Below are positions 1-64,000 of a stretch of DNA of 64,000 nucleotides, piece by piece. Below the pieces are notes generated by a model that was not told where the DNA came from, searched no databases, and saw only the letters and a list, made by a program, of their open reading frames with translations. The stretch's first letter is position 1. Every line of letters begins with the position of its first letter. Both the position numbers and the translations under genes were made by a program. Source of the stretch: a bacterium (GTDB lineage Bacteria > Desulfobacterota > Binatia > DP-6); assembly GCA_026129405.1 (NCBI GenBank), contig JAHCID010000001.1, forward strand, positions 1,519,237-1,583,236, in the 5' to 3' direction.

Positions 1-597
1 AACGTCGGGTGGTTCTCGCTGCTGCTCGCGTCGCGCGTCGGGCCGAGCGGCTCGGTGACCGCCTTCGAGGCCAACCCGCGCATGGTGGAGCTGCTGCGGC
101 GCACGCTGGCGGCGAACGGCCTCGCCGCGGGCGTGCGCGTCGTGCCGCTCGCCGTGACCGACCGTCCGGGCCGCGTGACGCTGCATCGGCTCTCGCGACA
201 GCAGGGCAGCTCGAGCCTGTACGCCTTTGCGCCGGCGGAGCTGGCCGGCTGGGACGACGAGGCCGTGCCGCTCGAGATCGAGGCGACGTCGCTCGACGCG
301 TACTTCGCCTCCGATACGCCGCCTCCCGACCTCGTCAAGATCGACGCCGAGGGGGCCGAGCCGGCGGTCCTGGCCGGGGCGCAGCGTCTCCTGGATCGCG
401 CCCCGCAGGTGCAGCTGGTGGTGGAGTTCCGCCCCGACGTGCTCGCCCGGGCCGGCCACGACCCGCGCGTCTTCCTCGGATCGCTGGAGCGTCGCGGCTT
501 CCGCCTGCACGCGATCACGCCGCGGGGAGGGTGCCGGCCGATCACCGTCGATCGCCTGCTCGTCTCGCCCGGCGAAGAGCTCTACCTGCGTCGGTGA
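1..597 (+). CDS. FkbM-family SAM methyltransferase (5' partial)
   Basis: The reading frame is open from base 1, so the start lies upstream of the window; 198 codons plus a stop are visible. The first residues read NVGWFSLLLASRVGPSG followed by VTAFEANP, which matches the SAM-binding core of FkbM methyltransferases (GxNxGWFS, then the acidic residue of AFEANP). Later VKIDAEGAEPAVLAG is the family's second conserved block (KIDVEGxE). FkbM enzymes O-methylate sugars or small molecules and often sit in glycan loci, which fits the glycosylation genes on the opposite strand further in. The GTG at 55 is internal to the fold and is not the true start. The acceptor substrate cannot be deduced. Confidence 0.85.
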   Translation, partial: NVGWFSLLLASRVGPSGSVTAFEANPRMVELLRRTLAANGLAAGVRVVPLAVTDRPGRVTLHRLSRQQGSSSLYAFAPAELAGWDDEAVPLEIEATSLDAYFASDTPPPDLVKIDAEGAEPAVLAGAQRLLDRAPQVQLVVEFRPDVLARAGHDPRVFLGSLERRGFRLHAITPRGGCRPITVDRLLVSPGEELYLRR

Positions 598-641
598 CGG
601 CGTCGGGGCCCGCGCAGAGGCCATGTAGCGGATGATCATGC

Positions 642-670
642 TTGACGTCGAATGATCCAGTGGCGTAGCG
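642..670 (+). promoter_or_regulatory. candidate sigma-70-like promoter upstream of the saposin-like gene
   Basis: TTGACG at 642-647 is followed after 17 nt by GTAGCG at 665-670, about 40 bases ahead of the ATG at 710. The -35 match is good and the -10 match poor. A Shine-Dalgarno GGGAGG lies a few bases before the ATG. This is a visual match only. Confidence 0.25.
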
Positions 671-709
671 TTTCGCGGACCGCCACTGCCCGACACGGGA
701 GGACGTGAG

Positions 710-1261
710 ATGACGAAGCTGAAGGGTGCCGCGATCCTCGGGTGCTTGGTCGTGGCGGGCGCCACGCTGCTGAGCAGCCTTCCCGCATCGAGCGCGACCT
801 CGTTCCTGCTCGTGAGCGGCCAGCGCCTGGCGAAGGCCTGCCGCGGCACTGGTGCGACGGAGCCGATCTGCAAGTTCGTCGCGAACGCGGTCGACCGCCT
901 CGCCGGCGTCGATTTTCAGCAGCCCGTCGACGAGACGGTGGTCTACAAGATGCTCCGCAAGCTGCGCGGCCCCGTCAAGAAGCAGGTCAAGCAGGGGTGC
1001 TGCGGCGGCCTGAACCGCTGCGACGCCTGCGTGCACGCCGTGTCGAACGTCGAGGCGTACGTGGCGACGAACGGTTCGGTGCATATGTTCTCCGACACGC
1101 TCCAGACCGCCTGCGACGGCCGCTTCGGCGATCCGGTCGTCACCGCCGAGTGCAAGGGCCAGATCGACGACGCGATCGCGCCGATCATCGACTGGTTCCT
1201 GGCCAACTACCCGCCGGTGATCGCGTGCCAGAGCAGGGCGCTGCGCGCCTGCGCGCCGTGA
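710..1261 (+). CDS. secreted saposin-B-like six-cysteine protein
   Basis: A 183-residue protein with a clear Sec signal peptide (hydrophobic residues 7-24, cleavage near ASSA about residue 29) and GGGAGG before the ATG. The C-terminal half holds six cysteines at 104, 107, 135, 148, 173 and 181. The spacing 3/28/13/25/8 closely follows the SapB fold (saposin C is 3/28/11/25/6), with amphipathic helical sequence between. Two extra cysteines (97, 98) and an N-terminal pair (44, 54) precede the domain. SapB-type proteins bind or perturb membranes and lipids; that role here is inferred from the cysteine pattern alone. It stands alone, convergent with the oligosaccharyltransferase gene. It could instead be an unrelated disulfide-rich helical protein. 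Confidence 0.75.
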   Translation: MTKLKGAAILGCLVVAGATLLSSLPASSATSFLLVSGQRLAKACRGTGATEPICKFVANAVDRLAGVDFQQPVDETVVYKMLRKLRGPVKKQVKQGCCGGLNRCDACVHAVSNVEAYVATNGSVHMFSDTLQTACDGRFGDPVVTAECKGQIDDAIAPIIDWFLANYPPVIACQSRALRACAP

Positions 1262-1300
1262 CGAATCGCTGAACGGCGCCGCGGCTCCCGCGACGCCGCG

Positions 1301-3559
1301 TCAGGGCCAGCGCAGCTTCCACGTCGTCACCCGCTCGCCCGCGGCGCTCCGCTCGTCGACCTTCGCAAAGCGGCTCGCGCAGCGGCCGTCGAGATGGAGC
1401 AGCTGCACCAGCGTCGAGCCGAGGAACGCGGGCGCGCCGACCAGCACGCGCGTGTTCGGGACGTCGATCAGCACGCCGAGGTCCGGGTGCGCGGGGTCCG
1501 GCGGCGTGTAGCGCGCGAGGCCGCTCGCGCCCGCGACGAGGACGAGCGCCGGTGTGCCCGTCGTCGCCGTCCCGCCAGCGCGGCCACTCGCCAGCACGGC
1601 GCGGTCGGGCGCGGTCTCCGGCCAGGACACCGACGCGAGCCGGATCGTTCCGCCCGCGATCGACGCGTCGATCGGGCAGACGCGCTCGCCATCCCGCACC
1701 GGCTCGCACGGCACCCAGCGCGCGAGGAACGGCGTGCCCGGGTCGCTCGCGTCGAACGCGCGTTGCGGGATCGGGCCGCGTCGCGGGTCCCGGGCGCCGA
1801 GATCGACGAGCGCCGTGCGCGTGTCGAGGAGTCGCGTCGAGAGGACGAGGTAGGAGTCGGCCGGCGTGCAGTGCGTCGCGCGCAAGATCTCCGCACGCTC
1901 CGCCGTCCCGAACCCCTCGGCGCGGAGGTGGTCGTCCGCGGCGGCGGCGTCGCGTTCGACGAGCGCGCTCACGATGGCGAACGCCGCCGCGGGCTCGCGT
2001 CCGCTGCGCCGAACCGTCGCGTATGCGCCGCGCGCGCCTTCCGGGCGCGGCAGCGCGTCCGACGCGCAGCTCAGCATGCGCAGGATGCCGGCGCTCTCCG
2101 TCTCGTCCGCGGCGAGCAGCGCACGGGCCGTCCAGTAGGGGACGTGCGTCTCCAGCGCGCTGCCGTCGTTCGCCGCGCGCCGCTCGGCGACGTACGTCGT
2201 CCAGTGCCCGAAGTCCCACCAGCCGTGGACGATGGCGTCGGGTGACGTCGTGTCGCGGAGCTGCGTCAGCGCGTCCCACCAGGCGTCGTTCATGCGCGGC
2301 CGATGCGAGCTGGCGAGCGACCACCCCGGCGCCAGCGCCCGCAGGAGGGCCAGCGCCAGCACGCCGCCGAGCACGGTCGTCGCGACGACGCGATAGCCGC
2401 GGCCCGCGGAGCGGATCTCACGCCGGACGCGCGTCGTCGCACGACCGATCGCGATCGCGCACGCGACCGCGAGCGGCGGCACGAAGAGGAGATGGTAGCG
2501 GACGCCGCCGGACGCCATCCAGACGCCGGCCGCGAGCCAGACCGCGAGCAGGACACCGCCCGCGCGCACGACGCCGCCTGGGGAAAGCGACAGCACCACG
2601 CCGAGGATCGCACCGGCGAGCACGAGGGGACCGCCGGCCAGCCGCAGCAGCGCGGACGGATCGAGACGGCGGAGCTCGTCGACGATCCGGAGCGCGCTCG
2701 GCCACGCGAGCTCGGCCGCCGGCGGGGCGTGGGGGACGACGGCGTCGATCATTGCGCGCGGCAGTCGAAGGTAGCCGCCCTCCGGCGTGAGGATCGAAGC
2801 GATCGCCGAGGCGGCGACGAACACCCCGAGCACGACCGCCGCCCGGCGCCCTTCGAGCGGCACCAGCGCGACGAGCCCCGCCGCGAGCACCACGTGCGTG
2901 AACATCCACCCGCTCCACGCCCACGCGTGGAGGCCGGTGCACGCGCCCGCGGCGATCGCCCACGCCACGCGCGCGCCGGTGCCGCGGGCCCGGAGCGCCA
3001 GCAGCACGAGCCAGAGCGTGTAGAGCGGCAGGACGACGTTCCAGACGTCGTTGTCGCCGCCGATCGAGCGCCCGAGCACGAGCGGGTCGAGCATCGTCAT
3101 GACGCCGGCGAACACGCCGGCCACCGGCCCCGCCAGCATGCGACCGATCGCGAACGCCGGCAGGACGCCCGCGACCCCGACGACGACCGGCAGCAGCGTC
3201 GCCGTGTCGGGCAATGGCTGCTGCGGCGCCCACGTGGTCACGAGCCGATGCAGGGCCGCGACGGCGTGGACGTGGAGGCTGCGCGCGTACGGCGAGCGCG
3301 CGCCGACCGGCGCGGTCGTGTGCTCGTCGCGACACGCGCCGTCGACGACCGCGTCGCACGGATCGCCGGTCGCGAGCAGCGTGCGCGCGTGCCGCAGCCA
3401 GAGGTAGCCGTCGTAGTCGCCGGGGTAGACGTGCGCGTAGCCGTCCGCGCCGACGTACGTATGGTCGGCGTCCATGCGGCTCGCGTCGAGCGGCAGGAGG
3501 CGCACCCAGGCGACGAGGAGCGCACAGCCGAGCAGGAGCAGGACGTCGCGCGCGCTCAT
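1301..3559 (-). CDS. STT3/PglB/AglB-type oligosaccharyltransferase
   Basis: A 752-residue polytopic membrane protein with about a dozen hydrophobic segments in the first 430 residues, then a soluble C-terminal domain. Three features identify the GT66 family. GDYDGYLWLRHA (residues 47-58) matches the first external-loop acidic motif. GGDNDVWN (167-174) is placed as the second DxD-type motif (GDTDxxN in archaeal AglB). WWDFGHW (447-453) is the WWDxG signature that binds the +2 Ser/Thr of the sequon. These enzymes move a lipid-linked glycan onto Asn of exported proteins. It is last in a minus-strand run and overlaps the preceding methyltransferase by 4 bases (ATGA). The gene convergent with it encodes a small secreted protein. 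A SVSE/TIxE motif was not located with confidence. Confidence 0.85.
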   Translation of the reverse strand: MSARDVLLLLGCALLVAWVRLLPLDASRMDADHTYVGADGYAHVYPGDYDGYLWLRHARTLLATGDPCDAVVDGACRDEHTTAPVGARSPYARSLHVHAVAALHRLVTTWAPQQPLPDTATLLPVVVGVAGVLPAFAIGRMLAGPVAGVFAGVMTMLDPLVLGRSIGGDNDVWNVVLPLYTLWLVLLALRARGTGARVAWAIAAGACTGLHAWAWSGWMFTHVVLAAGLVALVPLEGRRAAVVLGVFVAASAIASILTPEGGYLRLPRAMIDAVVPHAPPAAELAWPSALRIVDELRRLDPSALLRLAGGPLVLAGAILGVVLSLSPGGVVRAGGVLLAVWLAAGVWMASGGVRYHLLFVPPLAVACAIAIGRATTRVRREIRSAGRGYRVVATTVLGGVLALALLRALAPGWSLASSHRPRMNDAWWDALTQLRDTTSPDAIVHGWWDFGHWTTYVAERRAANDGSALETHVPYWTARALLAADETESAGILRMLSCASDALPRPEGARGAYATVRRSGREPAAAFAIVSALVERDAAAADDHLRAEGFGTAERAEILRATHCTPADSYLVLSTRLLDTRTALVDLGARDPRRGPIPQRAFDASDPGTPFLARWVPCEPVRDGERVCPIDASIAGGTIRLASVSWPETAPDRAVLASGRAGGTATTGTPALVLVAGASGLARYTPPDPAHPDLGVLIDVPNTRVLVGAPAFLGSTLVQLLHLDGRCASRFAKVDERSAAGERVTTWKLRWP

Positions 3560-4263
3560 CGCGTCTCGTAGGCCGTCGTGCGGATCACGCCGCCTTCGGA
3601 GGGCACCTCGCAGAGCAGGAGCGCGCGCTGCGGCCGCACGTCGAACGGCGGCTCCGTGAGCACCACGCCCGAGCGACGGTCGAGGCGGGTGTCGGCGCCG
3701 GTCGGCTTGTCGACGTTCGCGACGAACGACCCGTCAGGAAGATGCTCGCACACGATCCAGATCGGGAACTGCGCCAGCTTCGTCACGATGGCGGCGATGT
3801 CGGCGTTGCCGAGGTGCTGCAGGACCTGCTTCACGATCACGACGTCGCCGGGCGGCAGCGGGTCCGCGACGGCGTCGAGCACCACGAATTCGACGTTCGG
3901 ACGAGCGAAGCGACGGCGGTTGCGCTCGACGAGCGCCGGCACCACGTCGCACGCGACGACGCGCGCGGCGACGTCGGCCAGTCGGCGCGTCGCGGCGAAG
4001 TCGCCGCAGCCGACGTCGACGACGATCGGGGGCGTCGGCCGCTCGGCGAGGAACGCGCGCACGGCGGCGACGTACGGCTCGAGGAGCTCGGAGGAATGGC
4101 TGCCGAGGCCGGAGTGGAAGTCGCTGTCGTCGCCGCCCCACACGCCGTCGCGATAGACGGCGCCGAAGAGCTCGGCGGGCGGACGGTCGTCCCCGAGCCA
4201 ATCACGCAGGCCGCGGCGGATCGCGCGCGGGACCAGCGGAGCGAGTCGGCGACGCAGCGTCAT
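3556..4263 (-). CDS. class I SAM-dependent methyltransferase
   Basis: A 235-residue soluble protein. IVVDVGCGD (residues 80-88) is methyltransferase motif I, and ACDVVPALVERN follows as the motif II acidic region. The N-terminal DFHSGLGSHS segment resembles small bacterial methyltransferases in polysaccharide loci. It starts 1 base after the stop of the polytopic transferase gene and overlaps the oligosaccharyltransferase start by 4 bases, so it is probably co-translated with both. Context suggests methylation of the glycan or lipid carrier handled by this operon; the acceptor is unknown. Confidence 0.75.
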   Translation of the reverse strand: MTLRRRLAPLVPRAIRRGLRDWLGDDRPPAELFGAVYRDGVWGGDDSDFHSGLGSHSSELLEPYVAAVRAFLAERPTPPIVVDVGCGDFAATRRLADVAARVVACDVVPALVERNRRRFARPNVEFVVLDAVADPLPPGDVVIVKQVLQHLGNADIAAIVTKLAQFPIWIVCEHLPDGSFVANVDKPTGADTRLDRRSGVVLTEPPFDVRPQRALLLCEVPSEGGVIRTTAYETR

Positions 4264-4264
4264 T

Positions 4265-5731
4265 TCAGCGTGGCTCGAGGCGCCAGAGGGACGCCTCGTA
4301 GACGCGACGCCGGCCCTCGGCGTGATGGAAGTCCTCGGTCAGCCGCGTGCCGACGAGCGTCATGGTGAAGTTGTCGTCGATGGCCTTCCGCACGAGCGCG
4401 CCGGGGTCGTAGGAGAGGCCGGACTCGGCGAGGTAGACGGGGCCGCGCGCCATCGTGTCGCGCACGGTCTGCACCCAGTTGGCGGTCGCCGCGGGGTCGC
4501 CGATCGGGTGCTGCAGCGTCTCACGGCGCGCGTAGTACTCGACGAAGCGGTGGTCGTCCATGACGATGATCGTGCTGTCCGGCTCGGTCACCTCGGCGAT
4601 CAGCTGCGCGTAGCGCTTGGCGCCGTTGTACGTGTGGCGCGGCGCCAGCAGCGGATACGACACGGCGATCATCCACGCGATGCTCGTCACGTACGTCGCG
4701 ATCGCCGTCCACCGCAGGAACGTCCCGCGCGCGAGCATCGCGTGCAGCGCGGCCCCGGCGAGCATCGCGAGGCCGAGCGTGCACAGCACGAGGTAGCGCG
4801 GGCCGTAGGTGGAGAGGTTGCCGTAGACGACGATGGTCGCGACGAGCATGAGGGCGAGCGGCAGGAGCGCCCGGTAGCGCCGCCGCCGCAACGTCACCAC
4901 GAGGCCCGCCGCGCTGGCCAGGAGGAATGGCGGGCCGAGGAAGAGGACGAGATCGCCGAGCGCCGCGCCCAGCTGCGGCGACGCGAGGTCGAGCTTCGTC
5001 ATCGTCGGCGTGCCGGCATACGTGCGGACCATCGCGACGAGCGACGTCGCCAGCCCGAACCCGAGCCCGAAGGCGAAGCCGACCAGCCCGCCGGCCGCGA
5101 GCCGGCGCGTCCGTGCGTCCCATCTGGGCCGCTCGAGGCGCGGCGCGAAGAGGACCATGACCCAGATCGGCGTGATGCCGAGCAGTCCCTCCCACACGGT
5201 GTACGACAGCGCGAAGCAGACCGCGGAGGCCGCCGCGAGCGTCGCGCTGGCGGCGTCGCGGGCGCGCAGGGCGAGGTAGAACGACGTCGAGACCAGGAAG
5301 ACGGCGAGCCCGTACTCCTTCCCGAACGTGTTCGCGACCGAGAAGACCGGCGCCACGGCGAGGAGCCCCGCCGACAGCGCCGCGAGCAGCCGGATGCCGC
5401 ACAGGCGCTCGAGGAACAGGAGCACCATCGCGATCGACGCGGCGTGGAAGAGGATGCTCGCGAGGATCGTGGCGCGCTCGGCGTTTTCGCCCAGCAGCCA
5501 GAACGGGAAGTGGACGAGCGCGTTGGCGAGCACGGCGCCGAAGCGCCAGCGCACGTCCCAGGGGCCGCCGGCGTACATCTGCTCGACCGTCTGGGCCAGG
5601 TAGACCGCGTCGAGATGGAAGATGCCCTCGTTGCGGAACGTCCAGAGGTACGCGAACGACGCCACGAACAGCGCGATCGCGGTGCCGGCGAGGCCGCCGC
5701 GTCCTTGCTCGTCGTCGATCGGGTCCGCCAT
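4265..5731 (-). CDS. polytopic membrane glycosyltransferase-like protein (GT39/PMT-like)
   Basis: A 488-residue protein with about ten hydrophobic helices and a short soluble tail. The start MADPIDDEQ at 5731 lies 17 bases after the epimerase stop; the frame remains open further upstream but there it only shadows the epimerase. FHLDAVYLAQTVEQMY (residues 39-54) places an Asp in the first periplasmic loop, as in PMT/ArnT-type GT-C enzymes, which use polyprenyl-phosphate sugars. The C-terminal YLAESGLSYDP segment is soluble. In this operon it would plausibly add sugars from a lipid carrier to a periplasmic acceptor. The family call rests on topology, the loop Asp and context rather than a full signature. 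Confidence 0.6.
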   Translation of the reverse strand: MADPIDDEQGRGGLAGTAIALFVASFAYLWTFRNEGIFHLDAVYLAQTVEQMYAGGPWDVRWRFGAVLANALVHFPFWLLGENAERATILASILFHAASIAMVLLFLERLCGIRLLAALSAGLLAVAPVFSVANTFGKEYGLAVFLVSTSFYLALRARDAASATLAAASAVCFALSYTVWEGLLGITPIWVMVLFAPRLERPRWDARTRRLAAGGLVGFAFGLGFGLATSLVAMVRTYAGTPTMTKLDLASPQLGAALGDLVLFLGPPFLLASAAGLVVTLRRRRYRALLPLALMLVATIVVYGNLSTYGPRYLVLCTLGLAMLAGAALHAMLARGTFLRWTAIATYVTSIAWMIAVSYPLLAPRHTYNGAKRYAQLIAEVTEPDSTIIVMDDHRFVEYYARRETLQHPIGDPAATANWVQTVRDTMARGPVYLAESGLSYDPGALVRKAIDDNFTMTLVGTRLTEDFHHAEGRRRVYEASLWRLEPR

Positions 5732-5748
5732 CCGCGCCGCGTGCCGTC

Positions 5749-6738
5749 TCAGCGACTCGCGCGTCCGTGGATCTCGTCGTGGATCCAGCGATACGTCTTG
5801 CGCATTCCGTCGCGCAGCGTGATCGACGGCGTCCAGCCCAGCTTTTCGCGGATCAGCGTGTTGTCGCTGCTGCGCCCGCGCACGCCTTGCGGCGCCTCGG
5901 GACGGTAGCGGCGCTCCAGCCGTGCGCCGGCGATCTCCTCGACGACGTCGACCAGCTGGTTGATCGAGACGAGCTCGCCGCTGCCGACGTTGAGCGGCTC
6001 GGTCACGTCGCTGGCCATCAGCGCCTGCGTGCCGGCGACGCAGTCGTCGACGTAGAGGAAGGTCCGCGTCTGCTCGCCGTCGCCCCAGATCTCGATCGTG
6101 CGCTCGCCGCGCATCAGCGCGGCGACGACCTTGCGGCAGATCGCGGCCGGCGCCTTCTCGCGTCCGCCGTCCCACGCGCCGTGCGGGCCGTAGACGTTGT
6201 GATAGCGCGCGATGCGCGTCGCGAGGCCGAAGTCCTCGGCGAAGTGCCGGCACAGCCGCTCGCTGAAGAGCTTCTGCCAGCCGTAGCCGTCCTCGGGCTC
6301 CGCCGGATAGGCGTCCGATTCGCGGAGCGGGAGCACCTCGGCGCTGCGCTGCTTGTCCGCGGCATACACGCACGCGGACGACGCGTAGAAGAGTCGCTCG
6401 ACGCGACAGTCGCGGGCGGCGAGCAGCATGTGCGTGTCGATCCGCACGGACAGCATGCAGTCGGCCTTGTGCGTCTCGATGAAGCCCATGCCGCCCATGT
6501 CCGCCGCGAAGTGGAAGACGAGGCGGGCGCCGGCGGCGGCGCGATCGCAGGCCGGCTTCTCGCGCAGGTCGAGGCGGAGGTTCTCCACGTCGGGGAACGC
6601 CTGGTGCCAGGCGTCGAGCGGCTTCACGTCGACGGCGCGGATGCGCGTGTGTCCCTGCGCGCGCAGGCTCGCGACGACATGGCCGCCGATGAAGCCGCCG
6701 CCGCCGGTCACGACGACCAGGTCGTCCTTCGCGCGCAT
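5749..6738 (-). CDS. GDP-mannose 3,5-epimerase-like SDR
   Basis: A 329-residue extended SDR with an NAD-binding motif TGGGGFIGG (residues 11-19). The sequence closely follows plant GDP-mannose 3,5-epimerase: ADMGGMGFIETH, SSACVYAADKQ, YGWQK, YHNVYGPHGAWDGGREKAP and EIWGDGEQTRTF. The plant catalytic residues Cys145, Tyr174 and Lys217 correspond to Cys123, Tyr152 and Lys195 with identical spacing (29 and 43), and Lys156 completes YxxxK. The enzyme would interconvert GDP-D-mannose and GDP-L-galactose or L-gulose in the cytoplasm, feeding the neighbouring glycosyltransferases. It is second in the minus-strand run. A related GDP-sugar specificity is possible. Confidence 0.8.
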   Translation of the reverse strand: MRAKDDLVVVTGGGGFIGGHVVASLRAQGHTRIRAVDVKPLDAWHQAFPDVENLRLDLREKPACDRAAAGARLVFHFAADMGGMGFIETHKADCMLSVRIDTHMLLAARDCRVERLFYASSACVYAADKQRSAEVLPLRESDAYPAEPEDGYGWQKLFSERLCRHFAEDFGLATRIARYHNVYGPHGAWDGGREKAPAAICRKVVAALMRGERTIEIWGDGEQTRTFLYVDDCVAGTQALMASDVTEPLNVGSGELVSINQLVDVVEEIAGARLERRYRPEAPQGVRGRSSDNTLIREKLGWTPSITLRDGMRKTYRWIHDEIHGRASR

Positions 6739-6944
6739 CGAGCGGGCCTACCAGCCGGCCGGGCGGCGCGTCCACCCGCGCACCCGCTCGAGCAGCATCG
6801 CTGGGAGCACCAGGTGGATCGGGTCGATTTCGGCGCGGGAGCGATTCTGGTCGCCGAAGGAGCCGCCCCGTCGCCAGGTACACGACGTGGAATGCGACGG
6901 CGTGCTGCGCGGGGAACGCCTTCACGACGAGGCCGGCGAGCGGG
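6739..6944 (-). other. intergenic gap with a possible frameshifted coding relic
   Basis: About 200 bases separate the GT2 and epimerase genes. On the minus strand one frame just after the GT2 stop reads VVKAFPAQHAVAFHVVYLATG. A second frame then reads GDQNRSRAEIDPIHLVLP and ends in MLLERVRGWTRRPAGW at a TAG (6748-6750). Joined by a single frameshift they look like protein sequence, so this may be the disrupted end of a small gene. The similarity is by eye only. Confidence 0.25.
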
Positions 6945-7781
6945 TCAGCGATCCTTGGGGTTGTATCGCCCGAATGCCACGCCGCACATCTCGCTGAAGT
7001 TCCGCCACTTGTCCTTCCACGCGACGATCTTCGTCGGGACCGTGCCGTCGTCGGGATAGACGCGCGCCACCGGTATCTGGGTGACGCGGAAGCCCAGCCG
7101 GGCCGCCTGGTAGATGAGGTAGATCTGCAGGCTGAAGCGCACGAACTCGGGACGAAACGGCTGCAGCCGCGCGTCGCGCAGAAAGCGCGCGCTGATGGCG
7201 CGAAAGGCGTTCGTCGGATCGTTGTAGAGAAAGCCGCTCGCCAGCCAGAGCGCCGGCGACATGACGAAGCGGATCGCGAGGTAGCGCTCGAGCGGCGTGT
7301 GCGCATGGAATCCGCCGGGAAGGAACCGGCCGCCCTGGACGAGGTCCCAGCCGTCCTCCAGGTGTCGTAGGAACCGTGGGATCGCCTCGACGCCGTCCTT
7401 GCCGTTGCCGTCGAGCGTCACGACGCCGTCGTAGCCCGCGTCCAGCGCCCAGCTCAGTGCAGCCCGCGTCGCGGTGCCGAGTCCGCGCTCCTGCACGCTG
7501 AGCAGCGTACGCACGCCGACGCTCGACAGGAACGCGGGGTCGGTCGAGCCGTCGGTGCTGCAGCCGTCGGCGATGACGGCATCGGCGAGGCCCGCGAACT
7601 CCTGCATGCGGCGAAGCTGGTCTTTCAGTCGCTCGCCTTCGTTCCAGGCCACGACCGCGACGCAGTAGCGGGTGCGGCGGGGATGGAGCTCGATGCAGTC
7701 GGAGCGGACGGGGGTGGCGATCGCGCGGCGTCGCCATGTGCGAGCGTCTCCGGTGCGCTGGTCTTTCGGCCCCGCCGGCAA
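6945..7781 (-). CDS. GT2 glycosyltransferase, dolichyl-phosphate-mannose synthase-like
   Basis: A 278-residue protein. A GT-A fold begins near residue 38: VAVVAWNEGE (41-50), then VIADGCSTDGSTD, and LDGNGKDGVEAIP with the catalytic acidic motif around Asp124-Asp129. There is no clear C-terminal membrane segment, unlike GtrB-type proteins, so it is closer to soluble DPM1/DPMS-like enzymes that put mannose or glucose on polyprenyl phosphate. As first gene of the run ending in an STT3-type transferase, it would plausibly make the lipid-linked sugar donor. The first about 35 residues are poorly conserved-looking and a later start is possible. Confidence 0.75.
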   Translation of the reverse strand: MPAGPKDQRTGDARTWRRRAIATPVRSDCIELHPRRTRYCVAVVAWNEGERLKDQLRRMQEFAGLADAVIADGCSTDGSTDPAFLSSVGVRTLLSVQERGLGTATRAALSWALDAGYDGVVTLDGNGKDGVEAIPRFLRHLEDGWDLVQGGRFLPGGFHAHTPLERYLAIRFVMSPALWLASGFLYNDPTNAFRAISARFLRDARLQPFRPEFVRFSLQIYLIYQAARLGFRVTQIPVARVYPDDGTVPTKIVAWKDKWRNFSEMCGVAFGRYNPKDR

Positions 7782-7847
7782 ATCGGGGGTCCGCCTACCA
7801 GGCGTGCACGCGCGCCGTCCAGCAAGCCGGGCCGACGTCGCGCGCCT

Positions 7848-8225
7848 TCACAGGAAGCGCGCAAAGAACGCCCAGACGGCCTCCGCGGCCTCGTCCCACA
7901 CGTCGTGCCTCAGCCCCGGCACGGCGCACCAGACGACCGGCTTGCCGGCGTCGCACGCGTCGTGCTCGACGCACGGGCTCGGGGCGATCGCGACGGTGCT
8001 GTCGCTGCGCCCGTTGCCCCACACCCACTGGCTGCGGCTGTACTCGGCGTCGGGGATCGGCACCACTTCGTCGTCGACGCCGTGGATCATGATGGCGGCC
8101 GCCGGCGCCGACGGACAGATGTAGTGCCCGTCGACGTCGTACTTCGAGTCGTCCGCACGCTGGGGGGGACCACAGCCGAACGTCTGACAAGAAGCCGCTC
8201 CGTCAACGTCCCAGGGTTGTCGTTC
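7848..8225 (-). pseudogene. 5'-truncated alpha/beta-hydrolase (PHB depolymerase/feruloyl esterase type)
   Basis: The minus frame is open from just after a TAG at 8226-8228 down to 7848. It starts inside a fold with no credible start codon or signal peptide. Visible are WDVDGAASCQTFGCGPP, MIHGVDDEVVPI and PGLRHDVWDEAAEAVWAFF. The last two match the catalytic Asp and His regions of LpqC/PHB-depolymerase-type esterases. The half carrying the nucleophile GxSxG is missing. A short product from the ATG at 8090 is possible, but it would lack the catalytic serine. This is probably a relic. Confidence 0.6.
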
Positions 8226-8228
8226 CTA

Positions 8229-8846
8229 GCGTCTCCGGAGCCCGGCGACATCATCCTGAGCTTCGTACGACGCGGTCCCGAGATCGGGCAGGTCACGAGC
8301 ACGGTGGCAGGCCGCGACCAGGGCGCTGCGGGGAAGCGAGTCGTGGTCGCCGAGTCCACGTGACGGGTGACAGGTGACGGGTGCCGGTTGCCGGGGGGCA
8401 CTTCGCCTCGGCGCTGCTCGTCGAGCCGATGCCGCCGTGGTTCACCGTGGCGTGCGCGCGGCCTTGCGGCGTACGGTGAACCGCCAGCGCGCCAGCTCGA
8501 ACGCGCTCTGGCCGTCGGTCGGCGGCGCGGCGATCCTGCTCCCGGCTCGCCCGCCTCGCTCGCCGGGCCCATGAGCTCGTGGCCGTCCTCGGGCCTCGGG
8601 CGAGCAGCAGGTCGGCGTCCCGGCTCGACGGTCTCGAAGAAGCGCTCGGGTCAGGTCGACCTACCGAGTGCGAGGGTGGGACAGGAGGGCAGAGGGGGGC
8701 ACGGGAGGGTCGAGTTTCCTGCGATCTCGGCGTTGCGTGAGACACGCGAGCACACCAGGGACCAGCAGGGCTCATCCCATGGGCCGATCGCGGCGCTGCC
8801 CTGAGATTGGCCAGCCTAGCCAGACCTGATAGCGTCGAGGACACCA
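8229..8846 (+). other. 618-base stretch with no supported gene
   Basis: I see no convincing coding frame on either strand: candidate frames are Arg/Pro-rich and show no motif or signal peptide. A short internally repetitive segment lies at about 8360-8390 (GTGACGGG, GTGACAGG and GTGACGGG in tandem). The last 40 bases hold the leader of the antitoxin gene, with GAGGA just before its ATG. Confidence 0.5.
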
Positions 8847-9086
8847 ATGCAGGTCAACATCCTCGAGGCGAAGAACCAGCTCTCCAAGCTCGTGAAGGCG
8901 GCCGCTGCGGGCCGCGAGATCGTGATCGCGAGCAACGGGAAGCCGATGGCCAAGCTCGTGCCGCTCACTCCGCGCCGCCGTCTCGGCGGTTGGCACGCAA
9001 TCGAGATGAGCCAGGCGCAGATCGACGCGGCGTTCACGCCCGATGTGGAGGAGCGTGTGGCGAGAGCCCTGCGTGGCAAGCGGTGA
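8847..9086 (+). CDS. Phd/YefM-family type II antitoxin
   Basis: A 79-residue protein that begins MQVNILEAKNQLSKLVKAA, the typical Phd/YefM start (beta strand, then the EAKxxLSxLV helix). AGREIVIASNGKPMAKLVPL follows, the usual DNA-binding dimer core. The C-terminal tail (IDAAFTPDVEERVARALRGK) would wrap the toxin. It overlaps the PIN toxin gene by 4 bases (GTGA), the standard arrangement for co-translation and autoregulation. A GAGGA ribosome site precedes the ATG. Confidence 0.92.
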   Translation: MQVNILEAKNQLSKLVKAAAAGREIVIASNGKPMAKLVPLTPRRRLGGWHAIEMSQAQIDAAFTPDVEERVARALRGKR

Positions 9087-9472
9087 GACTGCTGCTCGAT
9101 ACGCAGGTGGCTCTCTGGTGGTTGATCGGCGCCAAGCGGCTCGACGCGGCGTCACGCAGGCGAATCGCGGCGTCGGACTGTACGGTCTCGGTCGCGAGCG
9201 TCTGGGAGGTCGCGATCAAGCACCGGCTCGGCCGCCTTCCCCTGCCACCCGTGACGTTCCGTGACGAGCTCGTTCGCGGCGGCGCGACGATCCTTCCGAT
9301 CGAGGACGAGCACGCGATCGGCAGTGCCGACCTGCCCACGGATCACAGCGATCCATTCGATCGGCTGCTGCTCGCGACGGCGATCTCGGAAGGGCTTCGA
9401 TTCATGACGGCGGATGCTGCGCTGGTCGATCTCGCCGAGCGCGACGACTCGTTGCCGATCCTCGGCATCTGA
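9083..9472 (+). CDS. vapC: VapC-family PIN-domain toxin (ribonuclease)
   Basis: A 129-residue PIN domain starting at a GTG that overlaps the antitoxin stop. The acidic metal-binding residues are visible: Asp6 in LLLDTQVALWW, Glu42 in SVWEVAIK, Asp90/Asp93 in SDPFDRLLLATA and Asp111 in FMTADAAL. PIN toxins are Mg-dependent endoribonucleases held inactive by the cognate antitoxin. The upstream Phd-type partner makes a Phd/VapC hybrid module, a common pairing for this PIN subgroup. Length is normal and the catalytic set looks complete, so it is probably active. Confidence 0.92.
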   Translation: MRLLLDTQVALWWLIGAKRLDAASRRRIAASDCTVSVASVWEVAIKHRLGRLPLPPVTFRDELVRGGATILPIEDEHAIGSADLPTDHSDPFDRLLLATAISEGLRFMTADAALVDLAERDDSLPILGI

Positions 9473-9479
9473 GTCGGAG

Positions 9480-9863
9480 CTCGGCGGCAGCACTGGGCGG
9501 CGACCGGCGCGAGCGGAGTCTTGGCCGCCCGCAGATCGCGCACCAAGGTCGTCAGCTGCGGCGCCGTCCTCACGCGCGCATCCAGCGCGTCGAGCACCGG
9601 CGGGAGCGGGGTCGCCCGAGTCGCACGCGCGGGCTGGATCGCAGTGCGGTCAGCGCCTCGTGGAGCACCCGGCGCGCATCGTCGATGGCGAGGGCCGCGT
9701 CCAGGGCGAGCAGCGAGGTTGTGACGTTTGCGGGGCCGCCGCCGACCCGCGAGCTGATCACCGGGCCCATGCCCCGCGCTGCAGCGCGCAACGCGTCCGC
9801 GAGCGGGTCCACCTCGTCGGCGTCGAGGTGATCGAGGGCGAACGTGACGCGGAAGTCCAGCAT
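9480..9863 (-). pseudogene. frameshifted hypothetical gene
   Basis: From the ATG at 9863 the minus strand reads MLDFRVTFALDHLDADEVD, then ANVTTSLLALDAALAID and RRVLHEALTA, with protein-like composition. Near 9650 the sensible reading moves to another frame that continues PLPPVLDALDARV and LTTLVRDLRAAKTPLAP. A 1- or 2-base indel would join them into one protein of roughly 120 residues. No family is recognised. It is convergent with the VapC gene. It may be a real gene broken by an indel or by a sequencing error. Confidence 0.35.
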
Positions 9864-10098
9864 GAAGCGTCGTCCTACCGCGTGTCCCGGCGCGGCGTCG
9901 AGCGCATCCTGCTCGGCGCCGCGGATCGCGGCGGCCGGCGGTTGGGCGACGAGACGGCCGAGCCGGCGCGAGAAGCGATTCGTTGACTGGCCGTGTTTGG
10001 CCACTGTATGACCCAGCACCGCTGAGCCTGGGGGCAGGGCAGCAGCCGCGGTCACTCCCGCACAGTGAAAACCTAATCATGGGGTCAGGGCGTAAGCG

Positions 10099-10905
10099 AT
10101 GAACAAGTCCCTGCTCAGCGCGATCGCGATGATGTTGTGTCTCGTCGCTGTCGCGAGCGACGCCGATGCGGTGAGCCGCCGCAAGTTGTGTAAACGGCAA
10201 TGCGGCCCGGCCATCTCGGCGCAGTGTCCCAGCGTCGGTCGCCAACACCGGGTCTGCAAGCGGAAGCTGCTGAAGACATGCCGCCGGGTGTCGCTCGAGG
10301 CGTGCAGCCTCACGCCGACGACGTCGACGACCGTGGTGACGGTGACGAGCACGACGACATCGCCGACGACGGTCGTGACGACGACCACCACGTCCACGAC
10401 CACCACGTCGACGACACTGACGCCCAAGACGGTCTTCATCACGAGCGCCATCGTGACCGGCGACCTTGGCGGGATCGCTGGAGCGGATGCGCTCTGCAAC
10501 GATCTGGCAAGTGCCAGCTCGCTTCCGGGCACCTACAAGGCGTGGTTGTCGGACAGCGCGTCCTCCCCCGCGACGACGTTCACGAAGGACCACCGCTACC
10601 TCCTGCCCGATGGCACGACGCTCGTCGCCAACAGCTGGGCCGATCTCACCGACGGGACTCTGGTCAACGACATCACCCAGACCGAGTCGGGAGGCGAAGT
10701 GACCAACGTTTTGGTCATGACGAACACGTACGCCGACGGAACGGCGGTTCCGAACGGCGCCTGCCAGGACTTCACCAGCGCCGCGGAGGAGGAGGCCGTC
10801 GGGCTCGGCATCAATGTGCTGAGCGACTCGAACTGGACGAGCTACGCCACGGGCGGCTGCACCAACAGCTTCTACTCCTATCGACTCTACTGCTTCGAGC
10901 AGTGA
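10099..10905 (+). CDS. secreted protein with Cys-rich head, Thr-rich linker and DUF1554-type domain
   Basis: A 268-residue protein. Residues 1-24 form a Sec signal peptide (cleavage after ADA). Residues 30-69 hold a Cys-rich basic segment (CKRQC, then CPSV, VCKRKLLKTC and AC). Residues 72-108 are almost only Thr, Ser and Val, an extended linker possibly O-glycosylated. The rest begins KTVFITSAIVTGDLGGIAGADALC and contains YKAWLSDS, DLTDGTL and a terminal RLYCFEQ, as in DUF1554-type extracellular domains known from Leptospira and other bacteria. It is likely exported or surface-exposed. Function is unknown and no neighbours are clearly linked. Confidence 0.8.
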   Translation: MNKSLLSAIAMMLCLVAVASDADAVSRRKLCKRQCGPAISAQCPSVGRQHRVCKRKLLKTCRRVSLEACSLTPTTSTTVVTVTSTTTSPTTVVTTTTTSTTTTSTTLTPKTVFITSAIVTGDLGGIAGADALCNDLASASSLPGTYKAWLSDSASSPATTFTKDHRYLLPDGTTLVANSWADLTDGTLVNDITQTESGGEVTNVLVMTNTYADGTAVPNGACQDFTSAAEEEAVGLGINVLSDSNWTSYATGGCTNSFYSYRLYCFEQ

Positions 10906-10910
10906 AGGTC

Positions 10911-11447
10911 TCAGCGTCGTCCGACGACGTCCGGATCGCTTTCGAGAAGAGCGGCTGCGCGAGCGGCGAACCGACGAACTCGAGTCGACGGAGACTCGTC
11001 CGCCAGGGTGGAGAGCATCGCCAGGGTGTCGTCTCCGTGCAGCTCGTGCATCGCGCCGAGGTACGTCTCGAGATCATCGCCGGCGAGTACCTCGTCGGAC
11101 TGTTTGAACATGTCCGTCAGTGGCGGGAGCCCGGGCTGATCTTCGTCGGCGGTCGAGTCGGCTGATGCCCCCAGCGACGACTCGTCGGGCGGCATGGCCA
11201 GCGCTGTGACGCTGGCGGAGCCGTCGTGTCCCGCCAGCAGTCGGATCGTGCGCAGCCGTCCATTCGCGCCGTACGCCACGGTGAAGCTTCGAGTCCGAAA
11301 CAAGCGGCCGAGGGCGTCGACGAGCGTCGGCCCGTCGAACGAGACGGTCAAGCGCGCGTCCGCGTCGACGCCGCCGACGATCAGGGCTCCGCTCTGCCGG
11401 GCGATCTCTCCGAGGATGTCGGTCACCGGCGCGTGCTCGGCGTGCAC
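10911..11447 (-). CDS. STN-like (secretin/TonB short N-terminal) protein, apparently lacking its export signal
   Basis: A 178-residue product from a GTG at 11447. Residues 5-70 (APVTDILGEIARQSG, then ARLTVSFDGPTLVDALGRLF) resemble the STN fold of secretins and TonB-dependent transducers. A Pro/Ser/Asp-rich spacer and a helical C-terminus (DDTLAMLSTLADES, ARAAALLESDPD) follow. The frame continues upstream as AVLGDGRLS, which also looks native, then meets a TGA. No signal peptide is present although STN proteins are normally periplasmic. Directly opposite, a + strand gene is likewise missing its start, so the 5' end was probably lost at a junction near 11465-11480. Confidence 0.55.
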   Translation of the reverse strand: MHAEHAPVTDILGEIARQSGALIVGGVDADARLTVSFDGPTLVDALGRLFRTRSFTVAYGANGRLRTIRLLAGHDGSASVTALAMPPDESSLGASADSTADEDQPGLPPLTDMFKQSDEVLAGDDLETYLGAMHELHGDDTLAMLSTLADESPSTRVRRFAARAAALLESDPDVVGRR

Positions 11448-11491
11448 GCTCAGGCGTCCGTCGCCCAGGACAGCCGGTCACGCTCGGGGTC

Positions 11492-14400
11492 TTGCTGGAT
11501 AACCTGGGGGCTGCGGCCACCACCGTCGGACTGTCGGTCGGCGATCTTCCGACAGGTGTCACCGCCACCCTGAGCACGGGACAGGTGGTGCTCGCGCGTG
11601 GTGAGCGGCGCGATCCCTCCGGCCCGGGCGGCGTCACCGTGACGGTGTCTCAGGCCCAGGAATCGTCGACGGTGTTTCGTCTCCTCGTTGTGGGGACCGC
11701 ACTCGAGGCGCCCGGAGTCGCCCGCAGCGCGTCGGCCTTCGTCGCTGTGCGTCCGGCGGCAGCCGATGTCGTCGGTGTGGACCTCGCACCGTCGGTCGTC
11801 GAGTCCGGCGACACGGTCGCCGTCAGCGCTCGCGTCCTGAACAGCGCGAATGCCCGCCGCTCCATCGTGGCGCGCGCCGATCTGCTCGATGCGTCGGGCG
11901 CCACGGTTGGCGAGCCGCTCAAGGTCGACGTAGACCTCGTCGCGAGCCTCGACGTTGCGACCGTTCCGATCGGACAGCTCGGAACGAGTGGCCTGCCCGA
12001 TGGCCTGTACCAGGTGCGGGTCGCCTTGCTGGCGGCCGACGCGCGTCCGCTTCCCGGTCGCTCGGGAACCGCACCGCTCTACGTCGGCGCGCCGGTGACG
12101 GCGGCGGTGCGGTCCGTGCCCGGCGTCGTGCCGCCGGGCACGAGCATCGTGACCACCGAAATCGAGGTCACGGGCATCCCGCCCGCCGTGATGGATGGAC
12201 GCGCGGCGGCGTCCGCTGCGCAGGCGCAGGCGGCGGCGCCGATCGGTCCACCGGTGTTGGGCGGCCAACTCTTCTCGACGGGCGCGCCCGTCGAGGTCGA
12301 GATCAAGCCCGCTTCCGCTTCCATCACCTCGACGCTGTCCTTGTACGAGCCGCCACCGATCCTGCGGATCGCGACGAACCGTGACGTCGGCACAATCGTC
12401 CAGCTCGGCACGTTCCCGGTCGGCGTCGAGCTGGTGTTCGGCATCGCACACGGATCGTCCATCTTCCGGATGGGGCCGGGTGAGCGCAATGCCGACGGCG
12501 TGATTCATGCGGTCGTCACGCCGCTCGACAACGGCGGCGTGTTGGTCGGCTTCGAGGATCTCCCAGGCGGCGGCGACGGAGACTACGACGACAACATCTT
12601 CGAGTTCCGCGGCGGGATCACGCCGGAGCCCGTGCCGACGCTGGACATCGACCTACGCCACCTGCTGGCCCCTGGATACGCGGCCGACTTCGGGAGCATC
12701 ACGCCGCCCGCCGAGTCGGCAACGGTGGAAGACATACGCTGGACCGTTCGTCGCGAGGTCGACGAGCCCGCGACCGTGGTCTTCCGCGTCGTGGGGCAGG
12801 TCACCGGCATGCTGCCGGGGGAGGTGCGTGAAATCAGCCGCGGATCCCTCGTGGACGTCACTGCGACCGATACCGACGGGGTCCAGGTACTCACGTCCCT
12901 GTCGCTCCCGCCCGTTGCGGTGGCGGCCGCGCACATCATCAGGCTCGATCCTCCGTCGCGAACCGTCGCGGCGGGAGATGCGACCGTCTTCACGGTGACG
13001 TTGCACAATCCCCTCCCGCAGCCCGTGACGTACCAGCTCGTGACCGTGGGCCTGGAAGACCTCGCGGTGACGCTCGCGTCCTCGGTCGACGTGCCGGCCG
13101 GCGAGACGGTCGCGACGACGCTGGCGGTCGACACGAGCCCCAGCGCGGCCGTCCGCGAGCGGACATTCGGTGTGGTGACGCGGACCGAGCAGGGCGCCGT
13201 CGACTCCGTCGAGGGATCGCTCGCGGTCGTTGCAGGCGCGCCGATCGCGTTCCATGGCGTCAAGGTCGACGTCGCACCGGACGAAGCGACGGCAGGGCAG
13301 GGGGCGAGCGCCGTCTACCGAGTACGCGTCACCAACACGGGCGACGCGAGCGATACATTCTCGCTGGTGGCGTCCGTTCCGCCAGGCGTCGCGGCCCGCT
13401 TCGCCGATACGCCGCTGGCGGTCCCCGCGGGCGTCGCCTCCGGCCGGGAGACCACGCTGACGCTCACGCCGAGCGCGGGAACTCCGGCAGGCCGCTTGCC
13501 GTTCGACGTGACCGCCACGTCGACGACACGATCAACCCTGCTGGACGACGACGTTGCCACGCTCGTCGTGAGCGATCGCGGCGTTGCGGTTACACTCACG
13601 CCGTCGCAGGCCGTTCTCGATCCGAATGGTACGGGGAGCTTCCGTGCGACGATCACGAACACCGGCACTCAGGCCGACTCGTTCGACGTGAGCCTCGCGG
13701 GACCCCTCGGCCCCTTCGGCTGCTTCTCCATCACCACCGGGTGCCCCACGACGTTGCGGATCGCGTTGGCGCCGGGCGAGTCGTACGCCACCGACATCGA
13801 GCTGACGAACCTCCAGCGGTTCCTCCGGCTCAAGACGGCATTGCTCACCGTCGCGACGTCCGTGACCGATCCAACGATTTCGGGAGCAGCGGCGGCGATC
13901 GTCGAATTCGGTGCTGCGCGGGCCGTCCAGGCGGAGCTGTTCGCCGTCGCGCCCGGAGCGGTCTGCCCGGGCGCGCTCGCCTACGCGCTGGAGATCACGA
14001 ACACCGGCAACGCGTGCGACGAAGCCTACGAGGTGACCTTCGTCTCGGATCCGCCCGGGGCGACATTCAGCGCCGAGGTCACCGACTTCCTCGTACCCCC
14101 TTTCCACACCGCCCACCTCGACGTCGGCGTGATCATTCCGGACGGGGGAAGCTACACTCTCCGCGCCGAGGTGCGGGCACGCGCGGCCGAAAGCGGCTGC
14201 GGTGGCGCGTCTGCCATGCCGGCCCCGACCGTGATCGCGGAGACTACTGCCACCTTGATCGTCTGTGCTCCGCCGTCGGGATGCCACGCGCAGGGAATCT
14301 GCGACCCGGCGACGGCGACGTGTCCCGAAGCACCGTTGCCGGACGGCACCCCGTGTGCCGGCACGCCGTCCTGCGACGGGACATGTCAGGCCGGCGCCTG

Positions 14401-15124
14401 CGTCTGTCCGACGACGACCACCACGACGACGAGCACGCCGTCGACCTCCACTACCCTTCCGGATTGGGAGTGCTTCGCCGTCAAGCGGCGTGCCTTCGCC
14501 ACGCGAGGGCCGATCGAGGTGTCGGATGCCTTCGGAACCCACGCCGTCGAGATCCAGCGGCCGGAAGCATTCTGTGCGCCTGCCGCGGTCGGTCCCGGGC
14601 CGACGGCCATGACCGGACTCGCCGATCATCTCGTAGCCTATCGAATGCCATCGTCCGGCGTCGTCGATCCACCGCAGGTCACCGTCGTCAACGAGATCGA
14701 AGAACGCGTATTCGGTGCATTCCGGCTCGATCGCCTGCTGATTCCGACGGCCGCGAGCCTGGCTGGGCCGCCGGAGGCGACGCTGGCGACGGGGAATCCG
14801 TTCCTCTGCTATCGCGTGCGGGCGAAGCGTCCGCGCTTCCACCGAGTGCGCGACGTCGAGGTGCGCGGCGTCTTCGGCGCCAAGGACGTGCAGGTGTTGA
14901 AGCCCAAGCGTCTGTGCCTTCCGGCATCCGATCTCTCGTTCGGTAGGGATGGGCAATCGGGGGCGACGTCGCTGCTGTGCTATCGCGTTCGCCCGGAGGA
15001 GCACGCCTTCTTCCGTGAGCGGCCGATCTTCATCGCCAACGAGGTCCAGCCCGCGGCAACGCTGGACGCGATCCATCCAAACGAGATCTGCCTACCGTCG
15101 CACACGAGTCTGTCGTTGCGCTGA
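11492..15124 (+). CDS. large secreted protein with CARDB/NEW3-like repeats, DUF4114-like domain and C-terminal Cys-bounded repeats (5' end missing)
   Basis: About 1,210 residues from a TTG, but the sequence already resembles mid-protein (PVTLGVLLDNLGAAATTVGL) and has no signal peptide, so the true N-terminus is absent. Beta-sandwich repeats of the CARDB/NEW3 type alternate through residues 1-900 (for example VYRVRVTNTGDASDTFSLVA). A DUF4114-like Ca-binding domain lies near residues 290-375 (GFEDLPGGGDGDYDDNIFEF). A Cys-rich segment and a Thr/Ser linker follow. The end carries three repeats of about 100 residues bounded by CFAVK/CYRVR and FCxPA/LCLPA. It is likely cell-surface or adhesive; no enzyme motif was seen. 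Confidence 0.7.
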   Translation: MLDNLGAAATTVGLSVGDLPTGVTATLSTGQVVLARGERRDPSGPGGVTVTVSQAQESSTVFRLLVVGTALEAPGVARSASAFVAVRPAAADVVGVDLAPSVVESGDTVAVSARVLNSANARRSIVARADLLDASGATVGEPLKVDVDLVASLDVATVPIGQLGTSGLPDGLYQVRVALLAADARPLPGRSGTAPLYVGAPVTAAVRSVPGVVPPGTSIVTTEIEVTGIPPAVMDGRAAASAAQAQAAAPIGPPVLGGQLFSTGAPVEVEIKPASASITSTLSLYEPPPILRIATNRDVGTIVQLGTFPVGVELVFGIAHGSSIFRMGPGERNADGVIHAVVTPLDNGGVLVGFEDLPGGGDGDYDDNIFEFRGGITPEPVPTLDIDLRHLLAPGYAADFGSITPPAESATVEDIRWTVRREVDEPATVVFRVVGQVTGMLPGEVREISRGSLVDVTATDTDGVQVLTSLSLPPVAVAAAHIIRLDPPSRTVAAGDATVFTVTLHNPLPQPVTYQLVTVGLEDLAVTLASSVDVPAGETVATTLAVDTSPSAAVRERTFGVVTRTEQGAVDSVEGSLAVVAGAPIAFHGVKVDVAPDEATAGQGASAVYRVRVTNTGDASDTFSLVASVPPGVAARFADTPLAVPAGVASGRETTLTLTPSAGTPAGRLPFDVTATSTTRSTLLDDDVATLVVSDRGVAVTLTPSQAVLDPNGTGSFRATITNTGTQADSFDVSLAGPLGPFGCFSITTGCPTTLRIALAPGESYATDIELTNLQRFLRLKTALLTVATSVTDPTISGAAAAIVEFGAARAVQAELFAVAPGAVCPGALAYALEITNTGNACDEAYEVTFVSDPPGATFSAEVTDFLVPPFHTAHLDVGVIIPDGGSYTLRAEVRARAAESGCGGASAMPAPTVIAETTATLIVCAPPSGCHAQGICDPATATCPEAPLPDGTPCAGTPSCDGTCQAGACVCPTTTTTTTSTPSTSTTLPDWECFAVKRRAFATRGPIEVSDAFGTHAVEIQRPEAFCAPAAVGPGPTAMTGLADHLVAYRMPSSGVVDPPQVTVVNEIEERVFGAFRLDRLLIPTAASLAGPPEATLATGNPFLCYRVRAKRPRFHRVRDVEVRGVFGAKDVQVLKPKRLCLPASDLSFGRDGQSGATSLLCYRVRPEEHAFFRERPIFIANEVQPAATLDAIHPNEICLPSHTSLSLR

Positions 15125-15239
15125 GCAAGCAGCGGTGCGTACCGACGCGGGAGCCACGATCGGCCCATAGCCGAGCGCACTGCTCCTCGCCGCCGCGTCA
15201 CCGCTTGCATGCCGGGCGCGGGCAGGGATCCCTGCGCCG

Positions 15240-15377
15240 ATGCATCGCCCGATACGCACCGCGACCCTGCTCCTGCTGCTCGCCGCCGCGGCCCACGCCG
15301 CCGATCCGGGGCAGAACTCCTGGTTCCGCGATGGCCGTGCCGCCGTCGCCCGGGCAGCGGCGGACCTGAACCACTGA
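15240..15377 (+). pseudogene. N-terminal remnant of an exported protein, possibly alkaline phosphatase-like
   Basis: ATG at 15240 opens 45 codons: a good signal peptide (TLLLLLAAAAHA) then ADPGQNSWFRDGRAAVARA, ending at a TGA. The mature start resembles the region just before the metal-binding motif of PhoA-type alkaline phosphatases, but nothing follows. It lies among other fragments in 15125-15880. It could also be a genuine tiny exported peptide. Confidence 0.35.
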
Positions 15378-15385
15378 TGGGGAAC

Positions 15386-15529
15386 ATGCCTCGTCAACGC
15401 ACGTTCTGCCCGGATCAGCCCGTCCGCTCCCTCGCCGAGTTCGCCGCCTTCCTCGCCGCGCTCGAGGAGATGTTCGGCCCCGACGACCGCTCGCGGAAGC
15501 CCATCACCGGCAACCGCTTTCTGCTCTAG
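15386..15529 (+). CDS. short hypothetical protein or C-terminal fragment
   Basis: A 47-codon frame with protein-like composition: MPRQRTFCPDQPVRSLAEF, then AAFLAALEEMFGPDDR and a basic tail ending GNRFLL. It shares a CTAG stop palindrome with the minus-strand amidohydrolase relic. No family is recognised. It starts 8 bases after the preceding fragment and may be part of the same decayed region. Confidence 0.3.
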   Translation: MPRQRTFCPDQPVRSLAEFAAFLAALEEMFGPDDRSRKPITGNRFLL

Positions 15530-15806
15530 CCCTCCGGCCGCATCCACTCCGCCGACGGCCGCGCCACAGCCGCCTTGATCGTCCACGCGATCGAGCGCCG
15601 GATCGCGCCGACGTCGCAGGGGATCGTCGCGCACGACGACCAGGTCGCCGCGCGTCCCGACCTCGATGGTGCCAGCCTGCGGCTGCACCTGCAGCGAGCC
15701 GTCGTCGATCGAGGCGATCGTGCCAATGGTGCCGATCAGGATCGGCACGATGTCGTAGCTCACCGCGGCCGCGAGGAGACTCTCCGACGGGCCGAAGGTT
15801 GGTACC
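15526..15806 (-). pseudogene. C-terminal fragment of an amidohydrolase, frameshifted
   Basis: The minus strand reads LGTNLRPVGES, then after a frame change LLAAAVSYDIVPILIGTIG and AGTIEVGTRGDLVVVRDDPL. After another frame change it reads DVGAIRRSIAWTIKAAVA to a TAG at 15526-15528. GTIExGxxGDLVVxxxDPL is the hallmark C-terminal beta-sandwich of imidazolonepropionase/adenine-deaminase-type amidohydrolases. The metal-binding barrel is absent and at least one indel breaks the frame, so this is a relic. Confidence 0.6.
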
Positions 15807-15881
15807 GAGCCGCGACGCCGGCTCGATCCGCTTCACACTCGGCCGCGCGAGCTGCATCCTGATCCCGAACCAAGGGACTCG

Positions 15882-17876
15882 ATGACCTCGACTCGTCGCT
15901 CCGCCAGCCGCTCCCGCACGCTCGCCGTACTCATCGCTGCCGGTCTGGCATGCAGCGGACTCGTGGATGCGGCCGCGGATACGATGCCCGCTCGGGATGA
16001 GCCGCCGGCCGCCGACCGGCAGCCACTCAGCGTCGCGATGGTGACGGTGGGCGATGCCGGCAATGCGGCGGACCCGCCCACGGGCCGGGGTCGCGTCGAC
16101 TACGCCTACCGGATTGCCACGCTCGACGTCACGATCGCCGAGTACGTCGCCTTTCTGAACGCGGTCGCCAAGCGAGATCCCCACCGCCTCTACAACGAAC
16201 GCATGGCCACCGACCTCCTGGTCGCCGGTATCCGCCGCTCCGGCAAGCCCGGCCGGTACATCTACGACGTCATCGGACCGAGCGGGCCGGCGCAGAGCGC
16301 GGCCGCCACCCCCGGCAATCGGCCGGTCACCTACGTCAGCTGGTACGATGCCGCCCGCTTCGCCAACTGGATGGCGAACGGCCAGCCCGAGGGACGGCAG
16401 AACAAGAGGACCACGGAAGACGGGGCCTACAAGCTCCGTGGCCGACGCGTGAAGCGAGGCATGGCGGTCGCGAGGAACGCCATCAACCCCAATACCGGCG
16501 AGGCGCCGGCGTACTACGTCCCGAGCGAAGACGAGTGGTACAAGGCCGCCTACTACGATCCCGGCCTCGGCGACGGCGCGGGCGGCTACACTTTGTACGC
16601 CACGCAGAGCGATACCGCTCCCGGGAACGTCGCGGGGGGCGGGCCGAACCTCGCCAACTACACCGCCCGGGGCCTGTTCGCGCTCACCCAGGTCCTCAGC
16701 CTCGACCTGAACCAGAGCTACCTGACGGACGTCGGCGCGTTCCGCCGCAGCGTCGGCCCCCATGGCACCTTCGATCAGAATGGCGGCGTGTGGGAATGGA
16801 CCGACATGGACGGCAGTCGGAGTCCGATCCGCATCATTCGCGGCGGGGGCTGGACCTCGTTCTACACCTACCTGCAATCGACGTATCGCCTGGGCAACGT
16901 CGCCCAGACCGCGAGCTCGAACGCCGGGTTCCGGCTCGCCAGCTCGGTCCCTCCCTCGCCGTCCGACGGGTATGCGCTGGTCGAGGTCGGCCATCCCGGC
17001 AACCGGGAGGACCGCACCGGCTTCGGTCGCGTGGATCAGACCTTCTGGATCGGCACCTACGAGGTGACCATCGGCCAGTACGTCGAGTTCCTGAACGCGG
17101 TCGCCGCCGCCGATCCCTACGGTCTCTACGACCAGCAGATGGCGCTGGTGGCGAATAGCGCCGGCATCCAGCGAAGCGGCGCTTCCGGCGCCTACGTCTA
17201 CGCCCCGATCGACAATTTCGGCGACAGCTCGGCGCGTCCCATCACCTACGTGTCCTGGTTCGATGCCGCGCGCTTCGCGAACTGGATGGCCAACGGGCGG
17301 CCGCGCGGGAGTCAGAGCGGCGTCACCACCGAGGACGGCGCCTATGCCCTCGACGGCGCCACCACCGGCGAGGCGATTCCGCTTCGCTCCATCAATCCGA
17401 ATACGGGAGCCGCACCGACGTTCTCGATCCCCACGGAAGACCAGTGGTACAAGGCCGCCTACTTCAGCCCCCGCTTGAGGTGCGGTCGCGGCGGCTACTA
17501 CCTCTACGCCACCCGCAGCAACGAGGTGCCCGGGAATCAGATCGGCGACGGCACCAACGACGCCAACTACATCGACGACTACTCGGGAACCTTCTTCTAC
17601 TCGGTCACCCAGTCGCGGCAGATCGACCCGGGGCAGAACTACCTGTTCGATGTGGGCAGCTTCACGGGCACGCGGAGCCACTACGGGCTCTTCGATCAGG
17701 CTGGCGCCGTGTACCAGTGGAACGACCTGGACGGCGCCACCGGCCCCTCTCGCGGGATTCGGGGAGGCTTCTGGTTCGCCGGTTCCATCTCCATCCAGAG
17801 CCTCAACTTCGCCCAGGTGGCGCCCGACCGGGAAGAGAACGACACCGGCATTCGGCTGGCGGGACCGGCGAGCTAG
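15882..17876 (+). CDS. secreted tandem FGE/SUMF1-fold protein lacking the catalytic cysteines
   Basis: A 664-residue protein with a signal peptide (residues 1-30) and AAGGGA just before the ATG. Two formylglycine-generating-enzyme-type C-lectin domains follow, about residues 50-355 and 370-664. Both show the family landmarks: RPVTYVSWYDAARFANWM, PSEDEWYKAAYYDP, GVWEWTD in the first, and matching ITYVSWFDAARF and TEDQWYKAAYF in the second. The strand carrying the copper-binding catalytic cysteines reads IRGGGWTSFYTYLQ and IRGGFWFAGSISIQ, without Cys, so true FGE activity is unlikely. It may be a binding or structural version. A sulfatase that needs formylglycine lies nearby. Confidence 0.85.
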   Translation: MTSTRRSASRSRTLAVLIAAGLACSGLVDAAADTMPARDEPPAADRQPLSVAMVTVGDAGNAADPPTGRGRVDYAYRIATLDVTIAEYVAFLNAVAKRDPHRLYNERMATDLLVAGIRRSGKPGRYIYDVIGPSGPAQSAAATPGNRPVTYVSWYDAARFANWMANGQPEGRQNKRTTEDGAYKLRGRRVKRGMAVARNAINPNTGEAPAYYVPSEDEWYKAAYYDPGLGDGAGGYTLYATQSDTAPGNVAGGGPNLANYTARGLFALTQVLSLDLNQSYLTDVGAFRRSVGPHGTFDQNGGVWEWTDMDGSRSPIRIIRGGGWTSFYTYLQSTYRLGNVAQTASSNAGFRLASSVPPSPSDGYALVEVGHPGNREDRTGFGRVDQTFWIGTYEVTIGQYVEFLNAVAAADPYGLYDQQMALVANSAGIQRSGASGAYVYAPIDNFGDSSARPITYVSWFDAARFANWMANGRPRGSQSGVTTEDGAYALDGATTGEAIPLRSINPNTGAAPTFSIPTEDQWYKAAYFSPRLRCGRGGYYLYATRSNEVPGNQIGDGTNDANYIDDYSGTFFYSVTQSRQIDPGQNYLFDVGSFTGTRSHYGLFDQAGAVYQWNDLDGATGPSRGIRGGFWFAGSISIQSLNFAQVAPDREENDTGIRLAGPAS

Positions 17877-18079
17877 ACGGCCGCGCGGTCCGGCATTGCG
17901 CGTCCTCGCCGAAAATGTCCTCTCGGCCGACGTCGTAGCGATGCCGATTGGTCTCCTCCTTTGGGCACGAAGAGAGAGCGGGTCCGCGCCGACGGCGGAA
18001 AGGACGACCGCGCCCCGCTCGGAGCCGCCCACGCGCGACACACCTTGCGGCCTCGCCGCGAACCCGCCACACCAGCCGC

Positions 18080-18364
18080 ATGCCCATCGCGCGCAACGCT
18101 GCCGGACGACTGCACCTCCAGCTCGGGGACGGTGCCAGCCCGCAGGGCATCCTCGACACGCTCGTCTCCGCGTTCGATGCGCGGCCGGGGACGCGGTCGG
18201 CGCAGCCGCAGGCGGGGTGGCAGGAGCTGCGGATCGGTGGCTACCGCTTCACGATGGACTGGGACCGCTGGAAGGGGTGCGGCATCGCGAGCGAGGAGCC
18301 GGCCGGCGACGAGACGCTGCGGCGGATCGCGGCGTGGTTTCAGGAGGATCGAGAGGTCTGGTGA
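18080..18364 (+). CDS. small hypothetical protein
   Basis: A 94-residue protein starting MPIARNAAGRLHLQLGDGAS. It has no signal peptide and a Trp-rich centre (GWQELRIGGYRFTMDWDRW). The end is acidic and helical (DETLRRIAAWFQEDREVW). Codon use and composition look genuine. No family is recognised. The open frame extends upstream to 17948, but that part is Arg-rich and implausible, so the ATG at 18080 is preferred. Neighbours give no clue. Confidence 0.5.
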   Translation: MPIARNAAGRLHLQLGDGASPQGILDTLVSAFDARPGTRSAQPQAGWQELRIGGYRFTMDWDRWKGCGIASEEPAGDETLRRIAAWFQEDREVW

Positions 18365-18435
18365 CGAGGCACTTCGCGCGTCACGTGGGCGCGCCTCGGC
18401 GCGGGAACGTGACGTCGCGTGCGCCGACGAACGTC

Positions 18436-18772
18436 GCCATCGCCGCGCCATCATGCGGTCGCGGTCGCGCGCGAAGCGCCGCCGCCAGTGCGGGAACCAG
18501 CGCGTCGGGATCACCGACGCGTCGTGCGTCCAGTGCTCGAACCGCGAGCGGCGCCGCTCGACGAGGGTGCGCAGGTGCTCCGGATGGTACGCGTCGCGCC
18601 GCGCGTGCAGCGTCAGATGGTGCGCACGCTCGACGACGTTGATGGTGTCGAGCTGGACGAAGCCGAGCCGCTCGACGAGCCGCTGCAGCCACGCGGGCGT
18701 CGTGCGGGCGGTGGGATCGTCGAGCAGGCCCTGCGCGCCGAGGAGCAGGCGGCGCGCTACTGCACCTTCCAC
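18436..18772 (-). pseudogene. truncated YcaQ-type winged-helix DNA glycosylase (N-terminal fragment)
   Basis: From a GTG at 18772, overlapping the sulfatase 3' end, the minus strand encodes ARRLLLGAQGLLD, then LVERLGFVQLDTINVV, ERAHHLTLHARRD and RFEHWTHDASVIP. This matches the N-terminus of YcaQ/DUF1006 (HTH_42) proteins, which process interstrand DNA crosslinks. After RRRFARDRDRMM the sequence loses similarity and runs into low-quality Arg/Ser-rich frame, so about three quarters of the usual near-400-residue protein is missing. Confidence 0.6.
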
Positions 18773-21051
18773 GCCCGCCTGGCCTCGGCCTCGCGATCGA
18801 CGACCGGCGCGCCCGAGACGTCGATCGTCACCTCGTGCAGCAGGCCGGTGAAGCGGAACGGCGCCGCGTAGCGCTCGCTCACCGGCGTACCGTCGTCGTA
18901 GCCGCAGCACAGGCCTTCGCCGTGGAGCGCGAAGCGGAACGGGGCCGTCTTCCTCATGTCGGCGGTGCCGGCGGCGGCGCCGTCGACGAGCAGCGTCGCC
19001 TGCATGCCGAGACCGCGCGTCGGCACGACGTCGACGCTGACCAGGTGTCGGCCCGGCGCGAGCGGCTGGCTCGACACCGTCGTCTCCGTCACGCCGGCGA
19101 AGTTGTAGGTGTAGTGCGCGCGTCCGTCCTGCAGGTAGAGCGCGAAGCCGCCGAAGCGGCCGCCCTGGGCGAGCAGCACGCCCTCGGCGCCGGCGGGCGG
19201 CAGCTCGACGCGCGCGACGATCGTGTGCGGGCGCAGCTTCAGCGACGGCGCCAGCTCCTCGGGCAGCGCCGCCGCGCCCGGCCGCAGCACGAGGCGATCG
19301 CTCGGCGGCACGACGGGCGGGCGGCCCTGGCCGAGCGCGCGCATCGACTGGAGGGGCAGGGCGCCGTAGCGGTTCGCCTCGCGGAACCAGAGATCCTGGA
19401 GCGCCTTCAGCTTCTCCGGGTGCTCCGCGGCGAGGTCGCGGCACTCGGACGGGTCCTCGGCGACGTGGTACAGCTCCCAGCGGTCCTCGTCGGGATGGCG
19501 GAACGGATCGTCGCCCGGCTCGTAGGGGAAGAAGGCGTGGAACGTCACCGCCTTCCAACCCTCGTGGTAGAGCGCGCGGCAGGCGAACTGCTCATAGTAC
19601 TGCGTCGTGCGGTGCTCGGGCGCGTTCGCGTCGGCGAGCGACGGCAGCAGGCTGCGGCCCGCCACCGGCTCCTGCGCGACGCCGTGCAGCGTCTCGGGCA
19701 TGGCGACGCCGGCGGCGTCGAGGATCGTCGCACCGACGTCGACTGCGTGCACGTACTGATGGCGCACGGCGCCCGGGTCGGGGATCTTCGGCCAGCGCAC
19801 GATGAGCGGATCGCCGATGCCGCCCTCGTGCGTCTCGCGCTTCCAGCGCCGGAAGGGCGTGTTGCCGGCGAACGCCCACCCCCACGGGTAGTGACCGTAG
19901 GTCGCAGGTCCGCCGAGCTCGCCCAGCAGCTCCATGGTGCGCGCGGTGTCGTGCGGCAGGCCGTTGAAGATGAAGTTCTCGTTGAACGTGCCGTGCGGCC
20001 CGCCCTCGGCGCTGGCGCCGTTGTCGGAGAGCAGCACGACGAGGGTGTTGGCGAGGTCGCCGCTGGCTTCGAGGCCGCCCAGCAGGCGGCCGACGTGATG
20101 GTCGGTGTGCGAGAGGAAGCCCGCGAACACCTCCATCATGCGCGCGTACGCCCGCCGCTCCTCGGCGGAGAGCGCCGCCCAGTCCTGCACCCACGACGGC
20201 CGTGGCGACAGCGTCGTCCCGGGCGGGATGATCCCCATCGCGAGCTGGCGTTCGTGGACGCGGGCGCGCCACGCGTCCCAGCCGTCGTCGAAGGCGCCGC
20301 GGTAGCGGTCGATCCACGCGCGCGGCGCCTGGTGCGGGGCGTGCATCGCGCCGAGCGCGAGGTAGGTGAAGAAGGGCTTCGTCGGGTCGGCGGCGCGGAG
20401 GTCGTTCACCATGCCGAGGGTGCGATCGATCAGATCCTCGGTGAGGTGGTAGCCGTCGGGGGGGACGAAGTGGATCGGCGTGTTGTCGACCACGAGGTCG
20501 GGGAAGAACTGGTTCGTCTCGCCGCCGAGGAAGCCGTAGAAGCGCTCGAAGCCCTGGCCGAGCGGCCAGCGCTCGCGCGACGCCGCGGCGTGCGTCTCGT
20601 CGGCCGGGGCGAGGTGCCACTTGCCGACCGCCATCGTCGCCCAGCCGTGCTGGCGCAGCACCTCGGAGACGAAGCCGCACGAGCGCGGGATGCGGCCGTT
20701 GAAGCCGGGAAAGCCCATCGCCATGTCGGCGATGCCGCCCATCGCGCAGGTGTGGTGGTTGCGGCCGGTGAGCAGGCAGGCGCGCGTCGGCGAGCACATC
20801 GCCGTGGTGTGGAAGCTGCGATAGCGGACGCCGGCGGCGGCGAGGGCGTCGAAGCTCGGCGTCGCGATGTCCGAGCCGTAGCACCCGAGCTGCGCGAAAC
20901 CGACGTCGTCGAGCACCACGACGAGGACGTTCGGGGCGCCGGCGGGGGCGCGGCGCGCGACCGGCCACGCGGGCTCGGAGTCGGCGAGCGTCAGACCCAC
21001 GCGGCCGGGGAAGGCGTCGTCGTCGTGATAGGTGCGGGGAGCGTCGGACAT
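18757..21051 (-). CDS. type I arylsulfatase (formylglycine-dependent)
   Basis: A 764-residue protein from the ATG at 21051 (an ATG three codons earlier at 21060 is also possible). LDDVG (residues 48-52) supplies metal-binding Asp residues. MCSPTRACLLTGR carries the CxPxR motif whose Cys86 is converted to formylglycine. VGKWHL and LSDNGASAEGG are further active-site blocks. The length and long C-terminal region match large AtsA/AtsD-like arylsulfatases. No signal peptide is evident, so it may be cytoplasmic or exported otherwise. It is divergent from an AraC regulator. The nearby FGE-fold protein lacks cysteines, so maturation needs another enzyme. Confidence 0.9.
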   Translation of the reverse strand: MSDAPRTYHDDDAFPGRVGLTLADSEPAWPVARRAPAGAPNVLVVVLDDVGFAQLGCYGSDIATPSFDALAAAGVRYRSFHTTAMCSPTRACLLTGRNHHTCAMGGIADMAMGFPGFNGRIPRSCGFVSEVLRQHGWATMAVGKWHLAPADETHAAASRERWPLGQGFERFYGFLGGETNQFFPDLVVDNTPIHFVPPDGYHLTEDLIDRTLGMVNDLRAADPTKPFFTYLALGAMHAPHQAPRAWIDRYRGAFDDGWDAWRARVHERQLAMGIIPPGTTLSPRPSWVQDWAALSAEERRAYARMMEVFAGFLSHTDHHVGRLLGGLEASGDLANTLVVLLSDNGASAEGGPHGTFNENFIFNGLPHDTARTMELLGELGGPATYGHYPWGWAFAGNTPFRRWKRETHEGGIGDPLIVRWPKIPDPGAVRHQYVHAVDVGATILDAAGVAMPETLHGVAQEPVAGRSLLPSLADANAPEHRTTQYYEQFACRALYHEGWKAVTFHAFFPYEPGDDPFRHPDEDRWELYHVAEDPSECRDLAAEHPEKLKALQDLWFREANRYGALPLQSMRALGQGRPPVVPPSDRLVLRPGAAALPEELAPSLKLRPHTIVARVELPPAGAEGVLLAQGGRFGGFALYLQDGRAHYTYNFAGVTETTVSSQPLAPGRHLVSVDVVPTRGLGMQATLLVDGAAAGTADMRKTAPFRFALHGEGLCCGYDDGTPVSERYAAPFRFTGLLHEVTIDVSGAPVVDREAEARRAWKVQ

Positions 21052-21060
21052 GGGCGGCAT

Positions 21061-21535
21061 GGTGGCCCAGGCCCTCCGTCCCGTCCAGGGATCGGCAGGT
21101 CGTGCGCCCGCGGCGGGCGGCCGCGCGCCGCGCCGCTGCTCCCGCTCGCGCGCCGGTGCCGGCGATGCGGCTCGCGCGCGTGCGCGTGGGCGCACCGGCT
21201 TCCGAGATCGGGGACGCCATCGCCCGTGCCATTGCCATCGGCGAGAACCGCGAAGCGCAAAGCCGATCCAGACGAGCGCAAGATCGTTCAAGCCGCGACG
21301 GCGCCGGTCGTGTATGCGGACGCTACCGTCGGTCATGGTCGTGCTCCGCTGCCTCGCGTTTTCACCGCGCCCGTTCGCGCGCATCGTGTCGCGCGACGCC
21401 GTGCACGCCGCGACGACGGCGTGCGCGCGGCGCCCACGATCTTGCGGACGGCGTCGCGATGTGATCGGGGCGACGCCGGGACACGACGACGGTCGTGTGG
21501 CATGTACGTTGCTCGGCTCCCGTCCGGAGAGACCC
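21061..21535 (+). promoter_or_regulatory. divergent intergenic region between sulfatase and AraC regulator
   Basis: About 475 bases separate the two divergent starts. No coding frame is convincing here. The stretch must hold promoters for both the sulfatase and the AraC-cytochrome operon, and a GGAGAG ribosome site lies just before the AraC ATG. I could not pick out an operator or -35/-10 pair with confidence. Confidence 0.4.
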
Positions 21536-22381
21536 ATGCTAGGGCGAGCGCAGGAGAGCCAGGACGAGTCGGGGCATCTCGATGCCGGGATCGCGATCGC
21601 GCGGACGACGCGCGCGTCGTCCGCGGGGTGGTCCGACGCGCATCTCGTCTTGGTGAACACCGGAGCGGCGCTGTCCCTCTGGGAGCGCGACGGCCGGCGC
21701 TGGCGATCGCGTCGGCTGGCGCGCGGCGAGGTCAGCATTCTTCCGGCCCCCCGGAGCGCGGTGCGGTGGCAGGGGGCGCAGGGCCTCGTCGCCATCACGG
21801 CGACGCCGGCGGCGTTGCGGCGCCTGGCGGTCGACGCCGGACGCGCGGGCGGCCTCGCACCGGTGCGTCGCACGCGCGACCCCATCCTGCTCGGGCTCGC
21901 GCGCGTGTTCCTTCTCGGGGAGGAGGAGTCGGGCGACGACGGCGGCTACGGCGCCGCGCTCGGGCGGGCGATGGCCCTCCATCTCGTGCGCCGGTACGGC
22001 GCCGCGGCCGCGACGCCGCGCGCCGACCTCGACCCGGTGATCCGACGGGCGTTGGACTACGTCGAGGCCAACCTGTCGCGGTCGCTGCGGCTGGCCGACC
22101 TGGCGCGCGTCGCGGTCCTCTCCCCGTACCACTTCGCCCGGCGCTTCAAGGCTGCCCTCGGCGTGACGCCGCACGAATGGGTGATGCAGCGGCGCGTCGC
22201 GCGCGCGGCGCATCTGCTCGAGGGCACGCCCGGGCCGTCGCTGGCGCACGTCGCCGTGCTGGTCGGCTTCGCGGATCAGAGCCACTTCACGCGGCAGTTC
22301 CGTCGCCACGTCGGCACCACGCCGCGCCGTTTCCTCGCCGCCCGCGTCGCCCGGGCTCGGGACGCCGAGGCCACGGCGTGA
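21536..22381 (+). CDS. AraC-family transcriptional regulator
   Basis: A 281-residue protein with GGAGAG four bases before the ATG. Residues 1-165 form a divergent, cupin-like ligand or sensing domain with no recognisable motif. Residues 180-281 hold the AraC double helix-turn-helix: SLRLADLARVAVLSPYHFAR, FKAALGVTPHEWV, then LAHVAVLVGFADQSHFTRQF and HVGTTPRRFL. Its stop codon overlaps the GTG of the tetraheme cytochrome gene by 4 bases. It is therefore translated together with the electron-transfer operon and probably regulates it, the divergent sulfatase gene, or both. The signal is unknown. Confidence 0.88.
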   Translation: MLGRAQESQDESGHLDAGIAIARTTRASSAGWSDAHLVLVNTGAALSLWERDGRRWRSRRLARGEVSILPAPRSAVRWQGAQGLVAITATPAALRRLAVDAGRAGGLAPVRRTRDPILLGLARVFLLGEEESGDDGGYGAALGRAMALHLVRRYGAAAATPRADLDPVIRRALDYVEANLSRSLRLADLARVAVLSPYHFARRFKAALGVTPHEWVMQRRVARAAHLLEGTPGPSLAHVAVLVGFADQSHFTRQFRRHVGTTPRRFLAARVARARDAEATA

Positions 22382-23025
22382 CGCCGCCGTCGGGGCCGCT
22401 GTTCGCCTCGCCGCCCGTCGAGCCGGCGGTGGCGTGGGCGCAGATCCTGCCGCTCGCCTTCGCGCTGCCGGCGGCGGCGATCCTCTTCTGGGGCCTCGTG
22501 CGCGGGCGCCTGCCGCCGGCGACCGCGCTCGCGGGCGTCGTCCTGCTGCCCGCCGCCGCCTACGGGCTCGGTGCGCTCATGCTCCTCGAAGGCTCGAAGG
22601 ACGTCCGCTTCTGCGGCTCGTGCCACGTGATGACGCCGATCGTCGCGAGCCTGTCCGACGCCGACAACGGCTCGCTCGCGGCGATCCACTACACCCGCGG
22701 CCTCGTTCCCACCGACCAGGCCTGCTACGTCTGCCACAGCGGCTACGGCATCTGGGGCACGTTCGACGCGAAGCGCGCCGGCGTCATGCACATGCTTCGC
22801 ACCGTGACCGGCCGCTACACGCTGCCGATCTCGCTGCACGCGCCGTTCGACATCGACTCGTGCCTCGGCTGCCATGCCGGCGCGGCCAGCTTCCGCGGCG
22901 TCGAGGCGCACCAGGATCCGGACCTGCAGAAGGCGCTGCTCGACGGCAGCATGTCCTGCACCGGTGCCTGCCATCCGGGGGCGCACCCGGCCGAGGCCCT
23001 CACGGGCGGAGGGCCGGTGTCGTGA
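22378..23025 (+). CDS. NapC/NirT-type membrane-anchored tetraheme cytochrome c
   Basis: A 215-residue protein starting at a GTG overlapping the regulator stop. Two N-terminal hydrophobic helices (residues about 20-40 and 50-70) precede four heme sites: CGSCH (79), CYVCH (116), CLGCH (162) and a non-canonical CTGACH (194-199), a CX3CH site. FCGSCHVM followed by a Met resembles the quinol-linked heme I of NrfH/NapC proteins. Such proteins oxidise menaquinol and pass electrons to periplasmic cytochromes, so this is the likely inner-membrane entry point of the downstream conduit. The fourth site may need special maturation. Confidence 0.85.
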   Translation: MTPPSGPLFASPPVEPAVAWAQILPLAFALPAAAILFWGLVRGRLPPATALAGVVLLPAAAYGLGALMLLEGSKDVRFCGSCHVMTPIVASLSDADNGSLAAIHYTRGLVPTDQACYVCHSGYGIWGTFDAKRAGVMHMLRTVTGRYTLPISLHAPFDIDSCLGCHAGAASFRGVEAHQDPDLQKALLDGSMSCTGACHPGAHPAEALTGGGPVS

Positions 23026-23204
23026 TCCGCCTCGTCTGCATCCTCACGCTCGTCGCGCTCGGCGCGCTCGTCCTCCTCGTGCTGCGCGAGGACGGCGGCA
23101 GCGCCATCGTGTTCTCGTTCGTCGGCTGTCCCGCGCTCGCCGCGGCGATGGGGCTCTACGCGCTCCATCGCCTGCGCAGCGGCGCGCCTCCACCCCTGCG
23201 CTGA
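23022..23204 (+). CDS. small two-helix membrane protein
   Basis: A 60-residue protein starting at a GTG that overlaps the tetraheme stop by 4 bases. Two hydrophobic stretches (LVCILTLVALGALVLLVL and VFSFVGCPALAAAMGLYAL) are separated by a short charged loop, with a basic Pro-rich tail. There are no heme or metal motifs. Its coupling to the cytochrome genes suggests an accessory or assembly subunit of the membrane module. No family is recognised. Confidence 0.6.
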   Translation: MIRLVCILTLVALGALVLLVLREDGGSAIVFSFVGCPALAAAMGLYALHRLRSGAPPPLR

Positions 23205-23222
23205 TCGGAAAGGAGTCCTCGC

Positions 23223-23534
23223 ATGCGTCGTTCCATCCTGCTTCCTCTGGCGTTCGTCGTCGCGACCGCCGCCGCGGCCGTCGCCGCCGACGGTGCGGCC
23301 GTCTACAAGCAGCATTGCGCCAGCTGCCACGGCGAGACCGGCAAGGCCGACACGCCGGCGGGCAAGGCGCTGAAGGCGCCGGCGCTCGCCGGCGACGCCA
23401 CCGTCGCCGGCATGAGCGACGCGGACCTGCAGGCGAAGATCGAGGGCAACGCGAAGCACCAATCCTTCGTCAAGAAGCTGTCGGCCGACGACGTGAGCGC
23501 GGTCGCCACATACGTGAAGGGCCTCGCCCAGTAG
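23223..23534 (+). CDS. small monoheme cytochrome c (periplasmic)
   Basis: A 103-residue protein with a strong ribosome site (GGAAAGGAG) and a signal peptide (residues 1-22). A class I cytochrome c fold with CASCH at 32-36 follows. The C-terminal helix KLSADDVSAVATYVKGL is typical of small c5/c6-like carriers. The usual MPxF distal-ligand segment is not present; KHQSF (His79) sits where the sixth ligand would be expected, so a His or Met64 ligand is possible. It probably shuttles electrons across the periplasm between the tetraheme protein and the multiheme cytochromes. Confidence 0.88.
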   Translation: MRRSILLPLAFVVATAAAAVAADGAAVYKQHCASCHGETGKADTPAGKALKAPALAGDATVAGMSDADLQAKIEGNAKHQSFVKKLSADDVSAVATYVKGLAQ

Positions 23535-23542
23535 GACGCGTC

Positions 23543-26263
23543 ATGGGGCAACGCACCTGGTCGTCGCTGGTGTTGGGCGCGGGGCTGGTCGTCGCCGCCG
23601 CGTCCTCGTGGGCCGCCACGCTCGTCCCGGGCGGCGGCGCCGCGCGGCAGGACTGTCTCGTCCAGCTCGCGGCGGACGGGGTCGGCTTCCCGGCCGGCAA
23701 GACGCCGAAGGGCGTCACCTGCGCCGACGGCGACTCGTGCGACCTCGACGGGCAGCGCAACGGCGTCTGCCTGCTGTCGGTGGCGCTCTGTCTCAACCAG
23801 GCGACGCGCTCCTGCCAACCCGGCCAGGTGACGCGCGTGACCCTCAAGACGAAGAAGAAGTCGCCGATCGACGTGTCGGGCCTCCAGGCCGCCGTCGACG
23901 CGGTGCTGCCGGCCGCCGGACCGGCGTGTGCGGCGGCGATCGCCCTGCCGGTGCCGCTCGGCGGTCCGAACAAGCGCGGCATCGTCCCGCCGACCGAGGT
24001 GCTCGTGAAGGCGGTCGCGAAGGCCGGCGGCCGCACCGATCGCAGCAAGTTCAAGCTGACCTGCGTGCCGACGACCGTCGCCGGCGTCACGGTCACGACC
24101 ACCAGCACGACGGTCGTCGCGCCGACCACCACCACCACGACCACCATCGGCCCGATTCCGCCCGGCCCGCCGGGCGCCGGGCTCACGGCGGCCATCACCG
24201 CAGCCGCGGTCGCCGGCGCCGGCACCGTGACGGTCACCTTCCGACTCGGCGACGGCGCGGGCGTGCCGGTGACGCCCGTGCTCGGCGCCACCACGAACCC
24301 CGCCCAGGCGCGCGTGCGCTTCACGATCGCCCGCCTCGACGTCGTGAACCAGACGGTCGAGGGCTTCACCACCGACTTCACGCGCTACCGCAGCTACGTC
24401 GTGCCGTCGCCCGGCCAGCCGGGCTACGACGCCGGCGGCACGCTGGCGCTCGTCGACGCGGCGACGGGCGTCTACACCTACACCTTCGCGACGACGCTGC
24501 CCGCGGGCTTCCCGGCCACGGCGACGCACACCGTCGGCGCGCAGGTCGAGCGCAGCTATGCCGGCGCCACGCTGGTGGCGAACCCGCTCCTCGACTTCGT
24601 GCCGTCCGGCGCCCCGGTCACGGTGGTGCGCCAGGTGACGACGACCGCGCAGTGCAACGGCTGTCACGACCCGCTCGCGCTACACGGCGGGGCGCGCCGC
24701 GAGGTCGGGCTCTGCCAGCTCTGCCACACCGACCAGGGCTTCGACCCGGAGAGCGGCAACTCCATCGAGCTGCAGCAGATGGTCCACCGCATCCACCAGG
24801 GGAAGGACCTGCCCAGCATCGTCGGCGGCCCGGTCGGCAGCGTCTACGAGATCATCGGCTTCCAGAACCAGCCGATCGTGTTCGCCGAGAAGGTCCTGGC
24901 CTGCACCGGCGGCGCGCTCGCCGGCGTGCCGTGCGCGAGCGACGCGGATTGCCCGGACGGCACCTGTACGGGCGCGACCGCCACCGGCGTCGGCTTCCCG
25001 CAGGACACGCGCAACTGCGCCGTCTGCCACGCCGACGGCGCGACCCACGAGACCTACGCGACGCGCCCGTCGACCAGCGCCTGCACCGGCTGCCACGACG
25101 ACGTGAACCCGGGCGAGACCACGACCGAGGCCGGGCCGCCCGGCACGAACCACGTCGCCGGCGCGCAGCCCGACACGCTCTGCCGCCTGTGCCACACGCC
25201 CAGCGGGACGGAGTTCGACATCTCGGTCACCGGCGCGCACACGATTCCGGCGCGCTCGGCGACGCTCGCCGGTCTCGCCGGCGAGCTGCTGTCGGCGAGC
25301 GGCGCCGCCGGCGGTGCGGTGATCGTGACGTTCCGGCTGCGCAACGGTGCGGGCACGCCGCTCACGACGCTCACCGGGCTGAATCGCGTCGCGCTGGCGC
25401 TCAGCGGACCGACCACCGACTTCGGCGGCGCGACGCCGCACGTGACCACGCCCACGATCTTCGGCGGCGGCGCCTCGGGCACGCTCACCGGGCCGGACGG
25501 CAGCGGCGTCTTCACCTACACGACGACGGTCGGCAACGGCGTTCCCGCGGGCGCGACCGGCAGCTGGCGCGTCGGCCTCGAGGCGCGGCGTTCGGTCACC
25601 GTGCACGGCCAGAGCGTCAACGAGGCGATGCAGAACGTCGTCCTCGACTTCCCGATCGACGGATCGCCGCTCGTACCCCGGCGCACGGTCGTCGCACAGG
25701 AGAAGTGCGGCTCGTGCCACGGCGTCTTCTCGGTCGACTTCAGCATCCACGGCGGGCTGCGCAACCAGACCGACTACTGCGTCGTGTGCCACAACCCGAA
25801 CATGACCGACTTCGCGCGCCGCGTGACCGTCTCGGGCGCCGATCCCCGCAACCAGCCGATCGATCTGAAGCACATGCTCCACAAGATCCACACCGGCGAC
25901 GATCTCACGCAGATCCCCTACGTGATCTACGGCTTCGGCCCCGCCGCGATCGACTTCGCCGAGGTCCGCTTCCCGGGCAATCGCGCCGACTGCGAGCAGT
26001 GCCACGTCTCGGGGTCGTACCTGCTGCCGCTGCCCGCCGGGGTGCTGCCGACGGTGATCTCGGAGATCGCCGGCAGCAGCGAGAACGTGGTCGGCGTGAC
26101 GCCGCCCATCCAGGACGCGTGTCTGTCCTGCCACGACACCGGCGACGCGGCCCTGCACGCACAGCTGAACACGACGGTGGACGGCCGCGAGGCCTGCGGC
26201 GCCTGTCACGGCGAGGGTGCGGCGTTCGCCGTGTCGGTGGTGCACGCGGCGGCGTCGCCCTGA
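23543..26263 (+). CDS. OmcA/MtrC-type decaheme cytochrome c with added N-terminal module
   Basis: A 906-residue exported protein with ten CxxCH sites in two groups of five: residues 371-551 (CNGCH, CQLCH, CAVCH, CTGCH, CRLCH) and 722-889 (CGSCH, CVVCH, CEQCH, CLSCH, CGACH). A beta domain without cysteines lies between (552-720) and another beta domain precedes (about 205-365). This is the I-II-III-IV layout of Shewanella MtrC/OmcA, the terminal reductases on the cell surface. Two differences stand out: no lipobox, and residues 25-190 form an extra Cys-rich module (CADGDSCDLDGQRNGVC, CLNQATRSC) joined by a Thr-rich linker. The CX8C disulfide of MtrC domain III is absent. Confidence 0.9.
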   Translation: MGQRTWSSLVLGAGLVVAAASSWAATLVPGGGAARQDCLVQLAADGVGFPAGKTPKGVTCADGDSCDLDGQRNGVCLLSVALCLNQATRSCQPGQVTRVTLKTKKKSPIDVSGLQAAVDAVLPAAGPACAAAIALPVPLGGPNKRGIVPPTEVLVKAVAKAGGRTDRSKFKLTCVPTTVAGVTVTTTSTTVVAPTTTTTTTIGPIPPGPPGAGLTAAITAAAVAGAGTVTVTFRLGDGAGVPVTPVLGATTNPAQARVRFTIARLDVVNQTVEGFTTDFTRYRSYVVPSPGQPGYDAGGTLALVDAATGVYTYTFATTLPAGFPATATHTVGAQVERSYAGATLVANPLLDFVPSGAPVTVVRQVTTTAQCNGCHDPLALHGGARREVGLCQLCHTDQGFDPESGNSIELQQMVHRIHQGKDLPSIVGGPVGSVYEIIGFQNQPIVFAEKVLACTGGALAGVPCASDADCPDGTCTGATATGVGFPQDTRNCAVCHADGATHETYATRPSTSACTGCHDDVNPGETTTEAGPPGTNHVAGAQPDTLCRLCHTPSGTEFDISVTGAHTIPARSATLAGLAGELLSASGAAGGAVIVTFRLRNGAGTPLTTLTGLNRVALALSGPTTDFGGATPHVTTPTIFGGGASGTLTGPDGSGVFTYTTTVGNGVPAGATGSWRVGLEARRSVTVHGQSVNEAMQNVVLDFPIDGSPLVPRRTVVAQEKCGSCHGVFSVDFSIHGGLRNQTDYCVVCHNPNMTDFARRVTVSGADPRNQPIDLKHMLHKIHTGDDLTQIPYVIYGFGPAAIDFAEVRFPGNRADCEQCHVSGSYLLPLPAGVLPTVISEIAGSSENVVGVTPPIQDACLSCHDTGDAALHAQLNTTVDGREACGACHGEGAAFAVSVVHAAASP

Positions 26264-26269
26264 CGGACG

Positions 26270-27331
26270 ATGCGTGGGCGTCGGGGGAGCGGACCGGGGC
26301 CGGCGGCGGCGGTGCTGGGGGTGCTGCTCGCCGCCGTCGCGTCGGCGCAGGCGGTGCCGAGCGCTGGCGTGTGCGGCGTCTGCCATCGGGACGAGGCGCT
26401 GGCGTACACGTTTCCGGACGGGCACGCGGCGGCGCTCGACTGCATCGCCTGCCATGCCGACCGGCGGCCGGACCGCGTCGGCCGCCGGCATCGCACGATC
26501 CCGACCTGCGACACCTGCCACGCCGGCGTGGTGCAGGGGCATCCGGAGAAGGCGGCGGCGCGCACCGGCCGCCGGCAGACGCGCAACTGCCTCGGCTGCC
26601 ACGACCCGCACGGCGGCAGCAACCTCGACCTGATCGCCCCCCTGGTGCGCTCGCGCGGCAAGCTGCGCGCCGTGACGTTCACGAGCACGGCCGGCCTCGC
26701 GCCGGACAGCTTCGCCGACCCGACCCGTCCGGGGCACGGGCTGTGCGAGACCTGCCACACGAAGACCGAGTTCTACACTCGCAAGGGGCAGGGGGCGCCG
26801 CACTTCACCGAGGACTGCACGCTCTGCCACGACCACGCCGCCGCCTTCGCGCCGGTGGCGACGCCGCAGAACTGCGCCCTCTGCCACGGCACCGAGGCGG
26901 CGAAGCTGGCGATGCCGAGCGGCCACAGCGGCCGCGCCTGCGAGAGCTGCCACGCGACCGTGAGCCCGACGCCCGGCCCGGGGCATCAGAGCGCCGAGGC
27001 CTGCCGGACCTGCCATCCCGCCAACCAGACGCACGCGCCCGGCGGCGCCGGCATGCCCTGCACGCAGTGCCACGACCCGCACGGCTCGACCAACATCGAC
27101 CTCGTCCTGCAGACGATCCAGACGCCGAGCGGCGGCCTGCGCCCGATCGTCTTCGACAACCTCGACGGCCGCGCCGACGGCAGCTTCGCGAGCGCCTCGG
27201 CGCCGGGCACCGGCGTCTGCGAGATCTGCCACACGACGACGCAGTTCTATCGCGCCGACGGTACGGGGGCGCCGCACTTCACGTTCTCCTGCCTGCCGTG
27301 CCACCGGCACGCCGCGGGGTTCGAGCCGTGA
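26270..27331 (+). CDS. dodecaheme cytochrome c
   Basis: A 353-residue exported protein (signal peptide about residues 1-28, first heme at Cys35) with twelve CxxCH sites: CGVCH, CIACH, CDTCH, CLGCH, CETCH, CTLCH, CALCH, CESCH, CRTCH, CTQCH, CEICH and CLPCH. Two duplicated blocks are visible: CLGCHDPHGGSNLDL and CTQCHDPHGSTNIDL, each followed by a FxxCETCHTKTEFY/CEICHTTTQFY segment. This suggests internal duplication. About one heme per 29 residues indicates a heme wire. It lies 6 bases after the decaheme gene and overlaps the next gene by 4 bases. It may act in the periplasm or outside. Confidence 0.88.
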   Translation: MRGRRGSGPGPAAAVLGVLLAAVASAQAVPSAGVCGVCHRDEALAYTFPDGHAAALDCIACHADRRPDRVGRRHRTIPTCDTCHAGVVQGHPEKAAARTGRRQTRNCLGCHDPHGGSNLDLIAPLVRSRGKLRAVTFTSTAGLAPDSFADPTRPGHGLCETCHTKTEFYTRKGQGAPHFTEDCTLCHDHAAAFAPVATPQNCALCHGTEAAKLAMPSGHSGRACESCHATVSPTPGPGHQSAEACRTCHPANQTHAPGGAGMPCTQCHDPHGSTNIDLVLQTIQTPSGGLRPIVFDNLDGRADGSFASASAPGTGVCEICHTTTQFYRADGTGAPHFTFSCLPCHRHAAGFEP

Positions 27332-28269
27332 GGCGCGCGCTCCTCGTCCTCGTCGCCGCGCTCGCCGCGTGCGGCCCCGGCACGGGGCCGGGCATGACGC
27401 CGATGAAGGCCGAGCCGGTGCCGCCGCCCGACCCCGCGGCGTTCGCCGGCCCCGAGGTCTGCGCCGCCTGCCATCCCGACTGGAACGAGAGCTACCTCGC
27501 GACGCCGCACGCAGGCGTCCTCGACGATCCGGCGCGGCCGCCGGAGCAGCGCGCCTGCGAGGCGTGCCACGGCCCCGGCCAGGCGCACGTCGACGGCGGG
27601 GGCGGCGAGGCGGGCAACCTGCAGACGTTCGCCGAGACGGAGCCGGCGCGTGAGCGCGCGGCGCCGTGCCTGCGCTGCCACGCCGCCGATCCCGCCCTCT
27701 ACCACTTCGACGGCAGCGCCCACGCCGCCGCCGAGGTCGCCTGCACCGACTGCCACGACCCGCACGGCGGCATCGGCCGCCTGATGCTGAAGGCGACCGA
27801 TCCGATCCCCGAGCCGCTGCGCGGGCCGAGCTTCCGCGCGCGCGAGGTGACGACGGCGCTCTGCCAGCACTGTCACCCCGCGGTGCGCTCGCAGTTCGCG
27901 CTGCCCGAGCACCACAAGGTGCCCGAGGGCGTGATGTCGTGCACCGACTGCCACCAGCCGCACGGCAGCACCGACCACGCGCTCCTGCGCGACACCGGCC
28001 AGACGACCTGCGTGCGCTGCCACGGCGAGGTCGAGGGACCGTTCGTCTTCGAGCACATCGGCCTGACGCTCGAGGGCTGCGGGGGCTGTCACGAGCCGCA
28101 CGGCAGCGTGAACCGCCATCTGCTGCGCTTCCAGCAGGTCGCGCAGCTCTGCTACCAATGCCATGCCGGCACGCCGGCGAGCCACAGGCAGCCGAGCTAT
28201 CGCGACTGCACGAGCTGCCACGTCGCCATCCACGGATCCAACAGCGATCCGCGCTTCCTGGAGCCGTGA
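27328..28269 (+). CDS. DmsE/MtrA-type decaheme c-type cytochrome lipoprotein
   Basis: A 313-residue protein from a GTG overlapping the previous stop. The N-terminus RRALLVLVAALAAC ends in a lipobox with Cys15. Ten CxxCH sites follow: CAACH (45), CEACH, CLRCH, CTDCH, CQHCH, CTDCH, CVRCH, CGGCH, CYQCH and CTSCH. Spacing and the recurrent CHDPHG/CHQPHG/CHEPHG motifs match the MtrA/DmsE/PioA family. MtrA threads inside the MtrB barrel to carry electrons across the outer membrane, and the very next gene encodes such a barrel. Lipidation is a departure from Shewanella MtrA. Confidence 0.9.
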   Translation: MRRALLVLVAALAACGPGTGPGMTPMKAEPVPPPDPAAFAGPEVCAACHPDWNESYLATPHAGVLDDPARPPEQRACEACHGPGQAHVDGGGGEAGNLQTFAETEPARERAAPCLRCHAADPALYHFDGSAHAAAEVACTDCHDPHGGIGRLMLKATDPIPEPLRGPSFRAREVTTALCQHCHPAVRSQFALPEHHKVPEGVMSCTDCHQPHGSTDHALLRDTGQTTCVRCHGEVEGPFVFEHIGLTLEGCGGCHEPHGSVNRHLLRFQQVAQLCYQCHAGTPASHRQPSYRDCTSCHVAIHGSNSDPRFLEP

Positions 28270-30236
28270 TGCGAAGGCGGGTCGTGGCGGCGCTCGCGGT
28301 GCTCGTGCTGGTCGCACGCAGCGGCCGCGCCGAGGAGCCGCCGCCCGAGCCGCGGCTGCCGTACCGGCTGACGGGCGCGGTCTCGGCCGGCTACCGTCTG
28401 GTCGACGTCGACGGCTCGGGCAACCGCTACGACGAGGACTACAACCTGCACTCGGGCGGGCGCCTGTTCCTCTTCTCGCTCGACGGCGAGGCCCACGATC
28501 CCGCCAAGGTCCCCGTCGACCGCTTCCACCTCGAGGTCGACACGCCCGGCGACGAGCCAGTGTCGCGCTTCGTGCTCACCGCCGAGGAGGGCAAGCTCTG
28601 GGACCTGCGCGTCGACTTCACGCGCTCGCAGTACTTCTACGACCAGCCGCAGCTCTTCCGCGCCGGCGTGCCGGGCAACGTGCGCCTCGCCGACCTCCAC
28701 GCCTTCGACGTCACGCGCACGAACGGCATCGCGCAGCTGCGTGTCCGCCCCGAGGGCTGGCCGACGCTGATCGCGGGCTACCGCCTCTACGAGCGCGACG
28801 GCGGCGGCACGTCGACGGTGACGGTGCCGGGCGGCGGCCTGTTCGTCGTGCGTGCACCGCAGCGCCAGGTGACGCACGTCGGCAGCCTCGGCGCCGAGTT
28901 CACGACGCTCGGCACGGCGTTCTTCCTCGAGCAGGAGTATCGCTACGTCGCCCGCAGCTACGGCCTGCACGGGCCGCGCGACACCGACGGCGTCGACCCG
29001 GCCGAGGGATTCACGCTGGCGAGCTGGCAGAGCACCGCCGACGACCACATCCAGATCCCGATCACGCGCGTGCGGGTACGCCGGCCGGTCGGCGACCGCC
29101 TCGAGCTGACCGGCGGCTACGTCTACGCCCACGCCGGGCTCACCTACGACCGCACGCGCTACCGCGACGGCACCAGCGCCATTCCGGACGACGACGGGCC
29201 GTCGACGCGCATCGACGCGAGCAGCGCGTCGCTCGACACGCAGCTCCTCGATCTCGGCGCCAGCTACCGCCTGGCCCGCATGGCGACGCTGCGCCTGTCG
29301 TATCGCTACGACGACCGCGAGCAGGACGGCGACCTCGACGCGCTCCTCGATCCCGGTCGCCTGCGGACGGCGACGGATTACCACGTGCGCCTCCATCGCG
29401 TGACCTCCGACGTCGAGGTGCGTCCCGCGAAGTCGCTGGCGATGCGCGCCGGCGTGCAGTGGGCGCGCCGCGACGCCGCCTTCTCGATCGCCGACCAGAG
29501 CGTGTCGACCGACGTCCTCGGCGCGGTCGCCGAAGCGCGCTGGAAGCCGTGGCGCTTCCTCGACGGCTACCTGCGCTACGACCACGTCACGATCGACGAC
29601 CCGTGGACGATCCCCGGCGACGGGCAGGGCGCGCCGGCGGTGCCGTCGCGCCAGATCGCCTACACCTTCGACAACCGCGGCGCCGCCGGCCTGCGCGCGC
29701 GCCCGCGCGACTGGATGCAGCTGGCCTACGACTTCACCGCCGACAGCTTCGAGAACGCCGACTTCCGGGGCCGCGTGCAGCGCTTCGCGAACACGGTGTC
29801 GGTGAGCCTGACGCCGCTCCCGGGCCTCACGGCCTTCGCCGGCTACACGCGGCGCGACCTCGACCTCAGCAACCTCGTCTATCTCGCCCCGCGCTACCGC
29901 CCGCAGACGTCGCTCCAGCGCGGCAGCGAGGACGTCATCACGAGCACGCTCACCTACGACTTCACGCTCGCAGGCTACGGCTGGTCGACGGGCTGGAACG
30001 TCGTGTGGGTCGATTCGAAGGACACGCTGGCGCCGAGCTTCGAGCCCGGGCTGCCGGCGAACGAGCGCTTCGACGTGAGCCGCATCGACGCCGGCATGTT
30101 CCTCACCTTCCGGCATCCCATCGTCGAGCCCGGCATCGAGGTGCGGCACGTGACCTTCGCGGAGCCGTCGCGACCCCGCAACGACTACGAAGCCACCATC
30201 GTCACGTTCCGGCTGACGCGGCGGTTCGACTTCTGA
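28269..30236 (+). CDS. MtrB/PioB-type outer-membrane beta-barrel
   Basis: A 655-residue protein overlapping the decaheme gene by 1 base (TGATG). Signal peptide residues 1-21, then LTGAVSAGYRLVDVDGSGNRYDEDYNL, followed by alternating amphipathic strands throughout (for example TLRLSYRYDDRE, VEVRPAKSLAMRAGVQWARR). It ends TFRLTRRFDF with a C-terminal Phe, the barrel-assembly signal. Length and genomic pairing with an MtrA/DmsE-type decaheme point to the porin sheath of a porin-cytochrome complex. The CxxC near the N-terminus of Shewanella MtrB is absent. A GC hairpin follows the stop at once. Confidence 0.85.
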   Translation: MRRRVVAALAVLVLVARSGRAEEPPPEPRLPYRLTGAVSAGYRLVDVDGSGNRYDEDYNLHSGGRLFLFSLDGEAHDPAKVPVDRFHLEVDTPGDEPVSRFVLTAEEGKLWDLRVDFTRSQYFYDQPQLFRAGVPGNVRLADLHAFDVTRTNGIAQLRVRPEGWPTLIAGYRLYERDGGGTSTVTVPGGGLFVVRAPQRQVTHVGSLGAEFTTLGTAFFLEQEYRYVARSYGLHGPRDTDGVDPAEGFTLASWQSTADDHIQIPITRVRVRRPVGDRLELTGGYVYAHAGLTYDRTRYRDGTSAIPDDDGPSTRIDASSASLDTQLLDLGASYRLARMATLRLSYRYDDREQDGDLDALLDPGRLRTATDYHVRLHRVTSDVEVRPAKSLAMRAGVQWARRDAAFSIADQSVSTDVLGAVAEARWKPWRFLDGYLRYDHVTIDDPWTIPGDGQGAPAVPSRQIAYTFDNRGAAGLRARPRDWMQLAYDFTADSFENADFRGRVQRFANTVSVSLTPLPGLTAFAGYTRRDLDLSNLVYLAPRYRPQTSLQRGSEDVITSTLTYDFTLAGYGWSTGWNVVWVDSKDTLAPSFEPGLPANERFDVSRIDAGMFLTFRHPIVEPGIEVRHVTFAEPSRPRNDYEATIVTFRLTRRFDF

Positions 30237-30260
30237 CGCCCGGCGCGGCGGCGCCGGGCG
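30237..30260 (+). terminator. GC hairpin at the end of the cytochrome operon
   Basis: A perfect 10-bp inverted repeat (30237-30246 with 30251-30260, loop GGCG) begins directly after the barrel stop codon. A second GC-rich palindromic stretch follows. There is no T tract, so it is terminator-like or an mRNA 3' stabiliser rather than a classic intrinsic terminator. Confidence 0.5.
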
Positions 30261-30366
30261 CGGGCCCGCGCCGGCACGGGCGCCGAATCGACGGCTGGCG
30301 GCCGTCTCGCGACCGCAGGTGCAATTCGCGGCTGACCCCGAGGCTGCGGGCGGGTACCCTGTCGTC

Positions 30367-31830
30367 GTGCCGCAGATCTCGCAGACGCCGGGCTCGTCGC
30401 CCCGGCGCCCTGGCCGCTCCCACCTCGCAGTCGCCGTGCTTTCGTTGCTGCTCGCCGCCGGGCCAGCGGTCGCCGCCGCGGAGCGCGCGCGCCCGTCCGT
30501 GCTGCTCGTCGTGCTCGACACGGTCCGCGCCGACGCGGTCTCCGCGTACGGCCACGTCGACGGCACCACGCCGGTCCTCGACGAGCTCGCCCGCACGGGC
30601 ATCCGCTACCAGCGCGCCTACGCCGCCGGCAGCTGGACGGTGCCGTCGCACGCGGCGATGTTCACGGGCCTGCGGCCCAGCGTGACGGGAACGCTGCGGG
30701 CGGGGACGTCGTTCGCCGGCCGCCATCGCACGCTCGCCACTGCGGTGATGCTCGCGGGCTACGACACCGCCGGCTTCTCCGAGAACCCGTGGCTGAGCGA
30801 GGAGCTCGGCTTCCACGAGGGCTTCGCGCGCTTCGAGAATCTCGCGGCGCCGCAGCTCTGGCGCGACGGCGGCCCGCCCCCGCGCGACCTGGCGGATCGG
30901 GTCGGGACGTGGCTCAGCCGTCGCGATCCGACGCGCCCATTCTTCGTCTTCGTCAACATCATGGACGCGCACGACCCGTATCCCGTGAGCACCGACAATC
31001 CGTTCCTGGCGCCCTGGGTCTCGCTCGACGACGCCCAGCGCGCGGTCGAGGAGCACGGCGGGCTGCGCTGCGCCACCGACGGGCGCGAGGACGACATCGC
31101 CCTGCTGCGCCGGCTCTACCTGCACGGCGTGCAGCTCGCCGACCAGAAGCTGGGGCGCGTGCTCGACGTCGTGCGGCGCCAGCGTCCGGACGATGCCCTC
31201 CGCGTGATCGTCCTGTCCGACCACGGCGAGCACTTCGGCGAGCGCCGGCGCATCGTGCACGACGTCGGGCTGTCCGAGGCGCTGATCCACGTGCCGCTCG
31301 TGATCCACGGTGTGCCCGGTCCCCCGGCGGTGATCGACCAGCCGGTGCCCACCGCGGACGTGTTCGGCACCGTCGTCGCATGGACCGGCGCGTGGGCGAG
31401 CGGGCCCGGGCGTCCGCTGCCGACGCGCCCGGACGCTCCGGGTCCGGCGAGCCCGGTCGTGGCGGAGTACGAGGATCCGCTCTCGGACGTGCTGCGCCTC
31501 GAGCCGCCGGCCACCATCCTCCACGAGACGCTGGTGCGCGAGCAGCGCCTGCTCTGCCGTCCCGAGGATCGTGCGGACGGCAGCCGGCGCGCCGTCATCG
31601 CCTTCCCGTACAAGCTGATCGCCTTCGAGGGGCAGCCGCCGGAGCTGTACGACCTCGGCGCCGATCCGACCGAGCGCCACGACCTCGCCGCGACGCATCC
31701 GGAGGTCGTGCGGCGACTCTTCGGGGCGCTGCCGCCCTTCGGCACCCCGGGCCTGCCGCGCACGTCCACGCCGCCCGTCGACGCCCGTCGCAGCGAGCAG
31801 CTGCGCGCGCTCGGCTACGTCGTGCCCTGA
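30367..31830 (+). CDS. exported sulfatase-superfamily hydrolase/transferase without formylglycine motif
   Basis: 487 residues from the GTG at 30367 (a GTG at 30319 is an alternative), with a signal peptide ending near AVAAAE. VVLDTVRADAVSAYGH provides the metal Asp. SWTVPSHAAMFTGLRP sits where CxPxR occurs in true sulfatases, so the nucleophile would be Thr or Ser and no formylglycine is formed. FVNIMDAHDPY and VLSDHGEHFGE complete the alkaline-phosphatase-superfamily site. Such variants include phosphoethanolamine transferases and phosphohydrolases. Substrate is unknown. It is convergent with the PPOx-like gene, 7 bases apart. Confidence 0.8.
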   Translation: MPQISQTPGSSPRRPGRSHLAVAVLSLLLAAGPAVAAAERARPSVLLVVLDTVRADAVSAYGHVDGTTPVLDELARTGIRYQRAYAAGSWTVPSHAAMFTGLRPSVTGTLRAGTSFAGRHRTLATAVMLAGYDTAGFSENPWLSEELGFHEGFARFENLAAPQLWRDGGPPPRDLADRVGTWLSRRDPTRPFFVFVNIMDAHDPYPVSTDNPFLAPWVSLDDAQRAVEEHGGLRCATDGREDDIALLRRLYLHGVQLADQKLGRVLDVVRRQRPDDALRVIVLSDHGEHFGERRRIVHDVGLSEALIHVPLVIHGVPGPPAVIDQPVPTADVFGTVVAWTGAWASGPGRPLPTRPDAPGPASPVVAEYEDPLSDVLRLEPPATILHETLVREQRLLCRPEDRADGSRRAVIAFPYKLIAFEGQPPELYDLGADPTERHDLAATHPEVVRRLFGALPPFGTPGLPRTSTPPVDARRSEQLRALGYVVP

Positions 31831-31837
31831 CGGCGCC

Positions 31838-32752
31838 TCAGGCGGCCGGCGGGTTGTGCGGGCTGGCGTCGAGCCGGCGCCAGCGCAGCGGGACGGCGGC
31901 GGCGCGCTCGCGCACGGCGGCGACGTCGAAGTCGACCATGCGCTCGGCGCCGGGCACGGTGTCGGCCCGGGCGGCGTCCCAGTCGGCGCGGGCGGTCCCG
32001 GATAGCTGGAGGACGTCGCCGCGCTCGAAGTCGAGCACGAGGAGGCCGGCGCGCGGATCGACCGCGAGGTTGCCGAGGGTCTGGAACATGGCGTTGCCCG
32101 CGTAGTCGGGCCACGCGAGCGCGCCGCCGTCGGCGCGCACGCGCACGAAGCCGGGGGTGCCGCCGCGGTGCGAGGCGTCCGGTCCGGCGTCGGCATGCAG
32201 CGTGGCGACGAAGAAGGTGTCGGTGCGCGCCAGGCGGGCGGCCTGCTCCGGCGTCAGCGTTGCGCCGGCGGCGACGGGGCCGGGCACGGCGTCGGCGCCG
32301 GTGGCGTCGTGCAGCGGGACGCGGCGCTGGATGTATCGCGGGCAGTTGCCGTAGACCTGACGCGGGCGCACGCGCAAGCCGCCGGACGCGGGCATCGCGT
32401 CGCCGTTGACGCGCAGGCGACGCCGGTTGGCGGGATCGAAGACGACGAGGCCGACCGGCCCGCCGTGCGCCAGGCGCGCCGCGAGGGGATCGTCCGGGGC
32501 GACGGTCGTCGCCACGTGGAGGAGGCCGTCGGGACCGACGTCGAGGAACCCGGGCGGACCGCTGAGCGGCGAAGCCCAGAGGCGTCCCTCGAGGTCGGCC
32601 GCCGCGACGATCGCGAGCCGCAGCTCGGCGAGCGCTTCGGCCGCGCCCGCCGGGAACGCGGGGCGGATGCCGTTGCCGACCTTGTCGGCCATGTGGCGGA
32701 CGCCGGCGCGGTCCTGCACCGCGCGCTCTCCGGCGTGGAAGGGCGACGCCAT
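31838..32752 (-). CDS. PPOx-fold (pyridoxamine 5'-phosphate oxidase-like) flavin or heme-binding protein
   Basis: A 304-residue protein from MASPFHAGERAVQ (a longer start at 32788 is possible). LWASPLSGPPGFL, VGLVVFDPANRRRLRVNG and QVYGNCPRYIQRR match the split-barrel FMN-binding family. A second barrel half follows (FFVATLHADAGPDASHRGG, VDPRAGLLVLDFERGDVLQLSG). The two-barrel layout resembles PPOx-like proteins found near globins or ferredoxin domains, but no extra domain is present. Cofactor and reaction are uncertain. It is divergent from the ppk1 gene with about 70 bases between the starts. Confidence 0.75.
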   Translation of the reverse strand: MASPFHAGERAVQDRAGVRHMADKVGNGIRPAFPAGAAEALAELRLAIVAAADLEGRLWASPLSGPPGFLDVGPDGLLHVATTVAPDDPLAARLAHGGPVGLVVFDPANRRRLRVNGDAMPASGGLRVRPRQVYGNCPRYIQRRVPLHDATGADAVPGPVAAGATLTPEQAARLARTDTFFVATLHADAGPDASHRGGTPGFVRVRADGGALAWPDYAGNAMFQTLGNLAVDPRAGLLVLDFERGDVLQLSGTARADWDAARADTVPGAERMVDFDVAAVRERAAAVPLRWRRLDASPHNPPAA

Positions 32753-32824
32753 GTGCGGTTTCTGGCGTGCCGAGTCGGCCCTGTCCATGCCCGGACGTTG
32801 ACAGCCGCCCCGCGGCCACCGACG

Positions 32825-34978
32825 ATGGCCGCCGCCGTCATGCCGCGAACCCGTGCGTCCGCCGCCCCCCGCCCCGTGCCCGCCCGGACGCATCGTCGGG
32901 TCGCGCGCGCGACCGAGGCGCCGGCGCCGCGCTACCTGAACCGCGAGCTCAGCTGGCTCGAGTTCAACCGGCGCGTGCTGGCCGAAGCGGAGAGCACGAA
33001 GAACCCGCCGCTCGAGCGGTGCCGATTCCTCTCCATCTTCGAGTCGAACCTCGACGAGTTCTACATGGTGCGCGTCTCCGGCCTGATCGAGCAGGTCGAG
33101 GGCGGCGTCGTCGAGCCGTCGCCCGACGGCCTCTCGCCGGAGGAGCAGCTGGCGCGTATCGCCGCGCTGGTGCCGCCCATGCGCCATGCGGCGAGCCAGG
33201 TGTGGACGACCGAGCTGCGGCCGGCGCTCGCCGAGCACGGCGTCGAGGTGCTGCCCTGGGCCGAGCTGACGGCGCGCCGGCAGAGCGAGCTGCGCCGCTG
33301 GTTCGAGCGCGAGGTCTTCCCGGTCTGTACGCCGCTCGTGCTCGATCCGGCGCCGTCGGTGCCCTTCATCTCGAACCGCAGCCTCAATCTCGGCGTGCTC
33401 GTCGACGACGGCGGCGAGCGCCCGAAGCTGGCGCGCGTGAAGATCCCGACGGTCCTGCCGCGCCTGGTCCGGGTCGGCCGCCGTGGCCACGTCTTCGTGC
33501 TGCTGGAAGACGTCGTGCGCCGGCACCTCGACCACCTCTTTCCCGACGTGCCGATCGTCGCGGCGGCGCGGTTCCGCGTCGTGCGCGATGCCGACGTCGA
33601 AATCCGCGAGCTCGAAGCCGGCGACCTCGTCGACATGATCGAGGAGACGATCCGCCGCCGGCGGTTCGGCGAGCCGGTGCGGCTCGACGTCGGCGAGGAG
33701 ACCACCGCCGACGTTCGCGATCGCCTCACCGCTCTCCTCGAGCTCGACGCCGAGGACGTCAACCGCATCGAGGGCCTGCTCGGGCTCGACGTGCTCGGCG
33801 AGCTGGCCGACCTGTCGATCCCGGCGGCGCGCTGGCCCACGCACAAGGCCCACGCCGCCGACGCGATCTGCCGCGCCGAGGCGCTCTTCGCCACCGTCCG
33901 CCGCGGCGACGTGCTCGTGCATCACCCGTTCGACAGCTTCCGCTCGGTCGAGGCGATGGTCGAGGCCGCGGCGGCCGACCCGGCCGTCATCGGCATCAAG
34001 CAGACGCTGTATCGCGTGGGCGCGAAGTCGCCGATCGTCGAGGCGCTGCTCGAGGCCGCCGAGGAGGGCAAGCAGGTCGCCGTCATGGTCGAGCTGAAGG
34101 CGCGCTTCGACGAGAGCAACAACCTCGAGTGGGCGCGCGCGCTCGAGCGCGCGGGCGCGCACGTCACGTACGGCTTCCCGGAGCTGAAGACGCACGCGAA
34201 GCTGTGCCTCGTCGTGCGCCGCGAGGCGGGCGGCATCCGCACGTACGCGCACGTCGGCACCGGCAACTACAACCCGTCGACGGCGCGCCTGTACACCGAC
34301 ATCGGGCTCTTCACCTGCGATCCGGACGTCACGCAGGACATCCTCGAGCTGTTCAACTTCCTCACCGGCGTCTCGCGCCAGCGCGAGTACCGCCGCCTCC
34401 TCGTCGCCCCGGTGAATCTCCGTGAAGGCCTGCTCGAGCGCCTGGAGCGCGAGCGCGCACACGCCGAGACGGGGCGCCCGGCACGCGTCGTCCTCAAGCT
34501 GAACTCGCTGACGGATCCCGAGCTGATCGACGCGCTCTACGAGACCGCCGCCGCCGGCGCCGAGACCGATCTCGTGGTGCGCGGCATCTGCTGCCTGCGG
34601 CCGGGGATACCGGGCTTCAGCGAGCGCATCCGGGTGCGTTCGATCGTCGGCCGCTTCCTCGAGCACAGCCGCATCTACTGGTTCGAGAACGGCGGCACGC
34701 CCGAAGCCCTGATCGGCAGCGCCGACGTCATGGGCCGCAACCTCGACCGCCGTGTCGAGACGCTCGTGCCGATCACCCATCCGTCGCTGCTGCGGCACAT
34801 TCGCGAGGGCATCCTGCAGCCCTACCTCGACGACAGCTCGAACGCCTGGGCGATGGCCGCCGACGGCACCTACCGTCGCTGCGAGCCGGCGCGCGGTGCG
34901 ACGCCGTTCTCCGCGCAGGAGTGGCTCATCGCGCACGCGAGCACGATCGCGCTCGGGCTCGAAGCCCCTCCCGAGTGA
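32825..34978 (+). CDS. ppk1: polyphosphate kinase 1
   Basis: A 717-residue protein (ATG at 32825, or five codons later at 32840) matching PPK1 in length. Domain order is visible: N-terminal RYLNRELSWLEFNRRVL, the head domain with SIFESNLDEFYMVR, and the C1 domain with HPFDSFRSVEAMV, IGIKQTLYRVG and ELKTHAKLCLV. His457 of that last motif is the phosphorylated catalytic residue. HVGTGNYNPSTARLY and the C2 domain NGGTPEALIGSADVMGRNLDRRVE follow. The enzyme makes polyphosphate from ATP reversibly. It runs convergent with a histidine kinase gene, ten bases apart. All core motifs appear intact. Confidence 0.96.
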   Translation: MAAAVMPRTRASAAPRPVPARTHRRVARATEAPAPRYLNRELSWLEFNRRVLAEAESTKNPPLERCRFLSIFESNLDEFYMVRVSGLIEQVEGGVVEPSPDGLSPEEQLARIAALVPPMRHAASQVWTTELRPALAEHGVEVLPWAELTARRQSELRRWFEREVFPVCTPLVLDPAPSVPFISNRSLNLGVLVDDGGERPKLARVKIPTVLPRLVRVGRRGHVFVLLEDVVRRHLDHLFPDVPIVAAARFRVVRDADVEIRELEAGDLVDMIEETIRRRRFGEPVRLDVGEETTADVRDRLTALLELDAEDVNRIEGLLGLDVLGELADLSIPAARWPTHKAHAADAICRAEALFATVRRGDVLVHHPFDSFRSVEAMVEAAAADPAVIGIKQTLYRVGAKSPIVEALLEAAEEGKQVAVMVELKARFDESNNLEWARALERAGAHVTYGFPELKTHAKLCLVVRREAGGIRTYAHVGTGNYNPSTARLYTDIGLFTCDPDVTQDILELFNFLTGVSRQREYRRLLVAPVNLREGLLERLERERAHAETGRPARVVLKLNSLTDPELIDALYETAAAGAETDLVVRGICCLRPGIPGFSERIRVRSIVGRFLEHSRIYWFENGGTPEALIGSADVMGRNLDRRVETLVPITHPSLLRHIREGILQPYLDDSSNAWAMAADGTYRRCEPARGATPFSAQEWLIAHASTIALGLEAPPE

Positions 34979-34988
34979 GCGGCGGCGC

Positions 34989-37559
<2,571 letters not shown>

Positions 37560-37751
37560 CCGACGCCCAAGCAACCGACGTGCCTCCGGCTGCGGACGCC
37601 GGGACCCGCGCCGGCGAGGGCCGAGGCCTCGCGGCCGTGGCGACGGTGTCGAGATCTTGACGCCACCGCGACGGCGATGGCACCGGCGCGTCGGGCGGTA
37701 CGACCTTCGCCGGATGGACGGTGGGGCGCGGCGGCAGGTAGCTTCGTCCGC

Positions 37752-38110
37752 GTGACGAGGCCGCACGCCATCGCCGCCGGCCGTCTCCTCGGCGGGCTCT
37801 TGCTCGCGTGGCCGGCCGTCGCGACCGGATGGGAGCGCACGCTCGCGTTCGCTCGCGAGGTCGCGGAGCTCGGTGCGCCGGTGCTCGGGGCGCGGCAGTA
37901 GCTCGTCGTCCCGCTGACGACCGGCGACCGCGCCACGCGTCTCCGGTTCGTCGTGGCCGCGGTGTCGGTGCGTGACGGCACGCCCGCGTGGACGCGCGTC
38001 GTCGACGATCCCGCCGGCACCGCGTCGAGCGCGCGCGCGGTCGGCGTGGATCGCCGCGGCGACGTGTTCGCGGGCGGATACACCGGTGACCACGACGGCG
38101 GGAGCGCGTC
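37752..38110 (+). pseudogene. degenerate exported propeller-like gene remnant
   Basis: From the GTG at 37752 the frame gives a signal-peptide-like start (AAGRLLGGLLLAWPAVATGW) and 49 codons to a TAG at 37899-37901. The same frame then continues past the stop with protein-like sequence: RLRFVVAAVSVRDGTPAWTR and RAVGVDRRGDVFAGGYTGD. The last part resembles PQQ/SBBP-type beta-propeller repeats. After about 38110 it becomes low-complexity. The surrounding 37560-38220 holds nothing else I can support. Confidence 0.4.
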
Positions 38111-38220
38111 GTCACCGTCGCCGGCGCCGGCAGCGGCATCACGATCGGCGCCTTCCCCCCTCACGAAGGTGCGCCGGCGACCGCCCCCTACCTCTGCGGT
38201 CCGCCCCCCCGCTGACGCCG

Positions 38221-39099
38221 TCAGCCCACCAGGTCCGCGAGCCGTGCCACCTCGTCCGGATCCGCGGTGGTCGGCGCCAGGATCACCTCGTCCGCGCCCG
38301 CGTCGCGGGCGCGGGCGACGGCGTCGCGCACCGCGCCGGCGCCGATCGTCGGCACGAGCCGGATCAGGCCTTCGGCCGCACGGCCCATGAAGTCGAGATA
38401 GCGGCGGAGGTAGGCGTCCATCTGGGCACGCGCGTCGGGGCCGAGCGCGACGAAGGTGCCGGTGACGAGCCGCGGCGGCGCCGGACGGCCGGCGTCGCGC
38501 CAGGCGTCGCGGGCGATGCCGAAGGCGTAGTCGAGCTCCTCGCGGGCGAGCGTGAAGGAGAAGCCGCAGAGGCCGTCGGCCCAGCGCGCGGCGCGTGCGA
38601 TCGCGGGCGGGAAGATCGAGCCCGCGAGGATCGTGGGGCCGCCGGGCTGGAGCGGTGCGGGCTCGACCGGGCGGAGCGCGCCGGGAACGACCGTCTCGCC
38701 CGCCCACACGCGGCGCATGCGGGCGACCTGACGCTCCAGGCGTCGCGGGCGTGTCCGGTCCCACTGCGCGCCGAGGGCGGCGTAGTCCTCCTCGCGCCCG
38801 CCGACGCCCACGCCGACGACGACGCGCCCGCCCGAGACCACGTCGAGGGTCGCGATCTGCTTCGCCGCCAGCACCTCGGGGTGCATGGGCAGGACGAGCA
38901 CGTTGTAGAGGAGGCGCACGCGACGCGTCCACGCGGCGGCGGCGCCGAGCGTGACCGTCAGCTCGGGGTTCGGGAAGTTGATGCGCTCGCCGACGGCGAG
39001 GGTCGAGAACGGGCCCTCGTCGATGCTGCGACACCAGGCCTCGAGACGCCCGCGGTCGAGGCCGGGCACCATGACGGGGAGGTTCAGGCCGATCTCCAT
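38221..39099 (-). CDS. LLM-class F420/FMN-dependent oxidoreductase
   Basis: A 292-residue luciferase-like TIM barrel. MEIGLNLPVMVPG begins the barrel, and VRLLYNVLVLPMHPEVLAAKQ and TLDVVSGGRVVVGVGVGGRE are the family's cofactor-binding blocks. ILAGSIFPPAIARAARWADG matches the conserved distal strand. These enzymes oxidise or reduce alcohols, alkanes or heterocycles using F420 or FMN; the substrate cannot be told. It is divergent from an enoyl-CoA hydratase gene, 63 bases apart, so the two could share a catabolic role. Length is normal. Confidence 0.85.
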   Translation of the reverse strand: MEIGLNLPVMVPGLDRGRLEAWCRSIDEGPFSTLAVGERINFPNPELTVTLGAAAAWTRRVRLLYNVLVLPMHPEVLAAKQIATLDVVSGGRVVVGVGVGGREEDYAALGAQWDRTRPRRLERQVARMRRVWAGETVVPGALRPVEPAPLQPGGPTILAGSIFPPAIARAARWADGLCGFSFTLAREELDYAFGIARDAWRDAGRPAPPRLVTGTFVALGPDARAQMDAYLRRYLDFMGRAAEGLIRLVPTIGAGAVRDAVARARDAGADEVILAPTTADPDEVARLADLVG

Positions 39100-39162
39100 C
39101 GCGCGCCGTTCTACCGGGTCGCGCGGCTCGCGGGCCAGGCGCGGTGCGACGTAGAAGGCGGC

Positions 39163-39989
39163 ATGACCTACGAGACCCTGACCCTGGAGCACGACGGCCC
39201 GATCACCCGCGTCTGGCTGAACCGCCCGCAGAAGCTGAACGCGCTCGGGCCGGCCGCGCTCGAAGAGATCGTCGCGGCGTTCGAGGCGCTCCAGCGCCGC
39301 TTCGAGACCCAGGTGGTGGTGCTGGGCGGGCGCGGGCGCGCGTTCTGCGCCGGCGCCGACCGTACCGATCCGCCGGCACGGCTGGCGCGCGGCTCGGGCG
39401 CCGGGCCGCGCGAGCGCCGGTGGGTGTCGCAGCTCGGCCGCCGCGCGCTGCAGGCGATCGAGCGCCTCGAGGCGATCACGATCGCGCGGCTGCACGGCCA
39501 CGTGATCGGCGGCGGCGTGGTGCTCGCGATGGCGTGCGACTTCCGCCTCGCCGCGCACGACGCGCTCCTGCACGTGCCGGAAGTCGACCTCGGCATCCCG
39601 CTCACCTGGGGCGCCGTACCGCGGCTCATCCGGGAGCTCGGCATGGCGCGCGCGAAGGAGGTGATCCTCCTCTGCGACCGCCTCGACGCCGCGCGCAGCG
39701 AGCGCCTCGGCCTGGTGAACGCCGTGGTCGCCGCCGACGCGCTCGACGCGACGGTCGACGACTGGGCGCGGCGGCTCGCCGCCAAGCCGGCGTGGGCGGT
39801 CCACATGACGAAGACGCAGTTCCAGGCCTACGCCCACGCGGCGCCGCTGGGCGACGTCACCGCCACGGACGGCGACCTCCTCACCGCCGCCGGCGCGGAG
39901 GATCCGAGCTGCTTCGCGCTGCCGCCGCGCGGGCGCCGCTGGCCGCGGGGCGGGACCGGGCCCCGGGCGCCTTCAGGCCATCGCCTTGA
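39163..39989 (+). CDS. enoyl-CoA hydratase/isomerase family protein with no clear stop
   Basis: The crotonase fold starts at ATG 39163: ITRVWLNRPQKLNALGPAA, then GGRGRAFCAGADR and LHGHVIGGGVVLAMACDFRL for the oxyanion hole, and HVPEVDLGIPLTWGA near the catalytic Glu. About 250 residues are recognisable, up to TDGDLLTAAGAEDPS near 39910. The frame has no stop there and stays open, antisense to the regulator, to 41484. Another frame stops at 39989, given here as the nominal end. Either an indel near 39910 hides the stop or the protein has an odd extension. It likely acts in acyl-CoA metabolism. Confidence 0.75.
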
Positions 39990-41040
39990 AGTGATGCTTG
40001 CTGATGCGCAGCGAGCGGATGCGCGAGTCGAGCGTCGAGGCCGGCAGCCCGAGCCGCGCCGCGGCCCCGCCGGGGCCGGAGACGCGCCCGCGGGTCGCCG
40101 CCAACGCCGCCTCGATGAGCGCGCGCTCCTGGCTCGCGAGCTGCTCGAACAACGGTCCCGGCACCTCCGCCGGTGCGGGCGACGCCGGCGGCGGCACGAG
40201 CCAGCGCGGATCGACCGTGCAGAGGTCGCCGTCGCACAGGATGACCGAGCGCTCGATGACGTTCTCGAGCTCGCGGACGTTGCCCGGCCACGGATAGGCT
40301 TCGAGGCGCTGGAGCGAGAGCGGCTCGATGCCGCGGATCGTCTTGCCGGCGCGCTGCGCGTAGCGCTCGAGGAAGAAGGCGGCGAGGGCGCGCACGTCCT
40401 CGCGTCGCTCGCGCAGGGGCGGCATCTCGATCGGAAAGACGTTCAGGCGGTAGTAGAGGTCGCTGCGGAAGGCGCCCGCGGCGATGGCCGCGCCGAGGTC
40501 GCGATTGGTCGCGGCGATGATGCGGACGTCGGTGCGGATCGGCTGCGAGCCGCCGACGCGCTCGAACTCGCGCTCCTGGAGCACCCGCAGCAGGGCGATC
40601 TGCATCTCGAGCGGCAGCTCGCCGACCTCGTCGAGGAAGAGCGTGCCGCCGTGCGCCAGCTCGAACCGGCCGAGACGTCGCTGGAGCGCGCCGGTGAAGG
40701 CCCCGCGCTCGTGGCCGAACAGCTCGGAGGCGATCAGCGCCGCGGGCGTCGCGGCGCAGTTGATGCTCACGAACGGGCCCGCGGCGCGCTGGGAGCGGCT
40801 GCGGATCGCCCGCGCGATCAGCTCCTTCCCGGTGCCGGTCTCGCCGGTGACGAGCACCGTCGCGTCGGTGGGCGCGACCCGCTGCGCCCGCGCCAGCACG
40901 CCGCGCAGCGCCGGGGACGCGCCGACGATGTCGTCGAAGACGAACCCGACCGCGGGGGCCTTCCGCGGCGCGGTCCGCGCGTGGAAGGGGGTGACCACAC
41001 GCGCGCGCGAGGCGAGCGCTCCGGTGCTGCTGATGCTCAT
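39973..41040 (-). CDS. sigma-54-dependent transcriptional activator (AAA+ and Fis HTH, no receiver)
   Basis: A 355-residue protein from the ATG at 41040. The AAA+ domain carries GETGTGKE (Walker A, 66-73), GAFTGA (113-118, sigma-54 contact) and GGTLFLDE (Walker B, 131-138). [15 protein letters not shown] follows, then a C-terminal Fis-type helix-turn-helix ([19 protein letters not shown]). The receiver domain normally present in NtrC-type activators is not in this protein; it is encoded by the gene immediately before, overlapping by 4 bases. It remodels sigma-54 RNA polymerase at -24/-12 promoters. Targets are unknown. Confidence 0.92.
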
Positions 41041-41444
41041 GGGACGAGTCCTCCACCTGCCGTCGGTGTCGCGAGCACCGTTCGGAGCACGCGCAACAGA
41101 GTGTCCTTCGCGACCGGCTTCCGCAGCACGTCGACCGCCCCGGCGGCCCGTGCCTGGCGCTCTTCCTCCTCCGTGGCGAGCGCCGTCAGGAACACGATCG
41201 GTAGTCCCGGCCGACTCTCCACGAGCCGCCGCTGGAGCCCGAGCCCCCCCAGACCCGGCATCCGTACGTCGAGCAACACACACGCCACCCCGCCGCCGCC
41301 GTCGGTGAGGAAGTCCTCCGCCGACTCGAACCCCTGCGTCCGATACCCGTGCGCCCGCACCAGCCGACACGTCGACTGCCGCACCGACGCGTCGTCGTCG
41401 ACGATCGCGACCAGCGGTGCGGCGGCGGTGGAGTCGTTGCTCAT
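41037..41444 (-). CDS. stand-alone response-regulator receiver domain
   Basis: A 135-residue single-domain receiver. VAIVDDDASVRQ gives the acidic pocket, LLDVRMPG the phospho-acceptor Asp59, FLTA the conserved Thr, and VLRKPV the Lys109. There is no output domain. The stop overlaps the start of the sigma-54 activator (ATGA), so the pair acts as an NtrC-like regulator split into two coupled polypeptides, or the receiver acts as a phosphate shuttle. The kinase at 42230-43777 is the nearest partner. Confidence 0.9.
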   Translation of the reverse strand: MSNDSTAAAPLVAIVDDDASVRQSTCRLVRAHGYRTQGFESAEDFLTDGGGGVACVLLDVRMPGLGGLGLQRRLVESRPGLPIVFLTALATEEEERQARAAGAVDVLRKPVAKDTLLRVLRTVLATPTAGGGLVP

Positions 41445-41616
41445 GTCGAGGCGGAACGTAGCGGGCCGCCGGGCGGACGGGTAGCTGTCCCTTGGGACAG
41501 GGGAGCAGCGCGGAGCACGATCCGGCCATGCTCGATGACGGCAGTCGGCACGCGCGGAGCGCGCCGCGATCGCCAGGCGAGCGCGCGCCCGTGACGTCGG
41601 CGCGCGCCCGGCGCGG

Positions 41617-42237
41617 TCACCCCGTGCCGACGCCCAGCTCGCCCGCCATGCGCACCAGATCCGCCAGCGACCCCGCCTCCATCTTTCGCATGATGTGCGC
41701 GCGGTGGAACTTCACCGTGCGCTCCGTCGTCTGGAGCTCCCAGGCGACCTGCTTGTTGAGGAGGCCGGCGACGATCAGGCGCATGACTTCCCGCTCGCGC
41801 GGCGTGAGGGAGTCGTAGCGGTGGCGCAGGGAGACGGTGGCGGTGTGGGCGCGGTGGGCGGCGTGGGCGCGGGCGAGGGCGTCCTGGATGGCGGCGAGGA
41901 GGTCGTCGGGGCGGAAGGGCTTGGTCAGGAACTCGACGGCGCCGGCCTTCATCGCGCGGACGGTCATGGGGATGTCGCCGTGGCCGGTCATGAAGACGAT
42001 CGGGAAATGGACGCCGGCGAGGGTGAGCTGCTGCTGCAGATCGAGGCCGTTCAGGTCGGGCAGGCGGACGTCGAGGACGAGGCAGGCCGGGACGTCCGGG
42101 CGCGGACCGTCGAGGAACTCGCGGGCCGAGGCGAAGCTCTGCACGCGCAGGCCGGCGGCGCGGACGAGGCGCTCGGTCGAGCGGCGCACCGAGGGGTCGT
42201 CCTCGACGACGAAGACGATCGCGTCCGCGTCAGCCAT
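41617..42237 (-). CDS. FixJ/NarL-type response regulator (receiver plus LuxR HTH)
   Basis: A 206-residue protein. The receiver holds VFVVEDDPSVRR, phospho-acceptor Asp56 in LVLDVRLPD, MTGHGDIPMTVRAMKAGAVE and FLTKPF, which are FixJ/TodT hallmarks. The output domain LTPREREVMRLIVAGLLNKQ followed by TERTVKFHRAHIM is a LuxR-type HTH. The gene overlaps the sensor kinase gene by 8 bases and is surely its partner. The FixJ-like signature often goes with oxygen, redox or aromatic-compound sensing; here the signal is unknown. Confidence 0.93.
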   Translation of the reverse strand: MADADAIVFVVEDDPSVRRSTERLVRAAGLRVQSFASAREFLDGPRPDVPACLVLDVRLPDLNGLDLQQQLTLAGVHFPIVFMTGHGDIPMTVRAMKAGAVEFLTKPFRPDDLLAAIQDALARAHAAHRAHTATVSLRHRYDSLTPREREVMRLIVAGLLNKQVAWELQTTERTVKFHRAHIMRKMEAGSLADLVRMAGELGVGTG

Positions 42238-43777
42238 GGGCGTCCGCCGCGGCGGGCAGGGTGAACGCGAAGGTCGCGCCCGGGCCCTGGTTCGCCTCCG
42301 CCCAGAGTCGGCCACCGTGGGCTTCGACGATGGTGCGGCAGATGGCGAGGCCCATGCCCATGCCGTTCGACTTCGTCGTGTAGAAGGCGTCGAAGAGACG
42401 GGCGATCTGCACCGTGCCGAGGCCCGCGCCGCGGTCGGCGACGCGCACGGTGGCGGCGGGCGACCCGTGATGGACGTCGCGGCGGATGCTGATCCGCAGG
42501 ACGCGCTCCGACGGCGGGGTCGCGTGCATGGCGTCCATGCCGTTCACGAGCAGGTTCAGGAGGACCTGCTGGAGCTCGACGCGATCCGCGCACACGATCG
42601 GCACGTCGGCGTCGGCGTCGACGTCGAGGCAGACCTCGCGGGCCGCGACGTCGGCCGCGGTGAGGGCGACGACGTCGGCCGTCACGTCGGTGAGCCGCAG
42701 CGGGATCTTCTCGGGGGTCGAGCGCGTCGCGAGGGCGCGGACGCGGGCGATGATGGCGCTCGCGCGCTCGGCGTCGTGGACGATGTCGCCGAGGGCGTCG
42801 CGGACCTCCGCCAGGGCCGGCCCGTCGGGCAGGAGGCCGAGGCAGGCGTTGGCGTTGTTGGCGATGGCGGCCAGCGGCTGGTTCACCTCGTGGGCGAACG
42901 ACGCGGTGACCTCGCCGAGGGTCGACACCCGCGTCACGCGGGCCAGCTCGGCCTCGGCGAGCCGCTGCGCCTCCTCGGCACGCTTGCGGTCGGTGACGTC
43001 GTTGTTGATCTCGAGGATGCCGGTGGGCACGCCGTGCTCGTCGCGCTGGAGCGACCACCGGCTCGCGACGACGATGGTGCTGCCGTCGCGGCGGCGGTGG
43101 ACGATCTCGCCCTCCCAGCGGTCCTGGGCGAGCGTGATCGCGTGGATGGACTCGAGCGAGATGGGGAAGGTCGTACGCAGCAGCACGTGGCTCACCTGGC
43201 CTAGGGCCTCCGCGGCGGTCCATCCGTACGCCGCCTCCGCGCCCCGATTCCAGTACGTGATGCGGTGGTCGCGGTCGCGTACGAGCACGGCGTCGTGCGC
43301 GAGGCTCAGGAGGGTGGCCTGGCGGCGGATCTCCGCCTCGGCCCGCTGCCGCTCGCTCGCCTCGCGCCGCAGCTCGACGTTCGCCCGGCGCAGCTCGGCG
43401 GTGCGCTCCTGGACCCGCTGCTCGAGGTCGTCGTGCGCGCCGAGGAGCGAGAGCTGCGCGCGCCGTCGCTGGCCGATGAGCAGGCTGAGGATGAAGGCGA
43501 AGATCGCGAAGACGATGCAGTAGGCGACCTGGCTCGGCAGCATCGACCAGGTGCGCAGGGGCGCCAGGAAGAAGAAGGCGAGGGCCAGGATCGAGAGCAG
43601 CACCGCGACCACGCCGGGGCCTCCGCCGCCGAACCAGATCGCCGCGGCGACGGCCATGAGGAAGAGGAAGCCCTCGAGGTCGAAGGCGCGCAGCGCGAGC
43701 GAGACGGCGAGCGCCAGCGCCACGCAGGCGACGCCGTAGGCGTATCGGGTCAGGGCGGGCCGTTCGGGCGGCCTCAT
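42230..43777 (-). CDS. PAS-containing sensor histidine kinase (FixL/TodS-like)
   Basis: A 515-residue protein. The N-terminus has four hydrophobic helices resembling the KdpD-type DUF4118 membrane domain (FDLEGFLFLMAVAAAIWFGG). A coiled coil follows (LEQRVQERTAELRRANVELR), then PAS (HDAVLVRDRDHRITYWN to ILEINNDVTDRKRAE), HisKA with GEVTASFAHEVNQPLAAI (His296) and a HATPase (RVELQQVLLNLLVNGMDAM, GMGMGLAICRTIV). It overlaps the FixJ-like regulator gene. No heme-ligand His pattern typical of FixL was confirmed in the PAS domain. Confidence 0.92.
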   Translation of the reverse strand: MRPPERPALTRYAYGVACVALALAVSLALRAFDLEGFLFLMAVAAAIWFGGGGPGVVAVLLSILALAFFFLAPLRTWSMLPSQVAYCIVFAIFAFILSLLIGQRRRAQLSLLGAHDDLEQRVQERTAELRRANVELRREASERQRAEAEIRRQATLLSLAHDAVLVRDRDHRITYWNRGAEAAYGWTAAEALGQVSHVLLRTTFPISLESIHAITLAQDRWEGEIVHRRRDGSTIVVASRWSLQRDEHGVPTGILEINNDVTDRKRAEEAQRLAEAELARVTRVSTLGEVTASFAHEVNQPLAAIANNANACLGLLPDGPALAEVRDALGDIVHDAERASAIIARVRALATRSTPEKIPLRLTDVTADVVALTAADVAAREVCLDVDADADVPIVCADRVELQQVLLNLLVNGMDAMHATPPSERVLRISIRRDVHHGSPAATVRVADRGAGLGTVQIARLFDAFYTTKSNGMGMGLAICRTIVEAHGGRLWAEANQGPGATFAFTLPAAADAHG

Positions 43778-43823
43778 CCGCGTTCCCGCGGGCGCCGCCG
43801 GACGCGCCTCGGATCGTTCATGT

Positions 43824-43880
43824 GGGGCGGCGTATGAGGTGGGGGCGGTCCGGGCAAGAGGGGTCGGGAAAAGGGGCGGG
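43824..43880 (+). other. G-run cluster in a divergent upstream region
   Basis: Seven runs of three to five G occur in 57 bases (43824-27, 43841-45, 43852-54, 43860-63, 43866-68, 43873-76, 43878-80), enough for a G-quadruplex. The cluster lies between the divergent kinase and GT39 genes. In a genome this GC-rich chance runs are common, so significance is uncertain. Confidence 0.35.
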
Positions 43881-44002
43881 CAAACGGCGAGGAGGCGATT
43901 GGGTACGCAGGCGCCACCGTGCGGGGACCGGACACGCCCGCCCGCACAGATGCCCGCCGGAGCGCGTGACCCTCGCGGCCACTTCGACTATCAGCCCCCG
44001 AC

Positions 44003-45625
44003 ATGCCCCCGCAGACCAGCGCTCGCAGCGGCGGGCAGGCGGCCCGCCGGACCGCCGTGGCGGTGGGCCTCCTCGTCACCGCGGGGCTCGTCCCGCTGCA
44101 CCTCGCCTACGTGCGGCACGCCGGGGCGCTGTGGCGCGACGAGGTCAACAGCGTCAACGTCGCCGGGCTGCCGAGCCTCGCCGAGGTGGTCGCGCACAGC
44201 CACCTCGACTCGTTCCCCGTCGCCTGGGTGCTCGTCCTGCACGGCTGGATCCGTGCCGGCCTCGGGGAGACGGACGCGGATCTGCGGCGCATCGGCCTCG
44301 TCGTCGGCGCCGCGATCCTGGCCGCCGTGTGGTGGAGTGGGCGGCGGCTCGGGCTCGCCGCGCCGCTCGTGACGCTGCTCCTCCTGGCGTCGAGCCCGAA
44401 CACCATCGTCTACGGCGACGAGGTGCGCGGCTACGGGCTCGGCGTCGTCGGCATCGTCTGGTGCCTCGGAGCGCTGTGGGCGTTCGTCGAGACGCCGGGA
44501 TGGCGCCGCTTCGCGGTCGCGCAGGCGGCGGCGATCCTCGCGGTGCAGGCGTACTTCGGCAACTGCTTCCTCCTGCTCGCGCTCTGCCTGGGCGCGGCGG
44601 CGGTGTGCCTGCGGCGGCGCACCTGGCGCCTCGCCGGCGCGGTGCTGGGCCTCGGCGCCGCGGCGGCGGCGTCGATGCTCGTGAACCTGCCGTCGGTGCG
44701 CTACGCGGCCGAGCTGGCGCCGGTCGAGCAGGGCACGTACGGCGCGAGCTGGTTCGTGACCATGCTCGCCGGCGCGCTCGCGCCCGAGGTGCCGGTACTC
44801 GCCTGGGCGTGGGCGACGGCGGGGCTGCTCGGCGTCGCCGGATGCCTGCTCGCCGTCGAGGCACGGGACCGCGAGCGCGCGCTCTACGTCGGGGTCGCGG
44901 TGGTCGCCGCGCTCGCGGGCTACCTCGCGTATCTCTCCTACATCAGCGTGCGCACGCAGTTCTGGTACTACCTGCCGCTGATGGCGGTGACGGCGCTCGG
45001 GTGCGACGTCGGCACCGCGCTGCTTGCGCGCCGGGTGCCGCGCGGCGAGCTGATCCGGGCCGGTGCGGTGGTGCTCGTCGCGCTGCTGGCGGCGCGCGAC
45101 GTCGCCGCGGCGACGCGCGTGCGCATGACCAACCTCGATCTGGTCGCCGAGGCGATCGCGCGCGAGGCGCGGCCGAACGACCTCGTCGTCGTGCTGCCGT
45201 GGTACTGCGGCATCACGTTCCAGCGCTACTACCGCGGCGCCGCGCCCTGGATCACGTTGCCCGACTTCCCCGAGCACCGCTTCCACCTGCACGCCGAGGT
45301 GAAGGCGAAGCTGCGTCTCGGCAACGCCGCCGTCGCGCCCGAGCTGGCACGCGTCGAGCGGACGCTGCGCGACGGCGGTCGCGTGTGGCTGGTCGGCATC
45401 CCGCCGGCGCCGCCGCCGGGCACGGAGCCCGCGACCCTGCCGCCGGCCCCCGAGGGGCCCGAGGGCTGGCGCGCGGCGCCGTATCTCGACACCTGGGAGC
45501 TGATGCTGGGCGCGCTCCTCCAGGCCCATTCCGTCGACGCGTGGAAGCTCGGGCTGCCGGACGCCGGGCCGCTCAACTACTGGGAGAACCTACCGCTCCT
45601 GCGCGTGGAGGGCTGGCGGTCGTGA
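44003..45625 (+). CDS. GT39/ArnT-like polytopic glycosyltransferase
   Basis: A 540-residue membrane protein with about ten to twelve helices in residues 18-370 and a soluble C-terminal domain. ALWRDEVNSVNVA (residues about 42-54) has the Asp-Glu pair in the first periplasmic loop that defines PMT/ArnT-type GT-C enzymes, and GDEVRGYGLGVV is a second conserved loop motif. These enzymes transfer a sugar from a polyprenyl-phosphate donor to lipid or protein. It is first in a coupled operon with an Asp/Asn hydroxylase. The acceptor cannot be deduced. Confidence 0.8.
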   Translation: MPPQTSARSGGQAARRTAVAVGLLVTAGLVPLHLAYVRHAGALWRDEVNSVNVAGLPSLAEVVAHSHLDSFPVAWVLVLHGWIRAGLGETDADLRRIGLVVGAAILAAVWWSGRRLGLAAPLVTLLLLASSPNTIVYGDEVRGYGLGVVGIVWCLGALWAFVETPGWRRFAVAQAAAILAVQAYFGNCFLLLALCLGAAAVCLRRRTWRLAGAVLGLGAAAAASMLVNLPSVRYAAELAPVEQGTYGASWFVTMLAGALAPEVPVLAWAWATAGLLGVAGCLLAVEARDRERALYVGVAVVAALAGYLAYLSYISVRTQFWYYLPLMAVTALGCDVGTALLARRVPRGELIRAGAVVLVALLAARDVAAATRVRMTNLDLVAEAIAREARPNDLVVVLPWYCGITFQRYYRGAAPWITLPDFPEHRFHLHAEVKAKLRLGNAAVAPELARVERTLRDGGRVWLVGIPPAPPPGTEPATLPPAPEGPEGWRAAPYLDTWELMLGALLQAHSVDAWKLGLPDAGPLNYWENLPLLRVEGWRS

Positions 45626-46347
45626 GCCGGCCCTACTTCCGCATCTACGGCGACTATCGCGAGCCCGCGCCGGTCTTCTACGCGCGCGCCGAGTGCCCCT
45701 GGCTCGACCAGGTCGAACGCCACTGGACGACGATCCGCGACGAGTACGCGGCCCACGTCGCGCGCCACCGCCTGCGCGAGAGCTTCGTCCCCGACGACGT
45801 CGAGATCCACGGCTGGCGCAGCGTCAACTTCGTCACCTACCGCCACTGGTATCGTCACAACTGCGCGCACTTCCCGCGCACGGTGGCGCTGTTGCGCGCC
45901 ATTCCGCACCTCACCTCCGCCTTCATCAACCTGCTCGAGCCGCAGGCGCGGCTGCCGCCGCACAACGGCGACACGAACGCGACCTACCGCTGCCATCTCG
46001 GCCTCGTCGTCCCCGGCGACGCCGACGCCTGCGGTCTCGAGGTCGGCGGCCAGCGGCGCGGCTGGCGCGAGGGCGAGGCGTTCGCGTTCAACGAGGCGTA
46101 TCGTCATCGGGTGTGGAACGACACCGATCGCGACCGCGTCGTCATGGTGTTCGACGTCCTCCGTCCCGAGTTCCGCGACCGCTCGCTGGCGATCTGCGGC
46201 GACGTGCTCGGCGCCATGACGCTCACGATGCTGGAGACACGGCTGCCGCCGCTGCGGCGGCTGCCGGCGACGGCACGGCGCGGCCTCCATCGCCTGCTCG
46301 GCCTCGGAGCGCGCGCCGCCCTCGTCCTCGGGGACGGGGCCCGATGA
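45622..46347 (+). CDS. aspartyl/asparaginyl beta-hydroxylase family protein
   Basis: A 241-residue protein from a GTG overlapping the previous stop by 4 bases. PPHNGDTNATYRCHLGLVVP contains the first iron-binding His114, and NEAYRHRVWNDTDRDRVV the second (His162) and the 2-oxoglutarate-binding Arg. This is the AspH/LpxO-type cupin (PF05118), which hydroxylates peptide Asp/Asn or lipid A acyl chains. Next to a GT39-like enzyme, a role in lipid or glycoprotein modification is plausible. Length is close to LpxO-like bacterial members. Confidence 0.85.
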   Translation: MSRPYFRIYGDYREPAPVFYARAECPWLDQVERHWTTIRDEYAAHVARHRLRESFVPDDVEIHGWRSVNFVTYRHWYRHNCAHFPRTVALLRAIPHLTSAFINLLEPQARLPPHNGDTNATYRCHLGLVVPGDADACGLEVGGQRRGWREGEAFAFNEAYRHRVWNDTDRDRVVMVFDVLRPEFRDRSLAICGDVLGAMTLTMLETRLPPLRRLPATARRGLHRLLGLGARAALVLGDGAR

Positions 46348-47375
46348 GGCCGCTGCTGGCGATGACCGTGGCCGAGCTCGCCGTCGTGCTCGGCAGCCGG
46401 TCGCGGGCGCTCGCGCTCGGCCGCTGGCTCTGGTCGCGCGCGACGCTGCCCGCGGCCCTCCCCGAGACGCTGCCCGCGGTGGGGGCGCGCGCGCTGGCGG
46501 CGCTCGCGGCGGCGGCCGTGCTGGAGCCCCCGACGGTCGCGCGCCGCGAGCGCGCCGCCGACGGCACGACGAAGTACGCGCTCGCGCTGCCTGGCGCCGA
46601 GGTCGAGACGGTGCGTATCCCGGGGCCGCGGCGCAGCACCGTCTGCGTCTCGAGCCAGGCCGGCTGCACGCGCGCCTGCGCGTTCTGCGCGACGGCCACC
46701 CTCGGCTTCCGCCGCCAGCTGCACGCGGGCGAGATGCTGGCGCAGGTCTTCGTCGCGCGCGCCGGCGCCGATGCGCAGGCCCCCGTGCGCAACGTCGTCT
46801 TCATGGGCATGGGCGAGCCGATGGACAACCTCGACGCCGTGCTGCGCGCCGTGGCGGTGCTGACCGGACCGCCGCTCCAGCTGCGGGCCGAGCGCGTGAC
46901 GGTGTCGACGTCGGGCGTCCTGCCCGGCATGCGCCGCTTCCTCGCCGCGTCGCCGGCGAGCCTCGCGCTCTCGTTGAACGCGACCACCGACGAGACGCGC
47001 CGGCGGCTCATGCCGCAGACGCGGACCTGGCCGATCGCGGCGCTGCTGGGCGCGCTGCGCGACGACGCGGCGCGTACGCCGGGGCGCGTGCACTTCGTCG
47101 AGTACGTGCTCTTCGCCGGCGTGAACGACGGCGACGACGACGCCGACCGCCTGGTCGCGCTGCTCGCCGGCATTCCGGCGCGGGTGAACCTGATCGCGCA
47201 CAACCCGCACCCGGGGAGCACGCTGGTCCCGCCGTCGCCGGCGCGTGTGCTCGCATTCCAGCGGCGGGTGGCGGGGGCGGGCGTGCGCTGTCTCGTGCGT
47301 TGGCCGCGGGGACGCGACATCGCCGCCGCCTGCGGCCAGCTGGCGCTCGCGTCGTCGCGCGGCGTCAGAGCGTGA
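46344..47375 (+). CDS. rlmN: radical SAM 23S rRNA/tRNA methyltransferase RlmN-type
   Basis: A 343-residue protein overlapping the hydroxylase gene by 4 bases. The radical SAM cluster motif is CTRACAFC (Cys108, 112, 115), and VVFMGMGEPMDN, VTVSTSGVLPGM and LALSLNATTDETRRRLMP are RlmN/Cfr blocks. The C-terminal end has RDIAAACGQLA with the methyl-carrying Cys. It methylates C2 of A2503 in 23S rRNA and A37 in some tRNAs. Residues upstream of the cluster are shorter and more divergent than in E. coli RlmN, so a paralogous RlmN-like specificity is possible. It converges on the acyltransferase gene with an 11-base overlap. Confidence 0.9.
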   Translation: MRPLLAMTVAELAVVLGSRSRALALGRWLWSRATLPAALPETLPAVGARALAALAAAAVLEPPTVARRERAADGTTKYALALPGAEVETVRIPGPRRSTVCVSSQAGCTRACAFCATATLGFRRQLHAGEMLAQVFVARAGADAQAPVRNVVFMGMGEPMDNLDAVLRAVAVLTGPPLQLRAERVTVSTSGVLPGMRRFLAASPASLALSLNATTDETRRRLMPQTRTWPIAALLGALRDDAARTPGRVHFVEYVLFAGVNDGDDDADRLVALLAGIPARVNLIAHNPHPGSTLVPPSPARVLAFQRRVAGAGVRCLVRWPRGRDIAAACGQLALASSRGVRA

Positions 47376-48564
47376 CCTGCGCCTTGCGGCGCAGGAACGG
47401 CCGCTCGATGCCGAGGTAGGTGAGCGTCGACCCGGCGAGGACGAGGACCATGATCGGGACCGCGGCGAGCAGGCCGTCGCGGTTCCAGCCCTCGGGTCGC
47501 AGGCCGAGGTGCTCGGCGAGCGGCCAGAGGAAGAAGTGGAGCAGCGGCATGTGCCAGAGGTAGATCGAGTACGACAGCACGCCGAGGCCCATGAGGGCGC
47601 GGCTTCGGAACAGCGGCCCGATGCGCAGCGGGGCGAGCAGCACGAGCAGGACGACGAGCGCCCAGCAGAGGCCCTCGGGCGCGTGCCAGACGACCACCGG
47701 CGGCATCGCGGCCGTGCCGTCCCGGAATCCCAGCACCCAGAGCAGCAGCGTGCCCAGCGCCAGGAGCACGAGGAGCAGCAGGAGGTCGCTGGCGCCGTTG
47801 CGCAGCCAGGGCGTGGCCGCGGCGCGGGCGCGCAGCGCCGCGCCGTGGCGCTCGTAGAGCCATGCGGCGGCGATGCCGGCGAGGAACACCCAGCCGCGGC
47901 CGAAGACCGAGTGCGCGATGCGGAAGGTCGCCAGGAACGACATCGGAACGAGTCCGGCGAGCCAGGCGCCGTACGCGATCAGGTAGACGACGAGGAGTGC
48001 CGCGGCGAGGCGCGGCCGCACGGCGACCGCCGGCAGGAACGGCAGCAGCACGTAGAACTGCGCTTCGGTCGCGAGGCTCCAGAGGACGTTGGTGAAGGGC
48101 GGCGCCGGCATCGCCACCGGCAGGAGGCCGTTCGCGAAGACGGCGTACGAGAGCATCGGGAGCGGCGATCGGCCGGCGGCGACCAGATGGATCGTGGTGA
48201 CGGCGAGCAGCGTCCAGTAGAGGGGCAGGATGCGCAGCGCGCGGCGTCGCGCATAGTGGCCGCGGTTCACACGGCGTCCGCCGCGCGCTTCGGCGAAGAA
48301 CGGCAGCGCCAGCAGGAAGCCGCTCAGCACGAAGAACAGGGTGACGCCGGTGTCGCCGCTGCGGATGAACGCGCGCCACGGCGTCGTCACGGTCGTGCGC
48401 GTCTCGATCCCGGCGAGCTCGAGGGGCATGCTCAGGATGCGGTCGGTATGGAAGGCGACGACCAGCAGGACGGCGACGCCGCGCAGCGCCTCGAGCTCCG
48501 GGAGGAAGCCGCTCGACCGGACGCCGGTCGGTGCGGCAGGGACGTGCGATGGGACGAGCGCCAA
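47365..48564 (-). CDS. acyltransferase 3 (OafA/NodX-type) membrane protein
   Basis: About 399 residues with ten hydrophobic helices. FLPELEALRGVAVLLVVAFH is the diagnostic N-terminal Arg and catalytic-His motif. SGDTGVTLFFVLSGFLLALP, RRRALRILPLYW and FTNVLWSLATEAQFYVLLP are further family signatures. The C-terminus ends TYLGIERPFLRRK. The family O-acetylates or acylates sugars on the outer face of the membrane. The start is uncertain: a TTG at 48564 is taken because no ATG or GTG fits before the first motif. Confidence 0.85.
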   Translation of the reverse strand: MALVPSHVPAAPTGVRSSGFLPELEALRGVAVLLVVAFHTDRILSMPLELAGIETRTTVTTPWRAFIRSGDTGVTLFFVLSGFLLALPFFAEARGGRRVNRGHYARRRALRILPLYWTLLAVTTIHLVAAGRSPLPMLSYAVFANGLLPVAMPAPPFTNVLWSLATEAQFYVLLPFLPAVAVRPRLAAALLVVYLIAYGAWLAGLVPMSFLATFRIAHSVFGRGWVFLAGIAAAWLYERHGAALRARAAATPWLRNGASDLLLLLVLLALGTLLLWVLGFRDGTAAMPPVVVWHAPEGLCWALVVLLVLLAPLRIGPLFRSRALMGLGVLSYSIYLWHMPLLHFFLWPLAEHLGLRPEGWNRDGLLAAVPIMVLVLAGSTLTYLGIERPFLRRKAQVTL

Positions 48565-48625
48565 ACGGGGAGGGGGTACCGAAGCGGATCGTCGTCGGCA
48601 AGCAATGTGATAGGGCGGAGGGACG

Positions 48626-49051
48626 ATGGGGCTCGAATGGATCGTGTTGGTGGCCTGCTTCTGTCTCGCGACCTCGCTCGTGCTCGCCTGGTGCCTGACG
48701 GCGGTCCGGGGCCTGCGCCTGCCGGCCGCGCAGCGGCTCTTTCCCGACTCGCAGAACCTCCTGCGAGCGCACATCGACTTCCTCCTGATGGCGCTCCTGC
48801 TCTTCGTCGCATACCTGATGTTCGAATCGCTCGGGGTCGTGCCGCCGGCCGTGGTGCTGGCGGCGATGTGCATCGGCTCGGTGACGAACCCCGCCGCGTT
48901 CGTCGCCCTGGCGATCGATCCGAGCCTCGGCCGCGAGCCGGGGGGACCGTTCGCCGCCGCCGTCGGGATCAGCTTCGTCGTCACGACGGTGGGATATCTC
49001 GGCGCCGTCTGGTGGATCGGCCGGGCAGCCTGGGCCGGTTTCGCCACCTGA
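48626..49051 (+). CDS. small polytopic membrane protein of unknown function
   Basis: A 141-residue protein with four hydrophobic helices (starts near residues 4, 50, 73 and 110). RAHIDFLLMALLLFVAYLMF and CIGSVTNPAAFVALAIDP are the most conserved-looking parts. The overall four-helix layout with an AHxDF helix superficially recalls styrene-oxide isomerase or hydroxylaminobenzene mutase-type proteins, but this is not a firm match. GGAGGGACG precedes the ATG. It stands alone between an acyltransferase and a secreted protein gene. Confidence 0.6.
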   Translation: MGLEWIVLVACFCLATSLVLAWCLTAVRGLRLPAAQRLFPDSQNLLRAHIDFLLMALLLFVAYLMFESLGVVPPAVVLAAMCIGSVTNPAAFVALAIDPSLGREPGGPFAAAVGISFVVTTVGYLGAVWWIGRAAWAGFAT

Positions 49052-49099
49052 CCGGCACATTTCGCTCGAACTCCGGCCGCGAGGGCGTTACCACGGGGT

Positions 49100-50101
49100 A
49101 TGGGTTCGATCCGGCTCCGCATGGCATCTGCGGCCCTCCTGATGAGCTTTCTGGCTGCGTTGCTTGTCGTCGGCAGCCCCGCGACGGCGTCGGCGGCGTC
49201 GGAATGTCGGCGGAGCTGCGCCGCGAGCAAGCGCACCTGCCTCCGCGGAGCGAAGGGCATCTTCCGCTCGGCGAAGAGCCAGTGCGCGCTCGGCACCGAC
49301 CGCAAGCCGTGTGTCCGCCGGGCCCGGACCGAGCTGCAGTCCTTCAAGCAGGGATGCGGCACGGCGCTGCGTGCCTGCCGCAGCTGCTGCGCCGCCGGCA
49401 CGGGCCCGGCGGCCGCCGCGTGCGCGGGGCCGGGGACGCCGGTCGACACCTCGTCGCTCTGTCCCGAGGCCCGCGGCGGTCTCGCGGCCTACTGGGACTG
49501 GCTGAACGGGGTCTTCCATCCGCTCGCGCAGATCCCGACGGCGGGCCTCGGATGGACCCCGTTCCAGCACACCGGCTATCCGCTGCTGGGGTTCCTCTAC
49601 CCGCCGGGCTGGTCGCCGTTCCAGCTGGCCGCCGAGCAGAGCGTCGGCGTCGAGCTCTACCGCGGCGACGGCGCCGCGGTCTGGCGCTTCTACGGCACCT
49701 GGGGCGACGTCAGCCGGGGCGTCCGGAGCCTGCGCGACGCCGAAGTCGGGGGCGCGCTCCAGTACCTCGGCAATCCGGGCCCCGTGCGCACCGTGTGCGT
49801 GAACGAGGCGCAGGCGACGCTGGCGCCCGGCATCTTCGCGGCGGGGTCCAACATCGCGGTCGAGGCGGGCGCGTTCACCGTCATCACCATCGCACGCACG
49901 ACGATGATGGACGGGCTCGCGGGCGGGCAGGTGATCTGGAACACGATCGTCGTGCCGACGGCCGAGCTCGATCGGCTCGTCTTCGACGTCTTCCTGCCGA
50001 TCCACTTCCAGCTCTTCGTCGGGCGCAGCACCCAGGACAGCGATCTCGACGGCGTACCGGACTCGATCGACGCTGCCCCGGGCGACCCGACGCGGAGCTG
50101 A
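49100..50101 (+). CDS. secreted protein with Cys-rich helical head and Ca-binding-like tail
   Basis: A 333-residue protein. Signal peptide residues 1-32, then a basic helical segment with spaced cysteines (ECRRSCAASKRTC, QCALGTDRKPC, GCGTALRACRSCC), a pattern shared loosely with the proteins at 10099 and 58479. The middle (about 130-300) is beta-rich with Trp and Pro (LGFLYPPGWSPFQ, VWRFYGTWGDVSRGV). The C-terminus STQDSDLDGVPDSIDAAPGD is a thrombospondin type-3-like Asp repeat that would bind Ca. It is likely extracellular. Function is unknown. Confidence 0.7.
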   Translation: MGSIRLRMASAALLMSFLAALLVVGSPATASAASECRRSCAASKRTCLRGAKGIFRSAKSQCALGTDRKPCVRRARTELQSFKQGCGTALRACRSCCAAGTGPAAAACAGPGTPVDTSSLCPEARGGLAAYWDWLNGVFHPLAQIPTAGLGWTPFQHTGYPLLGFLYPPGWSPFQLAAEQSVGVELYRGDGAAVWRFYGTWGDVSRGVRSLRDAEVGGALQYLGNPGPVRTVCVNEAQATLAPGIFAAGSNIAVEAGAFTVITIARTTMMDGLAGGQVIWNTIVVPTAELDRLVFDVFLPIHFQLFVGRSTQDSDLDGVPDSIDAAPGDPTRS

Positions 50102-50113
50102 GCCGCGGCCGGG

Positions 50114-50154
50114 CCGGTGGAGACGGTGCCGCGCGGGACCGCCGTCTCCACCGG
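50114..50154. terminator. bidirectional terminator-like hairpin between convergent genes
   Basis: A perfect 13-bp inverted repeat, 50114-50126 with 50142-50154, extendable by one G-C pair, with a 15-base loop. It lies between the stops of the two convergent secreted-protein genes (50101 and 50162) and could end transcription from both sides. There is no clear T tract on either strand. Confidence 0.6.
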
Positions 50155-50161
50155 CTGCGGG

Positions 50162-52324
50162 CTACTTACACTTGAGCGTGGCGCCGCCGCTCTGGAGCGT
50201 GCAGCTGGGCTTCGCCGGCGGGGGCGCCGGGAAGCGCGCCTCGATGCACTGGCCGCCGCTCGCGGCCGGCGGGTCGAGGACGAGGATGCCGGTCACCGGC
50301 AGCTCGGGCGCCGTCACGGTGTACGTGCCGTTCCTGCCGCCGACCTTGAACTTCACGAAGCCCGGCGCCGACGGCTTCAGCTTGACCCCGACCTTCGTGA
50401 TGCCGGCGGTCGCCGTGCCCGGGCCCTTCCAGGTCCACGAGGTCGCCGCGCCGTTCACGCGCCAGCCGGTGCGGGTGCCGGCGTCGTAGGCGCCGCCCGC
50501 GATCGTCGCGTCGACGACGCTGCCGCCGTTCGCCGCGACGACGAGCACGCGGACGCCGTCGGCGACGAGATCGAGGGGCGGCGGCGGGACGAGCACGGCC
50601 TGCCCCTTCAGGCTGAGCTTGTCGTTGCCGGCGGGGGCGGTGATCTTCACGGCCGTCAGCCTCTGCTTGGTCGCCAGCGCGCCGTTCGTGCACGGGTCGT
50701 CGCGGTCGCAGAGCGTGTCGCCGTCGGTGTCGACGACGGTGCAGGTCGCCGAGCAGCAGAGGTTCGTGCCGTTGCCGGCGCCGTCGTCGCAGACCTCGCC
50801 GCAGGCGGCGTCGACGACGCCGTCGCCGCAGGTCGTGCCGGGGCCGGCGCAGACGCCGCCGGTGCAGACGTCGCCCGTGCTGCAGGCGTCGCCGTCGTCG
50901 CAGGCGGTGCCGTCGGCGAGCGGGGGCGCCGAGCAGGTGGCGGGCGCGGTGCAGGTCTGCACGCCGTTGCACTGATCGAGGCCGCCGGGGACGAAGCACG
51001 GGCCGGCGTCGGCGTCCGCGCCGGTGCCGAGCCACGGCACGTAGTCGACCGGGCCCGTGGCCGCGATGACGCCGCCCGTGCCGCCCGGGTTGCCGGCGTC
51101 GGTCGGGCCGCTCGCGGCACCCCACCAGTTGCGCTCGGCCGCGAGGGCGCCGGTCGACTGCCAGTCGACCGCCCGCGTGCCGGTCTCGAACGCGTTCTCC
51201 TCGGCCGTCGCCGTGTCGACGACGTGGCCGTTGCGCGGCTCGGCGGCGAGGCCGACGTCGACGCCGGTGATCGCGTTGTTCGAGAGCGTCGGGTTCGGGG
51301 TGTAGCCGAAGAGGCGCACGCCGACCGAGCCCGCCTCGCCGGGGCCCGAGATCGTGTTGCACGCGATCAGGGCGTTGCTGATCGCGCCGTTCGCCTGGAT
51401 GGCGACGGTGTTGGCCGAGTTCGACAGCTGGATGGCGCGCCGGAAGCCGCGCACGTTGACGAACGTATTGTGGCTGATCTCGACGTTGCCGAAGGTGCCC
51501 AGGGTCGTGCCCGTGAGCGCGCCGATGAACGAGACGCCGCTGCTCGCGGTGCTCGCGTCGTACGGGCCCGGGTCGTTGCCGAGATCGATCGTGTTGTGGC
51601 TGACCTTCTGGAGCGTGGTGACGGCGTCGTTGGTGTGGCTCATGTTCACGTACGCCGAGGTCGTCGCCGAGCGCACGCCGCGGTCGAAGTCGTTGTAGCT
51701 GACGTCGGTCGGGCCCTTGTGGCGCTCGATGAGGATCGGGTTGGCGCTGTGCCGGCGCAGCGTGTTGTGCTGGAAGACGAGCGTGTCGTTGGCGTTCGGC
51801 CCCGCCGCGTAGAGGCCGTAGTCGCTGGTGTCGGCCGGGTTGTCGAGGCCGACCAGCACGTTGTTCACCACCGTGATGGTGACCGTCGCGGTCGAGCCGA
51901 CGCGGACGTTGAACTTGACGTTGCTCGGGCCGGCCTTGGCGTTCTGCACCGTGAAGCCGTCGAAGCGGACGTCGCCCGTGGCGGCGATGATGCGCACCGT
52001 GCCCGCGATCGCGAGGCCGGTGCCGCCGGTGCCGTCGATGATGGTCGTCGCCGCGCCGGCGACGCTCTGCACCGTGAGCCCTTTGTCGATGACGATCTGG
52101 GCCTCGGCGTAGGTGCCGGGGCAGACGAGGATCGTGTCGCCGCCGTTGGCCGCCGCGGTGACGGCGGCCTGGATCGTCGTGAAGGCGGGATCGGTGCCGG
52201 CACAGGCGTTCGCGCCGGCGTCGTAGGTTCCGTCGACGTCGACGACGTGGGTCGCGGCACCGGCGAGCGTGGGGGCGAGGCCCGCGCCGAGCGTCAGGGC
52301 GAGCAGTGTCCGGGCAAGTCGCAT
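50162..52324 (-). CDS. secreted right-handed beta-helix protein with Cys-rich stalk
   Basis: A 720-residue protein with GGAGGA before the ATG and a signal peptide (about 1-23). Residues 25-420 form a parallel beta-helix typical of PL/NosD-like proteins: FTTIQAAVTAAANGGDTILV, then repeated NxI/NxF rungs (ISHNTFVNV, IACNTISGPG, LSNNAITGV) and ERNWWGAASGPTD. A Cys-rich segment follows (CDDGDACSTGDVC, CGDGVVDAACGEVCDDG). The C-terminal about 160 residues are a beta module ending QCIEARF and KCK, which resembles the end of the protein at 62186. It is likely a surface glycan-binding or degrading protein; catalytic residues are not identified. Confidence 0.8.
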   Translation of the reverse strand: MRLARTLLALTLGAGLAPTLAGAATHVVDVDGTYDAGANACAGTDPAFTTIQAAVTAAANGGDTILVCPGTYAEAQIVIDKGLTVQSVAGAATTIIDGTGGTGLAIAGTVRIIAATGDVRFDGFTVQNAKAGPSNVKFNVRVGSTATVTITVVNNVLVGLDNPADTSDYGLYAAGPNANDTLVFQHNTLRRHSANPILIERHKGPTDVSYNDFDRGVRSATTSAYVNMSHTNDAVTTLQKVSHNTIDLGNDPGPYDASTASSGVSFIGALTGTTLGTFGNVEISHNTFVNVRGFRRAIQLSNSANTVAIQANGAISNALIACNTISGPGEAGSVGVRLFGYTPNPTLSNNAITGVDVGLAAEPRNGHVVDTATAEENAFETGTRAVDWQSTGALAAERNWWGAASGPTDAGNPGGTGGVIAATGPVDYVPWLGTGADADAGPCFVPGGLDQCNGVQTCTAPATCSAPPLADGTACDDGDACSTGDVCTGGVCAGPGTTCGDGVVDAACGEVCDDGAGNGTNLCCSATCTVVDTDGDTLCDRDDPCTNGALATKQRLTAVKITAPAGNDKLSLKGQAVLVPPPPLDLVADGVRVLVVAANGGSVVDATIAGGAYDAGTRTGWRVNGAATSWTWKGPGTATAGITKVGVKLKPSAPGFVKFKVGGRNGTYTVTAPELPVTGILVLDPPAASGGQCIEARFPAPPPAKPSCTLQSGGATLKCK

Positions 52325-52662
52325 CGTGTCTCCTCCGTTCGGACTCGGGATCGGAGCGCTCGGGGCCGCAGGGCCGCGTGAGCGAGCGCACCGGACCGCG
52401 GAAGCGTCCCGCGGGAGGCGCGGGCGTACCACACGGGATTTGGCGGCCACAAGGAAAGATTCCGTCCATGTCGGCTCTCCACCGCGTCGCAGTCGGCGTC
52501 GTGCCGGATCGCGCCACCCTGCATCTGCGCAGGGTGCGTCTCGTCCCGATGGACGGGCCGAGGCCCGATGGTCGGACGCGGTGCGAGCGGAAATCCCCGC
52601 GCGCGCATCCTCGCGGTCCGGGCGCGCGCCGGAACGACCGTTGCAGGAGCCAGCGAGCACGC
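52325..52662. promoter_or_regulatory. divergent upstream region with an 8-bp hairpin
   Basis: 338 bases separate the divergent beta-helix and propeller-like genes. I see no coding frame. A perfect 8-bp inverted repeat (52515-52522 with 52529-52536, six-base loop) lies about 130 bases before the propeller gene start and could be an operator or leader hairpin. Confidence 0.35.
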
Positions 52663-55600
52663 ATGCTGAGCTCCCGCCGTTCGATCGTGATCGTTCTGCT
52701 CGCGTCGGCCCTCTTCGCGGCGGGCACCGCCGCGGCCGCGGTCCAGGCGGACGGCGGTCCGGCGCCGGCCTTCCTGCGCCAGGTCGCGGGCCGCCTGGTC
52801 TTCGCGACCTACCACGAGGACGAGGGCGGATGGCGCGTCTGGGCCGCCGCCGGCGACGGGTCGGCGCCGCCGGTCGTGCTGGCGTCGGCGCTCGGGCTCG
52901 ACGTCGAGATCACCGGCGTCGGGCAGACCATCGTGTTCTCGACCCGGGGAGCGCTCTGGGCGAGCGACGGAACGCCGGCGGGCACCCGCGTCGTGGCCGC
53001 CCTGCCGTTCTACCCGAACGGGCTCAAGCGGCGGGGCGACGGTCTCGTCTTCGGCGACGGCCGTGGGCAGCTCTGGGAGAGCGACCTCACCGAGGGCGGC
53101 ACGCGCCTCGTCCGTCACATCCCGCCCGGCTTCCTCTACCACGACCTGACGCCGGCGGCGCTCACGCCGCGCGGCCGGCGCCTCTTCTTCCGCGCCATCG
53201 ACGCCGCCCATGGCAACGAGCTGTGGGTGAGCGACGGGAGCGAGGAGGGCACCGTCTCGCTCGACCTCAACCCCTCCGGCGGCTCCGGCCCGGGCTATCT
53301 CGTCGGCATAGGGGAGACGCTCTTCTTCGCGGCCGACGACGGCGTCCACGGCAGCGAGCTGTGGACCAGCGACGGGACGCGCGCGGGCACGCGGATGGTG
53401 CGCGACATCAACCCGCTCGGTCACGCCTGGCCGCAGAGCACCCGCGACGTGAAGGGCCGCGTCTACTTCAGCGCCGACGACGGCAGCGGCCACGAGCTGT
53501 GGGTCTCGGACGGCACCGAAGCCGGGACCACGCGGGTGAAGGACATCAACCCCGACGGCGGCTCCTTCCCGAACGCCCTCTTCCACATCGGTCACACGGT
53601 GTACTTCCGCGCCGACGACGGCACCCACGGCATCGAGCTGTGGCGCTCGGACGGCACCGAGGCCGGCACCTACCTCGTCGCCGACATCAACCCGAACGGC
53701 AGCTCGACGCCGGCCAACCTGCGCTTGTTCTCCGGACGCCTCTTCTTCACCGCCGACGACGGCGTGCACGGCGAAGAGCTGTGGACCAGCGACGGCACGC
53801 CGGAGGGCACCATGCTCGCCGCGGACCTGAGTCCGGGCGGCGGCTCGTTCCCGTACGCGCTCGCGGTCGTGGACGGCGGCGTGGCGGACGCCCGGCTCTG
53901 GTTCGCCGCCGGCGACGGCGTGTCGGGAACCCAGCTGTGGCAGATGCCGCCGTGCTCCCCGCCGGCGACGCCGTGCGTCCCGGTCCAGGTGCCGCTGCCG
54001 CCGCGCCCGGGCGCCGCGCGCGGCCGGCCCTGGCTGGTGCAGGACCTCGAGCCCGGTCCGGGTGACGGCGATCCGTACTACCTGACCACGATCGGCCCGC
54101 GCGTCTTTCTCCAGGGCCACCGCACCGGCCTCGGCACCGAGCTGTGGGTGACCGACGCCACGCCCGAGGGCACGACGGTGATGGACCTCAACCCGGGGCC
54201 TGATTCGTCCTATCCCTACGGCTTCACCGGCCTCGGCGAGGTCGCGTACTTCGTCGCCTACGACCACACGCACGGACAGGAGCTGTGGCGCAGCGACGGC
54301 ACGCCCGACGGCACCTTCGTCGTGCGCGACATCGTGCCGGGCTGGTCGTCGTCGTACCCGGCCGAGCTGACGGCGGTGGGTGGCCACCTCTACTTCCGGG
54401 CCTGGGATCCGATCGAAGGCTCGCGCCTGTGGCGCACCGACGGCACGGAGGAGGGGACGCAGCCGGTGGCGGTGCCGCTGCCGATGCCGCACGGTCCGGT
54501 CTCGCTCGCCGCCCTCGGCGCGCGCCTGCTCTTCGTGTCGCCCGGCGATCCGGGCGTGCGCAAGCACGTCCTCGCGAGCACCGACGGGAGCCCCGCGGGC
54601 ACGACGCCGATCGCCGAGTTCCCGAGCTCGCCGCCCGTGCCCAGGTGGCCGACGCCGTCCGGGGATCACGTCGTCTTCCGCGCCAACGGCGGCGAGCTGT
54701 GGCGAACCGACGGCACGCCCGCGGGTACGTTCGCCCTGACGCCGAACGGCGCCAACCCCGAGGGCCTCGTGGCTGCGAACGGCCTGGTGTGGTTCTCCGG
54801 CCGCACCGTCGCTACCGGCCGCGAGCTGTGGGCGACGGACGGCACGGTCGCCGGCACGCGCCTGGTGAAGGACATTTCGCCCGGGTCCGCCGACGGGCTC
54901 CCCGGCCGCATGACGGCCGTCGGCGACCAGGTGTTCTTCCACGCCACCGACGGCCAGACCGGCTTCGAGCTGTGGAAGACCGACGGTACTGCCGAGGGCA
55001 CGGCGCTCGTGCGCGACATCGACCCCACCGACGTGACCGTACCGTCGTATCTCATCGCCGTCGGCGACCTCCTCTACTTCACGGCGCACAATCCGAGCTT
55101 CGGCTACGAGCTGTGGCGCAGCGACGGCACGTCCGAGGGCACGGCGATCGTCCACAACCTGAACCTCGTGCGCTCGAGCTACCCCGAGTCGCCCGCGAAC
55201 CTCGGCGGCACGTTGCTGTTCTACGCCGACGACGGTCGCGTCGGCGACGAGCTGTGGGCGGTCACGCCATGCGGCGACGGCGCGTTGCAGCCGGGCGAGC
55301 AGTGCGACGACGGCGGCGTCGCGCCGGGGGACGGGTGCAGCCCGCTCTGCCAGCTCGAGGAGACGGTGCCCACGACCAGCAGCAGCACCACCATCACGTC
55401 GAGCACCTCCACCCTTCCCTCCACCTCGACCACCACGACCTCCACCAGCAGCAGCACCAGCGCGCCGGTCACGGTCACCACGACGACGACCGCCACGGTG
55501 CCGCCCACGCTGCCCCCCGAGCAGTGCGGCAACTGCATCGACGACGACGGCAACGGTCTCGTCGACCTCGCCGACCCCGCCTGCTGCGCGCAGATCGCGA

Positions 55601-56031
55601 CGCTGCGCTTGCGGTCCCTGCGCCTCGTCCCGCGCGGCGAGGCGTCGGCGATGGCGCTCGCCGCCGCGGCCGACACGACGACGCGCGCGGGCGGCGACGT
55701 CGTCGTGCAGCTGGCGGCGCCGGGTGGGCCGGCCGTGTGTGCCCGGCTGCCCGCCGCACGGCTGAAGGTCGGCGCGCGCGGCGCGCGCTTCCGCGACGAC
55801 GCCGGCGCGATCGGCTCGGCCGCGGGCGTGCGGCGCTTCCGTCTCGTCCGGGCACGGCGCGGGGGCATGACCGTCGCGGCCTCGGCCGAAGCCCTGCGCT
55901 TCGTGCCCCCGGGAGCGGGGCCGGTCGAGGTGGTGGTCGGCGTCGAGGCGGGACCGGGAGGGGCGGGAGCCTGTCTGCGCGGCACGGCGGTGCTGAGCGC
56001 GGCCCGGCGGGGCCGCCTGCGCTTCCCGTAG
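52663..56031 (+). CDS. secreted ELWxSDGT-repeat protein with Cys-rich and Ser/Thr linker
   Basis: A 1,122-residue protein with a signal peptide (residues 1-24). About 16 copies of a roughly 50-residue repeat centred on ELWxSDGTxxGTxxVxDI cover residues 60-860, with FFxADDGxHG before each core. Degenerate copies include QLWQMPPC and ELWAVTPC. Such repeats form beta-propeller-like or extended beta structures. A single myxococcal-type Cys repeat follows (CGDGALQPGEQCDDG, GDGCSPLC), then a Ser/Thr-only linker of about 60 residues and a CGNCIDDDGNGLVD segment. A beta-rich C-terminal domain ends the protein. It is probably cell-surface; function is unknown. Confidence 0.8.
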   Translation: MLSSRRSIVIVLLASALFAAGTAAAAVQADGGPAPAFLRQVAGRLVFATYHEDEGGWRVWAAAGDGSAPPVVLASALGLDVEITGVGQTIVFSTRGALWASDGTPAGTRVVAALPFYPNGLKRRGDGLVFGDGRGQLWESDLTEGGTRLVRHIPPGFLYHDLTPAALTPRGRRLFFRAIDAAHGNELWVSDGSEEGTVSLDLNPSGGSGPGYLVGIGETLFFAADDGVHGSELWTSDGTRAGTRMVRDINPLGHAWPQSTRDVKGRVYFSADDGSGHELWVSDGTEAGTTRVKDINPDGGSFPNALFHIGHTVYFRADDGTHGIELWRSDGTEAGTYLVADINPNGSSTPANLRLFSGRLFFTADDGVHGEELWTSDGTPEGTMLAADLSPGGGSFPYALAVVDGGVADARLWFAAGDGVSGTQLWQMPPCSPPATPCVPVQVPLPPRPGAARGRPWLVQDLEPGPGDGDPYYLTTIGPRVFLQGHRTGLGTELWVTDATPEGTTVMDLNPGPDSSYPYGFTGLGEVAYFVAYDHTHGQELWRSDGTPDGTFVVRDIVPGWSSSYPAELTAVGGHLYFRAWDPIEGSRLWRTDGTEEGTQPVAVPLPMPHGPVSLAALGARLLFVSPGDPGVRKHVLASTDGSPAGTTPIAEFPSSPPVPRWPTPSGDHVVFRANGGELWRTDGTPAGTFALTPNGANPEGLVAANGLVWFSGRTVATGRELWATDGTVAGTRLVKDISPGSADGLPGRMTAVGDQVFFHATDGQTGFELWKTDGTAEGTALVRDIDPTDVTVPSYLIAVGDLLYFTAHNPSFGYELWRSDGTSEGTAIVHNLNLVRSSYPESPANLGGTLLFYADDGRVGDELWAVTPCGDGALQPGEQCDDGGVAPGDGCSPLCQLEETVPTTSSSTTITSSTSTLPSTSTTTTSTSSSTSAPVTVTTTTTATVPPTLPPEQCGNCIDDDGNGLVDLADPACCAQIATLRLRSLRLVPRGEASAMALAAAADTTTRAGGDVVVQLAAPGGPAVCARLPAARLKVGARGARFRDDAGAIGSAAGVRRFRLVRARRGGMTVAASAEALRFVPPGAGPVEVVVGVEAGPGGAGACLRGTAVLSAARRGRLRFP

Positions 56032-56080
56032 CGTCTCCTCTCTCCGCCACGGGAGGCGCGTGTTATGGGAGGCGGCGCCG

Positions 56081-57790
56081 ATGGCTCCCCCCGACTCCCG
56101 CGACTCCCTGCTCGGCATCGCCGCCCGCGATCTCGGCCGCCTCAGCCAGGTGACGGCGACGCTCGCACGTCACGGCTTCGGTGCGCTGGTCGGCGCCGCG
56201 CTGGTGCCCCCCGAGCGGCCGCCCGACGCCGAGCCGGTCGAGCCGCCGGCGGCGCAGGCGGTGCGCTTCGCACGCCTGCTCTCCGACCTCGGCCCGACCT
56301 TCATCAAGCTCGGCCAGGTGCTCTCGATCCGCCGCGACCTCCTGCCGCCGGACTACATCACCGCGCTGGAGACGCTGCAGGACGACGCGCCCGAGGTGCC
56401 GTTCGCCGCCGTCCGCGAGGTCGTCGAGGCGGGGCTCGGCCGCCCGCTCGCGGAGGCGTTCGCGTCGTTCGAGGAGCGGCCGCTGGGCACGGCGTCGATC
56501 GCGCAGACGCATCGCGCGACGGCCCCCGACGGTACGCGCCTGGTCGTCAAGGTGCAGCGTCCGGGCATCGAGCGCACCCTGCGTGGCGACCTCGATCTCC
56601 TGTACCTCGCGGCGCGTGCGCTCGAGACCGCGATCGACGAGCTGCAGCTGGCCGCCGTCTCCGAGGTCATCGTCGAGTTCGAGAAGGGGCTCCTGCGCGA
56701 GCTCGACTTCACCGCCGAGCTCGAGAACCTCGACACCGCCCGCCGCCTGCTCGATCCGGCGCGCCGCCTGGTGGTGCCGCGGCCGCATCCCGAGCTGAGC
56801 GCGCGCACGGTGCTGGCGATGGAGCTGTTCCCCGGCGGCTCGCTGCGCAGTCTCGCGCCGGATTCGCCGGCGGCGCACCAGGCGGTCGAAGAGCTGGTGC
56901 GCGCCGGCGTGAAGCAGGTGTTCGTGGACGGCTTCTTCCACGGCGACCCGCATCCGGGGAACGTCCTCGTCGACGACGCCGGGACGGTCTGCCTGATCGA
57001 CTTCGGGCTCGTCGGCCGTCTCGAGCCGTCGCAGCGGGACGATCTCGTCACGCTGATCCTGGCGCTGATCCTCGGCGACGACGCGAGCATCGCCCGCGTC
57101 CTGCTGCGCATGGGCACGCCGACCGAGCGTGTGAGCCTCGCCGAGCTGCGCGCCGAGATCCAGCGCATCCGCACCGGCTACCTCGACGTCGGTGCGATCA
57201 CCGACGTCGACACGAGCGGCTTCGCCGAAGCCTTCGGCGGCGCCGCGAACCGCTTCCGCATCAAGCTCGCTCCCGAGTATGCGATCCTCACCAAGGCGAC
57301 CGCGACGCTCGAGGGCATCGTCCGCACGTACCACCCGCGCATCGACCTGGTCGCGATCGCGCGTCCGGTGGTCGAGCGTATCGTCGCCGAGCGCTGGTCG
57401 CCGGCCCGCATCCTGTCCGACGCGATGAGCGGTGCGTCGGGGGTCGGCAGCCTCCTGCGCGGCCTGCCGGCGCAGATGGAGCAGCTGCTGGCGGACGTCG
57501 AGCGCGGCAACCTCCAGGTGCGCGCGGTCTCGCCGGGCCTCGACGAGCTGCCGCTGCGCGTGCACCAGCTCGCCAGCCGGCTGTCGCTGACCGGCTTCGC
57601 GGCGGCGCTGTCCGTGTGCGCGGCGATCGTCCTGCCCGACGCGCTCGGGCTCGACCTGCGCAGCGCGCTGTTCGTGTTCTGCTTCGCGATGGCGGTCGTC
57701 GGATGGACGACGCTGTGGTGGTGGCACGTCCTCGGACGCGGGCGGCCGGTGCGGGTGGGCGGGCTGCTGAAGCTCTTCCGGCGCAGCTGA
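56081..57790 (+). CDS. AarF/UbiB (ABC1) atypical kinase
   Basis: A 569-residue protein from the ATG at 56081 (a GTG seven codons earlier is possible). FIKLGQVLSIRRDLLP is the ABC1-specific KxGQ motif (74-89). RLVVKVQRPGIERTL gives the ATP Lys, ELDFTAELEN the conserved Glu, FFHGDPHPGNVLVDD the catalytic Asp loop and CLIDFGLVGRL the DFG. Two C-terminal hydrophobic helices anchor it in the membrane. UbiB-family proteins are ATPases that assist ubiquinone or lipid metabolism. It is followed by a convergent Slp gene. All key motifs are intact. Confidence 0.94.
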   Translation: MAPPDSRDSLLGIAARDLGRLSQVTATLARHGFGALVGAALVPPERPPDAEPVEPPAAQAVRFARLLSDLGPTFIKLGQVLSIRRDLLPPDYITALETLQDDAPEVPFAAVREVVEAGLGRPLAEAFASFEERPLGTASIAQTHRATAPDGTRLVVKVQRPGIERTLRGDLDLLYLAARALETAIDELQLAAVSEVIVEFEKGLLRELDFTAELENLDTARRLLDPARRLVVPRPHPELSARTVLAMELFPGGSLRSLAPDSPAAHQAVEELVRAGVKQVFVDGFFHGDPHPGNVLVDDAGTVCLIDFGLVGRLEPSQRDDLVTLILALILGDDASIARVLLRMGTPTERVSLAELRAEIQRIRTGYLDVGAITDVDTSGFAEAFGGAANRFRIKLAPEYAILTKATATLEGIVRTYHPRIDLVAIARPVVERIVAERWSPARILSDAMSGASGVGSLLRGLPAQMEQLLADVERGNLQVRAVSPGLDELPLRVHQLASRLSLTGFAAALSVCAAIVLPDALGLDLRSALFVFCFAMAVVGWTTLWWWHVLGRGRPVRVGGLLKLFRRS

Positions 57791-57803
57791 CGCGCCCCGG
57801 GGC

Positions 57804-58319
57804 TCAGAACCCGATCCCGAGGCCGCCGCCGACGCCGCGGCTGCCGCCGCCGATCCCGATGCCGATGGCCGGCCAGGTGCGCGCGTAGGGATCGCGGATC
57901 GGCCACAGGTGCACCGCCTCGGCGTCCACGCGCGGGAAGCGGTACGTCGCGCCGCCCACTGCGCCGGTCTGGGTACCGTCGAGCCTGCCGACGACCGTCA
58001 TCTCACGCCCGGGCGCCCACAGCGCCGGATCGTAGAAGCCGGCGGCGCAGGCCAGGAAGCGTCCCGACGTCTCGTCGGTGCCGCGCGGCCGGGCGGCGCG
58101 ATCGAGCGGCCGCTCCACCACCTCGAAGCAGGTCCGATCCCCCGTCGGTGTGGTCGCGACCAGCTCTCCGCCCCAGCGCACCTCGCGGCGCCCGCCCGCA
58201 TCCGCGACCGCCTCGGCGACGGTCGTCCGCGGATAGTCGCCGCGCAACGCCGCGGGCGGCCGGGCACAGGCCAGCGCCACGAGCAGGGAGAGGAGCACGA
58301 GGCAACCACGCACGGACAT
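57804..58319 (-). CDS. slp: Slp-family outer-membrane lipoprotein
   Basis: A 171-residue protein with a lipoprotein signal (LVLLSLLVALACA, Cys18). VRWGGELVATTPTGDRTCFE, VVERPLDRAARPRGTDETSG and RFLACAAGFYDPALWAPGRE match the Slp beta-barrel-like fold (WGG, RP, GRF, GFxDP, GR). VTVVGRLDGTQTGAVGG and AVHLWPIRD complete it. Slp proteins are starvation or stress-induced envelope lipoproteins. The Gly-rich tail (GIGIGGGSRGVGGGLGIGF) is unusual but similar tails occur in the family. It converges on the aarF-like gene. Confidence 0.85.
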   Translation of the reverse strand: MSVRGCLVLLSLLVALACARPPAALRGDYPRTTVAEAVADAGGRREVRWGGELVATTPTGDRTCFEVVERPLDRAARPRGTDETSGRFLACAAGFYDPALWAPGREMTVVGRLDGTQTGAVGGATYRFPRVDAEAVHLWPIRDPYARTWPAIGIGIGGGSRGVGGGLGIGF

Positions 58320-58478
58320 CCGTGGAACACGATCGCTGCACGTCGCGTACCAGGCGAAACGCCCACCCAGCGTGGGAAACCCGCCGCCGTGCCGGCGTAG
58401 ATTCTACAGGGCCGCCGCAACCGGCGTCGCTCCGCCGACAGCCTGGTGCCGGGGTGCGGCACGGTGCCCCTCGGGGCC

Positions 58479-61400
58479 CTACGGCGACGGCTCCAGGTTC
58501 GCGAACAGCGCGGTGAACGCGCCGTTCCGCGACACCTCGACCCCCGCCAGCCGCAGCCCGAAGAACTCCGGCAGCGGGAACCCCGACAGCGCGCTCGCCA
58601 GGTCCGGGATCAGGGGAGCGATGATCGCCGGCAGCACCGACTCGATCTGCGCCTCGCTGGCGCCGAGCGGGTTCCAGGTGACGGTCATAGTCGTGTCCGA
58701 CACCGCCGGCTGCGAGAGCGTGACGCCGAGGCCGCTGCCGTCGGGCAGGAAGGCCAGCTGCATGCCGAGCCGCGCGTCGAAGGCGCCGCCGAGCCACACC
58801 TTCTCGATGCCGGGCTGGACGATCGCGATCGCGACCTGGGTGATGCGCAGCTCCTCGAGCTCGCCCGCCGGTCCCGGATGACCGGTCACGGCCGGTGCCA
58901 TCGTCGGGGCGATGTCGATGCGCAGGGGCGTTCCTGCGGGGAGCTGGGCGAACTCGGGGGCGATGAGCGAGAGCAGGGTCGAGTCGACGGGCAGGGGCGG
59001 GTTGCCGCCGGGGCCGTCGAGGTCGATCTCGGTGATCGACGTGCGCAGGAGCCCGCACTCCGTCTGGCCGCGCAGCATCTGGTTGAAGCCCGCGGGCGCG
59101 ATGCCGATGCCGACGCCGTAGGGCGCGCCGCTGACGGGTGTCGTGGCGCCGAACACCGGGAACGGCACCGGCGGCGCGTACGACGCCGTCAGGTCCGGTG
59201 CGCCGGGCGGCGGCATGCACTGGCCCGGGTCCGTACCGACCTGGACGCTGAAGCGCGAGTGGGCGCCGAGGGTGATGCCGGCGTCGTCCTCGGTCACCGC
59301 GAAGAGCGGCGCGTCGAGCTGGAGGCCGAGGCCTTCGCCGACGGCGCCGGCGATCGACACGCCTGCGAGGGCCTCCTCGATCGCGTCGGCGAGCGGGCTG
59401 TCCTCGGGTCCGTTGCCGTCCGGATCGTCGATGAAGCCGGCGATGGCGTCCGCGGCGAGCTGCTCGATGTTGCCGAGCTGGCCTTCGACGAGGCCGCAGG
59501 AGCCGTAGATGAACTGGCGCTGGAAGCCGCTGAACTGGACGGGGGCGAGGCTCGCCAGGTTCACGTCGACGAACGACGGGTTCACCGGATCGGGCTCGAG
59601 CGTGTAGTCGCCCCGCAGGCGCAGCTCGTGGGCCGTGAGGCGCAGCCCGCAGTCGGAGACCAGGCCGGTGCCGTCGATGTGGATGTCGATGCGGAGGTTC
59701 TCGAGCGTGATGTCGGCGGTGACGGCGTTGGGCTTCGCGTCGGCGGCGAAGCGCACGGCACCGAACGACGGCGCCGGCGAGCCGATGCGCGCCTCGGCGC
59801 CCGCCCAGCACCAGAGGAACTGGAAGTAGCACTGCCACGGCAGGATGACGGTGCCGGTGGGGACGAGCTGGGCCAGGTCGAACTGGCCCGCGGCGAGCGC
59901 GCCGACGAGGGGTTCGATGGCGTCGATGCCGCTGTCGTTCATGCGCATCGCGACGCTCTGCTGCGCCAGCGCGCCGTCGGCGACGGAGCTGCCGGCGACG
60001 ACGACGACGCGGGCGTGCACGTCGTCGCCGTTGGCGAGGTTCACGAGCGAGACGCGGATCGGGTTGAAGATCGCCTGCTGGCTCAAGCCGACCGTGTGCG
60101 AGAACGTGCGCGTGAGCGGGTTCACGTTCGACGCCGGCACGCCGTTGATCAGGACCTGCGCCTGGCCGGGGGGCAGGGCGGTGTAGTGGCCGGTGACCGT
60201 GGTCGCGCCGGCCATCGTGAAGCTGCCGTGGGCGGGGCCGTCGATGAACACCTGGAACTGGCTGCACGGGGTGCCGGGCGTGGTGCAGACCCAGCCGGAT
60301 TCGTTGCGGCAGCCGGCGCTGCAGCCGTCGCCGGAGACGGCGTTGCCGTCCTCGCAGGTCTCGCCGGGATCGAGGACGCCGTTGCCGCACGAGAGCACGC
60401 ACGTCGACGGCGTGCCGCCGCAGGCGAAGCCGGGCTCGACCCGGCACGACGCCGAGCAGCCGTCGCCCGAGAAGGCGTTGCCGTCGTCGCACTCCTCGTT
60501 CGCATCGAGGTGCGTGTTGCCGCAGCTGCGCGCGCACAGGCTCGGCTGGCCGACGCACGTCCAGCCCGGCTCCGTGCGACAGAACGCGCCGGAGCAGCCG
60601 TCGCCGCCGGCGTGGTTGCCGTCGTCGCAGGTCTCGCTGCCGCGGATGAAGCCGTCGCCGCAGATCGGGATGCAGTTGCTGGGCTCGGCCGCGCAGGTGA
60701 AGCCGGGCTCGACCTGACACGTGTGGCCGCAGCCGTCGCCCGCGGTCGGGTTGCCGTCGTCGCAGGCCTCGCCGCCGCGCACGAGACCGTCGCCGCACAC
60801 CGGCACGCAATGGCTCGGCTGGCCGCTGCAGATCCAGCCGGGCTCGATGCGGCAGGTGGCCGAGCAGCCGTCGCCGCCGGTGTGGTCGCCGTCGTCGCAG
60901 GTCTCGCCCGGCTGGAAGGTGCCGTTGCCGCACACGAAGGTGCAGACGCTGGGCGAGCCGGAGCACACCCAGCCGGGCTCGATCGCGCACGACGCCGAGC
61001 AGCCGTCGCCCGAGACGCCGCCGCCGTCGTCGCAGGCCTCGCCCGCACCGACGCTGCCGTTACCGCAGGTCGGCGTGCAGACGCTCGGCTGGCCGGTGCA
61101 GGCGTAGCCCGTCTCGACCGTGCAGGCGGCGGAGCAGCCGTCGCCGCCGGTGCGGCCGCCGTCGTCGCAGCTCTCGCCGGCGTCGAGCCGGCCGTTGCCG
61201 CAGTCGCGGGTGCAGGCGCTCGGCTGGCCGGTGCAGGTCCAGCCGGGCTCGGTGCGGCAGAGCGCCGAGCAGCCGTCGCCGTCGGCGGTGCCGCCGTCGT
61301 CGCAGCCCTCCTCGATCTGGACGATGCCGTCGGCGCACTCGGGGCCGCAGGTGCCGTTGTTGCCGTTGCCGTCGTCCATGCGGTCGCAGTCGCGCGCCAG

Positions 61401-62171
61401 GCCGTCCACCTCGTTGGTCAGCTGGCAGAGCTGGCAGGCGGTTCCGGCTTCGAGGCACGGGCCGACGACGCCCTGGTTCGTGCTGCGGCAGGGGGCGAAC
61501 GCGTCGAGGAGGTTCGTCGTGCGGCAGTGCTGCAGGACGGTCGCCGATACCTTGCCGCCGCAGAGGGCGCGCAGCTTGCCGCCCGGATCGGGCTGCGTCA
61601 GGTCGCCGGTGCCGAGGCAGGTCGCGGCGAGCGACGCGGCGTTGGTGATGGTGCCGTTCTTCAAGCCCGTCGCCAGGCACTTGCCGAACGTCTTGCGGCG
61701 CGCGTCGCCGCACTTGAGGAGGGCCTCGCCCACGCGCGCCTGGCAGGTGGCGTGTCGCTGGTCGGGAATCAGCGCGGTGTTCAGGGTCGGGCCCATGGCG
61801 CCGCGGAGCAGCGTCACCTCGCCGATCGCCGCGCGCGCGACGGCCGGACCGAGCGGCGTGACGCCGAACGGCGGGCTGGCCGCGGCGCACACCGCGCCCA
61901 CCTTCGCGACCGCGCGGGTGGCGGCGCGGGCGAGGCGGCCGGCGGGATCGGCGAGCATGCAGGTCTCGGGCGGAACGGCGAGCTTGCCCGACGCGAAGCC
62001 GCGCAGGCAGCGGGCGACGGCCTTGGCCTGCGCCTTCGCCACGTCGCGCATGGCGCCGTTGAAGGCGGTGATGCAGGCGCGGTCCTGCGACGACACCTGT
62101 GCTCCCGCGGGGGCGCCGGCCGCCGATGCGGCCAGCACCATGCCCACCACGACGACGCGCACTCGTCGCAT
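58479..62171 (-). CDS. large secreted protein with eight myxococcal Cys-rich (DUF4215-type) repeats
   Basis: About 1,230 residues from the ATG at 62171, with a signal peptide (about 1-24). A Cys-containing helical head follows (DRACITAFNGAMRDVAKAQ, RCLRGF), up to about residue 265. Then come eight tandem repeats of about 45 residues, each CGNGxxxxGExCDDGNxxxGDGCSxxCxxExG(W/F)xCxGxPSxC, spanning about 61350 down to 60270. The remaining about 600 residues are beta-rich with few Cys (VFIDGPAHGSFTMAGATTVT; ADAIAGFIDDPDGN). It follows a second Cys-rich gene by 14 bases, so they are likely co-transcribed. Function is unknown. Confidence 0.8.
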   Translation of the reverse strand: MRRVRVVVVGMVLAASAAGAPAGAQVSSQDRACITAFNGAMRDVAKAQAKAVARCLRGFASGKLAVPPETCMLADPAGRLARAATRAVAKVGAVCAAASPPFGVTPLGPAVARAAIGEVTLLRGAMGPTLNTALIPDQRHATCQARVGEALLKCGDARRKTFGKCLATGLKNGTITNAASLAATCLGTGDLTQPDPGGKLRALCGGKVSATVLQHCRTTNLLDAFAPCRSTNQGVVGPCLEAGTACQLCQLTNEVDGLARDCDRMDDGNGNNGTCGPECADGIVQIEEGCDDGGTADGDGCSALCRTEPGWTCTGQPSACTRDCGNGRLDAGESCDDGGRTGGDGCSAACTVETGYACTGQPSVCTPTCGNGSVGAGEACDDGGGVSGDGCSASCAIEPGWVCSGSPSVCTFVCGNGTFQPGETCDDGDHTGGDGCSATCRIEPGWICSGQPSHCVPVCGDGLVRGGEACDDGNPTAGDGCGHTCQVEPGFTCAAEPSNCIPICGDGFIRGSETCDDGNHAGGDGCSGAFCRTEPGWTCVGQPSLCARSCGNTHLDANEECDDGNAFSGDGCSASCRVEPGFACGGTPSTCVLSCGNGVLDPGETCEDGNAVSGDGCSAGCRNESGWVCTTPGTPCSQFQVFIDGPAHGSFTMAGATTVTGHYTALPPGQAQVLINGVPASNVNPLTRTFSHTVGLSQQAIFNPIRVSLVNLANGDDVHARVVVVAGSSVADGALAQQSVAMRMNDSGIDAIEPLVGALAAGQFDLAQLVPTGTVILPWQCYFQFLWCWAGAEARIGSPAPSFGAVRFAADAKPNAVTADITLENLRIDIHIDGTGLVSDCGLRLTAHELRLRGDYTLEPDPVNPSFVDVNLASLAPVQFSGFQRQFIYGSCGLVEGQLGNIEQLAADAIAGFIDDPDGNGPEDSPLADAIEEALAGVSIAGAVGEGLGLQLDAPLFAVTEDDAGITLGAHSRFSVQVGTDPGQCMPPPGAPDLTASYAPPVPFPVFGATTPVSGAPYGVGIGIAPAGFNQMLRGQTECGLLRTSITEIDLDGPGGNPPLPVDSTLLSLIAPEFAQLPAGTPLRIDIAPTMAPAVTGHPGPAGELEELRITQVAIAIVQPGIEKVWLGGAFDARLGMQLAFLPDGSGLGVTLSQPAVSDTTMTVTWNPLGASEAQIESVLPAIIAPLIPDLASALSGFPLPEFFGLRLAGVEVSRNGAFTALFANLEPSP

Positions 62172-62185
62172 CCCGTCCCCCCCGC

Positions 62186-64000
62186 TCACTGCACCTTGGC
62201 GCTGAAGCCGCCGACGTCGTTCTTCTTGGTGTGGGCGACGCCGAAGGTCGCGTCCCAGCACATGCCGTCGCCGGCGTACAGCTGCGCCACCACCGGCGAC
62301 TGGAACGGCAGCGTCGTGTCGGGCAGCGCGCCGCCCTTCGCCACCACCTTGAAGCTCGCCTTCGGCAGGCTGCTGCCCTTCAAGAGGATCGTGCGCACGC
62401 CGTCGGCGCTGCCGTTGCCCTTGAACTTGAAGCCGCGCGGCGACGCCGCCGAGCCGATCGCGGACCAGGCCGGGCCGGCCGGCACGTCGAGCGCCATCTT
62501 CACGCCCGTGTCGTCGTAGATGCAGAGCTCGTACACCGTGGCGACGCGCGGGTCGCCCAGGTCGGGGATCAGCATCGGGCCGCCCTTCCAGCTCATCTTG
62601 AGGCGGTCGGAGCTGTCGTTGAGGCTGTCCTTCACCTGGAAGGTCACCTTGCTGCCGGCGAGGCAGGCGTTCGACGGCGTGCCGGCGGCCACGCAGCCGA
62701 GCACCGGATCGCAGGTGTCCTGCGTGCAGCGGTTGCCGTCGTCGCAGTCGAGCGGACCCGTGGTGGTGCAGGCGCCGTGGCCGTCGCAGCGATCGAGCGT
62801 GCAGAGATCGCCGTCGGCGTCGCAGGTGCCGCCCGCCGGCGCGTATGCGTCGGCGGGACACGCCTGCCCGGCGGTGCCGCTGCATTTCTCGGCGACGTCG
62901 CAGACGCCGGTCGCCGCGCGGCAGACGGTGCCGTCGGGCTCGACCTGGTTGGCGGGGCACGGCGCGCCCGGGACGGCGGTGCAGCGCTCGGCGGGGTCGC
63001 AGGCGTCGCCCGAGCCGGCGCGGCAGACCGTCGTCGGCGGCGCCACCACGTCGGGCGGGCAGCCCTGGCCGCTGATGCCGGTGCAGCGCTCGGCGGGGTC
63101 GCAGAGGTCGCCCGAGCCGGGGCGGCAGATCACGTTCACCTTGAGCGGTGCGTCGTTCGCCGGGCAGGTCGCACCCGGCACGCCGGTGCAGGCCTCGGGC
63201 TCGTCGCAGAAGGCGCCGGCGACCGACGACGGCCGGCAGATCGTGCCCGCCTTGCCCGGCGCGTCGTCCGGCGGACAGGTGGCGCCGGGGACGCCGGTGC
63301 AGGCCTCGTTCGCGTCGCAGGCGTCGCCCGAGCCGGTGCGGCAGACGACGCCGGCCTTCAGCGGCGCGTCGTCGGCGGGGCAGGTGCCGCCGGCGAGGCC
63401 GGGGCAGTGCTCGTGCGCGTCGCAGGCGTCACCGGAGCCGGGGCGGCAGACGGTCGCGGCCGAGGCGAAGACGTTGGCCGGACAGGTGGCGCCGGGCACG
63501 CCGGTGCAGGTCTCGGCGAGGTCGCACATGTCGCCGCTACCGGCGCGGCAGACGGTCGACGGTGCGGCGACCACGTCGGCCGGGCAGGCGACGCCGGGCA
63601 CGCCGTTGCACAGCTCGTCGGGGTCGCAGACGTCGCCCGAGCCGATGCGGCAGGTGAGGCCGACCTTGCCGGGCGCGTCGTCGGCGGGGCAGGCGGCGGA
63701 GGCCCCGCTGCAGGTCTCGTCGAGGTCGCACGGCGCACCGCCGCCGGCGCGGCAGGTGGTGCCTGCCGTCTTGTACGTGCAGCTCGTGGTGCAGCACGAC
63801 GTCGGCGCGCCGTTCGCGCCGCCCAGGTCGCACTGCTCGCCGGCGGCGGGCTCGCCGATGCCGTTGCCGCACACCGGGATCGGCGACACCGACCAGCCGG
63901 CGTTCGGCAGGTTGTCGTCGAGGATGCGGCCGTTGAAGGTCAGCGCGCGCGCCGTGGCCGCCGCGCCGCCCGCGCCCTGCCAGCCGATGGTCGCCGTCTG
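62186..64000 (-). CDS. secreted Cys-rich repeat protein (5' partial)
   Basis: The minus frame is open to the window edge (start outside). Residues before the repeats read ALTFNGRILDDNLPNAG, then CGNGIGEPAAGEQCDLGG. Nine tandem repeats of about 35 residues follow (CRxGSGDxCDxxExCTGVPGAxCPAD), from about 63760 to 62840, and then a CDADGDLCTLDRCDGHGAC segment. The C-terminal about 150 residues form a beta module ending MCWDATFGV and AKVQ, similar to that of the beta-helix protein at 50162. It is likely extracellular and possibly coexpressed with the next gene. No enzyme motif was seen. Confidence 0.78.
   Translation of the reverse strand, partial: QTATIGWQGAGGAAATARALTFNGRILDDNLPNAGWSVSPIPVCGNGIGEPAAGEQCDLGGANGAPTSCCTTSCTYKTAGTTCRAGGGAPCDLDETCSGASAACPADDAPGKVGLTCRIGSGDVCDPDELCNGVPGVACPADVVAAPSTVCRAGSGDMCDLAETCTGVPGATCPANVFASAATVCRPGSGDACDAHEHCPGLAGGTCPADDAPLKAGVVCRTGSGDACDANEACTGVPGATCPPDDAPGKAGTICRPSSVAGAFCDEPEACTGVPGATCPANDAPLKVNVICRPGSGDLCDPAERCTGISGQGCPPDVVAPPTTVCRAGSGDACDPAERCTAVPGAPCPANQVEPDGTVCRAATGVCDVAEKCSGTAGQACPADAYAPAGGTCDADGDLCTLDRCDGHGACTTTGPLDCDDGNRCTQDTCDPVLGCVAAGTPSNACLAGSKVTFQVKDSLNDSSDRLKMSWKGGPMLIPDLGDPRVATVYELCIYDDTGVKMALDVPAGPAWSAIGSAASPRGFKFKGNGSADGVRTILLKGSSLPKASFKVVAKGGALPDTTLPFQSPVVAQLYAGDGMCWDATFGVAHTKKNDVGGFSAKVQ

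Follow-up and report, generated by a model that had tools for sequence, protein, structure and literature searches.

The seven genes g1 to g7 probably encode MtrCAB-type cytochromes and a predicted β-barrel that would link the quinone pool electrically to the outside of the cell, with outward transfer the likely direction. They lie in the window, the whole 64-kb stretch of DNA analysed, which belongs to a 5.6-Mb genome in 15 contigs (G000) assigned to the class Binatia. An initial annotation had recognised in them an MtrA/MtrB/MtrC-type set spanning the outer membrane, and this reading is borne out, for g4 and g6 by HMM and for g7 by fold, with some relatives of g7 above the Pfam cut-off. The further suggestion of a new conduit type gives way to a more modest one, that of a variant of MtrCAB which shares some of its accessory genes with a second kind of Binatia cluster.

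All seven ORFs were found where they had first been placed, tightly packed on one strand (Table 1). Several short overlaps had been claimed, and these are of 4 bases (g1/g2 and g5/g6) and 1 base (g6/g7); the other junctions have gaps of 18 (g2/g3), 8 (g3/g4) and 6 bases (g4/g5). A recount of heme sites returned the annotated pattern of 4, 1, 10, 12 and 10 for g1, g3, g4, g5 and g6, with none in g2 or g7. The total is 37, with the refinement that one g1 site is an atypical CX3CH (CTGACH). Six-frame translation of the window yields 37 CXXCH motifs, 36 of them inside the operon region, and each of 20 codon-order shuffles of that region gave 0–2 motifs against the 36 observed.

Table 1. Positions of the conduit genes and adjoining features in the window
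Feature	Position	Strand	Description
AraC-family transcription regulator ORF	21032..22381	+	longest ORF, start uncertain; PF12833 and PF00165
g1	22378..23025	+	tetraheme cytochrome, 3 CXXCH and 1 CX3CH
g2	23022..23204	+	60-aa membrane protein, two hydrophobic stretches
g3	23223..23534	+	monoheme cytochrome c, signal-like N-terminus
g4	23543..26263	+	OmcA/MtrC-family decaheme
g4 extra N-terminal domain	23615..24110	+	Cys-containing; Thr-rich linker after it
g5	26270..27331	+	12-heme protein, two tandem hexaheme modules
g6	27328..28269	+	DmsE/MtrA-family decaheme with lipobox
g7	28269..30236	+	MtrB-like predicted outer-membrane β-barrel, 655 aa, no Cys, C-terminal Phe
Sulfatase ORF	30319-31830	+	next gene downstream of g7, same strand

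The operon may begin one gene earlier. The AraC-type ORF overlaps g1 by 4 bases, exceeds the cut-offs of PF12833 (83.5 bits) and PF00165 (68.8 bits), and is a candidate regulator of the operon. Among the fetched loci its C-terminal part matches only those from its own genome, so that co-regulation is suggested solely by the overlap with g1. Apart from this regulator, the seven flanking ORFs tested code for two sulfatases, polyphosphate kinase, a PNPOx-fold protein, a luciferase-like protein and a sensor histidine kinase. A promoter and terminator scan returned nothing above chance.

The annotation of g4 as an OmcA/MtrC-type decaheme is secure: it scores 390.7 bits against the curated TIGR03507 cut-off of 209.3, has 10 CXXCH motifs, and matches MtrF (3pmq, E = 4.9e-26), OmcA and UndA in a sequence search of the PDB. 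The protein is likely extracellular. Ahead of its first heme, g4 has no lipobox by a simple rule, either in the window or in G003, a second genome with the set of conduit genes (0 of 2).

The reading of g6 as a DmsE/MtrA-type decaheme lipoprotein also holds. Its 10 CXXCH motifs and its score against TIGR03508 (207.3 bits, curated cut-off 192.2, over nearly the whole length) are joined by a PDB sequence match to chain A of 6r2q (E = 1e-29), and it is predicted to be the wire inside the barrel. The molecule name of that chain in the sequence search, "Cystathionine beta-synthase", is taken as a mislabel because the same entry, 6r2q, is named as the Mtr complex by the fold tools. Lipidation is suggested by a lipobox (LAAC, simple rule); g6 of G003 is likewise a lipoprotein by rule, the MtrA of G387 is lipoprotein-like by eye (VYAC), and the MtrA proteins of loci L010 and L011 have no lipobox.

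The barrel is more divergent. As annotated, g7 ends in Phe; its predicted fold is MtrB-like, and it adjoins the mtrA-type g6. Its scores fall short of the curated MtrB/PioB models PF11854 (19.4 bits, cut-off 23) and TIGR03509 (19.9 bits, cut-off 240), and it is therefore termed MtrB-like by fold. Among six relatives scanned, P0104, P0111, L010 and L134 pass PF11854, L011 and L008 fail, and none passes TIGR03509. A sequence search of the PDB gave no match to g7, and its family profile met no PDB sequence at E values up to 10.

NapC/NirT/NrfH proteins have a single N-terminal membrane helix, and NrfH has four heme sites with a Met near heme 1 (CXXCHxM). The g1 protein resembles this family in its four heme sites and in its CXXCHxM at heme 1, where M85 is invariant in all eight aligned rows. 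It differs in having two hydrophobic stretches (residues 23–41 and 51–69, from hydropathy only), likely transmembrane helices, instead of one, and in missing both family cut-offs (PF03264, 16.9 bits against 24.1; best NCBIfam match NrfH TIGR03153, 24 against 134.2). Thus "tetraheme" stands, "NapC-type" is a loose label, and the HMM check proposed for the OmcA/MtrC, DmsE, MtrB/PioB and NapC families supports g4 and g6 but not g7 or g1. On these features g1 is likely a quinol dehydrogenase. The small membrane protein g2 is possibly its anchor; all seven other loci with a called g1 have a g2-like ORF next to the g1-like gene. As expected for the annotated monoheme cytochrome, g3 exceeds the cut-offs of PF13442 (43.7 bits) and PF00034 (37.4 bits); it is an ordinary cytochrome c and likely a periplasmic carrier.

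The 12-heme protein g5 consists of two tandem hexaheme modules, a duplication established by computation: its halves are 41% identical (E = 4.6e-43) and score 127 bits, whereas none of 100 heme-preserving shuffles scored above 49.7. It exceeds the cut-offs of the general multiheme models PF14522 (53.8 bits), PF22113 (35.4) and PF09699 (28.8), and its 60.8 bits against the DmsE model TIGR03508 lie below the cut-off of 192.2. Foldseek gave no match at E < 0.001, the best being 6r2q_A at 0.039, and the simple rule found no lipobox in g5 of the window or of G003. It is predicted to form a segment of a periplasmic wire. A profile scan of genome contigs with the 12-heme alignment gave 272 relatives; the lower rows among the best 80, which were kept, read mostly as generic CXXCH proteins, and detailed examination covered some of the best loci. 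A PF09699 search of the own genome found two places besides the operon, with single 8-heme and 7-heme proteins (L132 and L133) and no called barrel beside either.

Taken together, these assignments suggest a path. Electrons would pass from quinol to g1 (with g2), from g1 to g3 and/or the 12-heme g5 as periplasmic bridge, from these to g6 inside the g7 barrel, then to g4 on the cell surface and from g4 to an extracellular acceptor, outward being the likely direction. The steps are drawn from family roles as described in the available text of PMC7198977 and PMC8805035, and we likewise infer localisation, complex formation and heme loading of the conduit proteins. Cytochrome c assembly proteins are encoded in the own genome (three PF01578 matches); the futalosine menaquinone marker PF02621 was looked for and gave no match.

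Electron direction is not readable from the sequence. The same conduit could run inward, in a Pio/Mto-like manner, collecting electrons outside the cell from Fe(II), humics or partner cells and passing them to the quinone pool or to oxidases, but this is unlikely. MtrAB homologues PioAB do work inward and MtoAB are proposed to, and net direction is not inferable for most MtrCAB organisms, as stated in the available text of PMC8805035. The own genome also carries three COX1 genes, an aerobic option, so that outward anaerobic respiration is not forced. Against inward flow stand the presence of an OmcA/MtrC-type cytochrome and the typical association of MtrCAB with reductive transfer, according to the same text (PMC8805035).

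A different division of labour, in which g5 is the wire in the g7 barrel or a second extracellular cytochrome and g6 a periplasmic lipoprotein relay, is improbable. The DmsE/MtrA model covers g6 almost end to end. Moreover, each of the five loci that encode a full-length MtrB-like barrel (window, L008, L134, L010 and L011) has a g6 homologue next to it, and three of the five (L134, L010 and L011) have no 12-heme gene by HMM call, L011 having an 11-heme ORF with a 28-bit match. With 14 to 22 hemes, some homologues also appear long for a barrel of this kind. An extracellular respiratory system of the DMSO type (dmsEFABGH-like) is hardly credible: the NCBIfam name of the g6 family is DmsE, but g6 matches 6r2q as well, at its MtrA chain, and there is no molybdopterin reductase among the seven flanking ORFs tested.

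The preferred reading, an outward MtrCAB-type conduit with g6 in the barrel, concerns a barrel that is rare. The g7 barrel matches in 4 of 148 class genomes, full-length and close in G000 and G003, as a fragment in G005 and distantly in G387. The phylum sample adds two distant matches (G076 and G286) to G000 among 297 genomes, and no relative was confirmed when genome contigs were scanned with the alignment of the barrel. G387 has kept the MtrA, MtrB, g1 and g2 genes, with no MtrC within the 14 kb fetched. Points that count against this reading are the cut-offs missed by g7 (MtrB) and g1 (NapC/NrfH), the lack of a PDB match to g7 and of a lipobox in g4, the rarity of the barrel (2 of 148), G387 without MtrC, and the COX1 option.

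Matches to g4 are more widespread, occurring in 61 of the 148 class genomes, but in many of them the match is confined to the N-terminal domain. The match reaches the cytochrome part at 20 loci that were fetched in addition to the window and G003; G035 and G054 are among the others that would qualify. At 12 of these 20 (L165–L174, L182 and L183), termed type-II, MtrC is accompanied by porin-like, 7-heme and 2-heme proteins in place of MtrA-MtrB; at seven (L175–L181, two of them on contigs <9 kb) neither module was found beside MtrC, and L184 has MtrC without either. The type-II clusters resemble the operon in their related MtrC (12/12), in a hexaheme-repeat protein (10/12) and in a g1-like tetraheme (5/12, with weak 24–28-bit matches in three more). 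In stop-to-stop frames the ten hexaheme-type proteins contain 4, 6, 6, 6, 6, 8, 14, 20, 20 and 22 CXXCH motifs. By the simple rule a lipobox is present in 7 of 12 MtrC proteins, 9 of 10 hexaheme proteins and 10 of 12 7-heme proteins; by eye, the rule missed the MtrC of L173 and the hexaheme protein of L166.

The type-II porin-like protein is read as a barrel from its sequence. All ten rows that were scanned, from nine of the twelve loci and from L022, lack a Pfam match, the best PDB match of its profile (E = 0.056) is read as chance, and it has no profile relation to the g7-type barrel (probability 0.2% and 0.8% in two comparisons). The synteny comparison across class genomes that had been proposed thus finds g1-like, MtrC and hexaheme genes with two different modules, and the wire is therefore likely built from exchangeable parts.

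Gene trees point to a mosaic. Loci duplicating another from the same genome were excluded before tree building, as were short search loci. The MtrC tree (23 rows) pairs the window with G003 (100/99) and places the pair as sister to ten type-II loci (100/99), L182 and L183 lying outside that clade. The g1 tree (8 rows, with long branches) groups the window with type-II L169 and L173 (100/100), apart from G003; the window g1 is 63–66% identical to the former and 43% to the latter. AU tests reject window plus G003 both for g1 (p = 4e-5) and for g3 (p = 8e-7), and window plus L169 and L173 for MtrC (p = 1.4e-4), p-values that are optimistic since the groups were chosen after the similarity had been seen. 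The relationships of g1 and g3 conflict with those of g4. Exchange by transfer, or old paralogy with loss, would both fit this conflict; that modules were exchanged as an event, like the outward direction of the conduit, is something we infer.

Among known systems, Shewanella MtrCAB (6R2Q; PMC7198977, available text) is alike in its 10-heme MtrA and MtrC types, in the fold predicted here for MtrB and in mtrA-mtrB adjacency. The window operon differs in a barrel too divergent for the curated MtrB cut-offs, an MtrA with a lipobox, an MtrC with an extra N-terminal domain and no lipobox by rule, and the addition of g1, g2, g3 and the 12-heme protein. The lipobox-free g4 is also unlike the mtr pattern outlined in PMC6148476. 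In the Halieaceae-dominated Group 6, tetraheme and monoheme genes lie beside mtrCAB (PMC8805035). The likeness extends to an inner-membrane location of the tetraheme, a periplasmic one of the monoheme and a further multiheme protein; set apart by description, Group 6 has an octaheme and an MtrA-DOMON, and no duplicated-hexaheme 12-heme protein is described in the available text.

The Geobacter ExtABCD/ExtEFG systems, likened by description, also combine a periplasmic dodecaheme (ExtA, ExtG) with an outer-membrane protein and lipoprotein cytochromes (ExtC/ExtD), according to the available text of PMC6148476. The 12-heme protein is thereby ruled out as a difference from Geobacter. A contrast with the window operon is that the mtr pattern does not hold for the ext regions (PMC6148476). 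Against the Geobacter GSU2203 decaheme (NF041028) g6 scores 182 bits, below the cut-off of 325, and g7 has a weak 24-bit match to the GSU2204 family (NF041027, cut-off 350).

In the available texts, MtrABC genes are listed for one Desulfobacterota_B MAG, class not stated (PMC9671151), Binatia are placed in the GTDB phylum Desulfobacterota_B (PMC11264602), and MtrCAB is extended to Desulfobacterota (PMC12133095). The available parts of open-access full texts (including PMC4245776, PMC11475568, PMC9386147, PMC10367259 and PMC12545173; subscription papers and preprints lie mostly outside this scope) describe neither an operon-level Binatia conduit nor the hexaheme duplication nor the second, type-II module. 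Extracellular electron transfer, likely in Binatia, is described here at operon level, where the papers searched gave one survey line (PMC9671151).

Tentatively, these clusters might reflect a Binatia chassis of surface MtrC, g1/g2 tetraheme pair and hexaheme ladder, into which two unrelated outer-membrane plugs are swapped, one being MtrA-MtrB and the other a new porin accompanied by a 7-heme and a 2-heme lipoprotein. Ladder length would change largely in six-heme units, and a length-tuned, fixed periplasmic wire would replace diffusing shuttles. If so, the plug could be exchanged whole, with the surface and inner-membrane ends kept in place, and periplasmic multiheme wires would grow by copying a six-heme module. 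Crossing of the periplasm by shuttle or by fixed wire would become testable, and engineered conduits would gain interchangeable parts.

The N-terminal domain of g4 (~165 residues) has a wider distribution of its own. Residues 1–199 gave no Pfam match at E 0.01, and a search of the own genome for OmcA-like_N (PF22112) gave none, nor any for its controls. The domain has 11 matches in the own genome, g4 included, and thus occurs in 10 other places; it also recurs across many Binatia genomes.

In the type-II clusters of Binatia (L165–L174, L182 and L183), an OmcA/MtrC cytochrome is adjoined by a porin-like protein (438–545 aa, measured stop to stop) and by 7-heme and 2-heme proteins. Judged from sequence, this set is a putative second electron-transfer module of Binatia. 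No description of the module was found in the open-access full-text literature searched. The same porin/7-heme/2-heme trio, with a hexaheme protein, occurs at L022, on a contig titled Nitrospirae bacterium.

The MtrC relative of L165 begins with an EF-hand-like stretch (PF00036, E 1.3e-4, below the cut-off) in place of the domain found in g4, the OmcA/MtrC decaheme gene of the window; the N-termini of these cytochromes are variable. The g4 domain, of about 165 residues and containing Cys, has a pattern resembling CxDGxxxCDxDGxxxGxC and no Pfam model. It is present in L097–L105, occupies 11 places in the window's genome and recurs across the class, often in secreted-looking proteins. Possibly it is a surface or sorting domain.

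In L134 (genome G387), MtrA-MtrB has a 9-heme protein ahead of it and the g1/g2 pair (tetraheme and small membrane protein) after it. A monoheme gene lies on the opposite strand, and MtrC is absent from the 14 kb fetched. L009 (genome G005) carries a fragment of the MtrB-like barrel (residues 551–628), and no CXXCH gene was called across the 19 kb fetched. By sequence, the fragment looks like a relic of a lost conduit.

At L048, genes for a GMC oxidoreductase and gluconate 2-dehydrogenase subunit 3 are followed by a single hexaheme relative of the 12-heme g5, an arrangement resembled, by eye, in L020, L021, L023, L024 and L026. Such sets likely encode a dehydrogenase with a hexaheme acceptor. 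Sulfatase-family genes flank the g1–g7 operon on both sides. Neither multiheme gene at L132 and L133 has a linked called barrel; both proteins carry long C-terminal tails that appear repeat-like by eye.

Coordinates of the operon flanks, other multiheme genes and features in relatives
Feature	Locus	Position	Strand
Sulfatase-family gene	window	18757-21060	-
Cys-containing domain (in g4)	window	23615-24110	
Sulfatase-family gene	window	30319-31830	+
Multiheme protein, 8 CXXCH	L132 (own genome)	3646-5991	
Multiheme protein, 7 CXXCH	L133 (own genome)	3999-5909	
MtrC relative	L165	7955-10705	
Barrel fragment	L009	9622-10245	
Probable dehydrogenase/hexaheme gene set	L048	7354-10462
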